DNA from: Bacteroidales bacterium
GTDB lineage: Bacteria; Bacteroidota; Bacteroidia; Bacteroidales; TTA-H9
NCBI GenBank assembly: GCA_030656615.1
Contig: JAUSOY010000063.1
Coordinates: 1 to 64,000 of the forward strand
DNA length: 64,000 nucleotides
Direction of reading: 5' to 3'
This document shows, in pieces, positions 1 to 64,000 of this stretch. A program made the translations under genes and the position numbers. The notes below the pieces were generated by a model. It had not been told where the DNA came from. It did no database searches and worked only from the letters and a program-made list of their open reading frames with translations. Position 1 is the stretch's first letter. Each line of letters starts with the position of its first letter.

Positions 1-192
1 GTGTTCATCTGTGTTTCATCTGCGTCATCTGTGGGCAGGTATTTTCCCATCACTCCATCACATCATCACCGCCCGAAGGGCGCATCACTTTCTTCGATTG
101 ATTATGGATTATTGTCTATTGATTATTGGAGGCACTACAGCAGTGTGACAATGCAGACACTTCACTGCGTTCAGTGTGACAGTTATGCGATT
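1..192. repeat. Gene-free leading edge with a degenerate short repeat
   Basis: The first 36 bases carry three imperfect copies of a TCATCT-containing unit (5-10, 16-21, 25-30), followed by AT-rich sequence with GATTATTG repeats near 99-128. Low-complexity intergenic strings like this are common in Bacteroidota. No credible gene was seen; the open frame at 1-255 has no family features and runs over the end of the phosphoesterase gene. Confidence 0.4.
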
Positions 193-684
193 TTATCTTG
201 GTATTTCAAGAATTTCGAGTGCGGTGGGCTTGCCATCATCAATTGTAAAACGTAAGGCGGTTATCAGATGGTGTATCCCGGCTGTTCCGGCAGCACCAGG
301 ATTCATATGCAATAAATCATTCTTTTTATCGTAAATCACCTTAAGAATATGCGAATGTCCGGCGATAAAAAGACCCGGTTTATACTTTTGAATGGCCTCT
401 TTTGCTTCAGGACTATAATTACCAGGATAACCTCCAATATGCATCATCAATACTTTCAGCCCTTCGCATTCAAAAAACTGAACCGCCGGAAATTCGATTC
501 GCACACGATGGTCGTCAATGTTCCCGTGTACAGCACGCAGGTATTTCTGAACACCGATTGTGTCGCTTACTATAAGGCTGCCAATATCTCCAGCATGCCA
601 TATTTCATCGCAGTCTTTAAAGAAATTTTCCAGTTTGGGATGCAAAAATCCGTGCGTATCAGATAATAGTCCTATTCGCTTCAT
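193..684 (-). CDS. YfcE/MJ0936-type metallophosphoesterase
   Basis: A 163-residue cytoplasmic calcineurin-like phosphoesterase. The metal-binding motifs are all visible in order: D9-x-H11, GD at 32-33, GNID at 54-57, H82 and GHSH at 109-112. This is the compact YfcE/MJ0936 form, which hydrolyses phosphodiesters in vitro with two metal ions; the natural substrate is not fixed by sequence. Length matches the family. It lies 21 bases downstream of the universal stress protein gene on the same strand, and a TATCTTTG box at 712-719 could give it its own promoter. The family call is firm; the physiological role is unknown. Confidence 0.88.
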   Translation of the reverse strand: MKRIGLLSDTHGFLHPKLENFFKDCDEIWHAGDIGSLIVSDTIGVQKYLRAVHGNIDDHRVRIEFPAVQFFECEGLKVLMMHIGGYPGNYSPEAKEAIQKYKPGLFIAGHSHILKVIYDKKNDLLHMNPGAAGTAGIHHLITALRFTIDDGKPTALEILEIPR

Positions 685-705
685 GTTTACCCTGCCTCAA
701 ATTAT

Positions 706-1557
706 TTAGGGCAAAGATAACAAAGGAATATTGGCCTTATAAAAATCGCGCTTCGATAATTCGTTTTTAAGCCATGAGAAAAAAGTAGAACGATGTTGAT
801 GAAACGCTATCAGACTCACCGAATAATCAATAATAAATTCATTGAATTTTTCGACGGCGGTATCGCAGGCACAAACATGAAATTTTACTAATCCTTCCCT
901 TTCTTCCAGTTCGAATCGTTCCTTTAAATCAGTAAGGGTGGCAATTTCAAAATCGTCGGAACCAGATTGCATGTGCACGCAGTGTATCAGGCTGTTATAC
1001 GGGCGAAAAAAAGCAATAAGATTTTGCAAATCTTCTACGATTGTATTGCTGAGATCGGCCGGATAGAATACCGATTTAAAACCATTATATGCATATCCAT
1101 CGGGAACAGCCATCACCGGAACTGGACTGCCATTTAAAAGCTTTTGGGCTATGGAACCTGAAAAATGGTTTTTCAATCCATGCCCTTTTGCTCCGGCAAT
1201 AATGATATCAGAATTGATTTCAGATGCATACGATAGAATAGCTGCATAAGGTTCGCCGGCCTCCATTTTAACAAAAACATTGCCTTCCTTTGGATATCCG
1301 AGGCGGATAGCAATATCATCAGCCATAAGGTCGAGCTTTTTCTGCGCCTCGGCTCCTATTTCCGAAATCATTTGAACATCAACCACCAATTGTGTTGCAA
1401 GGGACTCGGGAAAGGTACCTGCTGCAATATACAATCGTTCGAAATAGGAATGAAACAGATAAACTTTAGCATCGAAAGATTTTGCCAAAGCAACGGCATA
1501 ATCAGCGGGAGGCTGACTTTGCTGTGATAAATCCACAGGAAGAAGGATGCGTTTCAT
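706..1557 (-). CDS. Tandem-domain universal stress protein
   Basis: About 283 residues in two UspA-like domains (roughly 1-145 and 150-283), starting MKRILLPVDLS. UspA proteins are cytoplasmic, and some bind ATP through G-2x-G-9x-G-S/T. The first domain here has GAKGHG followed by FSGSIAQ, consistent with nucleotide binding; the second domain is more diverged. An upstream in-frame ATG at 1578 would add seven residues, but a TAACTTTG -7 box at 1580-1587 places the transcript start at or beyond it, so the ATG at 1557 was chosen. Tandem Usp proteins are frequent in Bacteroidota; the trigger for this one cannot be read from sequence. Confidence 0.85.
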   Translation of the reverse strand: MKRILLPVDLSQQSQPPADYAVALAKSFDAKVYLFHSYFERLYIAAGTFPESLATQLVVDVQMISEIGAEAQKKLDLMADDIAIRLGYPKEGNVFVKMEAGEPYAAILSYASEINSDIIIAGAKGHGLKNHFSGSIAQKLLNGSPVPVMAVPDGYAYNGFKSVFYPADLSNTIVEDLQNLIAFFRPYNSLIHCVHMQSGSDDFEIATLTDLKERFELEEREGLVKFHVCACDTAVEKFNEFIIDYSVSLIAFHQHRSTFFSWLKNELSKRDFYKANIPLLSLP

Positions 1558-1579
1558 AAGCGTTGTTTTTGATCTCAAA

Positions 1580-1587
1580 CAAAGTTA
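1580..1587 (-). promoter_or_regulatory. Bacteroidota -7 box upstream of the universal stress protein
   Basis: TAACTTTG on the minus strand fits the TAnnTTTG -7 consensus and sits about 25 bases before the chosen ATG at 1557. No well-spaced -33 TTTG is apparent, so this is a half-supported promoter. Confidence 0.4.
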
Positions 1588-1613
1588 CGAAAACCCCGGA
1601 CAATTGTAAATAA

Positions 1614-2432
1614 CTACTTAAGTCTTTGAAAAATAAACTGAAATAATTTCGCCAGAATAAATAAAATTACCAGCGAAAAGATAATACTTGCTCCGGATGG
1701 CAAATCGCCATAAAACGATAATAATAATCCCGACAAACAACCAATAAAACTAAAGAGTACCGATAAGCCCATCATACGACCAAAATGCCTCGTAAAAATA
1801 TTGGCCGCCGACTGCGGTATTGTTAATAACGACAATACCAAAATGATACCAACCACTCTGATATTCATAACAATGACGAGCGAAAGCAATACAATCATCA
1901 TATAATTAATGGCTGCTACTGGAATTCGCTGAGAACGGGCATACTCCTCATCAAAAGCCACAGCCAGAATGGGTCGGTATAAAAAGTAGAAAACCACTAT
2001 CAAAATCACTGATAGAATAAGCATCAGTATTAATTCTAAACGCCCCACATTCAGGATGGAACCAAAAAGGCTGGTCATTAAGTTGGGAGCATATCCGGGG
2101 CTGAGAAAAATGAAAATGATACCAACAGCCATACCCAACGACCAAAGAATACCAATGGCACTGTCTTCCCGTATTTCAATCTTTTTTGACATAAATTCAA
2201 TGCCCAGTGCAGAAAAAATAGCAAAGATTGCGGCGCCCAACAGGGGATTAAAACCAAAATAATACGCCATTCCTATCCCACCAAAAGAAGCATGGGTAAT
2301 ACCGCCACTGATAAAAACAATACGACGGGCCACGATGTATGTCCCAACAATTCCGCATAAAATACTGGCCAGTACCGAAGCTAGGACTGCATTCTGAAAA
2401 AACTGATATTGCATTAAATCAAGAAAGTTCAT
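1614..2432 (-). CDS. Zinc/manganese ABC transporter permease (ZnuB-like)
   Basis: A 272-residue inner-membrane protein of the ABC-3 family with about eight hydrophobic segments. It forms the translocation channel of the importer whose ATPase (2429-3187) and binding protein (3191-4060) lie immediately upstream. The start codon overlaps the stop of the ATPase gene by four bases (ATGA), typical of translational coupling. Conserved family segments are visible, such as the GGITHASFGGIG stretch near residues 43-54. The family carries Zn, Mn or Fe; the His-rich binding protein next door favours zinc. Confidence 0.92.
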   Translation of the reverse strand: MNFLDLMQYQFFQNAVLASVLASILCGIVGTYIVARRIVFISGGITHASFGGIGMAYYFGFNPLLGAAIFAIFSALGIEFMSKKIEIREDSAIGILWSLGMAVGIIFIFLSPGYAPNLMTSLFGSILNVGRLELILMLILSVILIVVFYFLYRPILAVAFDEEYARSQRIPVAAINYMMIVLLSLVIVMNIRVVGIILVLSLLTIPQSAANIFTRHFGRMMGLSVLFSFIGCLSGLLLSFYGDLPSGASIIFSLVILFILAKLFQFIFQRLK

Positions 2433-3187
2433 GATTTATGAGAATGATGTTTTAAGACCCGATGAGGCACTTCTCCATGAAGCAACAAATCAAAAGGACA
2501 ATTATATGATTTCAGCACACCCGGAGTGATTTCGGCCGTTGGATGATAATCCAATGAACCATTAACACAAGCGATGGATTTTACGTAACTCGAAATGATA
2601 CCCATATCATGGGAAACAACAATGATAGCAATTTCTTTATTCAATTCGGCGAGAATTTCATAGAGCTCACTTTCAAAACGATTATCGACATAAGTGCCGG
2701 GTTCGTCCAATATAAGAAGTGCCGGATTAGAAACCAGTGCCCGTGCCAAAAAAGCTCTTTGCATTTGTCCGCCCGAGAGCTGGCGTAAGGACCGGTCAGC
2801 ATAATCTGAGATATGCAATTGCTCCATCAATTCCTCAACCCTTTGTCTATCAAGCTTACTGTATCGTTGTAGCAGGTTTCTACTGCCTAAAAGTCCGGTA
2901 TAAATCACATCCCTTACGGTAATTGGAAAGCTCTTATCAAACATATTCATTTGGGGAAGATACCCAATCAGGCTTCCTTTGGGAGCATTTTCCGGATATA
3001 AAGTAATGCTTCCACTTAATGGCTCCAGCAATCCGGTGATGATGCGAAGCAGTGTTGTTTTACCTCCGCCGTTGGGGCCAATAACACCAATGAAATCACG
3101 ACTACTTACCGAAAAATCGACCTCCCTGAGTACAACATTGCTGCCATAGCCAGCGCTTAAATTCTTTATTTCCAGCAATTTATTCAT
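2429..3187 (-). CDS. Zinc/manganese ABC transporter ATPase (ZnuC-like)
   Basis: A 252-residue cytoplasmic ATP-binding subunit. It has Walker A GPNGGGKT (37-44), the signature LSGGQMQR, Walker B LLILDEP and the switch histidine in VVSHDMG, so it should be catalytically competent. It energises the permease encoded at 1614-2432 with substrate delivered by the lipoprotein at 3191-4060. The gene starts three bases after the binding-protein stop and overlaps the permease gene by four bases, so the three genes form one transcription unit ordered binding protein, ATPase, permease. Confidence 0.94.
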   Translation of the reverse strand: MNKLLEIKNLSAGYGSNVVLREVDFSVSSRDFIGVIGPNGGGKTTLLRIITGLLEPLSGSITLYPENAPKGSLIGYLPQMNMFDKSFPITVRDVIYTGLLGSRNLLQRYSKLDRQRVEELMEQLHISDYADRSLRQLSGGQMQRAFLARALVSNPALLILDEPGTYVDNRFESELYEILAELNKEIAIIVVSHDMGIISSYVKSIACVNGSLDYHPTAEITPGVLKSYNCPFDLLLHGEVPHRVLKHHSHKS

Positions 3188-3190
3188 ACA

Positions 3191-4060
3191 TCATTGCTTA
3201 AGTGACGATGCTATAACATCACTGATTTCCGACATATTTTTAATCCAGTCGTATGCTACCGGATCGAAACTCACCACTTTAGCATTGGCTTCTTTGGCGA
3301 TATTTATTGCATTCTCTTTGTCGTACTGAGCCTGAATTAATACAACCTTGATATTTTCCTGCTTTGCTATATCAATAAACTTTTGAAGGCCTTTCAAACT
3401 GGGTGCTTTTCCATCAACTTCTATTGCGACCTGATGCATATTATAATCAGCCGCGAAATATGTTAAAGCCGGATGAAAAATCATAAACGATTGCCCCTCA
3501 TACGGAAGCAGCTTATTTGTAATGGCCAGATTTAAACTATCAAGGCTTTGATTCAGCATTTTGTAATTTGCTGTAAAACCGGCTTCATTTTCTGGAAACG
3601 AAGTGCATAAAGCACGATAGACATTGGTCGCCATCACTTTTATTCCAGATGCTGAAAGCCAGAAATGAGGATCGGCCGTAGCATGATGATGATCGCCATG
3701 CATATGTCCATCGCCTTCAATTAATTCGATACCTTCTGATAAATCTACAATTTTAAGCAATGGATTATTGGAACGGATATTCGGAAGCCAGGCTTCTTCG
3801 AAACTAAGATGACCATTGGCAAAATATAAGGAAGACGAAGATATTCTGGCAAACTGCGCCGGCGTGGGATCATATGTTTCGTGATCGGCACCTGGCGGAA
3901 CCAATACCTCGACATCAAACAAATTTCCACTAATCTTATCGACAAGGTATTTATGGGGATGTAACGAAACCGTAATATTGCTCTTGACATTTGGCTCGGA
4001 ATTCCTACAGCCAAAGAGTACCATCAACAATATAGGCAAGGTAAAAAAATATTTTCTCAT
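3191..4060 (-). CDS. Metal-binding lipoprotein of the Zn ABC importer (ZnuA-like)
   Basis: A 289-residue cluster A-I substrate-binding protein with a lipoprotein signal (hydrophobic stretch ending LFGC, Cys18). Expected metal ligands are visible in DHETYDP, DPHFWLS, FHPALTYF and a late DPVAYDW aspartate. A His-rich loop (HMHGDHHH) just before the second ligand is typical of zinc rather than manganese binders. It captures metal in the periplasm and delivers it to the downstream permease. Sequence favours Zn(II), but Mn(II) is not excluded. First gene of its operon; possible control sites are described for 4061-4403. Confidence 0.92.
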   Translation of the reverse strand: MRKYFFTLPILLMVLFGCRNSEPNVKSNITVSLHPHKYLVDKISGNLFDVEVLVPPGADHETYDPTPAQFARISSSSLYFANGHLSFEEAWLPNIRSNNPLLKIVDLSEGIELIEGDGHMHGDHHHATADPHFWLSASGIKVMATNVYRALCTSFPENEAGFTANYKMLNQSLDSLNLAITNKLLPYEGQSFMIFHPALTYFAADYNMHQVAIEVDGKAPSLKGLQKFIDIAKQENIKVVLIQAQYDKENAINIAKEANAKVVSFDPVAYDWIKNMSEISDVIASSLKQ

Positions 4061-4403
4061 AAAAAGTGCTGACTGGTTTATTTTCTGAATTCAGCATACC
4101 AATCATTATACAAACCTAATAAAAATAACCATTGCTGAATCCTTTAGGCAAAGGGAAATTACATTCTAAGCAACTCATGTAAATACAACGTAGAGAAGAT
4201 ACTTAGGATCCGTCAGAAAATGCAATGACATGTTCATTTTTTTATGGGTATAAGCATTAACATCACCTTGCATTTTAAATCCAATACTCAATTAAAGCAA
4301 TAGGAAATTTCTTTTTGTCTTGCGCCTGTTACTATCCCACCAATTCACATATTGCGCATGTGGCAATGTATGGATTTGTGAAGTGTTAAGCATTAAATAA
4401 TTT
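4061..4403. promoter_or_regulatory. Gap holding the likely metal-importer promoter
   Basis: No gene was seen. On the minus strand TAGGTTTG at 4111-4118 fits the -7 consensus about 50 bases before the ATG at 4060. Between box and gene lie an inverted repeat TGCTGA/TCAGCA (4067-4072 and 4091-4096) and the palindrome CTGAATTCAG (4085-4094), which could be a metal-repressor site. That is inference; no Zur consensus is recognised. The rest is AT-rich without structure. Confidence 0.3.
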
Positions 4404-4955
4404 CTAATATAACGCTACTACGATTATAGAAATAATTATTGCAGCATATATAAATTCATCATTATCGTAATCCATGACTACGCTTTTGTCGAATTTACCA
4501 ATGCATAATTGTAAAGAAAATAAAGCCTTATCATCGAAATTATCAGAAATCGCAACTAAATGATACTCTCCTTCACTTCGATTATAATTGTACACGACTT
4601 CAAGAATTTTCCTGTTATTCAGTGTATATTCCCAACCATTTTTAATTCTGTTTTCATAGACAACTACTTCTTCGTCAGTAAAATAAACTTTGTGTTTATT
4701 GTAGTAAGCCAGTGAATCTCCCTTATCGTTCAGTAATAATCTTCTCTTTTTTAGAGTGTAATTTTTGTCATCAACATGAATAGAATTTACTTTTCCTTTC
4801 CTCTCAAAACTGATAACCGTGTCATGCGTTTCATTAACCAATACTATTTTATCAGATTTGTAATAATTGCCCGGAATAACCGCCTCAAACTTCATCGCTT
4901 GTGAAAAAACAGTTGAAGAATAGAGCATTAAAAGAAAAACTAATAATTTTCTCAT
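4404..4955 (-). CDS. Unrecognised exported protein with C-terminal membrane anchor
   Basis: 183 residues. An N-terminal signal peptide (MRKLLVFLLMLYSSTVFSQ, cleavage expected near residue 19) is followed by a beta-rich, Lys/Tyr/Asn-rich body and a final hydrophobic segment (IYAAIIISIIVVALY) that ends the protein. No family was recognised. It lies 11 bases downstream of the glycine-zipper lipoprotein gene and is probably cotranscribed with it. Both genes are more AT-rich than their neighbours, which may indicate transfer. A partner or immunity-like role for the lipoprotein is possible but is only inference from adjacency. Confidence 0.6.
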   Translation of the reverse strand: MRKLLVFLLMLYSSTVFSQAMKFEAVIPGNYYKSDKIVLVNETHDTVISFERKGKVNSIHVDDKNYTLKKRRLLLNDKGDSLAYYNKHKVYFTDEEVVVYENRIKNGWEYTLNNRKILEVVYNYNRSEGEYHLVAISDNFDDKALFSLQLCIGKFDKSVVMDYDNDEFIYAAIIISIIVVALY

Positions 4956-4966
4956 AATTTAATGAA

Positions 4967-5785
4967 TTACTTATCAAACCAATGATTCCACAATTGTACA
5001 GCTATTGACCCAGCTGAAGCACCAAGACCTCCTCCAAGAGCTCCTATTCCAGCTCCAGCACCTGTAATTCCACCTGTAACGCCACCAGTGACTGCACCCT
5101 GAATATCAGAACCAGCAACCTTTTTCCAATTAAACCATGATTTACAAGACGGTTGAAATAAATTAATCCATGCTTCATGGTTTTTATTCCAGTATAATAA
5201 AGAGTTTGTACCTATTTCAATTGCAGCAATTATAACTACCAACTCATTACTAGAACAATCAGTAATTGCTGTTCGATAAACCTGATCAAAAATCAATAAT
5301 GTTGTATCTATATCTAAATTAGTATCATAAACTGCATTACTTAACACAGTTAAAAGTTCCTTTTGTTTCGCAGTTAAATAACTATCTACAGATACATCCC
5401 AAAGATTTTGATTAAGATTCGAATTAACAACCCAAGAAAAGGAAAAGTCAGCACTTTTATTAGCTTGATAACTATTATCAGAAATCAAAATATTTTCGTT
5501 CTTAATAAAAAAATCATGTGTACTTGCTTGAACAAACTCAAGCAGATCAATATAACTGCTACTATCTAATACTAAACGACTACTATCAATAGCAATTACT
5601 AATCTTTTATAGATATAGTCTAAACCTTGGTTATGCTCAATACCGAATGTTTCCAATTCAGATATGTCATTCTTTAAACTGGGACTTGTCGCAGTTTTAT
5701 CGTTAATCATATCATTTTCACAGCCAAACAATACTGTTAACATAAATAAGACTAAAATTGATGTTTTTTTAAAGGTTGATTTCAT
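4967..5785 (-). CDS. Unrecognised lipoprotein with C-terminal glycine-zipper tail
   Basis: 272 residues. The N-terminus has a lipoprotein signal (LTVLFGCEND, Cys22). Residues about 40-215 form a Ser/Asp/Asn-rich, mostly helical-looking region. The last 43 residues (from about 230) are very Gly/Ala-rich with repeated GxxxG spacing (GAVTGG, GITGAGAG, GALGGG), then end WNHWFDK. Glycine-zipper tails occur in membrane-inserting peptides, bacteriocin-like proteins and some outer-membrane lipoproteins. No named family was recognised, and the function is unknown. A TATATTTG box at 5916-5923 could drive it together with the 4404-4955 gene. Confidence 0.6.
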   Translation of the reverse strand: MKSTFKKTSILVLFMLTVLFGCENDMINDKTATSPSLKNDISELETFGIEHNQGLDYIYKRLVIAIDSSRLVLDSSSYIDLLEFVQASTHDFFIKNENILISDNSYQANKSADFSFSWVVNSNLNQNLWDVSVDSYLTAKQKELLTVLSNAVYDTNLDIDTTLLIFDQVYRTAITDCSSNELVVIIAAIEIGTNSLLYWNKNHEAWINLFQPSCKSWFNWKKVAGSDIQGAVTGGVTGGITGAGAGIGALGGGLGASAGSIAVQLWNHWFDK

Positions 5786-6483
5786 TGTACCTAAATTTTA
5801 ATTTATTACTGTTGTTTTTTAAAAAATCTTATTGAACAGAGTGCTTTAACATTAATATTACAATTATTTGAGTTTTCGAAATGATACCACTTTTTAAAAT
5901 CCCCTTAATATCCCACAAATATACATCAGAATCCAGTAAATATTACACAACCTTTCATAATTTTTTGAATCATTCATAACACATTCTATATCAGTTATAT
6001 AGAAGCTTAGAATTTTTATTTCCAGCAGTAAACTTATACTTTACTTACAATAAAAAAACAATAATTCCTCATTGCTTTCCGTAGTCTCAAAAAAACGGTG
6101 ATTTATCCAATCAAATAGATCAGTTTTGCAAAAAAGATTAGTCCGGCAAGGCAATCATATTATGCAGATAACACTGATATTGAGCATTCCCTTTTATAAA
6201 TAGCAGTTGTAACATTGTAATCCTCGTAATATTGATTTGGGTTAACAATGAAATTAAAGAAATGAAAATTACAAATGTCGTCTTGTCAAATTCTGTACAA
6301 AATTCCATACCCAAATTTTTGCCTATGATTGAACATCCCTCAACTTCAGGTTATCATATTTTGTGAAAACTGTTTATGGAGCGAATTTTATATATCTATC
6401 AAAAGTGCAACAGACCTTTATTTTGCCAATAAAACACCATTCTTATAGTCCGTGGACAAAGAATCTACAAGTGAATTTTAAAA
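5786..6483. other. AT-rich gap of about 700 bases without genes
   Basis: Apart from the box at 5916-5923 nothing was recognised: no open frame with family features on either strand, no tRNA, no clear terminator. The stretch is rich in A/T runs. It separates the AT-rich two-gene unit from the DUF4249/TonB operon and may be the remains of an insertion or decayed gene. Confidence 0.4.
5916..5923 (-). promoter_or_regulatory. -7 box for the glycine-zipper lipoprotein unit
   Basis: TATATTTG on the minus strand fits TAnnTTTG, about 130 bases before the ATG at 5785. A TTG at 5948-5950 is 24 bases further upstream, slightly long for a -33 element. Confidence 0.35.
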
Positions 6484-7329
6484 TTAATTCGTCTTCCTGA
6501 TCGAATAAACGGTACTTACATAGCTTGTCGAATACGCTGCAAAATAGCCCAGTGCCCCACCATTTATATTTCCAAAAACATTGGTTGGAGGTCCGCCAAA
6601 AAGCGGGTTCTGGTTATTAAGCTGTCGGCGCATAAAATCAAGATATATCCGAAAATCCTTTGTAATTCCACAGGCCATCAGGGTTAAAGAATCTCCTGGT
6701 TTTATCGAATAGCCCAATTCCCGGTCAAGATAAACAACGCCAAGTCCATTCAGGTAATTCCCATTGACAAAGCGATCATCAAAGGCTGACCATTCCTTAA
6801 GGCTATCGGTGAGTAATACATTATTCTGAAAAAGCCTGAACATATAAAAGTCTGTTGAAGGTGGTTCCATAGCGTACCAGTGAACTTCATAAAACCCTTT
6901 TCCCCAGTCGGGATGATCTTCTACCCATATGGAATCAGATTCTGTGACGGTATTCAAGAAACTCTCGGCTGTATAAATCGTTTCATTAGCAATGGCTTCC
7001 TTCAATTCAATCCGAAGCGAATAGTTTCGTCCTGGCACTCCTTGATAATCATTGGGTGTTACATAAATACCCGGTGATTTTTCGGTGAGCAAAATCTCAT
7101 CATCGCCATCTGAAAGAAGCACGCTGGCTCCGCTGACCATGGGAACAGGTTCATTTGAAAAGTATGAAGCCGTTGTACTCAGTCGCACTTCATGCGCCTT
7201 GGCTTCGTTGGTTAATTCTGCCTCCACAACAAGCCGTATGAAGCCGTCGTTTAATTCCAGATCAATCTTTTCGGTACACGATGAAAGGGCAAGAAAGGCA
7301 AGAATATATATTATTGTTCTAATTTTCAT
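6484..7329 (-). CDS. DUF4249 lipoprotein, TonB-receptor partner
   Basis: 281 residues with a lipoprotein signal (LAFLALSSC, Cys18) and a body typical of DUF4249: an early LVVEAELTNE segment, then VRLSTTASYF and SGASVLLSDG. These proteins are outer-membrane-associated and almost always encoded beside a CarboxypepD_reg/TonB receptor, as here, where the receptor gene ends nine bases upstream. By analogy with SusD-like partners a substrate-binding or lid role is likely, but the ligand is unknown. It is the last gene of the minus-strand unit beginning at 13251. Confidence 0.85.
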   Translation of the reverse strand: MKIRTIIYILAFLALSSCTEKIDLELNDGFIRLVVEAELTNEAKAHEVRLSTTASYFSNEPVPMVSGASVLLSDGDDEILLTEKSPGIYVTPNDYQGVPGRNYSLRIELKEAIANETIYTAESFLNTVTESDSIWVEDHPDWGKGFYEVHWYAMEPPSTDFYMFRLFQNNVLLTDSLKEWSAFDDRFVNGNYLNGLGVVYLDRELGYSIKPGDSLTLMACGITKDFRIYLDFMRRQLNNQNPLFGGPPTNVFGNINGGALGYFAAYSTSYVSTVYSIRKTN

Positions 7330-7338
7330 TATGTATGT

Positions 7339-9687
7339 TTAAAAAGTGAAGTTAAAGGTAATGGATGGAATGATTCCAAAAAGATATGTTTTCTCTGCAT
7401 AGGTTACTTCCGGATTCTGCTCATCCTGAATAAAATTGATGGACCAAGCATTTTTTCGGCCGTAGGCGTTATAGAGTGAGAAGTTCCATTCGTAATTAAA
7501 TTTGCGATTGGGTTTTGGCCGTGGTTTCACAACAAAAGAAACATCCAGCCGGTGATAATCGGGCATTCGATAGGCATTTCTGTCAGAATAAACAGGAATT
7601 ACATTTCCGCCTATTACGGCACGACCGGTTGGAAACGTTACGGGAGCCCCAGTAGAATATACCCAGTTTGCCGCCAGGCTGTATCGTTTCGAAAATTCGT
7701 AACTGGCCACAACACTTAATTCATGAGGTTTATTATAAGGAGATGTATACGTATCTCCATTATTTATTCCTTCAATTTTACGTTTAGCAACCGAATAGCT
7801 ATATCCAATCCAGCCAGTCAGCGCGCCCTCATTTTTTCGAATTAAAAATTCAAGTCCATATGCCCAGGCATTGCCAATCCGTAAATCGCCTTCGATGTAT
7901 TTATTAAAAAGCAGGTCTGCCTGATCTTTAAAATCGATGGCATTATCCATGCGTTTATAATATGCTTCCACAGAGGCTTCGTAGGTATTATGATCAAAAT
8001 TCCTGAAATATCCGCCAATTAGCTGATCAGAAACCTGAGGCTCGATATTGGGCGAAACGGCAAACCACACATCCAGCGGTGTTCCGGCGGTTGAGTTTTG
8101 TGCTAATTGAATATATTGATTGGTGCGCGTATAATTTAATTTAATGGATGAAACCTCATCAAGTTGGTATGTTGCTCCAAATCTGGGTTCCAAAGCAAAA
8201 TAGGTATGAAAAAACTCACTGCCGGTATAAACCGCCGAATCAGACACAATAAATTGCGGACTATAAGTATAAATCGTAGCTGGAGCAACATTGGTGAATG
8301 CAGAAAAACGAAGGCCATATTTAAACGATAATCGGCTGCCCACCTTCTGTTCGTTACTGATATACACAGCATTTTCGAGGGAATACTGCTTGGGCATGAT
8401 TAACTCTCCGAAATAGGACTCATCGCCTGTTCCCTTAGCACTACCAGGATCAAACTGATGAAAAGTAGTTGAAGAACCGAATTTGAGGGTATTATCAGGA
8501 TTAATAAAATAAGTAAAATCAGTTTTTGCTGAATAATCCCGCATTTTCGATGTCCAGATAAATGAATTTGCCTGACCGTCAGGGGTACCTATGGCGTAAT
8601 CATATTTGGAATAAATGACCGAGAAATTAGAAAAAAGTCGATCGCTAAAAAGATGATTCCAACGTGTTGTAAGCGTCTGATTTCCAAAATCCATGGACGC
8701 AAATTTGTTTTTAAAAACATCGCGTCCAAAATATCCGGAGATAAAAACTCTGTCATTATCCGAAATTTTGTGGGTAATTTTCGTATTGAAGTCGTAAAAA
8801 TACAAGGTGTTATTTCTGACATTTTCGTCGGAAGACAGAGCCAGGAACAAATCAGCATACGTTCGGCGGCCCGATGCGATAAAGGTTGTGTTTTCAGAAA
8901 CCAGCGGTCCTTCAAGTGTGAGACGGCTCGAAATGGTACCTATACCTCCGGTACCCGAAAATTGCTTCGAATTACCATCTTTCATCCGGATGTCAAGTAC
9001 GGACGACAGTCGGCCACCATAAGCAGCAGGAATATCGCCTTTATAGATTTTAACGTCTTTAATAGCGTCATTATTAAATACGGAGAAAAAGCCCATCAGG
9101 TGGGATGCATTATATACTGAAGCTTCGTCGAGTAATATCTGATTTTGATCGGGGGCACCTCCACGCACGCTAAAACCGGAAGATCCTTCACTTGCCATCG
9201 AAACTCCCGGAAGAAGCTGTAGGGCTTTTATCAAATCTACCTCACCCATTAAAGCGGGTATACGACCGATGGTGCGTGCGTCCATTTTCACAACGCTCAT
9301 TTCTGTCCGTATCAGGTTTTCGCCCTTGCGTTCTCCTGTGATTACAACCTCTTCCAGCATTTCAGCTTTTGGTAAAAGCTCAATATTAATTCGTTGGCTT
9401 TTTTGTATCTCTACGGCTCTTTCAATATTTTCATAACCAATAAAAGAGTACACCAAATGATATTTACCCGGTTCAAGGCTAAAACTGTAAAACCCGTAAA
9501 GGTTACTGGTGGTACCGGAGGCAAGTTCTTTCACATAAATGGTAGCTCCCAGAAGCATTTCACCGGTTTTTCCATCCGATATGGTACCACTGATGGTAAT
9601 ACGTCCTGCATCACCATCCATTGCATTAACAGAGCGGACACAAAATATCAGGCACAGCAATAAAACTGTGTTTATTAAAAATTTCAT
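7339..9687 (-). CDS. TonB-dependent receptor with N-terminal carboxypeptidase-regulatory-like domain
   Basis: 782 residues. Signal peptide (1-22), then a CarboxypepD_reg-like domain (about 29-115, with GATIYVKEL and YSFIGYE), a plug domain (about 118-230, with ALQLLPGVSM and GFSVRGG, the latter typical of Bacteroidota receptors) and a 22-strand beta-barrel ending in IIPSITFNFTF, whose terminal Phe fits the BAM signal. It imports a ligand across the outer membrane using TonB energy. The DUF4249 lipoprotein downstream is the expected partner. The upstream spermidine-synthase-like gene in the same unit hints at, but does not prove, a polyamine-related ligand. Confidence 0.92.
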   Translation of the reverse strand: MKFLINTVLLLCLIFCVRSVNAMDGDAGRITISGTISDGKTGEMLLGATIYVKELASGTTSNLYGFYSFSLEPGKYHLVYSFIGYENIERAVEIQKSQRINIELLPKAEMLEEVVITGERKGENLIRTEMSVVKMDARTIGRIPALMGEVDLIKALQLLPGVSMASEGSSGFSVRGGAPDQNQILLDEASVYNASHLMGFFSVFNNDAIKDVKIYKGDIPAAYGGRLSSVLDIRMKDGNSKQFSGTGGIGTISSRLTLEGPLVSENTTFIASGRRTYADLFLALSSDENVRNNTLYFYDFNTKITHKISDNDRVFISGYFGRDVFKNKFASMDFGNQTLTTRWNHLFSDRLFSNFSVIYSKYDYAIGTPDGQANSFIWTSKMRDYSAKTDFTYFINPDNTLKFGSSTTFHQFDPGSAKGTGDESYFGELIMPKQYSLENAVYISNEQKVGSRLSFKYGLRFSAFTNVAPATIYTYSPQFIVSDSAVYTGSEFFHTYFALEPRFGATYQLDEVSSIKLNYTRTNQYIQLAQNSTAGTPLDVWFAVSPNIEPQVSDQLIGGYFRNFDHNTYEASVEAYYKRMDNAIDFKDQADLLFNKYIEGDLRIGNAWAYGLEFLIRKNEGALTGWIGYSYSVAKRKIEGINNGDTYTSPYNKPHELSVVASYEFSKRYSLAANWVYSTGAPVTFPTGRAVIGGNVIPVYSDRNAYRMPDYHRLDVSFVVKPRPKPNRKFNYEWNFSLYNAYGRKNAWSINFIQDEQNPEVTYAEKTYLFGIIPSITFNFTF

Positions 9688-9715
9688 ACGAATTATTTCA
9701 AAATCTTATTATTAA

Positions 9716-10408
9716 CTACTTCCTCTCGAAACCACCAAATAGCAGTGTAACAGAACCTGTCAGGCTGTTAAAGGCATTTTTATCGTAATACCGGATGTTT
9801 TTGTTGTCGTTATTAACATATGTAGCATCCACTCCACCCACATAATGATAACCGAGTCCGAAATTCACTTTAAACCATTTCAACATATTAATTTCGATTT
9901 CGGCCTGGGGTGTAATTACGAAAATGGGATCGATACCAATCTCGCTATCATGGATATTGTACTGTAAATCAACGAATCCTAGCGTACCCCATCCAATTTT
10001 TGTACTTAGACCATAATGTACAATTTTATCGGAATCATGAATATAGCCAAGCCAAAGACCACCATGAGCAAAAATCGGACTCAAATTGCTATACTGAATT
10101 AACTGACCGTTAATAAAATTTCGCATTGAAAAATTATACTTTCCGTTTACCGGGACGAGACCCATTCCGTAACCACCAATATAAAACTGCTGATTAAACA
10201 TTACAGCACCACCTCCACCCATACAAACCGACAGATCATTGTCTATTTCTGAAAATTCAAAAATGGGCGCACCAAAACCGGTGATCTGAATCCCGTTTTC
10301 ATCGTCTAAGAGAAAACGTTGTTTTTTAATTTCAACATTTTCCTGAGCAACAGACAAAAAGCTGACTATTAATGCTATAGCGGCAAAATAAAATTTTATA
10401 CCCTTCAT
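9716..10408 (-). CDS. Predicted small outer-membrane or periplasmic beta-rich protein
   Basis: 230 residues with a signal peptide ending FLSVAQ near residue 22. The body alternates short hydrophobic and Gly/aromatic strands (FYIGGYGMG, HGGLWLGYIH, FGLGYHYVGG) and ends GSVTLLFGGFERK, resembling an eight-strand outer-membrane barrel. No named family was recognised. Its start overlaps the stop of the 948-residue membrane/synthase gene by four bases, and the TonB receptor follows 28 bases downstream, so it is very likely cotranscribed and acts at the outer membrane in the same process. Confidence 0.7.
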   Translation of the reverse strand: MKGIKFYFAAIALIVSFLSVAQENVEIKKQRFLLDDENGIQITGFGAPIFEFSEIDNDLSVCMGGGGAVMFNQQFYIGGYGMGLVPVNGKYNFSMRNFINGQLIQYSNLSPIFAHGGLWLGYIHDSDKIVHYGLSTKIGWGTLGFVDLQYNIHDSEIGIDPIFVITPQAEIEINMLKWFKVNFGLGYHYVGGVDATYVNNDNKNIRYYDKNAFNSLTGSVTLLFGGFERK

Positions 10409-13251
10409 AACGGTAATTTTTGATTATGATATTGATTTCTTAAACTTTTGATAAATTGAAAAGCCGTTTTATCGGCCTCACTTTTACAGAAATTATGCCA
10501 AAAAATATCAAATGCGTTTAAATTATTATGAAGCAAAAAAACATGAAGGCAACGTAGTTTAATCCATGAAGAAACAGCCGGATGTAATTTGCGATTTGGT
10601 TCACATAAAACGGAAGCCCGCGCTAGTAATTCTTTATCCGGAAGAGGAATGCTATCCTCATAAAACACCATTAATTCATCAACCTTATCCGAAACATGAA
10701 TGCGCTTTCCTTCCCTGAAAAGACACAACGACAGATTGTCCGATTCTGAACGGTTTGCCCATCTATAAACGGACAATGCGGCCTTATGCCATGCTAATGC
10801 ATCGTCCAGAGAAAAACGATCCTTAACTGCTTTATCATTAAGTACCTGCGTTTGGTAAAGCCAAGCAGCGGATGCATACTGCCGGGATGTATGAAATCGC
10901 CAGGCAAACGGATAAACAACGGCCGTTAATCCCGGCCGATTATTTTCGAAAATTGGATTCAGCAGATAAAAAATATCATCCATTTGATTGACTTCATGCT
11001 GAAAAAACCGATTCATTAAAGATAGTTTCTCCAATGAGGAACGATAGCGCGAGGAAACAGGAATTCCAGCTGCTTTTTCAACAAAAAAAGGATGCATCCA
11101 GTTACGACTCCCTAACTTTCGGATTTCAAGATCCGTTTCTCCATAAATTCCAAGACGTCGTAAATCAGCAGCTAGCTCCGGCAATCTAAAAAGCCGCTCA
11201 TTGATTTTCGGAATAATCTCATTTCCAGCAACTACCAGCACATTTCTGTCGTCAGCAAAATATATTGTATAAAAATTGAAAACATCGCCCAGAGATTTCA
11301 TACACATCGAAAGGCCGCTCAAATCGTTTTCGTACAATTGTATCCATTGAATAAATAATCCACCGGGCCGCAATGCTTTTTGAACTTCAGTCATAAATTC
11401 CAGAGTAAAAAGAAAAGATGAACCTGTAACCCAGGGGTTGGAAGGTTCCGAAATTATCACATCGTACGCTGAATGTTTATGCATAAAAAAAGTTGCGGCA
11501 TCCTGAAATAATATTTGACAACGCTTATCGAAATAGGTACGCGCCACGCGGTGTCCAAAATTACGGGAAGCCTCCGCAACCCTTGGTTCCATCTCAAGTA
11601 CATCCAACTCCTTAACGGATGGATCGGCCAGAACGACATGCGATGTCAGTCCTGAGCCTAATCCGATTACTGCCACTTTTTGGGGCGATGTATGTATAGC
11701 CAGAGGAAGTGCTCCTAACAAAATTTCGACTGGTTCATCAGTCCCGGGGCTTGCAGACATACTAATGGCGGCATCGGCTTTTCCATTTATAATCAACGAC
11801 ATCAATCCGGATGAATCGACCGTAATACCAACAGAAGCCGTACGTCCATCGGCAAAAAAAACAGGTTGGGGAATAATATCGGATTGTCCCGTACGAAATA
11901 TTCCGGAAAGCAAACGAGACTTCCCCGACTGATGATTAAAAAAGGTAAATACGCCAGCTACAATAACCATCAACAAAATCAAAGCAGCTAAACGGTGAGA
12001 ATATCCGGGTTTTAGAATTATCACAATAATAAAAGCCAATACAGCTGAAGTCATGACCGCTCCCACACTACCCACCAGCGGAAACAATAGCAGCCAGGTG
12101 AGCAATGCACCCACAACACATCCCAGAACATTAAAAGCATAAATGCCACCAACTCTCCGGGCAGAAGGATTAAACGATTCGCCGAGCAAAACAGGAAGCA
12201 CTAAACCGGCAAAAAAAGCGGGTAAAAACATCACAAGAGCAGATAATCCGATTTGCCAAATATTGTACAATACCCAGGTATGCGCTGTTCGTGGCAGATT
12301 TTGCATCCACGCCGAAAAAATATCGAAACTGAAATAATACAGGATAATGCTTCCGAAAGCAGCAAATACTAGCATAAGATATACCATCGACAGCATACGC
12401 CGGGCCGAATTGAAAAATTTAATAAATACTGAAGATAAGAGCGCACCGCTTCCCAGTCCGGAAACGAACACAGCAAGCATCAGATCGAAAGAGCGAAATG
12501 AACTGCCGGTAATATGAACCATCATTCGTAACATACTCACTTCCAAAATAAATACCAGCAAACCATTAAAAAAAGCCAGAAAATATACCGATCTGTTTTC
12601 AGTCCCAATTTCCTCCGGATGTTCTATTTCGGAAGCATGCACGTTTGTCAGCTTCAGAGCAAACACAGAAGATCCGGCAACAAAAAACAAAACAGCGGCA
12701 ATGGCAAGACCGGAACGTATATCCATTGTACCACTGATAAAAAAGGTGGTAAACAAAACACCGCACACCCCTCCCACCACATTAATTCCATATAAGCCCG
12801 AGATAAGTTTTTGCTTGGATACAAAATGAGGTTCCATAGCCTTAAACAATACAGGAAAAGTCATTCCCATAGCAATCGATGGCGGAAGTAGAACCAGCAG
12901 TAATACGATGGCACGAAAAATCAAAGAAACAAATTGGTATTCGCCCGGTAACGATTGGTATGTCGACAATAACAAATCAATACCCACACTGACGCTTAAC
13001 AACCAGAATGCTGAAAATAATTCAATAAAGGCATATAACTTAAAGAGTTTAAGTGATTTTCCAAAATGTTTTTCAGAGAGCCAGGCACCCAAACCAATAC
13101 CAAGCATGAAAAGAATCAAAACCCAAACTTGGCCGGCAAAGGCACTTCCCACAAAACCTTTCAGAATTCCTGCCAACAGGCTTTCCGTCATCAGGCCGGC
13201 AAAACCAGATAGAAAGAATATCACGAATACAAGCCAATACTTCTTTTCCAT
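10405..13251 (-). CDS. Fused multi-pass membrane / spermidine-synthase-like protein
   Basis: 948 residues. Residues about 1-430 hold a dozen or more membrane segments arranged as two MFS-like halves (FLSGFAGLMTESLLAG at the start). A Rossmann methyltransferase-type spermidine synthase domain spans about 510-690, with the glycine loop GLGSG from residue 530, an acidic LEMEP about 20 residues later and SEPSNPW. A C-terminal helical tail completes the protein. Such fusions are widespread but poorly characterised. The domain shares the fold of aminopropyltransferases; whether it makes a polyamine or modifies another substrate is unclear. First gene of the unit reaching 6484; a heptamer array lies 17 bases before the ATG. 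Confidence 0.85.
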   Translation of the reverse strand: MEKKYWLVFVIFFLSGFAGLMTESLLAGILKGFVGSAFAGQVWVLILFMLGIGLGAWLSEKHFGKSLKLFKLYAFIELFSAFWLLSVSVGIDLLLSTYQSLPGEYQFVSLIFRAIVLLLVLLPPSIAMGMTFPVLFKAMEPHFVSKQKLISGLYGINVVGGVCGVLFTTFFISGTMDIRSGLAIAAVLFFVAGSSVFALKLTNVHASEIEHPEEIGTENRSVYFLAFFNGLLVFILEVSMLRMMVHITGSSFRSFDLMLAVFVSGLGSGALLSSVFIKFFNSARRMLSMVYLMLVFAAFGSIILYYFSFDIFSAWMQNLPRTAHTWVLYNIWQIGLSALVMFLPAFFAGLVLPVLLGESFNPSARRVGGIYAFNVLGCVVGALLTWLLLFPLVGSVGAVMTSAVLAFIIVIILKPGYSHRLAALILLMVIVAGVFTFFNHQSGKSRLLSGIFRTGQSDIIPQPVFFADGRTASVGITVDSSGLMSLIINGKADAAISMSASPGTDEPVEILLGALPLAIHTSPQKVAVIGLGSGLTSHVVLADPSVKELDVLEMEPRVAEASRNFGHRVARTYFDKRCQILFQDAATFFMHKHSAYDVIISEPSNPWVTGSSFLFTLEFMTEVQKALRPGGLFIQWIQLYENDLSGLSMCMKSLGDVFNFYTIYFADDRNVLVVAGNEIIPKINERLFRLPELAADLRRLGIYGETDLEIRKLGSRNWMHPFFVEKAAGIPVSSRYRSSLEKLSLMNRFFQHEVNQMDDIFYLLNPIFENNRPGLTAVVYPFAWRFHTSRQYASAAWLYQTQVLNDKAVKDRFSLDDALAWHKAALSVYRWANRSESDNLSLCLFREGKRIHVSDKVDELMVFYEDSIPLPDKELLARASVLCEPNRKLHPAVSSWIKLRCLHVFLLHNNLNAFDIFWHNFCKSEADKTAFQFIKSLRNQYHNQKLPL

Positions 13252-13267
13252 GAAAATTTATTCAGGT

Positions 13268-13377
13268 GAAAGTCGAAGGTCGAAGGTCGAAGGTCGAAGG
13301 TCGAAAGTTGAAAGTTGAAAGTTGAAAGTTGAAAGTCGAAAGTTGAAAGTTGAAAGTCGAAGGTTAAAGGCTGAAAG
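13268..13377. repeat. Tandem heptamer array (GTCGAAG / GTTGAAA variants)
   Basis: About 15 consecutive seven-base units: first GTCGAAG copies, then GTTGAAA copies with interspersed GTCGAAA, decaying to GGTTAAAGGCTGAAAGC. The array sits immediately upstream of the ATG at 13251, inside the likely leader or promoter of the five-cistron-scale minus-strand unit. It is purine-rich on the plus strand. Short-period arrays gain and lose units by slippage. Confidence 0.9.
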
Positions 13378-13433
13378 CAGTCACAATTCCATTTTTCACT
13401 ATTCATTTCTGGATTTTCTTCCCCTCTCACTTT

Positions 13434-13500
13434 CGTAATTCGTAATTGTTAATTCGTAATTATTATGTCGTAATTCGTAATTGCTAATTCGTAATTTCTC
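13434..13500. repeat. Second short repeat array (AATTCGTAATT units)
   Basis: Repeated CGTAATT/TAATTCGTAATT units over about 67 bases, distinct in sequence from the heptamer array 60 bases away. Together the two arrays fill most of the gap between the C1 peptidase gene and the 948-residue protein gene. No function is evident. Confidence 0.8.
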
Positions 13501-13512
13501 CAATCACTTTCA

Positions 13513-14736
13513 CTATTTTATCAATCGATCAAGAATAGGCCGTGCCGCATCGCCATGCATCAGGGTATTCATCATTTTAAGTTTTACAAAATCTTCGTGA
13601 AGGTATCGGTAGCCTTTCACCGGGCAGTCAAAACCACCAGCGCCGGAATCCTTGGCAAGAAACCACTTTTGGTTTTTATATACCGTATAACCTACGAGAT
13701 GTATGCAATGATCGTCGGTGGTGCTGCCGTTTTCGAGGCGGTACTCACGGGCATGAGCATCGATGGCAGATGAGGGAATATCAAAAGAAGGAATGATGGC
13801 TGCTCCATTCTCTGAATTATAACCCGGCTCGGAAATATCGCCACAAATACAAATACTGAAACCCTTTTCGAGCGCGGAAACAATGCTTGTCATATAATCG
13901 TTGAGTGGAAGGTTATAATACCCATCGAAATGCCGCCAGTTATCCGCTTCCACCAATTCTGCACGGGCATTTTGCGGTTGACGGATATTCGACATGAAAT
14001 TAAAAAATGCAAAAGGGTGAAGTTTAACAACTTCTGCTGAAAATGAAAGCGCCGAATAGGTTTTGCCTTTAAATATAAATTCAGATGGTGGTGAACCCAT
14101 GTGATGATCGAGTATGCTTTTTATGCAGGTTTTAACCGCCTCCAGATCCCAGGAAGCATTTTGCTTTACCGACTGAAGATATTGCTGCATTTCCTCCACC
14201 ATAATACGATGATGATGAAAGGTTTTACCAATGGGTCTTCCGGTATAAGCTTCCGCAGGCATTGCTCCATACTTTGACAAAAGTATCGGCACACTTGATG
14301 ATTCGGAGCCTTCGGAAAAGGCAATATTCCCCCGCGATTTCACATAAGCCTCAGCCCTGTCAATATATTCGTGATACACAAAAAACATCTCCGATAGCTT
14401 TATCTGCTTACCCTGTTGACGGATAATTTCTGCTTCAAGAAAAGAAGTCGCTGCAAAACACCAGCAAGTGCCCGTTTCTCCCTGGCTTAAGGAAGGCATA
14501 TGCTTGATTACATGATACAATGAAGTATCCGAAGGAACTTCAAAATTTTTAAAATCGACAACAAATCTACCGGCTGGAGTTGATTTAGTTGTTTCCTGGT
14601 TCTCCCGACGGATTTCTTCATAAAATCCTGCCTTACGAACCTGATGGGTACTTTGCGATGGCCAGGGCTTTTCCTTTTGTGCCAACAGCATCATCGGAAT
14701 AAGAAGCATTCCGCTAAACAATAATCTATTCTTCAT
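13513..14736 (-). CDS. Secreted C1 (papain-fold) cysteine peptidase, bleomycin-hydrolase-like
   Basis: About 407 residues from the ATG at 14736, which gives a good signal peptide (MKNRLLFSGMLLIPMMLLAQ); an upstream in-frame ATG at 14796 lies inside the preceding gene and spoils it. Catalytic features: oxyanion Gln85, Cys91 in QGETGTCWCFA and the His in DHCIHLVGY. The usual catalytic Asn is replaced: the segment reads FLAKDSGAGG, with Asp where papain-type enzymes have Asn. It probably acts on peptides in the periplasm or outside. The gene overlaps the end of the prolyl-tRNA editing gene by 11 bases. Confidence 0.82.
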   Translation of the reverse strand: MKNRLLFSGMLLIPMMLLAQKEKPWPSQSTHQVRKAGFYEEIRRENQETTKSTPAGRFVVDFKNFEVPSDTSLYHVIKHMPSLSQGETGTCWCFAATSFLEAEIIRQQGKQIKLSEMFFVYHEYIDRAEAYVKSRGNIAFSEGSESSSVPILLSKYGAMPAEAYTGRPIGKTFHHHRIMVEEMQQYLQSVKQNASWDLEAVKTCIKSILDHHMGSPPSEFIFKGKTYSALSFSAEVVKLHPFAFFNFMSNIRQPQNARAELVEADNWRHFDGYYNLPLNDYMTSIVSALEKGFSICICGDISEPGYNSENGAAIIPSFDIPSSAIDAHAREYRLENGSTTDDHCIHLVGYTVYKNQKWFLAKDSGAGGFDCPVKGYRYLHEDFVKLKMMNTLMHGDAARPILDRLIK

Positions 14737-15214
14737 ACAATTGGATAAATTCGAACGTATTTTTGCTCCAGTCGAGGAAGCGCATAAAATCTTCAAAACG
14801 TATAACCACCGAGGCGGTATTCCGATTCGGATGAAAACTGATGGTAGGAAATTTCTTCAGATTTTCATCGATAAAGAGGTGAACATGATGTGTAACATCA
14901 TGGATAAGACCAAAAGGAGAAACAGAACCAGGCCTTAAACCCAGGTGTTTCATCATTCGCTCGGGTGAAGCAAAGGTGAGTTTGCCCTGCTTCATGCGTT
15001 TTTCCAAATCGCTGATGGCCAAATCATGCCGATGTTCAACGATAACCAGATAATGACGATTGCCCTTATGATTTCTAAAAAACAAGTTTTTGCAATGGGC
15101 TGCATCAATATCTTTCCAATAAAGCATGGCTGTAGGAATATCCGGCGCCGGTGGATGCTCATAAAGGGTATATGGTATAGCCAACTTATCCAGTACTTCA
15201 AACACATCAGACAT
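14726..15214 (-). CDS. Prolyl-tRNA editing domain protein (YbaK/ProX type)
   Basis: 162 residues starting MSDVFEVLDKLAIPYTLYEH. Free-standing YbaK/EbsC-fold deacylase of the PrdX/ProX group, which hydrolyses mischarged aminoacyl-tRNAPro such as Ala-tRNAPro in the cytoplasm. Family segments visible: the KNLFFRNHKGNRHYL strand with its conserved Lys, the LRPGSVSPFGL turn near 102-112, and HVHLFIDENL. Length is normal. An upstream ATG at 15235 adds seven unconserved residues. Downstream it overlaps the C1 peptidase gene by 11 bases, so the two are probably cotranscribed though functionally unrelated. Confidence 0.88.
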   Translation of the reverse strand: MSDVFEVLDKLAIPYTLYEHPPAPDIPTAMLYWKDIDAAHCKNLFFRNHKGNRHYLVIVEHRHDLAISDLEKRMKQGKLTFASPERMMKHLGLRPGSVSPFGLIHDVTHHVHLFIDENLKKFPTISFHPNRNTASVVIRFEDFMRFLDWSKNTFEFIQLYEE

Positions 15215-15259
15215 AATCAGACTTAAAAAAATCAAATCTAATAAAAATTATGATGCGTA

Positions 15260-16543
15260 TCAGGGAATCAGTGAAGTAGTAAAGCTAGGGAAAAACCTCC
15301 AGAAAATAAAGATTATGCTAAACAGACTCAGAAATAAGATGCCTGTCCATGCCCAAATTTTAAGCCCCAATCCAGGACGGAATACCTCGGGCACATGCCG
15401 GTGTGTAATCGTATAATAATTTAGGATGGCTAAAAGTGGGGCGGTGACAAACGAAATAGTGGTTGCTAAATCAACCATCCATCGCATGGTACCCGGCATA
15501 AAAAGCAAAAGGGCAATGGTACCCGCCAGAAGTATTAACATCCAAAATAAAAACAACTGCGACTCAGAAAATCTGAGTTTATAATGTCCTTTACAAAGCA
15601 TACGTGTAGCGGGAGATAAAACGCGGGGATACGCATCCATACAGGTAAGGGTTGTACTCAGCATAGTGGTGAGTGCAGCCACAGCTATCAGCCAATATGC
15701 CCATGGACCAATGGTTAAGGTATACATTCCCATAAACTGCACAGCGAAGATGGCTCCATTGGGCGATAATTCCTCGGGTGAGGAATACATCACCAGTGCA
15801 CCCAGACTCAAAAAACACATCGCGAGAAATACTGTACCGATATATCCAAGTCTGAAATCAAATAAAGCTTGTTTTAAACTAAGTTTTCCACCCTGTTGTG
15901 CCCGTTTTTCGACTGACCACACAGAATGCCAGACAGAAACATCAATGGGTGAAGGCATCCATCCAATAAATGCAATCAGAAATAATAAATGAATGGGGTT
16001 GGCCCAGGAAAATGTTTTCTGAAAATCAGCTCCCTCTGTTGAAGGAAGTCCAAGGGCGTATATCAATGCCAAAATGGTTGAAACGGATAAAAGAATAATG
16101 ATGTAACGAATCATTTTATCCAGCGTACGGTACTTACCCCATAAAAGAATAACAGCCAGAATGAGCAGTAAGACCACAGAAAGCAATGCCGGACTGATGC
16201 TTAAACCACTGATGCCGGAAATAATGCCTGCTGTAACCATGGTTACGGCAGCCATAATAGCAAACATGGTGCTTATTTGAAGAATAACAAACAATAAAAG
16301 AGCTTTACGACCAAGCAAGGAATAACCCTGAATAAGATTTTGTCCGGTAGCGGCTACATAGCGTGGGGCAAATTCAAAAAAAGGATATTTAATAACATTC
16401 GCCAGAATCAAAATCCACATCAGATAGAAACCATAATCGGCACCAGCGCGGGTAGACTGTACCAAATGCGAAACACCTACGGCTGCTCCGGCATATAATA
16501 AGCCAGGACCCAAATTTCGCCATATTTCAAAGAATCGTTTCAT
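15260..16543 (-). CDS. Divergent Nramp-family metal transporter
   Basis: 427 residues with about 11 membrane segments and overall Nramp (SLC11) similarity: GPGLLYAGAAVGVSHLVQS in helix 1, a long helix-rich body and a C-terminal transmembrane segment. Classical Nramp proteins bind the metal with DPGN in helix 1 and MPHN in helix 6. Here helix 1 has GVSH at 23-26 and helix 6 reads GWMPSPID at 194-201, so both motifs are changed. Substrate may therefore differ from Mn/Fe (Mg, another ion, or none). An imperfect TACCTTCG box lies at 16562-16569. Confidence 0.8.
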   Translation of the reverse strand: MKRFFEIWRNLGPGLLYAGAAVGVSHLVQSTRAGADYGFYLMWILILANVIKYPFFEFAPRYVAATGQNLIQGYSLLGRKALLLFVILQISTMFAIMAAVTMVTAGIISGISGLSISPALLSVVLLLILAVILLWGKYRTLDKMIRYIIILLSVSTILALIYALGLPSTEGADFQKTFSWANPIHLLFLIAFIGWMPSPIDVSVWHSVWSVEKRAQQGGKLSLKQALFDFRLGYIGTVFLAMCFLSLGALVMYSSPEELSPNGAIFAVQFMGMYTLTIGPWAYWLIAVAALTTMLSTTLTCMDAYPRVLSPATRMLCKGHYKLRFSESQLFLFWMLILLAGTIALLLFMPGTMRWMVDLATTISFVTAPLLAILNYYTITHRHVPEVFRPGLGLKIWAWTGILFLSLFSIIFIFWRFFPSFTTSLIP

Positions 16544-16706
16544 CGTTTTGCATTAATTGAGCGAAGGTATGGAAAGATGAGAAGGGAAGTATAATTCTGT
16601 TAAAAAATAAAAACCCGGACAAAACCAAATAATTACACCGCCCAACTGATTTCATTGTCTATTCATAAATATCCTTGAAAATATCTGGCAAAATCATTGC
16701 CAAAAA
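16544..16706. other. Part of a 400-base gap: possible promoter and small hairpin
   Basis: The gap between the Nramp gene and the GT-C gene spans 16544-16945. This part holds an imperfect -7 box for the Nramp gene (16562-16569) and a small inverted repeat TGGCAA/TTGCCA around 16686-16703 that could end transcription of the 52-codon ORF above it. Nothing else was recognised. Confidence 0.3.
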
Positions 16707-16865
16707 TTACAGTACTAATATTTCTCGTGTGGCAAAGGCATTTGAATTCGGTGGAAAAAATACCCAAAAACCTCTACTAACATTACTTATGCCATACGAA
16801 AAAACCACCTGACTAAGCGTCAAAACAGAAAGCAAAAGAATCCATATACGAAATAGTATTTTCAT
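16707..16865 (-). CDS. Short ORF with a signal-peptide-like N-terminus (52 aa)
   Basis: Translates to 52 residues: MKILFRIWILLLSVLTLSQ, then VVFSYGISNVSRGFWVFF and a tail ending REILVL. The N-terminus has the charged, hydrophobic and polar regions of a signal peptide and would leave about 30 mature residues. It sits between the 3' end of the GT-C gene and the Nramp gene on the same strand. It could be a small secreted peptide or the surviving 5' end of a decayed exported protein gene. No family recognised. Confidence 0.35.
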   Translation of the reverse strand: MKILFRIWILLLSVLTLSQVVFSYGISNVSRGFWVFFPPNSNAFATREILVL

Positions 16866-16945
16866 TGGCTAGTTTACTATTTTCAACGAAACAAATAATA
16901 GTTTTCTACAATGTGATCGCATTAACCAAACTTCAAAAAAACATT

Positions 16946-18754
16946 TCAATTTTTCACAAATTCCCAAACACTCACCTTTGCAAGATGAACCCGGATTGGT
17001 TTTTTGTTTTTATTCAGAATATAGGCCACCACAGAATACGCTTCATTCGGAAGATTTACAAGACTAATTGAATAAGAATAATCTGGAAGAGGCTTTTTTG
17101 ATAGCCAATCGAGCTCAATGCGGTCGTAACGCAATGCATTATGCAAGGAATCCCAAACCGTTACCACGAAAGTTGCATTCAACGGTTCTTCCGTAGGATC
17201 AATGCGAAAATCAAATCCGAAAATCAGGGATTTATTACGGCAGTTGATAATTGTATCCTTCTGAATACTAATAAACTCATTGGATGTTTCTATCGTCTTT
17301 TCAATGGATGTTTTTTCAAACAACAGACGCCTTTCCAATCGGGGAACTCTTTGCATCATCTTGAGCTTTGAATGCTTATCGCTTCCGATGGTTTTGTAAT
17401 TATCAAAATAGCCGGGCGTTCTTTCTGCCTCAGCAATTCCCAACAATATATAATCGTCGGTATTATTTGGATAATTTGCCGAATTTATGAGGTTAAGACC
17501 GGGTGCCACATTTTTTACGCGGTAACTCCAGCCCTGTTCATAGATTTTATAGCCTGTAATCGTGATGTTTCCAAGAGAAATATCACCCGAAGTCTTGGCA
17601 ACAATTTCTGGAAAGGAATCAGGAAATCGCTCATAACGCCAATGAAAAGCATATTCAAAATTGGCATAAGTCGCAAAATTAATTATTACAAAAATAAAAG
17701 GCAGCACCAGGTATTGCATCACTTTTTTACCTGTAGCCTGAGCCGTAAAAAACACAAAACCAACAAAATAAGGGTATAAAAACAAGGAAGCCCGATCCTC
17801 TGGATAATTCACTTTAAACAGAAAGTGAAGCAAAATAAAGGATAATAAAGAGCCCATTAACAATGCTGGAAACAATGTAAAAGATGGTTCGAAGGACTGA
17901 TGAAAACCCTTTACAAAATACAGATACAGAAAAACCCCCAACGTTATACCGAACAAACCGACTATGCACCAAATCAAAATAATGTTGGATGAAAGAAACA
18001 GCATCAGACTCTGAGTTATCAGAACTGCATTAAAAAACCCACTTTCCCCACCATAGTATAACTTACCGATTCCTTTCAGCATCAGACTGTAACGAATAGC
18101 AATAAGATAAACGACCACCAATATCAAAAACGAAACCCGGAAAATATTTTCTGGTATCGTCGCTTTCCGGTCTTTGTTGATGATACGCAGCATGAGAATG
18201 TATATGATGATGATAGCTACCGATGGAAGAAGCGTTAGATTTGCCATTACAGCCAAGGCCAGTGATAAAAATGCCAGCGACAGGCAATGCAACTTACGGC
18301 TATTTGCATACTCGAAAATCATCCACAGAGTAAACAGAAGAAAAGCCATCGACATGCCATACCCCCGGGCAACAGCAAAAAAATCCGTAAAACCATGAGC
18401 AAAAAACAAACTTAACACAAAACCGATGCGCAACATCCGATTATCCATAAAACGCGAAAGTCGGATTACAGAAACGAGGAAAAGGATGGACGCTAAAACA
18501 TTGGGCAAGCGCAGGCTCCAAACCGAATCACCAAACAGGTGATAGGAAATCCACATACCGAAGGAATTCAGAAAATGGTTATTCGCATCCGGATATGCTT
18601 TCCAGGGAATAAAATTACCCGATTGCACATAAATAGTAAATGTCGACACTTCGTCCTGCAATATTGGTACAAAAACCGACCGCAATGCGATAAAAACAAA
18701 AAGCAGTGCCGCACACAAATAAAACCAGGTTTCTTCCTTTTTGATGGTATACAT
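16946..18754 (-). CDS. GT-C-type membrane glycosyltransferase-like protein
   Basis: 602 residues. The first about 400 contain ten or more membrane segments. The first periplasmic loop has LQDEV with the Asp34-Glu35 pair, and the next loop has NNHFLNSFGMWISYHLFG, matching the layout of PMT/ArnT-like (GT39/GT83) enzymes that use polyprenyl-linked sugars. The C-terminal about 200 residues are soluble and beta-rich and presumably periplasmic. It likely transfers a sugar to a lipid or protein at the periplasmic face; donor and acceptor are unknown. No glycan gene cluster surrounds it. Confidence 0.72.
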   Translation of the reverse strand: MYTIKKEETWFYLCAALLFVFIALRSVFVPILQDEVSTFTIYVQSGNFIPWKAYPDANNHFLNSFGMWISYHLFGDSVWSLRLPNVLASILFLVSVIRLSRFMDNRMLRIGFVLSLFFAHGFTDFFAVARGYGMSMAFLLFTLWMIFEYANSRKLHCLSLAFLSLALAVMANLTLLPSVAIIIIYILMLRIINKDRKATIPENIFRVSFLILVVVYLIAIRYSLMLKGIGKLYYGGESGFFNAVLITQSLMLFLSSNIILIWCIVGLFGITLGVFLYLYFVKGFHQSFEPSFTLFPALLMGSLLSFILLHFLFKVNYPEDRASLFLYPYFVGFVFFTAQATGKKVMQYLVLPFIFVIINFATYANFEYAFHWRYERFPDSFPEIVAKTSGDISLGNITITGYKIYEQGWSYRVKNVAPGLNLINSANYPNNTDDYILLGIAEAERTPGYFDNYKTIGSDKHSKLKMMQRVPRLERRLLFEKTSIEKTIETSNEFISIQKDTIINCRNKSLIFGFDFRIDPTEEPLNATFVVTVWDSLHNALRYDRIELDWLSKKPLPDYSYSISLVNLPNEAYSVVAYILNKNKKPIRVHLAKVSVWEFVKN

Positions 18755-18957
18755 AGTCCGGACGAATTTATAAGCAAATCTAAGAAAACTTCATATTGCA
18801 TGTTGCTGTTTTAAATTTATTCCGAACGATATTCCAAGCACATAAATAATTAAAGAAAACTATAGAAATTCAAGCGTTTTTTAAACTGATAAAAACCGGG
18901 AAGAATTATTACGAAAAATATCAAAGAATGAATTCAAACTCCGACAAAAACTATTCC

Positions 18958-18988
18958 TTGAAATTAGTTCACTTCAGCGCTACCTTTG
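18958..18988 (+). promoter_or_regulatory. Well-formed Bacteroidota promoter
   Basis: TTG (18958-18960), 20 bases, then TACCTTTG (18981-18988) matches the Bacteroidota -33/-7 layout, with the ATG at 19005 about 14 bases after the expected transcript start. It supports the start chosen for the beta-helix protein. Confidence 0.7.
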
Positions 18989-19004
18989 TATATTAACAGA
19001 TGAT

Positions 19005-20816
19005 ATGCCGATAATACGCTACAAAATACTCACCCTGTGCTTACTTATTCCGGTTTTGAGTTTTTCACAGACTCTGTTTACAGGAATTTTGCCCGATAGT
19101 TTGCAAGCCGATTGGCAAAGAGCCGGAGCCGAATCGTTCTTCGGATACCCGGGTTACCGCATCGAAGTAAAAGACTTTGGTGCCACAGGCAATGGAATCT
19201 CCGACGATACACAGGCATTTATAAACGCCATCCTTTCGTTGGGAGGAAATGCCGGAGTCATACTCATTGCAGAAGGCGATTATCTGATTTCTTCTACCTT
19301 AAATATCCCTTCCAATGTCATTCTCAAAGGAGAAGCTGCTGGTAAAAGTAACTTACTATTTAATCTGGGGAATCAGCCCATCGATTGCATTACGATGTCC
19401 GGTTATGCAGCAGGAGACTTTTACCCACTTCAGGGTGCTTATGACAAAAACAGTTCTTATGTACTTAGCTCACAAAATGTAGATTTTGAAGCGGGTAACC
19501 TCATCGAATTACGTCAGGAAAATGGCAGCTGGAACACACAACCGGCTACCTGGGCCGATTATTCGGTGGGGCAAATGATACGCATACAGTCAGTATCGTC
19601 CGACACTTTGTTTCTTGAAACTCCATTACGGATTCAATATTACGCTTCCTTACACCCCGAAATCCGAAAAATCGAACCCATTCAAAATACAGCCCTTGAA
19701 TGTTTTAGCATTAAACGCATTGATAATCCAACGGATGGAGGAGGTTACAACATCGGCATCCATCTGGCAGCGGCATGCAGAATTTTGGGCGTGCATTCCG
19801 AAAAAAGCAATGCCAGCCATATACACCTCAACTCTTGTCATAGCTTGCGCATCGAAGGTTGCTATTTCTACGATGCATTTCAGTTTGATGGAACAGCCAC
19901 CCGTGGATATGGCGTCACCCTTTCGATGCATACCGGTGAATGTCTGATTCAGGATAATATTTTTAGAAAGCTGCGGCATGCCATGAGTGTAAAAACAGGC
20001 TCAAACGGTAACGTTATTGGGTACAATTACAGCATAGAACCTTACCGTAGTGAATTAATACACGATTTCTCCGGTGATATTTCTTTGCATGGTCATTACG
20101 CATACGCCAATTTGTTCGAATCAAATATTTGCCAGAATATAATAATTGATCACTATTGGGGTCCAACTGGTCCCGCTAATGCATTTTTCAGAAACCGAGC
20201 TGAACTTTACGGAATCATTATGACAACTCCCACGGGCGCTGCCTCAAATGGTCAAATTTTCTGTGGAAACGAGATTACCCGCAATCAATTGGGCTACGGC
20301 CAATTTACCCTGACCGGTGCACAGCATTTCAGCTATGGAAATAATAAACTGGGACTTAGTGTTCCTCCAGGCACCTCCGATTTATCCGATACTACTTGGT
20401 ATTTGCAAAATCCGATCTTTTGGAATCTTAGCTATCCTTTGCCCTCCGTTGGATATCCTAATGCCCTCAATACCGGAAGCATTCCTGCCCGCGAACGCTA
20501 TTTAGCAGGAGGCGAACTATGCATTTGTCCGGATATTAATACAGCGATTCCAGAGAATAACAGCCCGAAAAACCGTAATTATATTCAGTCAATTTTTTTA
20601 AATAATACGGTTTTGAATTTCCAACTCAATAATCGTCATGAAGAAGTTCTCAACATAAAAGTTTATAACATCCTTGGTCAAACCTTGATAAAGCAGAAGA
20701 CGAAAGAATGCATATTAAAAATTTCAATGCCCGATAAATCAAGAGGCACCCTGTATATTATAGAAGTCAGAGGAAAAGATGGCCGAGATATCCGAAAACT
20801 GAAGACAATCCGTTAA
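19005..20816 (+). CDS. Secreted beta-helix (pectate-lyase superfamily) protein, T9SS type A cargo
   Basis: 603 residues. Signal peptide (1-22, ending LSFSQ); then VKDFGATGNGISDDTQAF near 54-71, the hallmark of the Pectate_lyase_3/GH28-like N-terminal beta-helix domain; a right-handed beta-helix to about 480; and a T9SS type A sorting domain in the last about 80 residues (VYNILGQTLIKQ, then ending KLKTIR). It should pass the outer membrane through T9SS and act on, or bind, a polysaccharide. Acidic catalytic residues cannot be assigned by eye, so substrate is open. A strong promoter precedes it. Confidence 0.82.
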   Translation: MPIIRYKILTLCLLIPVLSFSQTLFTGILPDSLQADWQRAGAESFFGYPGYRIEVKDFGATGNGISDDTQAFINAILSLGGNAGVILIAEGDYLISSTLNIPSNVILKGEAAGKSNLLFNLGNQPIDCITMSGYAAGDFYPLQGAYDKNSSYVLSSQNVDFEAGNLIELRQENGSWNTQPATWADYSVGQMIRIQSVSSDTLFLETPLRIQYYASLHPEIRKIEPIQNTALECFSIKRIDNPTDGGGYNIGIHLAAACRILGVHSEKSNASHIHLNSCHSLRIEGCYFYDAFQFDGTATRGYGVTLSMHTGECLIQDNIFRKLRHAMSVKTGSNGNVIGYNYSIEPYRSELIHDFSGDISLHGHYAYANLFESNICQNIIIDHYWGPTGPANAFFRNRAELYGIIMTTPTGAASNGQIFCGNEITRNQLGYGQFTLTGAQHFSYGNNKLGLSVPPGTSDLSDTTWYLQNPIFWNLSYPLPSVGYPNALNTGSIPARERYLAGGELCICPDINTAIPENNSPKNRNYIQSIFLNNTVLNFQLNNRHEEVLNIKVYNILGQTLIKQKTKECILKISMPDKSRGTLYIIEVRGKDGRDIRKLKTIR

Positions 20817-20906
20817 TCGCATAATTCCATCCCTTTAACAAATCAATCTCAACAAAATCAGAATTATAAGTGTTGATAGAATAGAATCTTTAATCTTTAT
20901 TATTCC

Positions 20907-23147
20907 GTGAAATTCATTCTATCCTTCCTTATCCTGTTTATCCTTACTCATAATTCATATTCCCAGCAGCCAACCTGGGTAAATCCAAAGCCTTTTGGAA
21001 ATGAAATCAATGATATTGAGTTTTTTGACCAATGGAGGGGTTTAATGGCCGGGGAAATGGGAGCAATCGCATACACTCCCGACGGTGGCGACACCTGGAC
21101 AGCAATTAATTCGGGAACTTTTCACGAATTAAAACAAATCAGTCGCACCGGAATGCTATCCGCCACCATTATGGCCGATACCTTTTTAATCAGAAGCATT
21201 GACGGCGGGCAAAGCTGGCAGACTCTTCTTCAACTGACATCAGACCTAAAGTTTATAAAACTTTCAATGCTGAATGCTCAGCAGGGATGGGCAATTTGTC
21301 AGTATAAAAACTCACCATCCATTTATAAAATCCTCCGGACAAGCAACGGATGGACAAATCATGAAATTCTAGATATTGTCATCACCCCAGTCATTGATAT
21401 CGCTTTTTTTGATAATTCGAATGGTGTTTTGGTAAGCGATCATAGAATTTATATCACACAGAACGGAGGAAATACATTCACCCTTTCCGAAGATTTTACT
21501 GGGGATTATACCATAAATAGTCTGTCATTTGCAGGAAATCAGACCCTTTATACCGGAGGATATTATCAAATAACAAGTCCAAGCGTGCGAAAAGTTTCAA
21601 GAATCCTCAAAACCATTGATGGAGGACTTAGTTGGATAGATGCCGGATTGCCTGTAGAAATGGGAAATTGCAGTTCAATAATAAGGATAAAATCGATGCT
21701 CGAAAACCGCGTCGTGGCGGGTGCTGTGGAAGACTCTGCCTGTGGAAGCGGAAACAAGTGGCCTGTTTTTATCAGTACGGATGGAGGAAGTAATTGGACA
21801 ATTGGCAAGATTTCCCCTTCCAATTTGAATCAATATGGTCATATTAAAAATTTGGGAGTAATCAGCCTCAGCCTCAGCGGGAGAATTTGGGTTTATGAAA
21901 ATGAAAACTACCATTCAAAAGCATATTCCGATGATTATGAAAATTTTGTTTTTCAGGATGAATTGGTTAGTAATGAACTGAGGGATATGTATTTTGGGAA
22001 TGGAAAAGCCTACGCCATTTTAGGTAATAATGTTGATTATATCGCCGAAAGCATGGACGGAGGTTTTACCTGGGACACTGTAAGCCAAAATGTTGTAGCA
22101 GAAGGCTTACAAAAAATCGCTTTTGCCGGCCAGGATTTCGGTTTGGCATGCGGAATTCATTCAAGTCTCATAATCTCTCCATTATTGGGGCAATGGACAA
22201 AATTTGAACACCTCAGTCCATCCTTCGATAAACTGGAAGCGCTAAGTTATCCATACAACACAAGGGCCTACCGCCTCATCAGCGGATATTATCAGCTAAG
22301 TCAATCACGAATTAAAAAAATACAGTTTTCGACCAATAACGGTCGAAGTTGGAATAATGCAGTGTTGCCAGACGATCGCATCAATCAGATGCAATTTATC
22401 AATATAAATACAGGATACCTTTTTGGAGGTGATTCCACAACGAGCTCAGGTGGGTATTATCGCACAGAAACAGGAGGAATGAACTGGATGTTTCACGCTT
22501 TGGATAAACCGGAATTATTGGATGGACAAATGCTGAACGACAGTCTTGGTTTTATTCTCATCAAAAATACTCCCCAAGAAATCTATCGTTTGAAACGAAA
22601 AACCAGCGGTGATGAGCTACAACTAATGTATACGACTGAATGGAATGAGAAAATTTCTGATTTTGGTTTTACGGATGATCATTCCGGATACGTTCTACTT
22701 ACCAATGCCGATTCATCATTCATTCTTCAAACTATCAATGCGGGTCAAAACTGGATAAAGTTTGGGCCATACCCATTAATACGCGGAATAAAAATTATGT
22801 ACGAATTGAATGGATTTGCCTGGGGAAAAAACAATCAATTAATAAGTCTGGGAAATGGTTTCCCGGTTTTTCTTCCAGCCATCACCGGAAAAAATCTATC
22901 CTTCGAACTATGGCCCAATCCGGTCAAGGACGAATTGAAAATACACATTAATAACCTCCGTTTATCAAACTCGTATCAAATACATCTGAATTCGGTTGAC
23001 GGCCGATTACTGGAATCACTCCAGCTACGTCCGGCCGATTTAAGCCATACTGTTAAAATGTCCGTCTCAGAACTTTTACCAGGAATGTATTTCGTAAATC
23101 TCATCAGTGGAAATGAAATTGTAACGAAAAAATTTATTAAGCGATAA
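20907..23147 (+). CDS. Secreted YCF48/BNR-like beta-propeller protein, T9SS type A cargo
   Basis: 746 residues starting at a GTG (MKFILSFLILFILTHNSYSQQ as signal peptide). The body has many repeats of the YCF48/sialidase-BNR type: GGDTWTAINSG, GGQSWQTLL, GGLSWIDAG, GGSNWTIG, GGFTWDTVSQ, AGQNWIKFG, indicating one or two beta-propellers. The end is a type A T9SS sorting domain (FELWPNPVKDELKI, then GMYFVNL and KKFIKR). In Bacteroidota such proteins are surface or released factors of unknown binding specificity. It lies 90 bases after the beta-helix gene with no clear terminator between. Confidence 0.82.
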   Translation: MKFILSFLILFILTHNSYSQQPTWVNPKPFGNEINDIEFFDQWRGLMAGEMGAIAYTPDGGDTWTAINSGTFHELKQISRTGMLSATIMADTFLIRSIDGGQSWQTLLQLTSDLKFIKLSMLNAQQGWAICQYKNSPSIYKILRTSNGWTNHEILDIVITPVIDIAFFDNSNGVLVSDHRIYITQNGGNTFTLSEDFTGDYTINSLSFAGNQTLYTGGYYQITSPSVRKVSRILKTIDGGLSWIDAGLPVEMGNCSSIIRIKSMLENRVVAGAVEDSACGSGNKWPVFISTDGGSNWTIGKISPSNLNQYGHIKNLGVISLSLSGRIWVYENENYHSKAYSDDYENFVFQDELVSNELRDMYFGNGKAYAILGNNVDYIAESMDGGFTWDTVSQNVVAEGLQKIAFAGQDFGLACGIHSSLIISPLLGQWTKFEHLSPSFDKLEALSYPYNTRAYRLISGYYQLSQSRIKKIQFSTNNGRSWNNAVLPDDRINQMQFININTGYLFGGDSTTSSGGYYRTETGGMNWMFHALDKPELLDGQMLNDSLGFILIKNTPQEIYRLKRKTSGDELQLMYTTEWNEKISDFGFTDDHSGYVLLTNADSSFILQTINAGQNWIKFGPYPLIRGIKIMYELNGFAWGKNNQLISLGNGFPVFLPAITGKNLSFELWPNPVKDELKIHINNLRLSNSYQIHLNSVDGRLLESLQLRPADLSHTVKMSVSELLPGMYFVNLISGNEIVTKKFIKR

Positions 23148-23215
23148 GCAAAATTAAATCATTATTAAAAAACTGATTTGCAGAGTATTCAAATTTAGAA
23201 ATATTTTTATAGCGC

Positions 23216-23248
23216 TTGTATAAATCATCAAAAAGCGATGTACATTTG
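23216..23248 (+). promoter_or_regulatory. Bacteroidota promoter overlapping the start of a small ORF
   Basis: TTG (23216-23218), 22 bases, then TACATTTG (23241-23248). The ATG at 23238 lies upstream of the predicted transcript start, so if this promoter is used, translation must begin at the in-frame GTG at 23253 or later. Confidence 0.5.
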
Positions 23249-23627
23249 CCGTGTGAATCGTCGTAAAAAATATCGCCTTATACAGTCAATTTTTATTTTA
23301 ATAATGGCTGTTTGTTTTGGTTCTTTTTCGAGGGCTGAAATAAAGGCTAATGCATTCACAAATATCAGTACAGGGGAACAACAAATACTGGAACAGGAGC
23401 ATAATTTTGTACCTGCTTTTGCGGAACATGTTCCGTATATTCAGTTATCCAACATCAGCCTGTTATATAAACTACCCGTCGGTAAAAAACTAAAACAACT
23501 TCATCGGTTGATTCTTATTGATGAAGGCAGGTTTTTGCGTTTTGGCCGAATTCTTTTCCAATCCGGATTCATTCTCCCATCAATACAAAGTATTCGGGAG
23601 TTTTATGTCTTTCACGCTTTTTGGTAG
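23238..23627 (+). CDS. Small unrecognised protein with N-terminal hydrophobic segment
   Basis: Up to 129 residues, basic at the start (NRRKKYR) followed by IQSIFILIMAVCFGSF, which looks like a signal peptide or anchor. The rest has no family features. The best promoter overlaps the first ATG, so the true start is probably the GTG at 23253 (leaderless) or a later codon. Another frame overlaps its 3' end (23518-23724), and a frameshifted or decayed gene is possible. Low certainty. Confidence 0.35.
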   Translation: MYICRVNRRKKYRLIQSIFILIMAVCFGSFSRAEIKANAFTNISTGEQQILEQEHNFVPAFAEHVPYIQLSNISLLYKLPVGKKLKQLHRLILIDEGRFLRFGRILFQSGFILPSIQSIREFYVFHAFW

Positions 23628-23743
23628 AATCATACAATTCATAGTTATTTGGATCGGGTGTTATACGCCTGATTATCTGCTGCATTCAAGATATAAATCA
23701 TGCATGCCACGCAAATTGTATTAATTCACTAAAAAAAATAAAA

Positions 23744-24238
23744 ATGGATTCGTCAACCACTATAGTTGGTATTATTCTCCTATTAATAAGCATTTTACCT
23801 GTTGCTTTAATTAAAATAGCGGGGAATAAAAAACAAAAGAAACTAAAACTGGCATTTATTGAAAATGCCCTTACACAAGATGTTCATATAAACCAATGTG
23901 ATATTTGGGAAGAAAAAGCCATCGGAATGGATCCCAATAAGGCATTGCTGATTTATCAGAATACGAATGGAACAAGAAAAGACTTATTGGTTGATATTAA
24001 GCAAATAAAGGCTTGTAAAAGCATGGAAAATATCCGCCAACCAATGTCCCAAAATCCCTCCGACCGCTTTGTCGAACAAATTTTTTTGGAAGTTCAATTA
24101 TCAAATTCCAAATCCATTAATCTGGAATTTTTCAATTCGCAATCGGGTCTTTTACCCAATGGCGAAAAAAAGCTTTGCGAAAAGTGGGCTGGGATTCTAA
24201 ATACAGAAATCGTTAAGGTCCCTGCCGCTATGCGGTAA
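23744..24238 (+). CDS. Unrecognised membrane-anchored protein
   Basis: 164 residues. One N-terminal membrane segment (IVGIILLLISILPVALIKIAG, about 8-28) is followed by a basic KKQKKLK stretch and a soluble domain of about 125 residues with mixed alpha/beta pattern (DPNKALLIYQN, LLVDIKQIKACKS). No family recognised. Orientation suggests a single-span anchor with the domain in the cytoplasm (positive-inside rule). A clear terminator follows at 24261-24297, so the gene ends a transcription unit. Confidence 0.6.
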   Translation: MDSSTTIVGIILLLISILPVALIKIAGNKKQKKLKLAFIENALTQDVHINQCDIWEEKAIGMDPNKALLIYQNTNGTRKDLLVDIKQIKACKSMENIRQPMSQNPSDRFVEQIFLEVQLSNSKSINLEFFNSQSGLLPNGEKKLCEKWAGILNTEIVKVPAAMR

Positions 24239-24260
24239 TGTATGTTGTGTTTTTTCTTTC

Positions 24261-24297
24261 AGCCCCGGTATCCTGGAATTCCGGGGCTGCTTTTTTT
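24261..24297 (+). terminator. Rho-independent terminator
   Basis: Stem AGCCCCGG/CCGGGGCT (24261-24268 and 24281-24288) followed by GC and a run of seven T. It terminates the plus-strand gene at 23744; on the opposite strand no T-run follows, so it acts in one direction. The stop of the facing cysteate-synthase gene lies inside the T-run. Confidence 0.85.
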
Positions 24298-25591
24298 ACC
24301 ATTTCAAGGTCGAAACCCCTGCCTTTATTTCATCCACTGGAGCATCGTTTTCAAAAATCAAATCGGGCAACAAATAAAATAAACTTTTATCCATTTTAAA
24401 ACGCTGCTCCCCTCCTCCTGTAATATTAAGCATGATGCACGAGCCGGGCTCCACCTCTTTCGATTCGACAGAGTGCTTTAACGATGCAACGGCAACTGCC
24501 GCGGCTGGATGAATATCTATTCCTTCGGTTTGCAAGAACAAGTCGGAGGCCACTGCGGCTTCCTGATTACTAACCGCATACATTTGACCTTTTGAATCTG
24601 TAAGAGCATCAAACAATCCACCTATCAGCGAATATGGCGGACGTCTATTGGATAATACCTTTGCACAAATTTCGGAAGCATGTGAACGTGCCAGTACATC
24701 ATCGTACGTAAACAATTCCCGCGAACCGGCCTTCCATGCTTCAAACATTGGCAGAAACGGATGGTTTTGTGAAATCATCAATTTCATTTTATGTGATCCA
24801 AAACCACCGGCCTCTATTAATCTCAGATTAGCTTCCCAGGCAGCAATAGCGCCTGTGCCACTTCCCACTGCCTGAAAATAAAATTCAGGAATTTGACCAA
24901 TAAAGTCTGCAGCAGAAAGAACGGTTGTGCCCATCCCATCACGTCGGGCGACATTTTTAGCTCCTCCCTCCGCAAAAAATCCATCAAATCCAACTACGAC
25001 ATTCGATAAATGAATTGCATCAAAATAATCACTTCCGGTCCGGGTAGCGATCAGTTTTACACACTTACTGATAGGGCGGTCAAACCAAAGGGCATCCAGA
25101 TTATCTTCCGGGACGCAAAGTAAGAGTGGAATATTATTATCGGAACATACGTGAGCGAATGCCCTTGCTGTATTTCCGGCAGAAGCTACAACCAAAACCT
25201 GAGATAAGTCTGGCCGTAGTCTGGCACAAACACTATAGGCTTCCATTTCTTTAAATGAACAGGTTGTCATTTGAGCATGACGTTCTGGCCAATATCCACT
25301 AAACGTTATAAATAATTTTCCCAAACCAAAATGGACCGCTAATGCTGAACTTTTATACGTTATTGGTGCAGAGGACCCATTCAGTTTTCGCGTAATAGGT
25401 AGCCAATCAGCAAACCGATACATTCCGTGCGATGCTGGTCCTGGTATAAATTTCTTTTGGCTATAAATTGCCCGAACTAAACCCGGAGCTTTTTCATCCG
25501 GAGCGTCAAGTATCCAACCGGTATCATCGAACTGTTTTCCGGAAGCTACCGACATTAGCCGGTATTGAGTAGAAGTATCTTTTATATCCAT
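24296..25591 (-). CDS. Cysteate-synthase-like PLP enzyme
   Basis: 431 residues from the ATG at 25591. Threonine-synthase-fold PLP enzyme: Lys114 in TCSFKEMEAY is the expected Schiff-base lysine, SAGNTARAF the substrate loop and GSGTGAIAAWE the phosphate-binding loop. The N-terminal signature (LVRAIY, YRFADWLPI, GSSAPITYKS, ITFSGYWPE) is the pattern I associate with cysteate synthases, which make L-cysteate from O-phosphoserine and sulfite. In Bacteroidota cysteate is the first intermediate of sulfonolipids (capnine). A promoter ending at 25615 supports this start rather than 25696. Threonine synthase is the alternative, less likely. Confidence 0.75.
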   Translation of the reverse strand: MDIKDTSTQYRLMSVASGKQFDDTGWILDAPDEKAPGLVRAIYSQKKFIPGPASHGMYRFADWLPITRKLNGSSAPITYKSSALAVHFGLGKLFITFSGYWPERHAQMTTCSFKEMEAYSVCARLRPDLSQVLVVASAGNTARAFAHVCSDNNIPLLLCVPEDNLDALWFDRPISKCVKLIATRTGSDYFDAIHLSNVVVGFDGFFAEGGAKNVARRDGMGTTVLSAADFIGQIPEFYFQAVGSGTGAIAAWEANLRLIEAGGFGSHKMKLMISQNHPFLPMFEAWKAGSRELFTYDDVLARSHASEICAKVLSNRRPPYSLIGGLFDALTDSKGQMYAVSNQEAAVASDLFLQTEGIDIHPAAAVAVASLKHSVESKEVEPGSCIMLNITGGGEQRFKMDKSLFYLLPDLIFENDAPVDEIKAGVSTLKW

Positions 25592-25614
25592 GAATGCTTG
25601 CAGCTTATTTGATA

Positions 25615-25644
25615 CAAAGGTAAAAAATGCGGGATTTCCGCCAA
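25615..25644 (-). promoter_or_regulatory. Promoter of the cysteate-synthase-like gene
   Basis: Minus strand: TTG (25642-25644), 19 bases, TACCTTTG (25615-25622); the expected transcript start is about 20 bases before the ATG at 25591. The spacer adjoins the rnpB terminator hairpin (25658-25688). Confidence 0.65.
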
Positions 25645-25654
25645 TAGTAAAAGA

Positions 25655-25688
25655 AATAACCCGGATCCACATAAATGAAGTCCGGGTT
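25655..25688 (-). terminator. Probable rnpB terminator
   Basis: Inverted repeat AACCCGGA (25658-25665) and TCCGGGTT (25681-25688) lies just past the rnpB 3' end; on the minus strand a T-rich stretch (ATTTCTTTTAC) follows the stem. Confidence 0.65.
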
Positions 25689-25700
25689 AAAATCAATAAA

Positions 25701-26087
25701 CGGCAGTCTTATAAGCGGGATTCTGTCCCCGGAATAAATTCCGGGTTTCTATCATTTATCTCGACCTTTTGTCACCAAAAGGCTCTATCGGCCTACCCTC
25801 CGGCACAGTGCGGGCAGCACTGCTGTAAACCACTGACGAATCAGTGATTTTCACTGCCGGTTTATTTGGCCTTTCAACCCCTGAGGTTTACCCTCGACCC
25901 ATGTTACCATGAACCGACGTGAGCTCTTACCTCACATTTTCACCCTTACCCCGTATGAAACGGGGCGGTTATTTTCTGTGGCACTTGCTGTACCCGGAAA
26001 TCCGGGGCCTTCCTGTTAGGAAGCAGGGCGCCCTGTGTTGTCCCGACTTTCCTCCCCCTTTAAGAGGGCGATAGAACGGACTGCCGC
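25701..26087 (-). ncRNA. rnpB: RNase P RNA (class A)
   Basis: About 387 nt, the catalytic RNA of RNase P that matures tRNA 5' ends. Visible on the minus strand: P1 formed by GCGGCAGUC at the 5' end and GACUGCCG at the 3' end; the conserved GGAGGAAAGUC segment followed by an ACACAGGGCGCC stretch; the AAGGGUGAAA core segment; and near the 3' side GAGGGUAGGCCGAUAG followed later by the AUAAAUGAUAGAA region. These are the invariant core elements of bacterial RNase P RNA in the right order. It lies between the Smr gene and the cysteate-synthase gene. Confidence 0.95.
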
Positions 26088-26113
26088 TATTTTTTCAATG
26101 AACAAAAATCGTA

Positions 26114-27214
26114 CTATTCTATACCTCTTTCATGAGTTATCATTACATCGATGGCACCAATTCCAAATTTCGCCATGGGTGCGGCCTGAAAATAAACGCT
26201 TCGATATTCTTTAAGTTTATCACGCAGGAAATTTTTAAGAATGCCATTTCCAACGCCATGAATGAAAGTAACTTTATAATAATTTTCCTGAATGGCTGCT
26301 TCTAAACAACGAGAAAAATAAGCTAACTGAAGATCTCTTATTTCCTCTGGTTTCAAGCGGGCATGATCGACAACCATGGCCTCAATATGCAAATCTACTA
26401 TTGCCTCACGATGGGCTGTTTTATGCTTCGAAATAAATGATTCTGGCAAAACTTGTTTGGCTTCAACCTGAGGAATTTCCTCACCATATTTTTCCGCCAT
26501 TACTTCCTGCCCAACTATTTTCAGAGATTTTATCTCACTTACCAGATATATAAAAGCCTTACCCGGAAAGAACGCATATTCGCGATAATTATCTTCTTTG
26601 ACAAAACGTACCGGGTTAATTTTAAATCCAGCATTTAATGGTAAATATGGTGCTTGTGTCTCATCCGTATGAAACAATATCTGCAGATGCCCTTCCGAAT
26701 GAGCCTCAACTTCTTCACGACTAAAACTGGCAACCAACGCTTTGGAATATGCAGGTATTGAACCGTAATCAAGGCCGCAAAGCCTGTTTTTATCCTTTTT
26801 TTGAAAAATATTATACAGAAGTTCTAAGTTGGAATAATTCACCACAAACAAATCAATATTACCCGTGATGAGCCATTTTTGATCGTGGGGTGCCCAAGCC
26901 AGATAAATGCCTTCAGGATTTGCCGAACGCTTAAGGCTACCGGGAAGCGAACTCACACCATATGATTCTTCGTATTCGGGTTCAGTATTTTTCTCCGGAT
27001 GTTGCCTAACGGGTGCAGACACATTGAAATCTTCTTCAAAAAAACTGGCTGCCTTTCCGGTAATTTCCATTTTTATCAAGTCGGAAGTGGCCGTGGGAAT
27101 TTCAAAACCGTCCTCAATATTAACATATACGAGCGATGGACTGGCAATACGACTAACAACACCTCCACCACTCTGATTTAAAAATTTTACTTTATCACCT
27201 ATCTGAAATTTCAT
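26114..27214 (-). CDS. DUF2027 and Smr-domain protein
   Basis: 366 residues. An N-terminal SH3-like region (IGDKVKFLNQSGGGVVSRI, about 3-21) opens a DUF2027 module that reaches about 230. The C-terminal about 90 residues are an Smr domain: VDLHIEAM (the DLHx motif), a helix with LQLAYFSRCLEAA, and VTFIHGVGNGILKNFLRDKL. Smr domains nick or bind nucleic acids and are found at the end of MutS2; here the domain is fused to DUF2027, a Bacteroidota-typical arrangement. Cytoplasmic; nucleic-acid role inferred, target unknown. A TACCTTTG box at 27320-27327 could be its -7 element. Confidence 0.87.
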   Translation of the reverse strand: MKFQIGDKVKFLNQSGGGVVSRIASPSLVYVNIEDGFEIPTATSDLIKMEITGKAASFFEEDFNVSAPVRQHPEKNTEPEYEESYGVSSLPGSLKRSANPEGIYLAWAPHDQKWLITGNIDLFVVNYSNLELLYNIFQKKDKNRLCGLDYGSIPAYSKALVASFSREEVEAHSEGHLQILFHTDETQAPYLPLNAGFKINPVRFVKEDNYREYAFFPGKAFIYLVSEIKSLKIVGQEVMAEKYGEEIPQVEAKQVLPESFISKHKTAHREAIVDLHIEAMVVDHARLKPEEIRDLQLAYFSRCLEAAIQENYYKVTFIHGVGNGILKNFLRDKLKEYRSVYFQAAPMAKFGIGAIDVMITHERGIE

Positions 27215-27370
27215 CCTTAATTTATTGTTTCTATGTAAAATAAATTTACACTTCTGTCATCTCTTATTAATTGATTACAATATTTTTAAGATACATGAGT
27301 GTAATATGTATGTTTTATGCAAAGGTACGATAAAATACAGAGGTCTTCAGCCATCGCGAAGCCGGCCATA

Positions 27371-27405
27371 AAAAAGAAAGCCCGGAGCTTTTGACTCCGG
27401 GTTTT
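27371..27405 (-). terminator. Rho-independent terminator of the prolyl oligopeptidase gene
   Basis: Stem CCCGGAG (27381-27387) with CTCCGGG (27395-27401); reading the minus strand, the stem is followed by CTTTCTTTTTT. It lies 22 bases after the stop of the 27423-29543 gene. A shorter T-rich tail also follows on the plus strand. Confidence 0.8.
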
Positions 27406-27422
27406 AGTTTTGCGAATAAAAC

Positions 27423-29543
27423 CTAGAATTTTGGTTTCATTCCAAGATTATACATTACAAAAGACCACATATCAGCAGCCTCTTCAATAATTTTTGAAGT
27501 GGGTTTTCCGGCTCCATGACCAGCTTTCGTTTCAATGCGAATTAAAACAGGAGCATCACCAGCTTGTGCTTCCTGTAAGGCAGCAATATATTTAAAGCTA
27601 TGAGCAGGCACAACTCTGTCGTCATGATCTGCCGTCATTACAAGTGTGGCAGGATACTTTGTGCCACTTTTTATCGAATGTAAAGGCGAGTATGATTTAA
27701 GATAATTAAACATCTCAGGGCTGTCTTCCGAGGTGCCATAATCGCTGGCCCATGCCCATCCAATGGTAAATTTATTATACCGAAGCATATCCATCACACC
27801 AACAGCAGGTACAGCAGCTGCAAAAAGTTCAGGACGTTGATTAAGCACCGCGCCAACCAATAAACCACCATTGGAACCACCATTGATAGCCAATTTTTCA
27901 GGCGATGTATATGAATGGCTAATCAGATATTCGGCGGCAGCTATAAAATCATCAAAAACATTCTGTTTCTGCATTTTAGTTCCCGCTTTATGCCATTCCT
28001 CTCCATACTCACCACCGCCACGGATGTTTGCAACAACGTATATTCCTCCATTCTGAAGAAAAGGTAGCCGACTGATGCTAAAGTTCGGCGTAAGACTTAT
28101 ATTAAACCCACCATAACCATAAAGAAGTGTCGGGTTATTACCATTCATGCGGATGCCTTTTTTATATACAAGAAACATGGGAATGGATGTTGAATCTTTT
28201 GAACGATAAAACACCTGCTTAATCTCAAAATCTTCGGGTTTAAAATCTATTTCAGGCTTGCGAAATACTTCCGATGTATTTTTGTTGACATCGTATTTAA
28301 AAATTGTTGTCGGATAAATATACGATGTAAAAGCATAAAAAGCCTCTGAATTGTTTTTGTCTCCACTCATTCCGCCCAATGTACCCGGTCCTGGTATTGC
28401 AACTTCTTCGAGCATTTTACCATCCATATTATAAACATAGGCATGGTGGCAGGCGTCTTTCATGTATTGAACAATAATTTTCCCACCAATAAGATTAACA
28501 CTTTCCAAAACCTCTTCTTTTTGAGGAATAATCGTTAACCAATCTGATGAGGCTGGTTTAGACAAATTTACTTTGACCAATTGCCTGCGCGGAGCTCCTT
28601 CATTGGTTATAACCAAAAGATCATCGCCTACATTGTCAACAACATTGTAATCAAAATCGAAGCTGCTACCAATTTGAACGGGTTTTGCGTTTTTTACATT
28701 CAAATCGATGACGTACATTCGGTTTCCGCTGGTTGATTCACTTTCTGAAATAACAAGAAACCGCTCATCTTCTGTAACCTGGGCATAAAAATTTCGCAAA
28801 GGGTTTTTGGTGTCTTCCCATACTTTTATATCCTTATCTCTGGTATTGCCTAGTTTATGATAAAAAACCTTATGAAATTCATTTTTATTCGACAAGGCCA
28901 AACCTAGAGCCGGAGCATCATAGCAACTATAATAAAAGCCATCGCCCTTCCACGAAATTCCACTGAATTTTACCCATTCAATATGATCTTCGAGAACTTT
29001 ACCAGTTTCAACCTCCAGGACATAAATATCGTTCCAATCGGAGCCTGCTTTAGCAATGCAATAACCCAGATATTTTCCATCATTGGAAACAGAAAGAGAG
29101 GCAAGGGCGGAAGTGCCGTCTTCTGCCAGTTTATTAGGATCGAGTAAAACCCGGGCATCGCCATCAAGGCCATTCTGTACATAAAGAACGCTCTGATTCT
29201 GCATGCCATCATTTTTAAAATAAAAATAATTTCCGGCTTTTTTAAAAGGGACTCCGAATTTAGGATAATCCCATATTTTGGTCAAACGTTCCTGAAGCGC
29301 ATTACGAAAAGGAATCGTTGCCAGATAACTGAAGGTAACTTCATTCTGAGCCTTGACCCATTCACCAGTTTCGGCAGACGTATCATTTTCGAGCCAACGA
29401 TATGGATCAGCTACATCATTTCCAAAATATTCATCGGTTTGTTCCCCTTTTTGTGTGATGGGATAGTCGATTTTTACATGCTGATTACATGCAGCAGCAA
29501 AAAGGATAAGCGCCATAAAGCTGATTGTTTTATAAAGTTTCAT
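27423..29543 (-). CDS. Prolyl oligopeptidase (S9A), lipoprotein
   Basis: 706 residues. A lipoprotein signal (LFAAACNQH, Cys19) indicates anchoring in the envelope. The N-terminal part (about 40-430) is the seven-bladed propeller lid, starting YRWLEND. The alpha/beta-hydrolase domain carries the triad: Ser557 in GGSNGG, Asp in TADHDDRV and His in KAGHGAG. GGGEYGEEWH and NIRGGG are family marks. It cleaves proline-containing oligopeptides, presumably in the periplasm. Own promoter likely (TAGGTTTG at 29577-29584); own terminator at 27371-27405, so monocistronic. Confidence 0.93.
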   Translation of the reverse strand: MKLYKTISFMALILFAAACNQHVKIDYPITQKGEQTDEYFGNDVADPYRWLENDTSAETGEWVKAQNEVTFSYLATIPFRNALQERLTKIWDYPKFGVPFKKAGNYFYFKNDGMQNQSVLYVQNGLDGDARVLLDPNKLAEDGTSALASLSVSNDGKYLGYCIAKAGSDWNDIYVLEVETGKVLEDHIEWVKFSGISWKGDGFYYSCYDAPALGLALSNKNEFHKVFYHKLGNTRDKDIKVWEDTKNPLRNFYAQVTEDERFLVISESESTSGNRMYVIDLNVKNAKPVQIGSSFDFDYNVVDNVGDDLLVITNEGAPRRQLVKVNLSKPASSDWLTIIPQKEEVLESVNLIGGKIIVQYMKDACHHAYVYNMDGKMLEEVAIPGPGTLGGMSGDKNNSEAFYAFTSYIYPTTIFKYDVNKNTSEVFRKPEIDFKPEDFEIKQVFYRSKDSTSIPMFLVYKKGIRMNGNNPTLLYGYGGFNISLTPNFSISRLPFLQNGGIYVVANIRGGGEYGEEWHKAGTKMQKQNVFDDFIAAAEYLISHSYTSPEKLAINGGSNGGLLVGAVLNQRPELFAAAVPAVGVMDMLRYNKFTIGWAWASDYGTSEDSPEMFNYLKSYSPLHSIKSGTKYPATLVMTADHDDRVVPAHSFKYIAALQEAQAGDAPVLIRIETKAGHGAGKPTSKIIEEAADMWSFVMYNLGMKPKF

Positions 29544-29685
29544 TGCTTATTTTTTGGTGATCAGTTTTTATTGATGCAAACCTACAGGAATTTTATGAAA
29601 TATTACCCTCAAATCAGCGTCATTCAGGTTTGCAGGGTAAAAATCCGGATAGAAAACCCTAAACTTGCAGTTTAAATTATTATCC

Positions 29686-30588
29686 ATGGAAACGAAAATA
29701 AAGCTACAGACCGTGTATCAAAGTTATTACGTCGACGATACACATCAGGATACGTCCATGACCCAAAGACATAAGCGCTCTGAAACCGAATATGATGCCT
29801 CTGGTAAAATTGTTACAGATATTCAGTACGATCAGAATGGATTAGCTGAAACGAAAACCTTAAATACATACGATAAATCAGGAAATCTAATCCGTTCAGA
29901 AGTATATGATTTCGTCGAAGATGTATCCGAGGTTTTTGAAACCGAATGGAATGAAAAAGGACAAAAACTGACTGAAAAAAAGATTTATACGGATGGCTCT
30001 TTCGACCTAAGTAGGTGGGAATATGACACACATTTTTTCTCGATAAAAAAAACAACTTACGACCCGGATAACGAAATTGAACAAATTGTCAGTTTCATCC
30101 ATGTTGAAAATAAAATTCAAAAAGAAATCACTAAAGATTCCGATGGGGAAATTATTCTGGAAGACGAATACGAATATGACATCCATGGCAATGTAATACT
30201 CCACATTCATTCTTCAATAGAAGAAGGATACTCAAGAACTGAACATCAGTATAATGAATCTGGTAAGAGGATTTTTTCGGTTAGTACTGATGAAGATGGT
30301 GATGTGATAGAAAAAACAAAAATCGAAGAATTGGAAGATGGAAGTGGTATTAGCATGACGGAAGAAAGTTCTGCAGGTATCGCATATTACAAAATATCAA
30401 ATGACGAAACCGGGCGGATGTTACAACAAGAAGAATATAATGAAGATAACACGCTTATTAGCAGCATCCAAAGACAATACTTGCCTAACGGACACATTTC
30501 CCGCACTTTGGGAATGATGTATCGTCCTGAATATGATACCGAGCAATATTACAGCATCGATTATAAATATGATTTTTTTGAAAATTAA
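29686..30588 (+). CDS. YD/RHS-like repeat protein of unknown role
   Basis: 300 residues from the ATG at 29686; an ATG-equivalent 21 bases upstream adds seven unlikely residues. The sequence repeats motifs like EYDASGKIV, QYDQNGLAE, TYDKSGNLI, EWNEKGQKL, EYDIHGNVI and HQYNESGKR at about 20-40-residue intervals, resembling the YD (tyrosine-aspartate) repeats of RHS and of small Bacteroidota proteins. There is no signal peptide, no RHS core and no toxin tip, so it is likely a cytoplasmic beta-sheet protein. Function unknown. Confidence 0.6.
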   Translation: METKIKLQTVYQSYYVDDTHQDTSMTQRHKRSETEYDASGKIVTDIQYDQNGLAETKTLNTYDKSGNLIRSEVYDFVEDVSEVFETEWNEKGQKLTEKKIYTDGSFDLSRWEYDTHFFSIKKTTYDPDNEIEQIVSFIHVENKIQKEITKDSDGEIILEDEYEYDIHGNVILHIHSSIEEGYSRTEHQYNESGKRIFSVSTDEDGDVIEKTKIEELEDGSGISMTEESSAGIAYYKISNDETGRMLQQEEYNEDNTLISSIQRQYLPNGHISRTLGMMYRPEYDTEQYYSIDYKYDFFEN

Positions 30589-30821
30589 TGCAATTGCTAA
30601 AGAACCTTGTACAACCAAGGTTTATACCTACTTGTCTGTTTGATGGAAGTCATTGAAGATGATTTATTGATTTTTTTCAATAAAATGTCAACAAAAGGTT
30701 GCAACAGTCTCTGCGACTGAATGATTTTCCATACTTTTGACAAGAATGTGTGAACCGGGAATCCCGGTAAAATTAGGTCAGGCCGAAGATGAACGATACG
30801 ACGATTTTTCGCTATATTGGT

Positions 30822-31142
30822 ATGAATATCATACTCTTTGTCCTTTTGACAGCTTGTGGTAATACGGTCAAATCTGATCAAGTACCCCAATCATCACTGT
30901 CAGAAGCTTCGATTCAGTATACCGTTATTCGTGTAGAAGGAGGCTGGGGCTATGAGATTATTAAAAATGGTCATGTTATCATTCACCAGGCACATATTCC
31001 GGCCATTGAAGGCCGGCAAGCCTTTAAGGACAGTTTGCAAGCACTAAGTACAGCACAACTTATCACCGAAAAAATCAAAAAAAATATTATGCCTCCTTCT
31101 GTAAGTTTGAAAGAACTTGACAGTTTAGGCATATTGCAATAG
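30822..31142 (+). CDS. DUF4907 lipoprotein
   Basis: 106 residues from the ATG at 30822, giving a compact lipoprotein signal (MNIILFVLLTAC, Cys12); an in-frame ATG at 30789 would extend it by 11 residues. The body carries the DUF4907 pattern: YTVIRVEGGWGYEIIKNG, then HIPAIEGRQAF and LQALSTAQLI. It ends 17 bases before the giant kelch-containing T9SS protein and is almost certainly cotranscribed. A role as envelope partner of that protein is inferred from adjacency only. Confidence 0.75.
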   Translation: MNIILFVLLTACGNTVKSDQVPQSSLSEASIQYTVIRVEGGWGYEIIKNGHVIIHQAHIPAIEGRQAFKDSLQALSTAQLITEKIKKNIMPPSVSLKELDSLGILQ

Positions 31143-31158
31143 AAAAATCATTATACGT

Positions 31159-34100
31159 ATGACACCCTCCCCCATGTTGAAAAACTTCTTTCGTTCTACG
31201 CTGATATCCACCATATTGTTATTAACAATATCAACAAAAGCACAGGACACATGGTTACAAAAGACCGACCTTGTTGGTAACAGCCGCAAGGGTGCTATTG
31301 GTTTTGAAATGAATAGCAAGGCTTATGTAGGCACAGGTTTTGACGGTACCTACAGAAAAGATTTCTGGGAATACGACCCCATAAATGATACCTGGACTCA
31401 AATGGCTGATCTCAGCGGAGCAGGACGCGCCTATGCCGTGGGTTTTACAGCTTCAGGAAAAGGATATATTTCGACCGGTTATACCGGCGGTTTTCTGGCC
31501 GACGTTTGGGAATGGGATCCTATCAGCAATACCTGGACACAAAAAAGCAATTTTACAGGAGGTGCCCGTCAGGGTGCTTTTGCCATGAATATCGCCGGGA
31601 AGGCATATATCACCACAGGATTTGACGGAAGTTACAAAAAAGACATCTGGGAATATGCGCCACTGACGGATACATGGATACAAAAAGCGATGTACCCGGG
31701 AACCGCCCGTATTTATGCCACTGGTTTCGTTATCGGAGGAAAAGGATATGTTGGTAGTGGATACGATGCTACTTACCGAAAAGATTTTTATGTTTACGAT
31801 CAGGTGAACAATACCTGGAGTGCTATTGCCGATCTAACGGGAAATATTCGTGGCGGTGCTATCGGATTTACCGTGAGTGGAAATGGATATGTTGGCCTTG
31901 GCGACGATGGTGTTAATCTTCGAAAAGATTTATGGGAATATAATCCAACGGTGAATATTTGGTCAAGAAAATCGGATTTACCCGGTTTGGCACGCGAACA
32001 TGCTGTAGCCTTTACCATTGGAACACAGGCATATATTGTCACAGGATCGGATAATGGAACAGGATATTACAAAGACTTATGGCAGTGGAATAACAATTAC
32101 TGTAATCTTTCCATAATTGCCGCAAAAACGAACATCACTTGCAATGCGGCAAATAATGGGGCATTAGACGTTAGTATAAGTGGTGGAACCGCACCGCTTA
32201 CCTATTCATGGTCAAATGGAGCCACATCCGAAGATTTAACAGGATTGGCACCGGGTGAATACACCCTAAATGTTAGTGATGTGAATGCATGTGCTACTCA
32301 GGCTGTATTCCGTTTCAGTCAGCCCCGTGCTGTACAATTTGGCCGTGATAGCAGTGGCTTCAGTCTTATACGCAGAGGTGGCGGAGTTGGCAATGATGTT
32401 GGAAAAACCGTCTTAAGCGATGCTTCGGGCAATATTTACGTTGCAGGAACATTTTCAGGAACGGCCAGTTTCGGCAGCAGTAACCTGACCAGTATTGGCG
32501 GAAAGGATATTTTTATCGCCAAGTATAATAATCTCGGAAATCTTCAGTGGATACAACAAATTGGTGGTACCATTGATGAAGAGGTTGCTGGTTTGGCCAT
32601 GGATGCTCAGGGGAATATTTATATGACCGGAGCCTTCAGAATTCTTGCCTTTTTCGGTACTCAAATGATTAACAGTATTGGTGAAGCTGACGTATTTCTT
32701 GTAAAATTTAACAACTCAGGTGTTATCCAGTGGGTACAAACCGGAGGCAGTTCTTTTAGCGATTTTGGAAACGCTATCCATTGTGACGCCGCTGGAAACA
32801 CAAGCATTACCGGAATTTTTCAAGGAATGGCTACTTTTCAGGGTCAGAATCTGGTAAGTAATGGTGGTGATGACATTTTCGTAGCACGATACAATACCTA
32901 CGGAGTTTTACAGTGGATAAGGCAAGCTGGCGGATCTTCACCGGATGCCGGAACTTCCATTCATAATTCAGTAAATGGGGATATTTACGTTAGCGGAACC
33001 TTCCAACAAACCGCTGTTTTTGGAGTCAGCAATCTGATAAGTCTGGGCGATGACGATATTTTCCTGGCTCGTTACGATAGATACGGCAATTTATTATTCG
33101 CACAACAATCAGGCGGTACAGGAAACGACAAACCGAATGCCATGACCGGAGATGCAGCCGGAAATATATATCTTGCCGGTCATCTCGAAGGCAGTGCCAG
33201 TATTGGAGGAAATGCACTGGTAAGTAACGGAGGAAAAGACGCCTTTATAGCGAAACTTAATCCAACCGGAACTGCCATTTATGCCTTAAAGGCTGGTGGT
33301 ACAGGGGATGATGCCGCTCTTGGTCTTCACCTGAATGGACGTGGACACGTTGTACTTAGCGGATCCTTTAACAACACGGCATCCTTTGGAACTCAGAACA
33401 TTGTCAGTGCAGGTGGAACAGACCTTTTTATTGCCCGAGTGGATGAAGCCGGTGCTTTCCGACATGCTTTCCGAAGTGGGGGAGTAGGAAATGATGTAGC
33501 AAGCAGTGTTCATACCGATTTACAAAACAATATTTTCATTACTGGTAGTTTCAGCAATTCGTTTAACCCGGGAACCGGATTATTAACCAGTGCCGGAGGC
33601 TCTGATATGTTATTTGCCCGTTTCAGGGAGTACAGTGTTTATAAGGCTCCGTTGATTACACAAGTTACCTGTCAGGGTGGTGCCGATGGCTCAATTCAGA
33701 CATGGGTTGCCGGTGGAACTCCCGATTACACCTTTTTATGGTCAAGCGGAGCCACTACCCAAAATATCACAGGAATAGGCGCAGGTTCATTTCAATATAC
33801 GGCCACTGATCAGTTGGGTTGTACAAAAGACACTACTTTTATCATCACTTCTCTTTACAACGATCCGACCGCCCCGGTTTCTGCATCCATTGATCGGAAT
33901 AATTTCTGCGCTAATGATGCTGGACTTATCACGCTCACCGCTGTTGGCGGAACCGGTGACAGCCTGAAATGGTACACTGGTGCTTGCGGAAGTACCTTCG
34001 TTGGAGCTGGTACTGTTTTAGTTATTCCTTCACCGGATGTTACTACCACATATTTTGCCCGTTGGGAAAATCCTTGCGGCCAAACTACCTGTGTAGATGT

Positions 34101-37100
34101 TATTGCTACAGTTATTCCGTTGCCAGAAGCCCCATTAAGCGTAAGTTCTAGTGCCACAACCATTTGTGCCGGTACTGGCTCTATTACACTTACAGCCACC
34201 GGAGGCTCCGGACAAATTTTACGCTGGTATTCAGGAAGTTGTGGCGGAACATTATCGGGAGCAGGTAATCCTATCACCATTCCTGCTCCAGCAACTTCGA
34301 CAACTTATTTTGCCCGCTGGGAAAATTCATGCGGAGTGTCCAGCTGTGCTTCCGTTAGCATTACCGTAAATCCTCTACCACAAAAAGTAACTTCAATTAC
34401 GGTTGATACCAATAATTTTTGTTATAATTTCCCGGGTACCATTACCCTGACCGCCGTGGGTGGATCAGGAAGCACGCTTAAATGGTCAGCAGGAAATTGT
34501 CAGGGGACCGTTCTTGGAACAGGGCCATCCATTGTAACAGACGCTCCTTCTGTCACGACCAAATATTATGCCTGGTGGGAAAATTCATGCGGGCCTTCAC
34601 TTTGTGACTCAATTACCATCAATGTGTTATTACCTCCCACTCCGCCTCTTTCGGCAAGTGTTAATACCCCGGCGTATTGTCTTGGAACGGTCAATACCAT
34701 CACCTTAACCGCTACCGGAGGTTCAGGAACCACATTGAAATGGTACAAAGGATATTGTGGAAGTCCCCAGTTGGTTGGTACAGGTACAACTTTAACCATA
34801 CCAGCTCCAAGCAGCAATACGATGTATTATGCACGTTGGGAAACGACTTGCGGATATACAGTTTGTGTAAATACGGGGGTAACAATTCATCCACTTCCTA
34901 CTGCATCTTTCACAGGTTTAGGAGGAAGCTATTGTATTAATGCTACTCCGGTAACTCTAACCGGAAATTATCAGCCTTCCGGTACATTCTCAGGAAATCC
35001 GGGCGTAATTGACAATCTGAACGGTACGGCAACTTTCAATCCCGCACTTGCCGGAGCTGGTGGCCCTTATACAGTAACTTACAGTTATACAGACCCTAAT
35101 GGCTGCTCATCTTCTGCTTCACAATCAGTTACGGTTAGACCTCTTCCTTTCGTAAATTTTGCCGGATTGGCCGCACAGTATTGTGTAAATGCCAACCCGA
35201 TCAGTCTCACAGGAAATCAAGCTCCTTACGGTGCTTTCAACGGATCGGGCATTACATCCAGTTCAAATGGCGTGGGGGTTTTCAATCCTTCGGTAGCAGG
35301 TGTTGGTGGTCCTCATAGCATAACCTATAGTTTTACTGATATTTACGGTTGTTCAAAGGATACCACAAAAACGACTATGGTTAATGCGTTACCTACCGTA
35401 AGTATTGCCGGTCTTGGAACAACCTACTGCATAAATACTCCTCCGGTTACTATTATTGGCAGCCCCGCCACAAATGGATTTTTCGGTGGCCCGGGAATTA
35501 CCAATATTGCCCCAGGACAGGCTGTATTTGATCCTGCTATGGCTGGATTAGGTGGTCCCTATCAAATTACATATTCGAATACCGATGTAAACGGATGTTC
35601 CAATATTGCTGCGGTGGGCGTAACCGTATTTGATATTCCAAGCCTTAACTTTACCGGATTGCAATCCAGTTATTGTATGAATGCTCTGTCATCAACACTT
35701 ATTGGGAATATGGCACCCGGAGGTACGTTCAGTGGTCCTGGCATTACACCCAACACCAATGGTACAGCCATTTTTAATCCATCAACAGCAGGTGCAGGAA
35801 CCCATACAATCACGTACAGCTACACTGACCCCAACGGTTGCGGAAATACTTTTACAAAAACCACAACCATATTACCCATTCCAACGGTAGATTTTACAGG
35901 ATTAAACACAATTACCTGCCTAAATGCCAATACGGTTTTACTTACCGGTAATCAGGCACCTTTTGGATCATTCACAGGTCCCGGAATTTCAAATCTTGCC
36001 AATGGAACCGCAACTTTCAATCCGGTTTCTGCCGGAGTGGGTGGACCATTTAATATTACCTATACTTATACAGCCTTAAACGGATGTACGAACAGCATAG
36101 TAAAACAGACAACGGTTCCAGCCTTACCCACCCTCAATTTTACTGGCTTAAATCTCTCATATTGTATAAATTCGACGGCCGTTACCCTAACGGGTAATCA
36201 AGCTCCCCAAGGAACTTTTACCGGTCCTGGAATCACTGATAATGCGAATGGAACTGCCCAATTTAATCCAACCATGGCAGGCATTGGTACACACACCATT
36301 ACTTATACGTATACAGACGTAAACGGATGTACCAACACAAAAACAAAAACCACCACGGTCAATTCCTTACCATTACCCACAATACTTGGATTATTACCAG
36401 CATATTGTGTCAATGGAAGCACTGATACCATCACAGGAAGTTTTTATCCATTAGGAACCTTCACCGGTCCCGGTATTACGGATTTAGGAATCGGTATGGC
36501 CATTTTTGATCCTGCTGTAGCAGGAGTTGGTGGACCGTATGACATTATTTATGAGTATATCGATTTTAATGGTTGTACCAATGATACCACATATCAGGTA
36601 ACAGTTAATGCAGCCCCCTCGGTTGATTTTAATCCTTTCCTGCCGGAGTATTGCATTGATGCAGTGGCAGTTCTCATTGCCGGAAATCAGGCACCGAATG
36701 GAAGTTTTACCGGACCCGGAATCTCGGATCTGGGAAATGGAACAGCCATGTTCGATCCGGCTGTTGCAGGTGCTGGCATCAAATCAGTTACTTATTCCTA
36801 TACTGACCTGAACGGTTGTACCAAAGACACAACGAAGACTACTACAGTGATTGCCTTACCGGTTAAGCCCTCACTTATCACCGTTGATTCCAATAATTAC
36901 TGTGCCAATACGGTTGTTGATATTATGCTTGTAGCCTTTGGAGGTGCTGGAGATACACTCGTTTGGTTCGAGGGTAGCTGTGGAGGAACGCTTATCGGTG
37001 GCGGAAATTATCTCACCATCCCAGCCCCAAATGACACAATAACCTATTACGCCCGTTGGGAAAATCAGTGTGGAGAGTCCGAATGCGACAGCATCAAGAT

Positions 37101-40100
37101 TTTTGTAATTCCTACCCCTTTGGCTCCAACAGTCACCTTGGTTGATACCAATAATTTCTGTGCCGGAACTGTTAATATCATCACATTGACTACAGAAGGA
37201 GGAATTGGCTCTACATTAAAATGGTTTAAAAACGACTGCAGTGGTCAATATGTAGGACAGGGTCAGCCTCTGATCATTACTGCCCCTATGGATACCACAA
37301 TTTATTATGCCCGTTGGGAAAACGAATGTGGCGTATCAGAATGTGACTCTGTTATCGTTAACGTAACTCCACAACCCATTATCCCGCTTACCGTTTCTGT
37401 AGATACCTCCGGTTTCTGCATTGGTACAATAAGCGACATTACCCTTACAGCCACTGGCGGACTTGGCGATACGCTGCAATGGTACGCTTATGCATGTGGC
37501 GATTCATTGGTCGGCACTGGTACGCCCTTAACCATTACCGCTCCTGACACAACCACCGTTTATTATGCTCGCTGGAAAAATAAATGCGATAATACCAGTT
37601 GCTTATCCGTGGAAGTAGTGGTGGTGCCAGAACCTGAAAAAGTTGATAGCATCAGTGTAGACCAAAACGATTTTTGTGCTGGTGTGGTAGGAATAATACA
37701 ATTAAGCGCCAGTGGCGGAAGTGGAACAACACTCCAATGGTTTAAAAATTCCTGTGGAGGAACTCTTATTGGAACAGGAACACCGATACTAACGAATGCA
37801 CCGAGTGATACCGCCACATATTACGCCCGGTGGATTAATATGTGTGGAGAAAGCGAATGCGACAGTATTGTCATCAATGTACGTCCACAAGCACGACCTC
37901 TTGACTCCTTGTCTGTTGACACCAACTTTTTCTGTATCGCATACAACGGATTAATTGCATTGACGGCTCATGGCATTTTTGAAACAGGAGATACCGTGCA
38001 ATGGTTCGAAGGTGGATGCGGCACAACGCTGGTTGGAACCGGAATAAATTTAAGTTTACCGGCTCCCGATACAACGACCCGTTACTTTGCCCGAAATGTA
38101 AATTCATGCGGTGAATCGGTTTGTTTACAGATTGATATTGTTGTTAATGAACCAGTTAGTCCCGTAATGCTAAGTCTGGATACCCTCTGGGTTTGTCAGG
38201 GCTTCACAAATCCCATTACGCTAACTGCTATTGGAGGTTCCGGAGATCAGGTTGAATGGTATACTGACAGTTGCGGAGGAACACCGGTAGGAAGTGGAAT
38301 AAGCATAAGCATTCCCGCACCAGATACCACCACTACCTATTTCGCCCGCTGGGAAAACTATTGTGGTGAATCCGAATGCGACTCCGTTAAGCTTTATATT
38401 CTGGAAATCCCAACTGCACCGGATACGATTTCGGTTGATACTAATTATTACTGTGCTAATTCAGTAAATTTCATAACCTTAACAGCGATTGGAGGCTATG
38501 GAGATACTATTTCTTCCTATGGTGAAACGGTTCGTTGGTTCAGAAAAAACTGCAATGGAACGATGATAGGAACCGGAGTAAATCTTACCATTCCTGCACC
38601 GGTTGCTTCTACCTGGTATTTTGCCCGTTGGGAAAACGTTTGTGGTGTTTCAGAATGTGATTCATTCCGCGTAATGGTACATACTGCAAAACCGGTAGAC
38701 TCCATCACTTCCGATACCAATAATTTCTGTATTGGTACCGTTACCAATCTTACACTCACGGCTTACGGAGGTTATGGCGATTTAATTCGATGGGCTAAAA
38801 TAGTCCAAGGCGATACCATTAATATTGGTATCGTAAATCCCATAAACATTCTGGCTCCGGATACCACAACCATTTATCTCGCACGTATGGAAACCTATTG
38901 CGGTAATTCCGCATGGCGCTCGATAAAAATCAAAGTAAACACTCCTGTTATTCCGGATGCCTTATTTGCGAATCAGGATACGATATGCTCTGATTTTGCA
39001 GGGCCACTGGTTCTTTGGGGCATTGGTGGAAATGGAGATTCGTTACGCTGGTATGCCAATGGTTGTCAGACAGAAATTATAGCCACCGGTGACACGGTAA
39101 GTATTACGCCTCCAACAGTTACTACAACTTATTATGCCAATTATGAGAATATTTGCGGCGTAACGGATTGTAAAAACATTACAATTCGCGTAACTACAGC
39201 ACCTGTATTTACAGCGGGTACGAATGATTCGGTGTGTGAAGGATTAAACTATACCTTAAAAAATGCCAGTGTTATTAACGCGGATAGTGTTTTATGGACA
39301 AGCAGTAATAGCAATGGTAGCTTCAGCAATCCACGAATTATCAAACCCGTTTATAATCCTGGTAATATAAATATCAGCACAAAAACCACAGATCATCTCA
39401 TTCTTTGGGTGTTCGGAAAATATCCTTGCGGAGTTTACTCTGACACTTTGAGTCTTGTAATCAATCCAAAACCAGAGGTCAGCCTGACTCCACCATTACC
39501 GGCAATTTGTCAGGATTCGAGTATTATGCTAACGGCCAGTGGCGGAGCTGATTACAAATGGATTCCACCACAGTCACTGGATACCGCACGTGGTCCGGTT
39601 GTTATAGCCAGTCCGGCTGCAACCATTGATTACGAGATAGTTGGCATATCATCTTCGGGATGTCTTGACACTTTGGAATTTACACTAACAGTGAAGCCAA
39701 CGCCCAAACTCGATTTAGGCGATGACCTCTACCTCTTCTCCTGTGCACCGATTACGCTCGATGCTGGCGGTGGAACAGGTTCAGAAAGCTATGAGTGGCA
39801 GGATGGAAGTCAGCTCAGATATTTCCGTGCAATCGAAAACGGAACATATTGGGTAAAGGTTTTCAATGATGGTTGTGCCATTATTGACACAATTACTATA
39901 GAACTTTGCCAGGGCTATTTATATCTTCCCACAGCATTTTCGCCCAATGGTGACGGAATGAATGAAATATTTAAACCAATCACCAGTGATCCTTCTGTTA
40001 AATTCCATATGTATATTTATGATAATCATGGACAACTGGTCTTCGAAACGGATAACGTTGATGATGGCTGGGATGGAACCCACAAAGGCCAGAAATGCCC

Positions 40101-40200
40101 CGCTGCTTTATATGTTTGGATGATACGGTATCAGGGAAATAGCAATACAGCACCTGGTGCTGAATATATCGAACAAGGAAAAGTTTTCCTTATCAGATAG
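31159..40200 (+). CDS. Giant T9SS type B surface protein: two beta-propellers on an Ig-like stalk
   Basis: 3013 residues. Order: signal peptide (1-29); six kelch units (about 35-310); SprB-like repeat (about 314-390); seven SBBP units (about 395-825, each with a VxGTFxxTAxFG core); second SprB-like repeat (828-900); four Ig-like A repeats of about 86 residues (905-1249), each usually with four Cys and an ARWENxCG motif; eight B repeats of about 82 residues (1250-1904: FTGL, YCIN, FTGPGI, NGTAxFNP, TDxNGC); nine more A repeats (1905-2682); two to three further Ig/PKD-like domains; and a CHU_C gliding-motility C-terminal domain (about 2920-3013, FSPNGDGMNE, ending GKVFLIR). Likely a cell-surface adhesin or motility-related filament exported by T9SS. 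Confidence 0.9.
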   Translation: MTPSPMLKNFFRSTLISTILLLTISTKAQDTWLQKTDLVGNSRKGAIGFEMNSKAYVGTGFDGTYRKDFWEYDPINDTWTQMADLSGAGRAYAVGFTASGKGYISTGYTGGFLADVWEWDPISNTWTQKSNFTGGARQGAFAMNIAGKAYITTGFDGSYKKDIWEYAPLTDTWIQKAMYPGTARIYATGFVIGGKGYVGSGYDATYRKDFYVYDQVNNTWSAIADLTGNIRGGAIGFTVSGNGYVGLGDDGVNLRKDLWEYNPTVNIWSRKSDLPGLAREHAVAFTIGTQAYIVTGSDNGTGYYKDLWQWNNNYCNLSIIAAKTNITCNAANNGALDVSISGGTAPLTYSWSNGATSEDLTGLAPGEYTLNVSDVNACATQAVFRFSQPRAVQFGRDSSGFSLIRRGGGVGNDVGKTVLSDASGNIYVAGTFSGTASFGSSNLTSIGGKDIFIAKYNNLGNLQWIQQIGGTIDEEVAGLAMDAQGNIYMTGAFRILAFFGTQMINSIGEADVFLVKFNNSGVIQWVQTGGSSFSDFGNAIHCDAAGNTSITGIFQGMATFQGQNLVSNGGDDIFVARYNTYGVLQWIRQAGGSSPDAGTSIHNSVNGDIYVSGTFQQTAVFGVSNLISLGDDDIFLARYDRYGNLLFAQQSGGTGNDKPNAMTGDAAGNIYLAGHLEGSASIGGNALVSNGGKDAFIAKLNPTGTAIYALKAGGTGDDAALGLHLNGRGHVVLSGSFNNTASFGTQNIVSAGGTDLFIARVDEAGAFRHAFRSGGVGNDVASSVHTDLQNNIFITGSFSNSFNPGTGLLTSAGGSDMLFARFREYSVYKAPLITQVTCQGGADGSIQTWVAGGTPDYTFLWSSGATTQNITGIGAGSFQYTATDQLGCTKDTTFIITSLYNDPTAPVSASIDRNNFCANDAGLITLTAVGGTGDSLKWYTGACGSTFVGAGTVLVIPSPDVTTTYFARWENPCGQTTCVDVIATVIPLPEAPLSVSSSATTICAGTGSITLTATGGSGQILRWYSGSCGGTLSGAGNPITIPAPATSTTYFARWENSCGVSSCASVSITVNPLPQKVTSITVDTNNFCYNFPGTITLTAVGGSGSTLKWSAGNCQGTVLGTGPSIVTDAPSVTTKYYAWWENSCGPSLCDSITINVLLPPTPPLSASVNTPAYCLGTVNTITLTATGGSGTTLKWYKGYCGSPQLVGTGTTLTIPAPSSNTMYYARWETTCGYTVCVNTGVTIHPLPTASFTGLGGSYCINATPVTLTGNYQPSGTFSGNPGVIDNLNGTATFNPALAGAGGPYTVTYSYTDPNGCSSSASQSVTVRPLPFVNFAGLAAQYCVNANPISLTGNQAPYGAFNGSGITSSSNGVGVFNPSVAGVGGPHSITYSFTDIYGCSKDTTKTTMVNALPTVSIAGLGTTYCINTPPVTIIGSPATNGFFGGPGITNIAPGQAVFDPAMAGLGGPYQITYSNTDVNGCSNIAAVGVTVFDIPSLNFTGLQSSYCMNALSSTLIGNMAPGGTFSGPGITPNTNGTAIFNPSTAGAGTHTITYSYTDPNGCGNTFTKTTTILPIPTVDFTGLNTITCLNANTVLLTGNQAPFGSFTGPGISNLANGTATFNPVSAGVGGPFNITYTYTALNGCTNSIVKQTTVPALPTLNFTGLNLSYCINSTAVTLTGNQAPQGTFTGPGITDNANGTAQFNPTMAGIGTHTITYTYTDVNGCTNTKTKTTTVNSLPLPTILGLLPAYCVNGSTDTITGSFYPLGTFTGPGITDLGIGMAIFDPAVAGVGGPYDIIYEYIDFNGCTNDTTYQVTVNAAPSVDFNPFLPEYCIDAVAVLIAGNQAPNGSFTGPGISDLGNGTAMFDPAVAGAGIKSVTYSYTDLNGCTKDTTKTTTVIALPVKPSLITVDSNNYCANTVVDIMLVAFGGAGDTLVWFEGSCGGTLIGGGNYLTIPAPNDTITYYARWENQCGESECDSIKIFVIPTPLAPTVTLVDTNNFCAGTVNIITLTTEGGIGSTLKWFKNDCSGQYVGQGQPLIITAPMDTTIYYARWENECGVSECDSVIVNVTPQPIIPLTVSVDTSGFCIGTISDITLTATGGLGDTLQWYAYACGDSLVGTGTPLTITAPDTTTVYYARWKNKCDNTSCLSVEVVVVPEPEKVDSISVDQNDFCAGVVGIIQLSASGGSGTTLQWFKNSCGGTLIGTGTPILTNAPSDTATYYARWINMCGESECDSIVINVRPQARPLDSLSVDTNFFCIAYNGLIALTAHGIFETGDTVQWFEGGCGTTLVGTGINLSLPAPDTTTRYFARNVNSCGESVCLQIDIVVNEPVSPVMLSLDTLWVCQGFTNPITLTAIGGSGDQVEWYTDSCGGTPVGSGISISIPAPDTTTTYFARWENYCGESECDSVKLYILEIPTAPDTISVDTNYYCANSVNFITLTAIGGYGDTISSYGETVRWFRKNCNGTMIGTGVNLTIPAPVASTWYFARWENVCGVSECDSFRVMVHTAKPVDSITSDTNNFCIGTVTNLTLTAYGGYGDLIRWAKIVQGDTINIGIVNPINILAPDTTTIYLARMETYCGNSAWRSIKIKVNTPVIPDALFANQDTICSDFAGPLVLWGIGGNGDSLRWYANGCQTEIIATGDTVSITPPTVTTTYYANYENICGVTDCKNITIRVTTAPVFTAGTNDSVCEGLNYTLKNASVINADSVLWTSSNSNGSFSNPRIIKPVYNPGNINISTKTTDHLILWVFGKYPCGVYSDTLSLVINPKPEVSLTPPLPAICQDSSIMLTASGGADYKWIPPQSLDTARGPVVIASPAATIDYEIVGISSSGCLDTLEFTLTVKPTPKLDLGDDLYLFSCAPITLDAGGGTGSESYEWQDGSQLRYFRAIENGTYWVKVFNDGCAIIDTITIELCQGYLYLPTAFSPNGDGMNEIFKPITSDPSVKFHMYIYDNHGQLVFETDNVDDGWDGTHKGQKCPAALYVWMIRYQGNSNTAPGAEYIEQGKVFLIR
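33871..34905 (+). repeat. Family A Ig-like repeats 1-4 of the giant protein
   Basis: Four in-frame coding repeats of about 259 bases: the unit has an NNFC-type first cysteine, ITLTAxGGSG, a central CGG, PAPxTTTYYARWEN-CG and a last Cys. Resembles Ig-like domains associated with CHU_C proteins. Sequence identity between units is moderate, so these are old duplications. Confidence 0.85.
34906..36870 (+). repeat. Family B Ig-like repeats 1-8 of the giant protein
   Basis: Eight coding repeats of about 246 bases with two conserved cysteines each (YCIN and NGC), GTFTGPGI and NGTAxFNPxxAG. They interrupt the family A array. Unit boundaries lie at the short LPxx linkers. Confidence 0.85.
36871..39203 (+). 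repeat. Family A Ig-like repeats 5-13 of the giant protein
   Basis: Nine more family A units. Unit 11 carries an insert (SSYGE) before the central strand; unit 12 has lost two of the four cysteines (AKIVQGD and GNSAWRS replace the usual segments); unit 13 is the most diverged. Confidence 0.85.
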
Positions 40201-40219
40201 CATATTTAATGTCGACTTT

Positions 40220-40254
40220 AGCGTCGCTGGCTGAGGCTGGCGGCGCTTTTTTTT
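40220..40254 (+). terminator. Rho-independent terminator after the giant gene
   Basis: Stem AGCGUCGC (40220-40227) with GCGGCGCU (one U-G pair) followed by eight T, 20 bases after the stop. Confidence 0.85.
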
Positions 40255-40286
40255 GACTCATACGTATTACTTTAAAACAGGATTTC

Positions 40287-40314
40287 TTGCTTTTAAGGAA
40301 AGCAGCTACCTTTG
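40287..40314 (+). promoter_or_regulatory. Promoter of the M16 gene
   Basis: TTG (40287-40289), 17 bases, TACCTTTG (40307-40314); ATG 25 bases further at 40339. Good match to the Bacteroidota layout, directly after the terminator. Confidence 0.65.
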
Positions 40315-40338
40315 TGATCACAAACAGCTTAAACAAAA

Positions 40339-41664
40339 ATGACACAACCGCCCCGCAATATACAACCCCGGATTCATGATTTAATGGGTGAACTACCCAC
40401 AGCAGCTAACCTTCCTGCTAATTTTCGTTTTCTTTCCCCTGAAAAAATTTCCCTTCCAAATAGCATTCCTTTATATGTTGTACAAACGGGTTCATATGAT
40501 TTTTGTCAGATTGAAATTGGTATAAAAGCCGGTACATGGTATCAGAATAAAAAGCTACAAGCCGGTTTTACAAATATGATGCTGATGAAAGGTTGTAAAG
40601 GAAAAACGGAATCCGAAATCTCTGAATTTATTGATTATCGGGGAGCCTATCTTATTCCTTCTGTTGATCAGGATTTCGCATCCCTCAGCTTATACTCCCT
40701 CACCCGACACTTAAAAGAGCTTTTACCACTAATGTCGGATATTCTACAACAACCTGATTTCCCAGAATCGGAATTTACAATTGAACGAAGTAAGGCTAAA
40801 CAACGCTTTCAGATCGATTTGGGAAAAGTTGATTTCCTCGCGCGCCAGGAAATGAGCCACATGGTTTATGGCGATAATCATCCTTATGGACAGATAGCTT
40901 TACCTGTGGATTATGAGCAAATTCAAGCCTCAGACCTCCATGATTTTTATAAATATCATTACCACAATCGCATTTCTTATATTCTTGCATCCGGAAATAT
41001 TAGTGATGACGTTTTAAACCTAATCACGCAAACTTTTGGCGGATCCGGCATTGAAAATCAAAACCCAATTATAGAACCGAATAAATCATTCAACAATGGT
41101 TCCCCCTATTTCAGGCATATTCCAAAAGCAGGCGCTAGTCAAACAGCAATACGTTTTGGTAAAAGAGCCCCTACAGCTCAAAATCCGGATTATTCGGGCC
41201 TTAAAATTCTGAACGTCATTCTGGGTGGATATTTTGGTTCCAGGCTGATGATGAACATACGGGAAGACAAGGGTCTTACCTATGGAATAGGTTCTGCCTA
41301 TCAGCCGATGCAACACGATGGAATGCTTATCATTGCTGCGGAAGTGAAAGCCGAAAACACTGCCCTTGCCATACTGGAAACCAAAAATGAATTACAGAAA
41401 CTTTGTGAGAATTTAATAAGCGAAGAAGAACTATATCTGGTTAAAAACTTCATGGCTGGTGATTTCTACCGTAGTATTGACGGACCTTCAGCTATTGCTA
41501 GTCGTATACGACAAATAATCCGGTTTGATCTTCCAAGCGACCACTTTATTAACCACTTACAAAACCTGTATCACATAACTCCCAAAGATATTCTTAACCT
41601 TTCACAAAAATATTTAAAAAGTGAAAGTTTCTATAGTATTGCTGTTGGCGAATACCAAGATTAA
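40339..41664 (+). CDS. M16-family protein without the zinc motif (non-catalytic subunit type)
   Basis: 441 residues, no signal peptide. It aligns with M16B (insulinase-like) half-molecules, but the HxxEH zinc motif is replaced: G76, N79 and M80 stand where His, Glu and His belong (AGFTNMMLMKG). The later substrate-side motif REDKGLTYGIGSAYQ, with its Arg and Tyr, is intact. This is the pattern of the R/Y subunit of two-subunit M16B peptidases, which pairs with a separate zinc-bearing subunit. No such partner gene lies in this window. Own promoter; probably cytoplasmic. Confidence 0.8.
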   Translation: MTQPPRNIQPRIHDLMGELPTAANLPANFRFLSPEKISLPNSIPLYVVQTGSYDFCQIEIGIKAGTWYQNKKLQAGFTNMMLMKGCKGKTESEISEFIDYRGAYLIPSVDQDFASLSLYSLTRHLKELLPLMSDILQQPDFPESEFTIERSKAKQRFQIDLGKVDFLARQEMSHMVYGDNHPYGQIALPVDYEQIQASDLHDFYKYHYHNRISYILASGNISDDVLNLITQTFGGSGIENQNPIIEPNKSFNNGSPYFRHIPKAGASQTAIRFGKRAPTAQNPDYSGLKILNVILGGYFGSRLMMNIREDKGLTYGIGSAYQPMQHDGMLIIAAEVKAENTALAILETKNELQKLCENLISEEELYLVKNFMAGDFYRSIDGPSAIASRIRQIIRFDLPSDHFINHLQNLYHITPKDILNLSQKYLKSESFYSIAVGEYQD

Positions 41665-41684
41665 TCGCTTTGCGTTAGAACATT

Positions 41685-43697
41685 ATGAAGACTGCGAAAA
41701 TCTTTCTGTTATTATTGCTGATGCCGCTTGTGGGATTCTGTCAAATGAAGCCTGTGAAATTGACCTGCGTACTCATCAATGATGACGGAAGCGTCCTGCT
41801 AAACTGGTACCCATATTATAGCAGCCCTGATTTTGCACGTTATGAAGTATATTATTCAAACAATCTTACGACACCGTTTTTAAAAGTTGCCGAAATAACA
41901 AACCTGAGTACAGTATCATACCTGCATCCGATTGGCGTAAGTGGCGGTCAGGCGGCGCACTATTTTGTAAAAACAGCTGCTTTTTCCGGACAAGAAATTA
42001 ACTCTGACACCTTATCGGCCATGTTGCTTCAGGCCAGTGTACAACAACAACAGCGAAACATCCTGTCTTGGAATGCTATAAAAACACCTTTGCCACCCAC
42101 AGCAAGTCATAATTATCAGATTTTCAGAAAATACGGAAACCTGAGTTGGGATCTTATCGACTCTACACCAAACCTTACGTATGTTGATAGCATCTACTCC
42201 TGTTCTGTCGTTAATTATAGGATTGTGCTAATGGATTCGGCATGCCAGTCATCGTCAACAACAGCCATAGTACCGCAAGACATTCTTCAACCCGCCACCC
42301 CCCGTTTAGACAGCGTAAGTGTAAACTCGTTAGGAAACGTTGAATTAGGGTGGTCGGTTAGCAATGCTCCCGATTTGGCGGGTTATTATATTTTTAATTT
42401 TTTCAATGGGATTTGGGATACATTAGCTATTATAAACAACACATCAACTCACTTCTACACCGATTTACTGGCAAATCCACTAACAACATCCGCTCAATAC
42501 GCCGTAGCAGCATACGACCATTGTGGTAACACCAGTGGAGATCTTGGTATTCCTCAGTCTCAAAAAACAATACTTTTAAATTTGCCACAACCCGATGTAT
42601 GTTTGGATAAAATTGAACTCTCATGGAGTGCCTATATTAATTTGCCAGGCCAAGTAAGTAACTATACCGTATTTATCAGAGAAAATAACGACAATTTTAT
42701 TCCTGTCAGCATTGTAGCGGATACTGTTTATAACTATACTCATACCGGACTGGAACATAATATTGTTTATTCCTATTATATTCGGGCGAATTCAAAAAAC
42801 GGAACACATTCATCCTCTTCGCCCATTCAAAGTCTCAAAGTCATAAAACCCGGCTTGCCCGACTATTTTTACATCGCCAATGCAACCGTAGAAAAAAATC
42901 GCAGCATCCGGCTTAAACTTTTTCCAGATTCAACTGCCAATATTAGCCATTATGAGCTGATGAGAGCCCAGAAAGCTGAAGGACCATATATAAGTATCAA
43001 ATCATTTGAGCCACCCGCCAAACAAATAACTGTTTACGATTCTTCAGTAAATGTCGGCCGCTTTGCCTATTATTACCAGTTTTACGTCTACGATAGTTGT
43101 GGTAACCTTTCAACATTTTCTAACCTATTCAATACCATACTTCTTAAAAATTCTGAATCAGAAACCTCCATGTTTGAATGGAATATCACCAAAGGATTTG
43201 ATGCCGAAAACGGTGCTTTTGAGGTTTATAGGCTTGAAGGTGATTCATTAATCCTTCTGGCCATTCTTCCTCCTGACAATTTATCCTTTACCGATCCGGA
43301 TTTTGTTCCGGCTAATTTTGAAGAAACACGCTATTATCAGGTAGCCGGTGTTGAAAATCCCGGAAACAAATATGGTTTTAAAGAAAAAACCTGGTCAAAT
43401 ATCCTCGCATTTGAACCCGAATTTCAGTTCTATCTGCCCAATGCATTTACACCAACCCACGAATCCAATAAAATATTCAAGCCCATTGCATTAGCATATA
43501 CTGAAAAGGATTATTACATGGCTATTTTTAATCGATTTGGCCAACGAATTTTTGAAACAACCGACTTCCATGAAGGTTGGAACGGAAAACATAACGGCAG
43601 ATTGGTGAATAGCGGCCCATACGCTTATTACATCAGGGTACTATCCAAATCAGGCAAATATCACATTAAAACAGGACTTATTATATTACTTGATTAA
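41685..43697 (+). CDS. T9SS type B secreted protein with fibronectin-III-like modules
   Basis: 670 residues. Signal peptide (1-19, LMPLVGFCQ), then several fibronectin-type-III-like modules of about 95 residues (INDDGSVLLNWYPY, VNSLGNVELGWSV, DKIELSWSAY and similar strand pairs), and a C-terminal gliding-motility (CHU_C) sorting domain: FYLPNAFTPT, IFNRFGQRIFET, GWNGKHNG, ending GLIILLD. It starts 20 bases after the M16 gene, but the functions look unrelated. Probably a cell-surface binding or structural protein; ligand unknown. Confidence 0.85.
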   Translation: MKTAKIFLLLLLMPLVGFCQMKPVKLTCVLINDDGSVLLNWYPYYSSPDFARYEVYYSNNLTTPFLKVAEITNLSTVSYLHPIGVSGGQAAHYFVKTAAFSGQEINSDTLSAMLLQASVQQQQRNILSWNAIKTPLPPTASHNYQIFRKYGNLSWDLIDSTPNLTYVDSIYSCSVVNYRIVLMDSACQSSSTTAIVPQDILQPATPRLDSVSVNSLGNVELGWSVSNAPDLAGYYIFNFFNGIWDTLAIINNTSTHFYTDLLANPLTTSAQYAVAAYDHCGNTSGDLGIPQSQKTILLNLPQPDVCLDKIELSWSAYINLPGQVSNYTVFIRENNDNFIPVSIVADTVYNYTHTGLEHNIVYSYYIRANSKNGTHSSSSPIQSLKVIKPGLPDYFYIANATVEKNRSIRLKLFPDSTANISHYELMRAQKAEGPYISIKSFEPPAKQITVYDSSVNVGRFAYYYQFYVYDSCGNLSTFSNLFNTILLKNSESETSMFEWNITKGFDAENGAFEVYRLEGDSLILLAILPPDNLSFTDPDFVPANFEETRYYQVAGVENPGNKYGFKEKTWSNILAFEPEFQFYLPNAFTPTHESNKIFKPIALAYTEKDYYMAIFNRFGQRIFETTDFHEGWNGKHNGRLVNSGPYAYYIRVLSKSGKYHIKTGLIILLD

Positions 43698-43733
43698 TTG
43701 ATTCTCGAAACCTTAACAAAATTTAACCTCTAA

Positions 43734-45242
<1,509 letters not shown>

Positions 45243-45276
45243 CATAATACCAAAATCAGGACTAATAGATTGTTTT

Positions 45277-47328
45277 ATGAAAGCAGCATTTTTAACCCAT
45301 TGTATTGTAAACCGCAAAGCATTAATGCTTGGCGTTCTTTTAGTAGTTACAAGCCTTCTTTCGGCTCAGGATATTAACCAACAAACCCTCTTGAATATCG
45401 AAGGCGAAAAGATTACTGCCGGAGAATTTCTTAACATCTACAAAAAGAACAATATACAAACCGACGTTATTGATAAGAAGTCACTGGAGGAATATCTTGA
45501 CCTCTTCATCAATTTTAAACTTAAAGTAAAAGATGCCGAGAATAACGGACTTGATACCGTTAAGGCGCTTCGTGAAGAACTGGCAGGATATCGCCGTCAG
45601 TTGGCACAGCCTTATTTCGTGGATGATGAAGTTGTTTCCGGTTTATTAAAAGAAGCCTATGACCGCATGCACTGGGATTTACGTGCATGTCATTTACTTA
45701 TTCGTTGTGAAGCAAACGCTAAACCAGCCGATACCCTTGCTGCCTACAAAAAAATTCATGGAATTCGTGAACGCATTTCCAAAGGAGAGACCTTTGGTGC
45801 CATGGCTGAGCAGTTTTCCGACGATCCCTCTGCCCGTGACCGTGAGGCCAATAATCAACATCCTTTCATGAAAGGCAATCAGGGCGATTTAGGATATTTC
45901 ACCGCATTCAATATGGTTTATCCATTCGAAACTGCTGCATACAAATTAAAAGTCGGTGAAGTTTCCATGCCGGTTCGCACACAATTCGGATATCATCTCA
46001 TTAAATTAATTAACAAATGCCCGGCACTGGGTAAAGTGCAGGCAGCTCATATTTATTTCCAGATTCCTCCCAGAAGTACAAGGGAAGATAGTCTTCGGAT
46101 TGAAGAGCATGTTGATTCGGTTTATCAAAAAATTATTGCCGGTGCCAGTTATACTGACATGGTTAAACAATACTCTGACGATAAAGGATCTGCCACCCGT
46201 GACGGAGTTCTCCCCTGGTTTACATCCAATAAACTGGTACCTTCCTTCATTGATGCCATTTACCCTTTAACCGATTCCGGCCAGGTAGCCAAACCGGTTC
46301 TTACTACGTATGGCTGGCATATTATCCGTCTGGTTGAGCGCAAACCAATTGGCAACTTTGATGAACTTAAAACAGAATTAAAGCAGCAAATTGTTCGTGA
46401 TCAACGTTACGACAAAAGCAAAACAAGCGTTATCAGCAAATTAAAAGACGAATACTCCTTTACAGAGAATGTAAAACTCCTGAAAAAGATAAACAGTACC
46501 GTAAATGACAGCATTTTCGAAGGAAAATGGAAAGCCTCAGCAGCATCCGATCTTGGAACAAAAAAATTATGGTCACTGGCAGGAAAAGATTACACGGTAA
46601 GTGATTTTGCCCAATATCTTGAATCAACACAGAAAAAGGAAAAACCTGAAGCAACCGAGGTATACGTAATGCAGAAATTCAAAGCCATGACCGATGAAAA
46701 AATTATGGCTTATGAAGACAGTATGCTCGAGAAAAAATATCCTGATTTCAGAATGATTATGCAGGAATATCATGACGGCATCCTCCTATTTGAAATGACC
46801 CAGAAAAAAGTTTGGGAAAAAGCAGTTGCTGATACAACAGGCCTTGAAGCTTTTTACGAAACTGTCAAAAATAATTATCTCTGGGACGATCGGAAAGACG
46901 TCAGCATGATAACTATCGATAATCTATTAAACGAAAAAGCGGCTACTAAAATGGTAGAAAAACTGAATAAAACGATGGCCGGAGCAAATAATTCTGTGTC
47001 AGAACTTCAGGCCAATTTATCCGCCGATACATCCTTACTTATTAACATCAGTCGCGATAAATTAATTAAGTCGGAAAACGAAATGGCTGACGGGCTCAGC
47101 AAAGCAGGAAGTTTTGCTCAGAAGACCCTGAAAGGCGAAAACGGAAAAATCAGTCTGACGTATGTGTACCTTCACTCCCTTATTCCTTCAGAACCAAAGG
47201 CACTGAATGAAATAAAGGGTCTTGTTACCGCCGAATATCAGAATTATCTTGAAAGTCAATGGATTGATGAGCTTAAAAAAATGTATAAAGTTCAGGTAGA
47301 TAAAAATGTCTTCGACAAACTTAAATAA
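45277..47328 (+). CDS. Periplasmic peptidyl-prolyl isomerase with two parvulin domains
   Basis: 683 residues. Signal peptide ends VVTSLLSAQ (about 31). A SurA-N-like helical region (40-130) is followed by two parvulin/rotamase domains (about 133-250: RACHLLIRC, FGAMAEQFSDDPSA, FGYHLIKL; about 252-355: VQAAHIYFQI, YTDMVKQYSDD, YGWHIIRL) and a 300-residue helical C-terminal part of unknown role. It assists folding of outer-membrane or secreted proteins. One of three consecutive PPIase-type genes; starts 35 bases after guaB. In Bacteroidota such clusters are common, perhaps reflecting the load of barrels and T9SS cargo. Confidence 0.88.
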   Translation: MKAAFLTHCIVNRKALMLGVLLVVTSLLSAQDINQQTLLNIEGEKITAGEFLNIYKKNNIQTDVIDKKSLEEYLDLFINFKLKVKDAENNGLDTVKALREELAGYRRQLAQPYFVDDEVVSGLLKEAYDRMHWDLRACHLLIRCEANAKPADTLAAYKKIHGIRERISKGETFGAMAEQFSDDPSARDREANNQHPFMKGNQGDLGYFTAFNMVYPFETAAYKLKVGEVSMPVRTQFGYHLIKLINKCPALGKVQAAHIYFQIPPRSTREDSLRIEEHVDSVYQKIIAGASYTDMVKQYSDDKGSATRDGVLPWFTSNKLVPSFIDAIYPLTDSGQVAKPVLTTYGWHIIRLVERKPIGNFDELKTELKQQIVRDQRYDKSKTSVISKLKDEYSFTENVKLLKKINSTVNDSIFEGKWKASAASDLGTKKLWSLAGKDYTVSDFAQYLESTQKKEKPEATEVYVMQKFKAMTDEKIMAYEDSMLEKKYPDFRMIMQEYHDGILLFEMTQKKVWEKAVADTTGLEAFYETVKNNYLWDDRKDVSMITIDNLLNEKAATKMVEKLNKTMAGANNSVSELQANLSADTSLLINISRDKLIKSENEMADGLSKAGSFAQKTLKGENGKISLTYVYLHSLIPSEPKALNEIKGLVTAEYQNYLESQWIDELKKMYKVQVDKNVFDKLK

Positions 47329-47348
47329 GAATTAGAACGTTAATATTA

Positions 47349-47380
47349 GTGCCTGGGGTAATTTCCCGGGCACTTCATTT
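47349..47380 (+). terminator. Intercistronic hairpin between two PPIase genes
   Basis: GTGCCTGGG pairs with CCCGGGCAC (one U-G) over a short loop (47349-47373), followed by a weak T-rich TTCATTTG. It may attenuate rather than stop transcription, since the next gene starts 16 bases later. Confidence 0.4.
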
Positions 47381-47388
47381 GTCAGGAT

Positions 47389-48252
47389 ATGGAAAAACTA
47401 AAAATTTGCTTTGTCATTTTACTCATCGCTACCATGGCAAGTTCTTGCTCGTGGTTTGACAGCAAACTTAGGCCTAATGAACGTATTCTGGCACGTGCCA
47501 ATAAAGATTATCTGTACGAATCGGCCATTACAGACCTCGTCCCACCGGGAACACCAACCGCGGATAGTACTGCCATGGTTAAAAGTTTTATCGAAAACTG
47601 GATTCGCGACAGACTCATCATTAACGAAGCTGAAAAAAACCTCGCCGACGACAAAAAGGATTTTAGTAAACAACTCGAGAATTATCGTAATTCCTTGCTG
47701 ACCTATTCTTTCGAAAACGACATCATAAATAAAAATCTTGATACGCTGATTACAGAGTCTGAAATTGAAAATTACTATGAGCAGAATAAAGATAATTTTA
47801 TTCTAAAAGACAATATCGTTCGGGCTGCATATGTAAAAATTCTGAAAGACTCTATTAAAGCAATTCGGACTGCCCGCAAATATCTGGAAGCCGATACCAT
47901 TCTCAGTTACGACCGTTTCGAGAAATTTTGTTTAAACCGAACACAAGGGTATCTTATCAGTTATACATCATGGTATCTCTTCCGCGATTTAATGAATCAG
48001 GTACCCATTGTAACGTATAACGAAGAAGCTTTTTTAAAAAACTCCAAGCTTGTTGAACAAGAAAGTGACATTTTTCTGTATATCATTCGCTTTTATAATT
48101 TTAAAGTCCGTGATGCCGTTTCACCTTTGGCATTCGAAAGACAAAATATCCGTGGTATCCTTCTAAATTTGCGTAAAGTTCAATTGATAAAAAAACACCG
48201 AGAAGATATTTTTACAAAAGCATTAAAAAACAAGAATTTCGAAATATATTAA
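47389..48252 (+). CDS. SurA/PpiC-related lipoprotein lacking a clear parvulin domain
   Basis: 287 residues with a lipoprotein signal (ATMASSCSW, Cys20). Residues about 60-140 match the SurA/PpiC N-terminal chaperone region (FIENWIRDRLIINEAEKN, then TESEIENYYEQNKDNF). The usual rotamase signatures (xxHIL, GGDLG, GYHIIxL) are missing, so it is probably a chaperone without isomerase activity. It lies between two parvulin proteins, 11 bases before the SurA-like gene, and should act with them in the periplasm. Envelope-anchored by its lipid. Confidence 0.75.
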   Translation: MEKLKICFVILLIATMASSCSWFDSKLRPNERILARANKDYLYESAITDLVPPGTPTADSTAMVKSFIENWIRDRLIINEAEKNLADDKKDFSKQLENYRNSLLTYSFENDIINKNLDTLITESEIENYYEQNKDNFILKDNIVRAAYVKILKDSIKAIRTARKYLEADTILSYDRFEKFCLNRTQGYLISYTSWYLFRDLMNQVPIVTYNEEAFLKNSKLVEQESDIFLYIIRFYNFKVRDAVSPLAFERQNIRGILLNLRKVQLIKKHREDIFTKALKNKNFEIY

Positions 48253-48262
48253 TTCCCAATCA

Positions 48263-49615
48263 ATGAAAAAGGTACTATTTTTCCTTCTTTCCCTAGCATT
48301 TTCGATTACAATATCTGCACAGGACGAGCAATCAACACCCAAAATGGTGGATGAAGTTATCGCAGTAGTAGGAAGCAAAATCATTTTACATTCTGATATT
48401 GAAAATCAATACATTCAGTACCGTATGCAAGGATCGATTCGTGGAAGTGCACAAGAAACCAAATGTGCAATACTTGAAGGTCTGTTATATTCAAAACTCC
48501 TAATCAATCAGGCCGAAGTTGATAGTGTTGTTGTTGGTGATAAACAAGTAGATACTGAAGTTGATCGGCGTGTGCGATATTTCATTCAACAAATAGGTTC
48601 CAAAGAAAAGTTGGAAGACTATTATAAAAAACCTTTATTTCAGATTAAAGAAGATTTGAAGGAAATTATTGCCGACCAGATGCGGGTAGAAATGGTTCAG
48701 AACAACATAACAAAAACCGTCACCATAACACCTTCCGAAGTAAGAGCATTTTACAAAGCACAACCATCCGATAGTATTCCCATGATTAATACGGAATATG
48801 TTATAGGTCAAATTGTTAAAAAACCAAAAGTCAGTCTGGCTCAAGAAATTGAAGTCAAAGAAAAACTTCGTGCCCTGCGCAGACGTGTACTTGATGGAGA
48901 AAGTTTCAATACCATGGCAATCCTTTATTCAGAAGACCCGGGTTCTGCAGCAAAAGGCGGGGAAGTGGGATTATATGGCCGAGGTGAATTATATCCCGAA
49001 TTCGAAGCCGTTGCATTCAAATTAAAAGAAGGTGAAATATCCGACATCGTTCAATCCAAAGCAGGATTCCACATTATTCAACTTATTGAACGCAGAGGCG
49101 AGTACGTTAATACCCGTCATATTCTGATTACTCCGAAAGTTTCACCGGATGAGCTTGCGAAATCGGCCACAATGCTTGATAGCATCTACAATCTTATTCA
49201 GGATGGAAGCATTACCTATGATGATGCTGTACTCAAATTTTCTGATGATCCCGGCAAAAATAATGGCGGATTACTAATTAATCAAGCGACTGGTACCATT
49301 CGTTTTTCTCATGATCAGCTCGATCCCAAAGCGCTTTATGTAGTCGATAAGCTTGAAGCCGGCAAAATTTCAAAACCCATTCCATATAAATCGGACGAAG
49401 GACAGGATGCTTATCGCATTCTCTATCTCAAGGAAAAAACAAAACCTCACCGTGCCAACCTTCGTGAGGATTATGACAAAATTCAGACCTGGGCTCAGGA
49501 ACACAAAAAGGATAAGGTTATTGATACCTGGGTGAATGAACGAATTAATAATACCTATATCCGGATACAGGACGAATTTAAATCATGTACATTTAAATTG
49601 GGCTGGAGTAAATAA
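48263..49615 (+). CDS. SurA-like periplasmic chaperone / PPIase
   Basis: 450 residues. Signal peptide (1-19, AFSITISAQ). SurA N-terminal helical domain (about 28-165, DEVIAVVGSKIILHSDIENQ). First parvulin domain about 175-275 (YVIGQIVKKP, YSEDPGSAAKGGEVGLYGRG, AGFHIIQLIER); second, more diverged, about 280-385 (NTRHILITPK, FSDDPGKNNGGLL). This is the standard SurA layout of Bacteroidota. It escorts outer-membrane proteins and T9SS components across the periplasm. The next gene, moxR-like, starts 20 bases after its stop. Confidence 0.92.
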   Translation: MKKVLFFLLSLAFSITISAQDEQSTPKMVDEVIAVVGSKIILHSDIENQYIQYRMQGSIRGSAQETKCAILEGLLYSKLLINQAEVDSVVVGDKQVDTEVDRRVRYFIQQIGSKEKLEDYYKKPLFQIKEDLKEIIADQMRVEMVQNNITKTVTITPSEVRAFYKAQPSDSIPMINTEYVIGQIVKKPKVSLAQEIEVKEKLRALRRRVLDGESFNTMAILYSEDPGSAAKGGEVGLYGRGELYPEFEAVAFKLKEGEISDIVQSKAGFHIIQLIERRGEYVNTRHILITPKVSPDELAKSATMLDSIYNLIQDGSITYDDAVLKFSDDPGKNNGGLLINQATGTIRFSHDQLDPKALYVVDKLEAGKISKPIPYKSDEGQDAYRILYLKEKTKPHRANLREDYDKIQTWAQEHKKDKVIDTWVNERINNTYIRIQDEFKSCTFKLGWSK

Positions 49616-49634
49616 ATCCCTGAAAGCACCGAAT

Positions 49635-50603
49635 ATGCAATATAAAAATGACGCTGAGGCAGTGAATGCACTCGCTGAGGTTCATATCAAGTTAAAAAAG
49701 GAGATTTCCAAAGTTATTATCGGGCAGGATGCTACCGTAGAAAATGTGCTTATTGCCATTTTTAGCAAGGGGCATGGATTGTTGGTTGGCGTCCCAGGAC
49801 TTGCCAAAACATTACTTATCAATACGATAAGCCAGGTTCTGGGTTTAAAATACAATCGGATACAGTTTACTCCAGACTTAATGCCATCTGATATCATAGG
49901 CACTGAAATTCTGGATGAAAATCGCAAATTCCGATTTATCCACGGACCTGTATTTGCAAATATTATTCTGGCGGATGAAATAAACCGCACCCCTCCTAAA
50001 ACACAAAGTGCACTTCTGGAAGCCATGCAGGAGAAATCGGTTACAGTAGCAGGAGTTCGACACGCATTAGAAGAGCCTTTCTTCGTTTTGGCAACCCAAA
50101 ACCCCATCGAACAAGAAGGCACATATCCACTTCCTGAAGCACAGCTCGACCGGTTTATGTTTAATATTTGGCTCGATTATCCATCGGCCAGCGAAGAGCT
50201 TGACATTATTAAAGCAACAACCGGAACGCATGTTCCTGAAGTAAATGTTATTCTCAAGCGCGACGAAATTCTGTTTTTCCAAAATTTAATCCGCAAAATC
50301 CCCGTTACGGATCACGTGGCAGAATATGCTGTTAAATTAGCGCGGATGACACGTCCGGGTGGAAAAGATGCACATCCTTGGGCAAATGATTACCTGACTT
50401 GGGGTGCAGGCCCCCGGGCAAGTCAGTATTTAATTCTGGGGGCCAAATGTCACGCAGCCCTTCGCGGTAAATATTCGCCCGACTTTGAAGATGTTGATGC
50501 AATTGCCTCTTCTGTTTTGAGGCATCGTATCGTTAAAAACTACAAGGCCGAAGCCGAAGGCATTACCATTGATGCACTAATTCAGAAATTTACGGTTCGC
50601 TAA
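49635..50603 (+). CDS. MoxR-family AAA+ ATPase
   Basis: 322 residues from the ATG at 49635; an in-frame ATG at 49536 lies inside the SurA gene and adds 33 unconserved residues. Walker A GVPGLAKT, Walker B ILADEINRTPPK, sensor ATQNPIEQEGTYPLPEAQLDRF and the C-terminal lid GPRASQYLILGAK are all present. MoxR ATPases act as chaperones for metal- or complex-assembly, usually with DUF58/VWA partners. Those are not encoded next to it here: the SurA cluster precedes and an S46 peptidase follows. Cytoplasmic. Confidence 0.92.
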   Translation: MQYKNDAEAVNALAEVHIKLKKEISKVIIGQDATVENVLIAIFSKGHGLLVGVPGLAKTLLINTISQVLGLKYNRIQFTPDLMPSDIIGTEILDENRKFRFIHGPVFANIILADEINRTPPKTQSALLEAMQEKSVTVAGVRHALEEPFFVLATQNPIEQEGTYPLPEAQLDRFMFNIWLDYPSASEELDIIKATTGTHVPEVNVILKRDEILFFQNLIRKIPVTDHVAEYAVKLARMTRPGGKDAHPWANDYLTWGAGPRASQYLILGAKCHAALRGKYSPDFEDVDAIASSVLRHRIVKNYKAEAEGITIDALIQKFTVR

Positions 50604-50722
50604 ACGCATTTATTGTAATAATTGCATATGTTCCGGATATCTTGATTTATCGGGTATTTGGAACATTTTTGTAAATTGTGCTTCCTTTTAGTTTTTATTT
50701 CTCAAAACACATATTAAAGCCA

Positions 50723-52882
50723 ATGAATAAAAAAATCGTATTACTCCTTTTGGCCATTTTGTTTAAAACTATACCAATGTCGGCCGATGAGGGAATGTGG
50801 CTGCCCATATTTCTTCAGAAATTAAACGAAAAAGAAATGCAATCGATGGGAATGAAAATCCCTGCATCTGCGATATACGATGTAAATAAATCTTCGCTAA
50901 AAGATGCAGTTGTCCTCTTTGGAGGAGGTTGTACTGCTGAAGTAGTATCAGACAAAGGCCTGATTCTCACAAATCATCATTGTGGTTTTGGTGAGATACA
51001 AAGTCATTCAAGTCTCGAAAACGATTATCTGAAAAACGGATTCTGGGCAATGAAACAAGACGAAGAGCTTGCCAACCCGGGACTTAGTGTATCCTTTCTT
51101 ATCCGTATGGAAGATGTGAGTGCCAAAGTTTTAGAAGGCGTTAACCCTTCGATGAATGAACAAAAAAGGAAAGACCTAATAGCCAAACATATATCCAAGA
51201 TAAAAAAAGATGCTTCCGAAGATAATAAATATGATGCGGCAGTAAGAGCCTTTTATGCCGGAAATGAGTATTATCTTATGGTTTATCAAGTGTTTAAAGA
51301 TATTCGACTGGTAGGTGCTCCGCCATCAAACATTGGAAAATTCGGTGGAGATACTGACAACTGGATGTGGCCCCGCCATACCGGAGATTTTTCAATTTTT
51401 CGTATATACGCCAATAAAGACAATAATCCAGCTGAATATTCTAAAGATAACGTACCATACAAACCGAAAAAATTCCTTCCCATTTCGCTAAAAGGTGTCG
51501 AAAAAGGCGACTTTACCTTTGTGTTTGGATTTCCCGGAACCACTCAGGAATACCTTCCTTCGGATGCTATTCAAATGATTACTGAAGTGATAAACCCCGT
51601 TCGCATCGATCTGAGACAGACTCGTCTTGATATTTTTGGAAAATATATGCAGCAAAGCGACCAAATCAGAATACAATATGCAGCCAAAGATGCTGGTATT
51701 GCTAATGGATGGAAGAAATGGATTGGCGAAAACCGTGGTATTAAACGCCTTTCTGCTATCACAAAAAAGAAAGATTTCGAAGCAGACATGAACCACTGGA
51801 TTGATAATCAGAATGATTCGCCGTATAAAGGACTTACAAAAGCATTTACTGATAATTATAAACCTCTGGCTTATTGGAAAAAATCAGAAACATGGCTGGT
51901 TGAAGCTGCCTATGGAATTGAAGCCTTGCGTTTTGTGCGTTCCTTTAATAGTTTGGTTGAATTGAATAATAAAAAAGATACCGACCCTGCTAAAATTGAA
52001 GAGCTTGTAAAACGTCTTATAAGCGGTTCAAAAGAGTTCTTTAAAGACTATAATTCCACAATTGATCAGGAAGTAATGATTGCATTGCTCGAAAAGTATC
52101 AAAATGCTTCGGCTGACATTTCTTATCCAGACATTCTTACCCAAATCAGTCAGAAATACGATAATAACTGGGAAAAATTTGCGGAAAAGGTCTTTAAAAA
52201 ATCCATTCTCATTAATGAGGAAAAACTTCTGAGTGTTTTAGAAAACTATAAAACATCGGATGCAAAAAAAATCAGCAGAGATCCACTATTTAAACTAACC
52301 GAAGAAATTCTATCGCATCACCGGACAATCATTCTTCCGAAAACCAGGTTTTATGAACAAAACATCGACAGTTTGCAACGCGTTTTTGTCAGGGCTCAAA
52401 TGGAATTTACGCCAACAAAGCGTTTCTATCCTGATGCAAATTCCACACTCAGAGTAGCTTACGGAAAAGTGAATGATTATTATCCCAGAGACGGAGTAAA
52501 GTATACACATTTTACTACGCTTGATGGCATTATGGAGAAAGAAAGTGCTGAAGTTTTAGATTATGTGGTAGAACCCCGACTAAAAGAATTGTATAAAAGC
52601 AAGGATTACGGCCGATATGCTGCCAGTGATGGCCGGATTCATACGGCCTTTACTGCAACCAATCATACGACCGGAGGAAATTCAGGAAGCCCTGTATTAA
52701 ATGCTGATGGTGAACTGATTGGAATTAATTTCGACCGTAACTGGGAAGGCACCATGAGTGATTTAATGTATGATCCCGAGATGTGCCGAAACATATCACT
52801 CGATATCCGTTATTGCCTTTTTATCATTGATAAACTGGCAGGCGCTCACCATTTAATTGAAGAAATGTGCATCATGGATTAA
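50723..52882 (+). CDS. S46 dipeptidyl-peptidase, predicted acidic (DPP11-like) specificity
   Basis: 719 residues from the ATG at 50723, giving a signal peptide (KKIVLLLLAILFKTIPMSA); the ATG at 50678 is less likely. Chymotrypsin-fold S46 peptidase: His85 in LTNHHCGF and Ser654 in GGNSGSP are catalytic; WMWPRHTGDFSIFRIY is a family signature. It removes dipeptides from peptide N-termini in the periplasm. Eighteen residues after the catalytic Ser stands Arg672 (NFDRNWE), the position that is Arg in Porphyromonas DPP11 (Asp/Glu at P1) and Gly in DPP7, so acidic specificity is predicted. Follows moxR by 119 bases. Confidence 0.9.
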   Translation: MNKKIVLLLLAILFKTIPMSADEGMWLPIFLQKLNEKEMQSMGMKIPASAIYDVNKSSLKDAVVLFGGGCTAEVVSDKGLILTNHHCGFGEIQSHSSLENDYLKNGFWAMKQDEELANPGLSVSFLIRMEDVSAKVLEGVNPSMNEQKRKDLIAKHISKIKKDASEDNKYDAAVRAFYAGNEYYLMVYQVFKDIRLVGAPPSNIGKFGGDTDNWMWPRHTGDFSIFRIYANKDNNPAEYSKDNVPYKPKKFLPISLKGVEKGDFTFVFGFPGTTQEYLPSDAIQMITEVINPVRIDLRQTRLDIFGKYMQQSDQIRIQYAAKDAGIANGWKKWIGENRGIKRLSAITKKKDFEADMNHWIDNQNDSPYKGLTKAFTDNYKPLAYWKKSETWLVEAAYGIEALRFVRSFNSLVELNNKKDTDPAKIEELVKRLISGSKEFFKDYNSTIDQEVMIALLEKYQNASADISYPDILTQISQKYDNNWEKFAEKVFKKSILINEEKLLSVLENYKTSDAKKISRDPLFKLTEEILSHHRTIILPKTRFYEQNIDSLQRVFVRAQMEFTPTKRFYPDANSTLRVAYGKVNDYYPRDGVKYTHFTTLDGIMEKESAEVLDYVVEPRLKELYKSKDYGRYAASDGRIHTAFTATNHTTGGNSGSPVLNADGELIGINFDRNWEGTMSDLMYDPEMCRNISLDIRYCLFIIDKLAGAHHLIEEMCIMD

Positions 52883-52971
52883 ATGGACATATTTATATTG
52901 ATATTGGATAGTTCTATTAGGTTGTAAAGCGATAGAACTCCTGGTTATCACTTGTTAAAAAAAATATTACT

Positions 52972-53325
52972 ATGAAAACCAAAGCTTTAGTTTTTATTCT
53001 GTTGAGTGTCGTCTTTTGGAGCTGTAAACCATCAATGGAGGCGGTAAAAGAAACCAAACCTCTTTATACAGCAAACGCTTACGAAGATGTTAGTCAACAG
53101 GAAAAGCAGATCATTGATAATATGATAGTAAGAAGACTTGATGTTATCAATCAACAGAAAAATGCTGAGCAGGCGAGTGATGAAGGAGGTCAGCAAAATG
53201 TCTCCCTCGATGATATCAACCGTAAATTAAAGTCCATTGATATGGAAATCGCGAATTATCTGAATACACCAGCCCGTGAGGTGTACTATAAAAACGCTTG
53301 GCAGAAAGCTGTTTCCGGATTATAG
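52972..53325 (+). CDS. Small unrecognised lipoprotein
   Basis: 117 residues with a lipoprotein signal (LLSVVFWSC, Cys18). The mature part is short and helical (SQQEKQIIDNMIVRRLDVI, then DDINRKLKSIDMEIANYL), with Gln/Glu-rich coiled-coil-like character. No family recognised. It lies 89 bases after the S46 peptidase gene and ends just before a long hairpin that separates it from the convergent transporter gene. Confidence 0.65.
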   Translation: MKTKALVFILLSVVFWSCKPSMEAVKETKPLYTANAYEDVSQQEKQIIDNMIVRRLDVINQQKNAEQASDEGGQQNVSLDDINRKLKSIDMEIANYLNTPAREVYYKNAWQKAVSGL

Positions 53326-53341
53326 TTTTAACAAGACTATT

Positions 53342-53392
53342 TTAAACAGAGTGAGGGCGCAAACGAAACGTTTGCGCCCTCACTCTGTTTAA
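53342..53392. terminator. Bidirectional terminator with a perfect 24-bp stem
   Basis: Arms at 53342-53365 and 53369-53392 are exact reverse complements around an AAA loop (TTAAACAGAGTGAGGGCGCA... on the left arm). It sits 17 bases after the plus-strand lipoprotein stop and 10 bases before the minus-strand MFS stop. A and T ends provide weak U-tracts both ways. Convergent position favours a shared terminator, though 24 perfect pairs is unusually long. Confidence 0.75.
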
Positions 53393-53402
53393 CAAAAAAC
53401 AA

Positions 53403-54602
53403 TTATTTCTGAGCCTTGACCGTCGTAAAAGCAATAAAAATCAAATAAATTACCGCAGCCAAAGGAACAATAAAACTCAACAGAATTCCAAAATTATCGG
53501 CAATACTTCCAGCAAAAAGTGGTAAAATACCTCCACCAACAATAGCCATTACCATAAGAGCTGATAATTCGTTTGTAAATCTGGGCATGCGATCAATCGT
53601 AATCGAAAAGATAAGTGGGAAAATATTGGAGAATCCAAGTCCTACTATAACAATACCTGCAAATGTTAGATACTGACCTCCAAGAAGCATCATTATCAAG
53701 CCTAATAAGCCCATTAAAACAGAGATAACAAGAAATACCGGGGCTTTCATAAACCGCAGAATTGCCGAGCCAACGAGGCGTCCCAGAAAAATGGGAAGAA
53801 AAAACAAGGCCCAGGCAAAAACCAATCCCAGTGTTTCTATTCCGAACTTTTCTTTCATCAGCAAAGGCACCTGTGAACTCATAGAAACTTCAGCGCCCAC
53901 ATACACAAATATTCCAAAAACCATCATCAATACATATGGATTAGCTAATAGTTTAACACAGGAGGCAAAACTGGTAGTCCCAGCATCTGTGTCCCGCTTC
54001 TCCGGAATTTTTATCGAATAAATCCAAAGACTTGTAATAAAAATCAAAGCTGCATAGATGGGGAATAAAATGGTCCAGTCCATATTAAAAGCAACTGCTA
54101 CTGCGGGCGGAAGTAAAAAACCCAAAGAAGAACCGATGGCCTTTATGCTCTGCCCGAGGCTCAGATTACTCGAAAAACGGCCTTCGCTACTTACATCACG
54201 CATTACTGGATTTCCGGAAACCTGTAAAACCGTTGCACCAGCACCCAACATAAAAATCGAAATCAATAATATCACGAAATTAAACTGATTGGCCTGAAAA
54301 TTAGCGGATACTCCATACATTCCGGCAATAATCGGAATGATAAGCCCTAAAAAAGCAATCAGCATTCCAACAAGCAATGCACTCTTTTTACTATTGCGAT
54401 CCTGGAAAATCCCGACCGGGATAGCCAGTACAAAAAACATGATAAATCCCACGAAAGGGAGTAATTGAGCTGAGAAATTAGACAGCTGGAAACTTTCCTT
54501 AGCAAGACTGACCATGGGAGACACCACATCGCCGAAGCCCATACATAAGAAAGCCAGAAAAACGGGGTAAACCGCTTTGTTCATCGATTTCGAATTTGTC
54601 AT
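53403..54602 (-). CDS. MFS transporter, probable sugar:H+ symporter
   Basis: 399 residues, 12 predicted membrane segments. Opens AFLCMGFGDVVSPMVSLAKE and has the GIFQDRNSKKSA loop between helices 2 and 3, corresponding to the MFS motif A. Similar in character to FucP-type sugar transporters of Bacteroidota; the C-terminal half repeats the pattern (FLGRLVGSAILRFMKAP). Substrate is not readable. It stands downstream of the beta-mannosidase unit on the same strand, with its own TATCTTTG box at 54629-54636, so uptake of a released sugar is plausible. Confidence 0.8.
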   Translation of the reverse strand: MTNSKSMNKAVYPVFLAFLCMGFGDVVSPMVSLAKESFQLSNFSAQLLPFVGFIMFFVLAIPVGIFQDRNSKKSALLVGMLIAFLGLIIPIIAGMYGVSANFQANQFNFVILLISIFMLGAGATVLQVSGNPVMRDVSSEGRFSSNLSLGQSIKAIGSSLGFLLPPAVAVAFNMDWTILFPIYAALIFITSLWIYSIKIPEKRDTDAGTTSFASCVKLLANPYVLMMVFGIFVYVGAEVSMSSQVPLLMKEKFGIETLGLVFAWALFFLPIFLGRLVGSAILRFMKAPVFLVISVLMGLLGLIMMLLGGQYLTFAGIVIVGLGFSNIFPLIFSITIDRMPRFTNELSALMVMAIVGGGILPLFAGSIADNFGILLSFIVPLAAVIYLIFIAFTTVKAQK

Positions 54603-54628
54603 TGGTTTGGTTGATTAAGATTTAAAAC

Positions 54629-54636
54629 CAAAGATA
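54629..54636 (-). promoter_or_regulatory. -7 box of the MFS transporter gene
   Basis: TATCTTTG on the minus strand, 27 bases before the ATG at 54602. It lies in the short gap after the EEP-family gene and suggests separate transcription. No clear -33 element. Confidence 0.45.
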
Positions 54637-54659
54637 GAGAATCGCACGAAGAAGAAAAA

Positions 54660-55496
54660 CTATTTCAAAAACAAGCCAACTTTTACAGCTCGATGATCAG
54701 ACAAAGGATATGCTGAGTCTGGATTTTCCATCAGCAAATAGGACTCTTGGGTGAATTGTTTGCTGTAAAATATAAAATCGATTTGCCTACATTCCCGATT
54801 CGTTTTACTGAATCCCGTAAATGTGCAGCTATCGGCGAGACTATTTTCAGTCAGTGGTTTACTCATGGCTAAATCCTGATCAATTATTCTATTGATTTCA
54901 GATGAAAATGCCGAAGCATTAAAGTCACCGCATAAAATCACTGGACAACCACCGGTTATAGAATCAATCATCCGGGTTAATAATTGAGAGCTTATATTTC
55001 TTGCCCTTTTTCCGATATGATCGTAATGGGTATTAAAAACATAAAACGGACGCTGAGATTCTTTATGAATAAAAGCCGCCCAGGTACATATCCGCGGACA
55101 TACGGCATCCCAGCCCAAAGAACCTGCTGCCATTGGCTGGGAACTCAGCCAAAAAAAACCAGACTTCCGGCACTGCACAATTGTGGAATCATACAAAACA
55201 GGACTGTATTCCCCAGCCACTTTCCCATCATCACGTCCAACTCCTTTATAAGAATATCCTGGCAATCCATCAAGTATGTCGTTCAATTGATGATGCAAAA
55301 CTTCCTGCATTCCAATAATCACAGGCCTTTCTCCTTTCAACATCGCACTGACCGCTTCCTGACGATTTTTCCATGCATGAACGCCATCCTCCGGATTATC
55401 ATAGCGGATATTAAAACTCATTACCGATAGTGATACCTGAGGATATCCCGAATAGGAACACAATACCATCAATGCAATAAAAAATATCCTTTTCAT
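54660..55496 (-). CDS. Secreted endonuclease/exonuclease/phosphatase-family protein
   Basis: 278 residues. Signal peptide ends SYSGYPQ (about 20). The EEP fold is clear: VMSFNIRYDN (Asn), GMQEVLHHQ (metal-binding Glu), FNTHYDHIG, ILCGDFNASA (Asp, Asn) and a final SDHRAV (catalytic Asp-His). The family ranges from nucleases to sphingomyelinase-like and inositol phosphatases. Export and pairing with a glycosidase argue for a phosphodiester or sugar phosphate substrate outside the cytoplasm. Its start overlaps the beta-mannosidase stop by four bases. Confidence 0.85.
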   Translation of the reverse strand: MKRIFFIALMVLCSYSGYPQVSLSVMSFNIRYDNPEDGVHAWKNRQEAVSAMLKGERPVIIGMQEVLHHQLNDILDGLPGYSYKGVGRDDGKVAGEYSPVLYDSTIVQCRKSGFFWLSSQPMAAGSLGWDAVCPRICTWAAFIHKESQRPFYVFNTHYDHIGKRARNISSQLLTRMIDSITGGCPVILCGDFNASAFSSEINRIIDQDLAMSKPLTENSLADSCTFTGFSKTNRECRQIDFIFYSKQFTQESYLLMENPDSAYPLSDHRAVKVGLFLK

Positions 55497-58021
55497 GGAT
55501 TCACAATTTGATTCAAATGATTGATTTTCAAATCACGCCTGATTTCATCCAATTTCATGCCCTGATGCGCAAAGGAAATATACCGGGTTTCATTGGGTAT
55601 AAGATCGAAATAATTGTCTGAAAAGATTAAGGAAGCATTAGTTATTGAAAGGCCGACGAAGCGAATCAATTTATGCGAAGACAAATTGATTATACATGAA
55701 TCGCCAACGATTTTAAAAGAAGAATGAATCTCTGATTTCGAAAGGTTCAATTCCTTTGGCCGGGCGAAAAAAGTCACAGAACTGCAAATTTGCTTATCAC
55801 CTTTCTTCAAAATCATTTTAACAAACGAATCATTCGATTTGATTTTGTTTCTAAAATAGGTGTGTAAATTGTTTGTAATCTTTTCAGAACCAAATCCTTT
55901 ATGGGTAATACCAATGATATGCGATTCGATGAGATTTCCATTAAAATCGATCAATTTGAGTTCAAGTGAAGCCTCGAGCGCATTTTCATCATCTCTAATC
56001 AAATATACAACGGGTGAGTTATATGGATTTTCTACCGATAATAATGTGGGTTTGAAAGAGCGTTTAGCCTGATAATGAAAAGGCTTCCAATTTCCTGCAT
56101 AATCGATTGAAGACCATGAAATAACCGGCCAGCAATCGTTCAATTGCCAATAGAGTGTTCCCATGCAATATGGCATGGCCCTGCGATGAGCTTCCAAAGC
56201 AATGCGCATGCCCTCGGCCTGAAGAATACCTGATACAAAAACATAATCCTGATTCTTGGCAGGGACATCAAAATCACTTTCCATGTACTTTCTGATAAGT
56301 TCAAATCCCCGGGAATGTTTTTGATGATTTTTAAAAGAAGTAGAACTTAAATCCAACGGTTTTGCAGAATCAAAACTTCCAAGAAAATCATAAACCGGAA
56401 AGCCCTGAAAACCGTACTCACTCATAAACCGCCCAACTTTTTGATTGTAAACTTCAAATGCTTGCTCACCCCACCAAACGCCCCAGTAATGACTGTCGCC
56501 GCTTTTAAGGCTTTCAGGATGTCCCCATCCGATTGATGGTGAACTTGACCAGTATGAGCGCTTAGAATCCAAATCCTTGATTACTCCAGGAAGAATATTA
56601 TTGAAAATGTCATCATACGCCCGCTCAATAAGCTTCTCTTCACCCTTGGTATAACTAAGTTGTTTTTGCCAGCCCCAGTTCTTCCAGCCCTCATCCACCT
56701 CATTATTTCCACACCATAATGCAATGCAGGGATGATTTCTGATACGTTTCACATTTTCGATAGCCTCCTGTCGTACATTTTTCAAAAAAGCTTCATCTCC
56801 CGGATACATATTACAGGCGAACATAAAATCCTGCCAAATCATAATTCCCAAACTATCCGCCAGACGATAAAATTCGTCTTGTTCGTAATAAGCACCGCCC
56901 CAAACTCTCAACATATTCATTCCTGCAAGTTTCGCTGATACAAGATTTTGACGGATTTTATACAAATCATGACTAAAAAAATCGGATGGAATATAATTTG
57001 CTCCCTTCACAAAAACAGCTTTATCATTCACCAAAAAATAAAAAGACTCTCCAATAGAATCCGGTTTATTGATAAGCCGAATATCACAAATTCCAAATTC
57101 TGTTATGATGCGTTGACGGTGGCTTTTGTCTGATACTTCAATTATGGATTGATACAGATTGGCCTCTCCCATTCCATTTGGCCACCATAGACGGGGTTTT
57201 TCAATACTGATTTCCAATCGGTGTTGTTGAAATCCATCGCTCAATTTCAGATTTTTCTGAAGGTGAATGTTTAGATCGGAAATCTCAAGATTTAGTGAAA
57301 CTTCCAAGGTAGTTACCGAATGCGTAGAAACATCAAAAATTACCATTGCATCACCAGAAGGAAGAAGACTTGACTGAACCCGGATATTTTCGATTTTCCA
57401 GTCATCAAAAATTTCCAGATACACGGGTCTCCATATGCCGCATCCTACAAGCCGCGGACCCCAATCCCAACCATATTGGTAAGGTGCCTTACGAGAAAAA
57501 CCTCGCTTGTCAGGCAATTTATATGCTGAAGTACTTGCCGTAATAGAATCGTAAATGTGTGCAGGTTTAAAAAGAATACGCAATACATTTTCACCGGGAT
57601 GTGCGAAGCTATTTACACGAATTCGCCACTGTCTGAACATATTATCAGCCTTAAAAATCAAACTATCATTCAGATAAACATTGGCATGTGTATCCAATCC
57701 TTCAAATACAATTTCCATATTTCTGCTGAGAGATGACTCATCCAGAAAAAAAGATTTCTGGTATTCCCAGTTATGTGACGAAATCCATTGAAGCGCATTT
57801 TCATTATTACCGGAATACGGATGCGGTATCATTTGATTATTATACAAATCGAGATGAACACAGCCGGGCACGGTGGCTTTCAACCAACTATCCTTTTGAA
57901 AATCAGAAAATTCCCAACCTTCTGACAAATCCATTCGAAGGGGATATTCTGACTTGGTATTTGAACAGGAGGAATTAAAAATCAATAATACAACGCAGAA
58001 TAAAACAAGCTTATGAAACAT
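55493..58021 (-). CDS. Beta-mannosidase (GH2), lipoprotein
   Basis: 842 residues from the ATG at 58021. A promoter box at 58039-58046 excludes the ATG at 58075. Lipoprotein signal LLIFNSSCSN, Cys near 18. GH2 layout: N-terminal jelly roll (GWEFSDFQKDSWLKATVPGC), Ig-like domains, and a TIM barrel with RVWGGAYYE, acid/base Glu441 in CGNNEVDEGW and nucleophile Glu535 in SEYGFQG. It removes terminal beta-mannose, probably from N-glycans or mannans at the periplasm. The following EEP-family gene overlaps by four bases, and an MFS transporter comes next. Confidence 0.93.
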   Translation of the reverse strand: MFHKLVLFCVVLLIFNSSCSNTKSEYPLRMDLSEGWEFSDFQKDSWLKATVPGCVHLDLYNNQMIPHPYSGNNENALQWISSHNWEYQKSFFLDESSLSRNMEIVFEGLDTHANVYLNDSLIFKADNMFRQWRIRVNSFAHPGENVLRILFKPAHIYDSITASTSAYKLPDKRGFSRKAPYQYGWDWGPRLVGCGIWRPVYLEIFDDWKIENIRVQSSLLPSGDAMVIFDVSTHSVTTLEVSLNLEISDLNIHLQKNLKLSDGFQQHRLEISIEKPRLWWPNGMGEANLYQSIIEVSDKSHRQRIITEFGICDIRLINKPDSIGESFYFLVNDKAVFVKGANYIPSDFFSHDLYKIRQNLVSAKLAGMNMLRVWGGAYYEQDEFYRLADSLGIMIWQDFMFACNMYPGDEAFLKNVRQEAIENVKRIRNHPCIALWCGNNEVDEGWKNWGWQKQLSYTKGEEKLIERAYDDIFNNILPGVIKDLDSKRSYWSSSPSIGWGHPESLKSGDSHYWGVWWGEQAFEVYNQKVGRFMSEYGFQGFPVYDFLGSFDSAKPLDLSSTSFKNHQKHSRGFELIRKYMESDFDVPAKNQDYVFVSGILQAEGMRIALEAHRRAMPYCMGTLYWQLNDCWPVISWSSIDYAGNWKPFHYQAKRSFKPTLLSVENPYNSPVVYLIRDDENALEASLELKLIDFNGNLIESHIIGITHKGFGSEKITNNLHTYFRNKIKSNDSFVKMILKKGDKQICSSVTFFARPKELNLSKSEIHSSFKIVGDSCIINLSSHKLIRFVGLSITNASLIFSDNYFDLIPNETRYISFAHQGMKLDEIRRDLKINHLNQIVNP

Positions 58022-58342
58022 ACTAAGGTGTTTAAGCCCAAAGATACGAAGCAGCAATGAATTTATCCTTTTCAATTTTTATTACAAACCATTCGGGACT
58101 TCGAATAAACAGTTTTACAAAGGATACCCGGAAACTATGAACCGGTACAATTTGTATTCCTTTCACGAAGTGAAAAAAATAATTTTCAAAAATTAAATTT
58201 CCAAGAGTAAAAAAACTTAAAATTCAAATATTAAAATATAAATATTAATTACATAATATACTATTTTGCAGCAGATTTCAGTCATTTTAATAATAAATAA
58301 CCGATGAATATTTTTACGTACATTTGAATTTGCTTAGGCGGT
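58022..58342. promoter_or_regulatory. Divergent intergenic region with two -7 boxes
   Basis: TATCTTTG on the minus strand (58039-58046) serves the beta-mannosidase; TACATTTG on the plus strand (58319-58326) serves the Hdr-like operon, 17 bases before its ATG. A small TTTCAC/GTGAAA inverted repeat lies at 58161-58175. No clear -33 elements. The remainder is AT-rich without genes. Confidence 0.5.
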
Positions 58343-59059
58343 ATGAGAACCCTTTATAATACATTGATGAGTGATGTCCGATATACAGAAGGCATCAAAA
58401 GTTGCATAAATTGTGGCACTTGTACAGCTATATGCCCCGCTGCCGAAGTATATAAATATGAACCACGAAGTATTGCAAATCTGGTTCAAACCAGAGATGA
58501 AACCATTATTGAAGACTTACTGAAGAGCGATACAATATGGTATTGTGGCGAGTGCATGAGTTGCAAAACAAGATGTCAGAGGAATAATGCCCCTGGTCTT
58601 ATCATTCAGGCTTTGCGAACACTATCCATTGAAAAAGGTTACTTTATTCATTCTGAAAAAGGTCGTCAGCAATTGGCCCTTAAGCGAATGATTGGAGATT
58701 CTATTCTTGAAACCGGATACTGCGTTCACTTTGATAATACGCCGCATGATATGTTCCCGGAATCAGGGCCCATATGGCAATGGGTACAAAACAATCGGCA
58801 AAGTATCCTTGAAAAAATCGGACAAAATCTTTATAAAAACGGAGATGGCCCCAATCGAAAAATCAGTAAGGGTAATCTGGAAGAACTAAGAAAAATATTT
58901 GAAGTTACCGGTGGAATTGATTGGTTCAAAAAAATTGAAGAACAATCTACCAAAAAAGCGAACGATATGGTGATGAATAGGGGCAACCAATCGGATATTG
59001 ATTCTCAATATTTCAAAGATATTTATACGCACAATGATCAAGAAAAACACAATCGTTAA
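58343..59059 (+). CDS. HdrC-like iron-sulfur protein
   Basis: 238 residues. Two complete 4Fe-4S ligand sets: Cys21-24-27-31 (CINCGTCTAICP) and Cys68-71-74-78 (CGECMSCKTRC), as in HdrC, which wires electrons from HdrA to HdrB. Longer than typical HdrC (about 190) because of a polar helical C-terminal extension from about 150. First gene of a five-gene unit (58343-63413); a TACATTTG box precedes it and the HdrB-like gene follows after 35 bases. Cytoplasmic. Confidence 0.88.
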   Translation: MRTLYNTLMSDVRYTEGIKSCINCGTCTAICPAAEVYKYEPRSIANLVQTRDETIIEDLLKSDTIWYCGECMSCKTRCQRNNAPGLIIQALRTLSIEKGYFIHSEKGRQQLALKRMIGDSILETGYCVHFDNTPHDMFPESGPIWQWVQNNRQSILEKIGQNLYKNGDGPNRKISKGNLEELRKIFEVTGGIDWFKKIEEQSTKKANDMVMNRGNQSDIDSQYFKDIYTHNDQEKHNR

Positions 59060-59094
59060 TAGAAGAAAATATTGGTCAAAGATTTTACCGGCAT

Positions 59095-60180
59095 ATGAAA
59101 CAGGAAGGTAAAAAGCATATTTGGAGTAACTATCAGAAAGAAATAGCGGAGGATCGCTATTTCTATGTCCGTAGCTGTATTCGACAGACTTTTTTCCCTG
59201 GTAGCGAAAATACCTTTCTAAAAATACTAAGAGAGGTTCTTGGTAAAGATGTTCATGAAAGTCCTAATCATACCACCTGCACAGGGATTGGTTACCACTG
59301 CGAAGTTGTGCCTTTTGCAACAACACAAACCGTAGTTGCCAGAAACTTTGCATTAATGAGAGATGCCGGATATCAAAATTACACACCATCTTGTGTAACA
59401 TCGTTTGGTATATATACCGAAATACTCGACACCTGGCAGCATTTTCCGGCTGAAAAAGAAAAAACCAGAGCATTTCTAAAACAAGCTACCGGTCGCGAAT
59501 TTGAAGAACCCAACAGCTTAGCTCATACATCCGATATTATATATAAATTCAGGAACGAAATTGCTCAAAAGGCAAAATATCAGTTAATTAATTCTGAAAC
59601 AGGTGAACCGCTGAAAATTGTAGAACATATCGGATGTCATTACGCGAAGATGTTTCCTGAAAAAAGTGTTGGTGGCGCAGAATATCCGAATGTTCTGGCC
59701 GGGATGATTGATGCATGGGGAGGCAACGTTATTGACTATCCCGAACGCCGGCATTGTTGCGGATTTGGATTTCGACAATATCTGATTCAGGCGAACCGCG
59801 GATATTCCATGTCGGCCTCAAAAAAGAAATTCGAATCAATGGAAGCCTACCAACCCGATTTTATTATCACGAATTGTCCTGGTTGCAACTACTTTCTTGA
59901 TCGGTGGCAATATGTACTTGCCGAAACTGAACAAAAAACATACGGAAGCAATGGTTATGGAATCCCTGTATTAACGTACGAAGAAGTTGCAGGATTAGTC
60001 CTTGGCTTTGACCCCTGGGAAATGGGAATGCAAATGCATCAGATAGATGTGGAGCCTCTACTTAAAAAGATGGGAATCAAATACAATGCATCAGAAAAAT
60101 TTAAAGGACCTCAGGGTCAGGAATTGGGATTGCCAGAATTCCCTGAACATGTCAAATTTACTACCCAATCTGACAATTGA
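59095..60180 (+). CDS. HdrB-like CCG-domain protein with one degenerate cluster site
   Basis: 361 residues, two CCG domains. In HdrB each domain holds a non-cubane iron-sulfur cluster with five Cys. The C-terminal site is complete: Cys181, Cys221, Cys222, Cys261, Cys264 (GCHYAK, HCCGFG, NCPGC). The N-terminal site keeps Cys28, Cys62 and Cys100, but the expected Cys at 63 and 103 are Thr and Ser (TTCTGIG, PSCVTS). At most one non-cubane cluster is therefore expected. It probably forms the disulfide/thiol-active module with the HdrC- and HdrA-like partners. Longer than classical HdrB (about 290). Confidence 0.85.
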   Translation: MKQEGKKHIWSNYQKEIAEDRYFYVRSCIRQTFFPGSENTFLKILREVLGKDVHESPNHTTCTGIGYHCEVVPFATTQTVVARNFALMRDAGYQNYTPSCVTSFGIYTEILDTWQHFPAEKEKTRAFLKQATGREFEEPNSLAHTSDIIYKFRNEIAQKAKYQLINSETGEPLKIVEHIGCHYAKMFPEKSVGGAEYPNVLAGMIDAWGGNVIDYPERRHCCGFGFRQYLIQANRGYSMSASKKKFESMEAYQPDFIITNCPGCNYFLDRWQYVLAETEQKTYGSNGYGIPVLTYEEVAGLVLGFDPWEMGMQMHQIDVEPLLKKMGIKYNASEKFKGPQGQELGLPEFPEHVKFTTQSDN

Positions 60181-60188
60181 TTAATTAT

Positions 60189-61205
60189 ATGCGTAAAACA
60201 GTCGCTATTATCGGAGGAGGAATTACAGGAATGGAAGCGGCCATTCAAATTAATAAATTAGGCCATACGGTTCATGTTTTCGAAAAAGACGAAAAACTTG
60301 GCGGTCATGTGGCACAATGGGATCACGTATTTCCAAATCAGCGGAAAGCCAGAGAAATTATTAATGAACTCACGTGTCAAATATCAGAGGAAATAAATAT
60401 TCACCTTTCTTCATTCGTAGAAAAAATATCACAAATCGACGATTCCTTTGTTATCAAATCCGATAACAACGAATTGAAAGCTGATGCAATAGTGCTCGCA
60501 AGTGGTTTTGAGCTTTTCTCAGCCAGTAAAAAAGAAGAGTATGGATATGGAATATTCGAAAATGTAATTACTTCTGTAGATTTGGAGCGAATGTTTGTTG
60601 AAAAAGGTCACCCGTTTATGCGAAACGGGGAAATACCACAACGCATTGCCTTTATTCACTGCGTAGGAAGTCGTGACGAAAAAGTTAAGCGCACATATTG
60701 TTCCAAAGTATGTTGCATCACTGCCGTAAAGCAAGCCATTGAAGTAAAGGAATCCATTCCTGAAGCCTCTGTTTACAACCTTTACATGGATTTAAGAATG
60801 TTTGGACCGGGTTATGAAGATATGTATCAAAAAGCCCAACAAAAAGGAATCACATTTATCAGGGGAAGGCTTTCAGAAGCCAGCGAAGTTGAAAATAATC
60901 GTATTCTCATAAAAACAGAAGACACACTTTCTTCGCGCCCCATCAAAATGACCGTTGATCTTATTGTTTTGATGATTGGGATCTCACCTTCTCTGGCAAA
61001 CAATCAAATTCTATCCGATCTAAAATTAGAGCCCAACAAGGATGGTTTTGCGGAAATTGCCGATGATCATTTAAGCCCCACACATAGCAAAGTAAAAGGT
61101 GTATTTATTGCAGGTGCTTGTACTGGTCCTTGTTCCATAACGGATGCAATAAATGCATCCCGATCGGCCAGCGTAGAAGTCCATCATTACTTAAATCAAG
61201 TGTAG
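60189..61205 (+). CDS. HdrA-like flavoprotein (short form)
   Basis: 338 residues from the ATG at 60189; a TTG at 60177 overlapping the previous stop is less likely. FAD-binding GGGITGMEAA at the N-terminus, EKDEKLGGHVAQW, and a C-x12-C-x3-CC cluster motif (Cys158, 171, 175, 176; HCVGSRDE to YCSKVCC) with exactly HdrA spacing. ASGFELF and YGYGIFENVITS are HdrA marks. It lacks the N-terminal domain and the ferredoxin domains of full HdrA (about 650 residues), so it resembles QmoA-like short forms. Nine bases after the HdrB-like gene. Confidence 0.87.
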   Translation: MRKTVAIIGGGITGMEAAIQINKLGHTVHVFEKDEKLGGHVAQWDHVFPNQRKAREIINELTCQISEEINIHLSSFVEKISQIDDSFVIKSDNNELKADAIVLASGFELFSASKKEEYGYGIFENVITSVDLERMFVEKGHPFMRNGEIPQRIAFIHCVGSRDEKVKRTYCSKVCCITAVKQAIEVKESIPEASVYNLYMDLRMFGPGYEDMYQKAQQKGITFIRGRLSEASEVENNRILIKTEDTLSSRPIKMTVDLIVLMIGISPSLANNQILSDLKLEPNKDGFAEIADDHLSPTHSKVKGVFIAGACTGPCSITDAINASRSASVEVHHYLNQV

Positions 61206-61206
61206 C

Positions 61207-61542
61207 ATGAAAGACTTTGGATTCAGCCCGATGAAAAATAAAGTCCTTAACTTTGACGAACTCAATCATGACTTTCATCAGTGGATAGCAATTCAGGATT
61301 CCTCTTTCAATCTATGTATAGCCTGCGGAACCTGTGCATCAACGTGTAGCGCCGGAAGTTATACACATTTCAGTTTTCGGGAATTATGTAAGGATATCCG
61401 TTGGGGAAATGCTGAAAAAGCGATGAAAGAATCTGAAAAGTGTATGCTTTGCGGAAAATGTTCCATTGCTTGTCCACGGAATATCAATACACGGAACATT
61501 ATTAAAATGGTACGAAAAGCTGCTAAAACAAGTCCTTTATGA
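61207..61542 (+). CDS. Second HdrC-like two-cluster ferredoxin
   Basis: 111 residues. Two 4Fe-4S motifs: Cys37-40-43-47 (CIACGTCASTCS) and Cys79-82-85-89 (CMLCGKCSIACP). It starts two bases after the HdrA-like stop and its stop overlaps the next start by four bases. Half the length of the first HdrC-like protein and not a duplicate of it. Likely passes electrons between the HdrA-like flavoprotein and the membrane HdrED-like fusion encoded next. Confidence 0.87.
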   Translation: MKDFGFSPMKNKVLNFDELNHDFHQWIAIQDSSFNLCIACGTCASTCSAGSYTHFSFRELCKDIRWGNAEKAMKESEKCMLCGKCSIACPRNINTRNIIKMVRKAAKTSPL

Positions 61543-63413
61543 GGTACCACCCTTTTGTTCTGCCATTTAGTTTTGGACTGGCATTCCTCTTAATCTACAC
61601 TTCAATTATTTGGATTCGTTGGATCAATCGCTTGTCTGAAAATGACAAACAATTACTACGGAAAAATCTGTTTTCGTTTAATACTCTGGCGGCCATCAGG
61701 GAAGTTTTCATGGAAAGCCTGATGCACCGAAAAATATTCAGAAAAAATGTATTTCTTGGTTTTATGCATATGAGCCTGGCTTTCGGGTGGTTTATGCTTA
61801 TTTTAATCGGTAACCTGGAATCACGTACCTACACAGCCGGAAGAATTAACCCACCGTATTTTCCTATTTTCTTCAAATTTTTCCGACACGATCTTGCTCC
61901 GTTAAAAAAACTTGAAGCCTATTTTGGATTCTGGATGGATTTTTTTCTGTTGATTGTGTTATTGGGTTTATCGTTGGCATTTATTAAACGTGCTCATAGT
62001 AAGGTATTAGGGATAAAAAGAACAACAAAGCATATAATCATTGATAAAATCGCACTGACATCACTTTGGTTTATATTTCCACTTCGGTTACTGGCTGAAG
62101 GTTTTTCAGCGGCACTGTACAAAACAGGAAACTTTTTAACCAGTTTTATGGGCGATGAAATATTATCCGGAATTGCTTCCCCAACTTTATACCTGCAAGC
62201 CTGGTGGGCTTATTCTATAGCTCTTGGAATCTTTTTTATTACGCTTCCATTTTCACGGTATATGCATATCCCCACGGAAATTCTATTGATTTTTCTTCGC
62301 AGATATGGAGTTAAAGAAAAAGAACAACATAGTTCGTTTACAAAAATCGAAATCAACGCGTGTTCACGTTGTGGCATTTGCATCGATGCTTGTCCAATAA
62401 CGGCTCTCCCTGAATCATCTGAGACTCAGTCTGCTTATTTTCTGCGGGAAATGCGTTATGATAAGCCCACAAATAATCAGAATGAAAGTTGTTTGTTGTG
62501 TATGCGTTGCGAGGAAGCTTGTCCGGTAGGCATTGAAATAACACGCATTCGGGAAAATGAACGCAAAGAATATCAACTATTTGCCAGCGAAAGCTATAAT
62601 TATCTGACTTCACCCAAAAATGCTGCAAAAGGAAAGGTGGCCTTCTTTGCCGGGTGCATGGGGCACTTAACTCCGGGGGTAATTAAAGCAACTTTGGCAC
62701 TATTTAAGGCCGCAAATGTTAATTATACTTTTATTGATGAGGAAGGTAGTATTTGTTGTGGCCGACCTCTAATGCAAAACGGACAAACAGATGCTGGAAT
62801 TAGCCTAAGACAAATAAATAAAGATTTAATTCTAAACAGTGGAGCAGAAATATTGGTTAGCTCCTGCCCTATTTGTACTCGTGAATTTATCGAACACTAC
62901 GTTTTGGGTATTCCGGTGTTCCATCACTCCCAGTACATTCTTGAATTAGCGATGTCAAAAAAGCTGTCATTCAGGAATAATTCAACAAAAATAGTTTACC
63001 ACGATCCATGCGAACTTAGCCGGGGACTGAATATAATTGAAGAGCCCCGACAATTATTGCGCCTTGCCGGAGAGTTAATTCACTCTCCGGAAAACTCAGG
63101 TAAACAACAATCATTATGTTGCGGGGGTAGTCTTGGAAATACAAATCTGAGTGCCAATCAACGAAAATCAATTGCCGAAAATACGCTGAGTGGAATTCTT
63201 TCGGATAAAGCCGACATTGTGGCAACTGCCTGCCCGCTTTGTAAAAAAAGCCTCGCATGCTCCAATAAGAACATAGAAATACTCGACATCGCCCAAATCA
63301 TGCTTGAAGCACTAATTGCACCCAAGTTCATTCCGGAAAATACTGTAGAATCAACAAAAATGGAAAGTAATCTGACTTATTCACCCGAAATAAACTCCAT
63401 CATTTCTGAGTAA
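61539..63413 (+). CDS. Membrane HdrED-like fusion: cytochrome-b-type domain, ferredoxin and CCG domains
   Basis: 624 residues. Residues 1-260: about five to six membrane segments of the NarI/DsrM/HdrE type, with candidate heme histidines in GFMHMSLAFGW and RYMHIPTE. Then 4Fe-4S sites Cys275-278-281-285 and Cys318-321-324-328, and two full CCG sites: Cys373, 406, 407, 443, 446 and Cys491, 527, 528, 565, 568. It thus combines HdrE/DsrM with HdrD/DsrK in one chain. It probably links the quinone pool to thiol/disulfide chemistry on the cytoplasmic side. Last gene of the Hdr-like operon. Confidence 0.87.
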   Translation: MRYHPFVLPFSFGLAFLLIYTSIIWIRWINRLSENDKQLLRKNLFSFNTLAAIREVFMESLMHRKIFRKNVFLGFMHMSLAFGWFMLILIGNLESRTYTAGRINPPYFPIFFKFFRHDLAPLKKLEAYFGFWMDFFLLIVLLGLSLAFIKRAHSKVLGIKRTTKHIIIDKIALTSLWFIFPLRLLAEGFSAALYKTGNFLTSFMGDEILSGIASPTLYLQAWWAYSIALGIFFITLPFSRYMHIPTEILLIFLRRYGVKEKEQHSSFTKIEINACSRCGICIDACPITALPESSETQSAYFLREMRYDKPTNNQNESCLLCMRCEEACPVGIEITRIRENERKEYQLFASESYNYLTSPKNAAKGKVAFFAGCMGHLTPGVIKATLALFKAANVNYTFIDEEGSICCGRPLMQNGQTDAGISLRQINKDLILNSGAEILVSSCPICTREFIEHYVLGIPVFHHSQYILELAMSKKLSFRNNSTKIVYHDPCELSRGLNIIEEPRQLLRLAGELIHSPENSGKQQSLCCGGSLGNTNLSANQRKSIAENTLSGILSDKADIVATACPLCKKSLACSNKNIEILDIAQIMLEALIAPKFIPENTVESTKMESNLTYSPEINSIISE

Positions 63414-63503
63414 AACGTTTGAATTACAAACCTAGCTCACATATAGCGTAAAGCCGGAATTTAAAACTAATTAGCGTGGGTGAAATTTGCAGAAATTAAC
63501 GAA

Positions 63504-63797
63504 TCAGGTCATATCAACCCAAGTAGTCTTTAGATTGATCTCATGCCCATCAGAAATACAATGAGGACAATTGGCATGGTTTTCGGTGAAGTAATAATTG
63601 CATCGCGAACATTTATATCGTTTCTCACGATATACCCTGACCGGATTTGAATTTGAATAAATAATTGCTGAAACAAATGGAGTAAATAAAACTCCAAATA
63701 TCAACAACTTAAACCAATTCAAACCTTTTTTAAAGGAGAGCCAAGCGATGAAAATCGCTACCCCAATATAAGCGACAATTAATAAATAAATATCCAT
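63504..63797 (-). CDS. Small membrane protein with a C-terminal zinc ribbon
   Basis: 97 residues. Two N-terminal membrane segments (about 3-20 and 29-48) and a C-terminal CxxC pair (YKCSRCNYYF and ANCPHCIS) forming a likely rubredoxin-knuckle zinc ribbon. Family not recognised; small membrane proteins of this layout are common and uncharacterised. It converges on the Hdr-like operon (stop 90 bases from that operon's end) and starts about 140 bases from the gene running off the right edge. Confidence 0.65.
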   Translation of the reverse strand: MDIYLLIVAYIGVAIFIAWLSFKKGLNWFKLLIFGVLFTPFVSAIIYSNSNPVRVYREKRYKCSRCNYYFTENHANCPHCISDGHEINLKTTWVDMT

Positions 63798-63893
63798 ACC
63801 TCAATAAAAAAACAAAATTAGGACAAATTTCCATTTTTGAAAACAAAATTTCAATAATAAACCACCGGGTATAAAGATATAAAATTAATAAAA

Positions 63894-63927
63894 TAAAAAA
63901 GCCATCCCGAAAGATGGCTTTTTTTAT
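63894..63927 (-). terminator. Rho-independent terminator (works both ways)
   Basis: Stem AAAAGCCATC/GATGGCTTTT with core GCCATC (63901-63906) and GATGGC (63913-63918), flanked by A-run and T-run. Placed just after the stop of the minus-strand gene at the right edge. Confidence 0.8.
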
Positions 63928-63940
63928 GTGTGCCTCTAGA

Positions 63941-64000
63941 TTATTTTACAATAACTTTCTGAGGAGCAGATGTTTCGTTGTTACTGCTAACGACAAACAA
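63941..64000 (-). CDS. 3' end of a probable T9SS type A cargo gene (partial)
   Basis: Only the last 19 codons and the stop are inside the window. They read LFVVSSNNETSAPQKVIVK, which resembles the final strand and basic KVIVK end of type A sorting domains. A terminator follows. The rest of the gene lies beyond the window, so nothing else can be said. Confidence 0.5.
   Translation of the reverse strand: MFVVSSNNETSAPQKVIVK

Follow-up and report, generated by a model that had tools for sequence, protein, structure and literature searches.

The window, a 64,000-nucleotide stretch of Bacteroidales DNA (positions 1 to 64,000 of contig JAUSOY010000063.1, assembly GCA_030656615.1), carries on its plus strand an open frame (31159..40200) for a 3013-residue protein that is predicted to be a T9SS type B cargo. 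The prediction is based on the C-terminal domain at 39925..40149, which is matched both by CHU_C (PF13585; 56.7 bits, cut-off 27) and by the T9SS type B sorting model TIGR04131 (49.8 bits, cut-off 35). At the other end, the head (31303..32088, limits approximate) is assigned to the kelch-type beta-propellers by Kelch models and by kelch-type structures (8pjw, E 1e-26; Kelch-like protein 17, E 4e-16). It is followed by an SprB repeat (32122..32226; PF13573), an SBBP-type beta-propeller (32383..33663, right limit set by eye; PF06739 above cut-off, CylK structures at E 2e-27) and an SprB-like repeat, the second of two SprB stretches in the Pfam scan (33670..33852, limits by eye). An array of Ig-like units then runs in three blocks, A1-A4 (33859..34884), B1-B8 (34885..36852) and A5-A13 (36853..39201), and a tail segment (39202..39924), judged by eye to be probably Ig-like, leads to the sorting domain. 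All these features lie on the plus strand. The part from the end of the array to the end of the protein, with CHU_C terminal, comprises about 330 residues, and it measures 333-336 aa in all 13 family genes (see below) whose frame reaches a stop. An initial search for dockerins found none.

The array was cut into units using the Cys spacing and HMMs built from the units, supplemented by Pfam for A1-A4 and by Pfam and structure models for B1-B8. The initial annotation had described 13 A and 8 B units in the order A4-B8-A9, with the switches between types at inter-repeat linkers. This layout is borne out: the 21 units (21/21) are contiguous, without gaps and in one ORF, and both A/B borders fall in linkers. 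The accompanying Cys counts need one amendment, as two Cys are present in 8/8 B units and four in 12/13 A units, with A12 having only two. In the window gene the A units are 85-92 aa long and the B units 81-83 aa. Scanning the whole protein with Ig_7 (PF19081) gave 332.2 bits (E 3.3e-101, cut-off 27.3) in 12 stretches, and the identity of A as Ig_7 is therefore not a matter of chance. The B block scanned alone was matched above cut-off by five Pfam models, four of cadherin/Big-type Ig and ChitinaseA_N, the best being Cadherin_5 (42.2 bits, cut-off 26.5). Within the gene, the A units share 29-58% and the B units 44-69% of their amino acids (DNA, 42-62%), identities so low that neither block can have expanded recently.

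In AlphaFold2 models, A3-A4-B1-B2 and B7-B8-A5-A6 reach mean pLDDT values of 93.9 and 95.0 and pTM values of 0.64 and 0.67, respectively; hence the domain folds are firm, while the interdomain angles are not. The models predict Ig-like folds for both A and B, for which the nearest PDB match is GhpA (discussed below). The Cys pattern across the family bears on the predicted disulfides. Among 195 family A units from 15 genes, the first and third Cys are present in 195/195, and the second and fourth are jointly present in 170, jointly absent in 25 and never found singly. This distribution implies that the first Cys pairs with the third and the second with the fourth in A; the two Cys of B lie near the first and third places, and one disulfide would be common to both unit types, the other being confined to A. 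With two predicted disulfides in A and one in B, the difference in stiffness proposed in the initial annotation gains indirect support. Outside the family, 92 distinct A units were available (102 units minus five from other genes in family genomes and five repeated sequences), of which 73 have all four Cys, nine are without the second and fourth and 10 are without the third only. Each of the latter 10 belongs to a planctomycete locus (L142-L148, L150 and L151), and in these loci they do not fit a first-third pair.

All nine genomes searched in the window genome's family gave a match. The order AAAABBBBBBBBAAAAAAAAA is exact in 14/14 complete arrays from eight of these genomes (eight of the short and six of the long form), and the array length varies only between 1775 and 1812 aa. 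In the ninth genome (G008) the gene is split over two contig ends as AAAABBB and BBBBBAAAAAAAAA, consistent with 4-8-9. Short forms have the kelch head and long forms an Ig-array head, and the two are old paralogous sister groups: in a tree of whole arrays (short search, SH-aLRT support, 5.8 changes per column in total) they are divided by one branch with full support. Long forms were not seen in G002, G008 and G004, which are 76%, 65% and 95% complete, respectively. For the six genomes that have both, the branching order agrees between the short and the long group, suggesting that the duplication is probably older than the split of these genera. The 4-8-9 stalk thus has the look of a long-established standard part and not of newly expanded repeats. 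Beyond the family, 4-8-9 was not seen among 27 loci of other families; these loci span at most 5.6 kb each, so an array of 5.3 kb would hardly be visible in them. A wider scan of 198 genomes, itself a sample of the order, gave matches in 106, with at most two candidates scored per genome. A set of 43 loci included 12 with the full 4-8-9 order and one with part of it, and these 13 are apparently on family contigs already counted; 4-8-9 was not shown for the other 30, several of which stop at contig ends.

Individual positions in the array have kept their identity. Over the 315 units of 15 genes, units at the same position are 51.1% (A) and 52.3% (B) identical, compared with 40.2% and 45.0% for units at different positions. 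Likewise, when an A unit is compared with those of another gene, its closest counterpart occupies the equivalent position in 1511 of 2730 cases (chance, 1 in 13); for B units this holds in 792 of 1680 (chance, 1 in 8). Since equal positions match across genes, the layout is older than the paralogue duplication. In trees of all 15 genes, A3, A9, A11, A12 and B7 form complete and pure position clades; A1 and B3 are also complete but each include one foreign row, one row is missing from A13 and two from A4, and the other positions are broken or mixed, with no complete clade for A2, A5, A6, A10, B1, B2, B4, B5, B6 and B8. Single clades should not be pressed, because smaller trees from a more thorough search split some of them (A9 in both trees, A3 and A11 in the outgroup tree only). 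Two position markers are independent of any tree and occur in 15/15 family genes, an insert of about seven residues in A11 (93-94 aa) and the two-Cys A12.

Together, the order in 14/14 arrays, the position matches and a paralogue split that precedes the genera lead us to reject a recent insertion or expansion of B. The initial annotation had offered insertion and expansion of B within an A array, or assembly of a mosaic stalk; as a recent event the former falls, with 4-8-9 predating the paralogue split, and the latter fits the data. An older variant, in which B repeats entered a pre-existing A array and multiplied there, would have to be placed before the short and long forms separated, and we consider it somewhat unlikely. 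Both borders of the B block lie in linkers with A units on either side, as such an entry would leave them, and long A arrays free of B do exist: L134, from a Bacteroidales MAG outside the counted set and compared by unit content rather than orthology, has an A-only array with 15 detected units (nine, a gap of 90 residues and six). Within the family, however, B8 is present in 14/14 complete arrays, and the uninterrupted A state is not seen there. Nor do the trees separate the deep order of the A units. The relation of A1-4 to A5-13 was checked twice on 86 columns, and neither history was rejected at 0.05. Without an outgroup, holding A1-4 on one side carries no likelihood cost (p-AU 0.54) and is compatible with either history; with 22 outgroup units, the AU values are 0.059 for an A1-4 clade, 0.43 for A5-13 and 0.19 for all family A units, in a tree that intersperses A1 with A units of other genomes and places 6/22 outgroup rows on the wrong side.

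The proteins of the family share a chassis, consisting of an SprB repeat, the SBBP propeller, a second SprB repeat, the stalk, the tail and CHU_C, and differ in their heads. The short form of the window can be aligned with the long forms from about aa 300-334 onward, near the first SprB repeat, with 38-42% identity in the propeller part; upstream of this point blastp of the short form against the long forms gives no match. The long forms carry an Ig array as their head. Three complete heads comprise 16 units each and that of the window's own genome 20; two more, truncated by the contig end, show 13 and nine units. Pfam Ig_3 was found in both long-form heads scanned. A third head in the window's own genome, on contig C5, contains fn3 and CHB_HEX-type domains. 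Its first 1408 residues gave only four short, weak matches in the other eight genomes (residues 284-377), and the matches of the C5 protein in these genomes are otherwise confined to its B-like part (residues 1409-1640).

The own genome also provides a candidate case of stalk sharing. Contig C81 (6001 bases) consists of the stalk and most of the tail. Two contigs lead into it, C70 (overlap of 151 bases, one mismatch) and C5 (139 bases, no mismatch), and two lead out of it, C67 and C17, each through an exact overlap of 141 bases. Upstream of the overlap C70 and C5 have 30-52% DNA identity, and past it the identity of C67 and C17 drops to 68% over 470 bases. These contig overlaps of one draft genome point most simply to two further genes that have unlike heads but a single near-identical 6-kb stalk, collapsed into one contig by the assembler. 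In their propeller parts, C70 and C5 share only 44% of their amino acids, and the stalk was therefore probably copied after the two genes had diverged. The long gene is the likelier source, since C81 is 64-70% identical to the long form of G006 across the array and the C70 propeller 67%. The C67 tail is closer to the same long form (57% against 51%), which only suggests that C67 is the exit partner of C70. If true, the transfer of an entire stalk from one gene to another with an unlike head would be a clean example of part exchange among surface proteins.

The constancy of the unit number is real in the family. It need not mean selection, because neighbouring units in the 14 arrays have a mean DNA identity of 47-55% (highest single pair, 63%) and are too different for easy slippage. 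A constant number without selection on length, simply because the repeats are too diverged to recombine, is a reading that we regard as quite possible, though short of probable. In its favor, apart from the low identity of neighbours in all 14 arrays, Periscope Proteins are described as most variable where their repeats are most identical (PMC8201768), and outside the family the B12 array has the same number in two congeneric genomes at 43% aa identity. The long-form Ig heads argue against it, as they are similarly diverged (means of 51-56% in four complete heads) yet have 16 units in three cases and 20 in the own genome; the 20-unit head, however, also has the closest near pair (76%), which in part favors drift. 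Similar proteins elsewhere, within one genus, moreover differ in the spacing between A block and B block (1307 versus 778 aa). Among the arrays outside the family that were measured, neighbour identity is mostly similar to that in the family, and a few have much higher values. Six pairs from shared genera or families served as controls for number, and the B12 pair alone compares cleanly. One further pair has two A and five B units on each side with different distances between the blocks; in another (G084/G187) the reading of the second genome is broken into four frames; a third (G093/G194) has 21 versus nine detected units in unequal frames, with two alignment registers and an HMM that may miss units, so that its counts are uninformative; and two pairs are too dissimilar to compare. 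Because the B12 array also kept its number, frozen arrays are not unique to the family, and low repeat identity may suffice as the cause.

Collectively, these data make it probable that a family of giant surface proteins of T9SS type B has a fixed stalk in A4-B8-A9, whose order predates the main paralogues and has been kept since. The genome has components of the secretion machinery: a SprA gene (2677 bits) and three PorP/SprF-type genes above cut-off, with a fourth below it. Proteins with a type B C-terminal domain are described as binding PorP-like proteins (PMC9143113). A Pfam scan of the ten adjacent genes gave no PorP/SprF-like neighbour, and two of the ten had no family match. In the working model, the protein would be exported by the T9SS and its C-terminal domain would dock on a PorP/SprF-type protein. 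Ig-like domains are about 4 nm long, and the stalk would keep the propeller head at a defined distance of very roughly 80-90 nm, with domains of one predicted disulfide in the middle and of two at the ends. In the own genome, a second gene with a different head would have received a copy of the entire stalk.

The stalk might also be one strand of a multi-chain filament, as in the grappling hook of Aureispira, a member of the Bacteroidota, with the number of domains setting the register of the chains. GhpA fragments are the top PDB match of both stalk models (one by Foldseek, E 6.7e-13; the other by VIA-align, Z 13.2, rmsd 7.6, 317 residues), a four-domain profile reaches GhpA at E 6.7e-20 (All3314, E 6.6e-20), the whole protein matches GhpA with E 6.7e-5 and most strongly in its CHU_C part, and stalk positions such as A11 and A12 retain features of their own. 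Ig-like folds are common, however, and match many proteins (979/982 aligned chains in VIA-align have Z >= 2), and profiles of A only or B only did not reach GhpA at 0.001. On balance we find the filament reading improbable. More speculative still is a standard chassis, with an exchangeable 21-domain stalk whose copies would assemble in register as in GhpA and whole-stalk copying between loci that keeps the stalks matched. On this chassis reading, unlike heads would stand at equal height or on one common fibre.

How does the fixed stalk compare with known systems? In the open literature, we found no title that deals with this protein family or with a stalk of constant 4-8-9 order. Fibrillar adhesins and Periscope Proteins are described as having a surface anchor, a stalk of tandem folded domains and a distal head (PMC8201768 and PMC9704523; see also PMC9210967 and PMC8286594), and the window protein likewise has an anchor, a tandem-domain stalk and a head at the far end. 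Periscope stalks, however, are built from a variable number of highly similar repeats, whereas the window stalk has two domain types, about 50% DNA identity and a constant number; in the 14 arrays the means are 47-55% and the order is 4-8-9 in 14/14, compared across genera rather than strains. Bacterial repeat stalks are known for length variation, and here the exact order and number survive an old duplication, several genera and changes of head. This makes the question of stalk length testable, as drift after divergence, a requirement for reach or the packing of chains.

GhpA resembles the window protein in being a very long, tandem Ig-like surface protein with a CHU_C-like end, in addition to being its top structural match. 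Unlike the window protein, with its 3013 residues and models of single chains, GhpA (PDB 9flp and others) is reported to have 5898 residues and to form heptamers (PMC13319060). The SprB-type gliding adhesins that act with SprF share a type B C-terminal domain, SprB repeats and large size (as outlined in PMC9143113 and PMC11205867), but have an adjacent sprF, whereas by Pfam none of the ten neighbours of the window gene is PorP-like. Finally, HagA, RgpA and Kgp of Porphyromonas gingivalis combine unlike front parts with identical adhesin repeats that are unresolved in assemblies, much as in the own genome. Their modules are described as occurring in different combinations in different genes and strains (PMC5266723), in contrast to the family of the window protein, which keeps the order of its 21 domains.

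Downstream of the stalk gene, the window carries another predicted T9SS type B cargo gene close by, with an M16-type peptidase gene (40339-41664) intervening. This second, smaller protein (41685-43697, + strand) has fn3 and CHU_C, the C-terminal type B sorting domain. Farther along the + strand, the region 45277-52882 contains, in order, a PPIC-type rotamase gene, a gene without a Pfam match, a second PPIC-type rotamase gene, and genes for a MoxR-type ATPase and an S46 peptidase. Outer-membrane cargo may be a client of the two rotamases. Elsewhere in the same genome, contig C74 has a 5855-aa open frame (L038) that weakly resembles the array and ends in CHU_C; from its sequence, this frame is predicted to encode another giant surface protein.

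Units of the two types also occur in more distant genomes. In a Phycisphaerales MAG, locus L141 carries six A units with a mean DNA identity of 84.6% between neighbors, and this array is young, in contrast to that of the window. Loci L142-L148, L150 and L151, from Planctomycetota MAGs, have frames of 820-1049 aa, each with just two A units detected by the HMM; the pair stops 53-67 aa short of the frame end, and one unit per pair lacks the third Cys.

As for B units, comparison of L181 and L180, within one genus outside the taxonomic family of the window's genome, revealed a B array that is a single frame in genome G084 and four separate frames in G187 (87-97% identity between the array and its counterparts). 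The four-frame state reflects either a broken gene or sequence errors. Among solved structures, the B-only profile matched PDB 7b5h (E 2e-08), the All3314 protein, of cyanobacterial origin, and B-like domains are therefore present in a protein of another kind.
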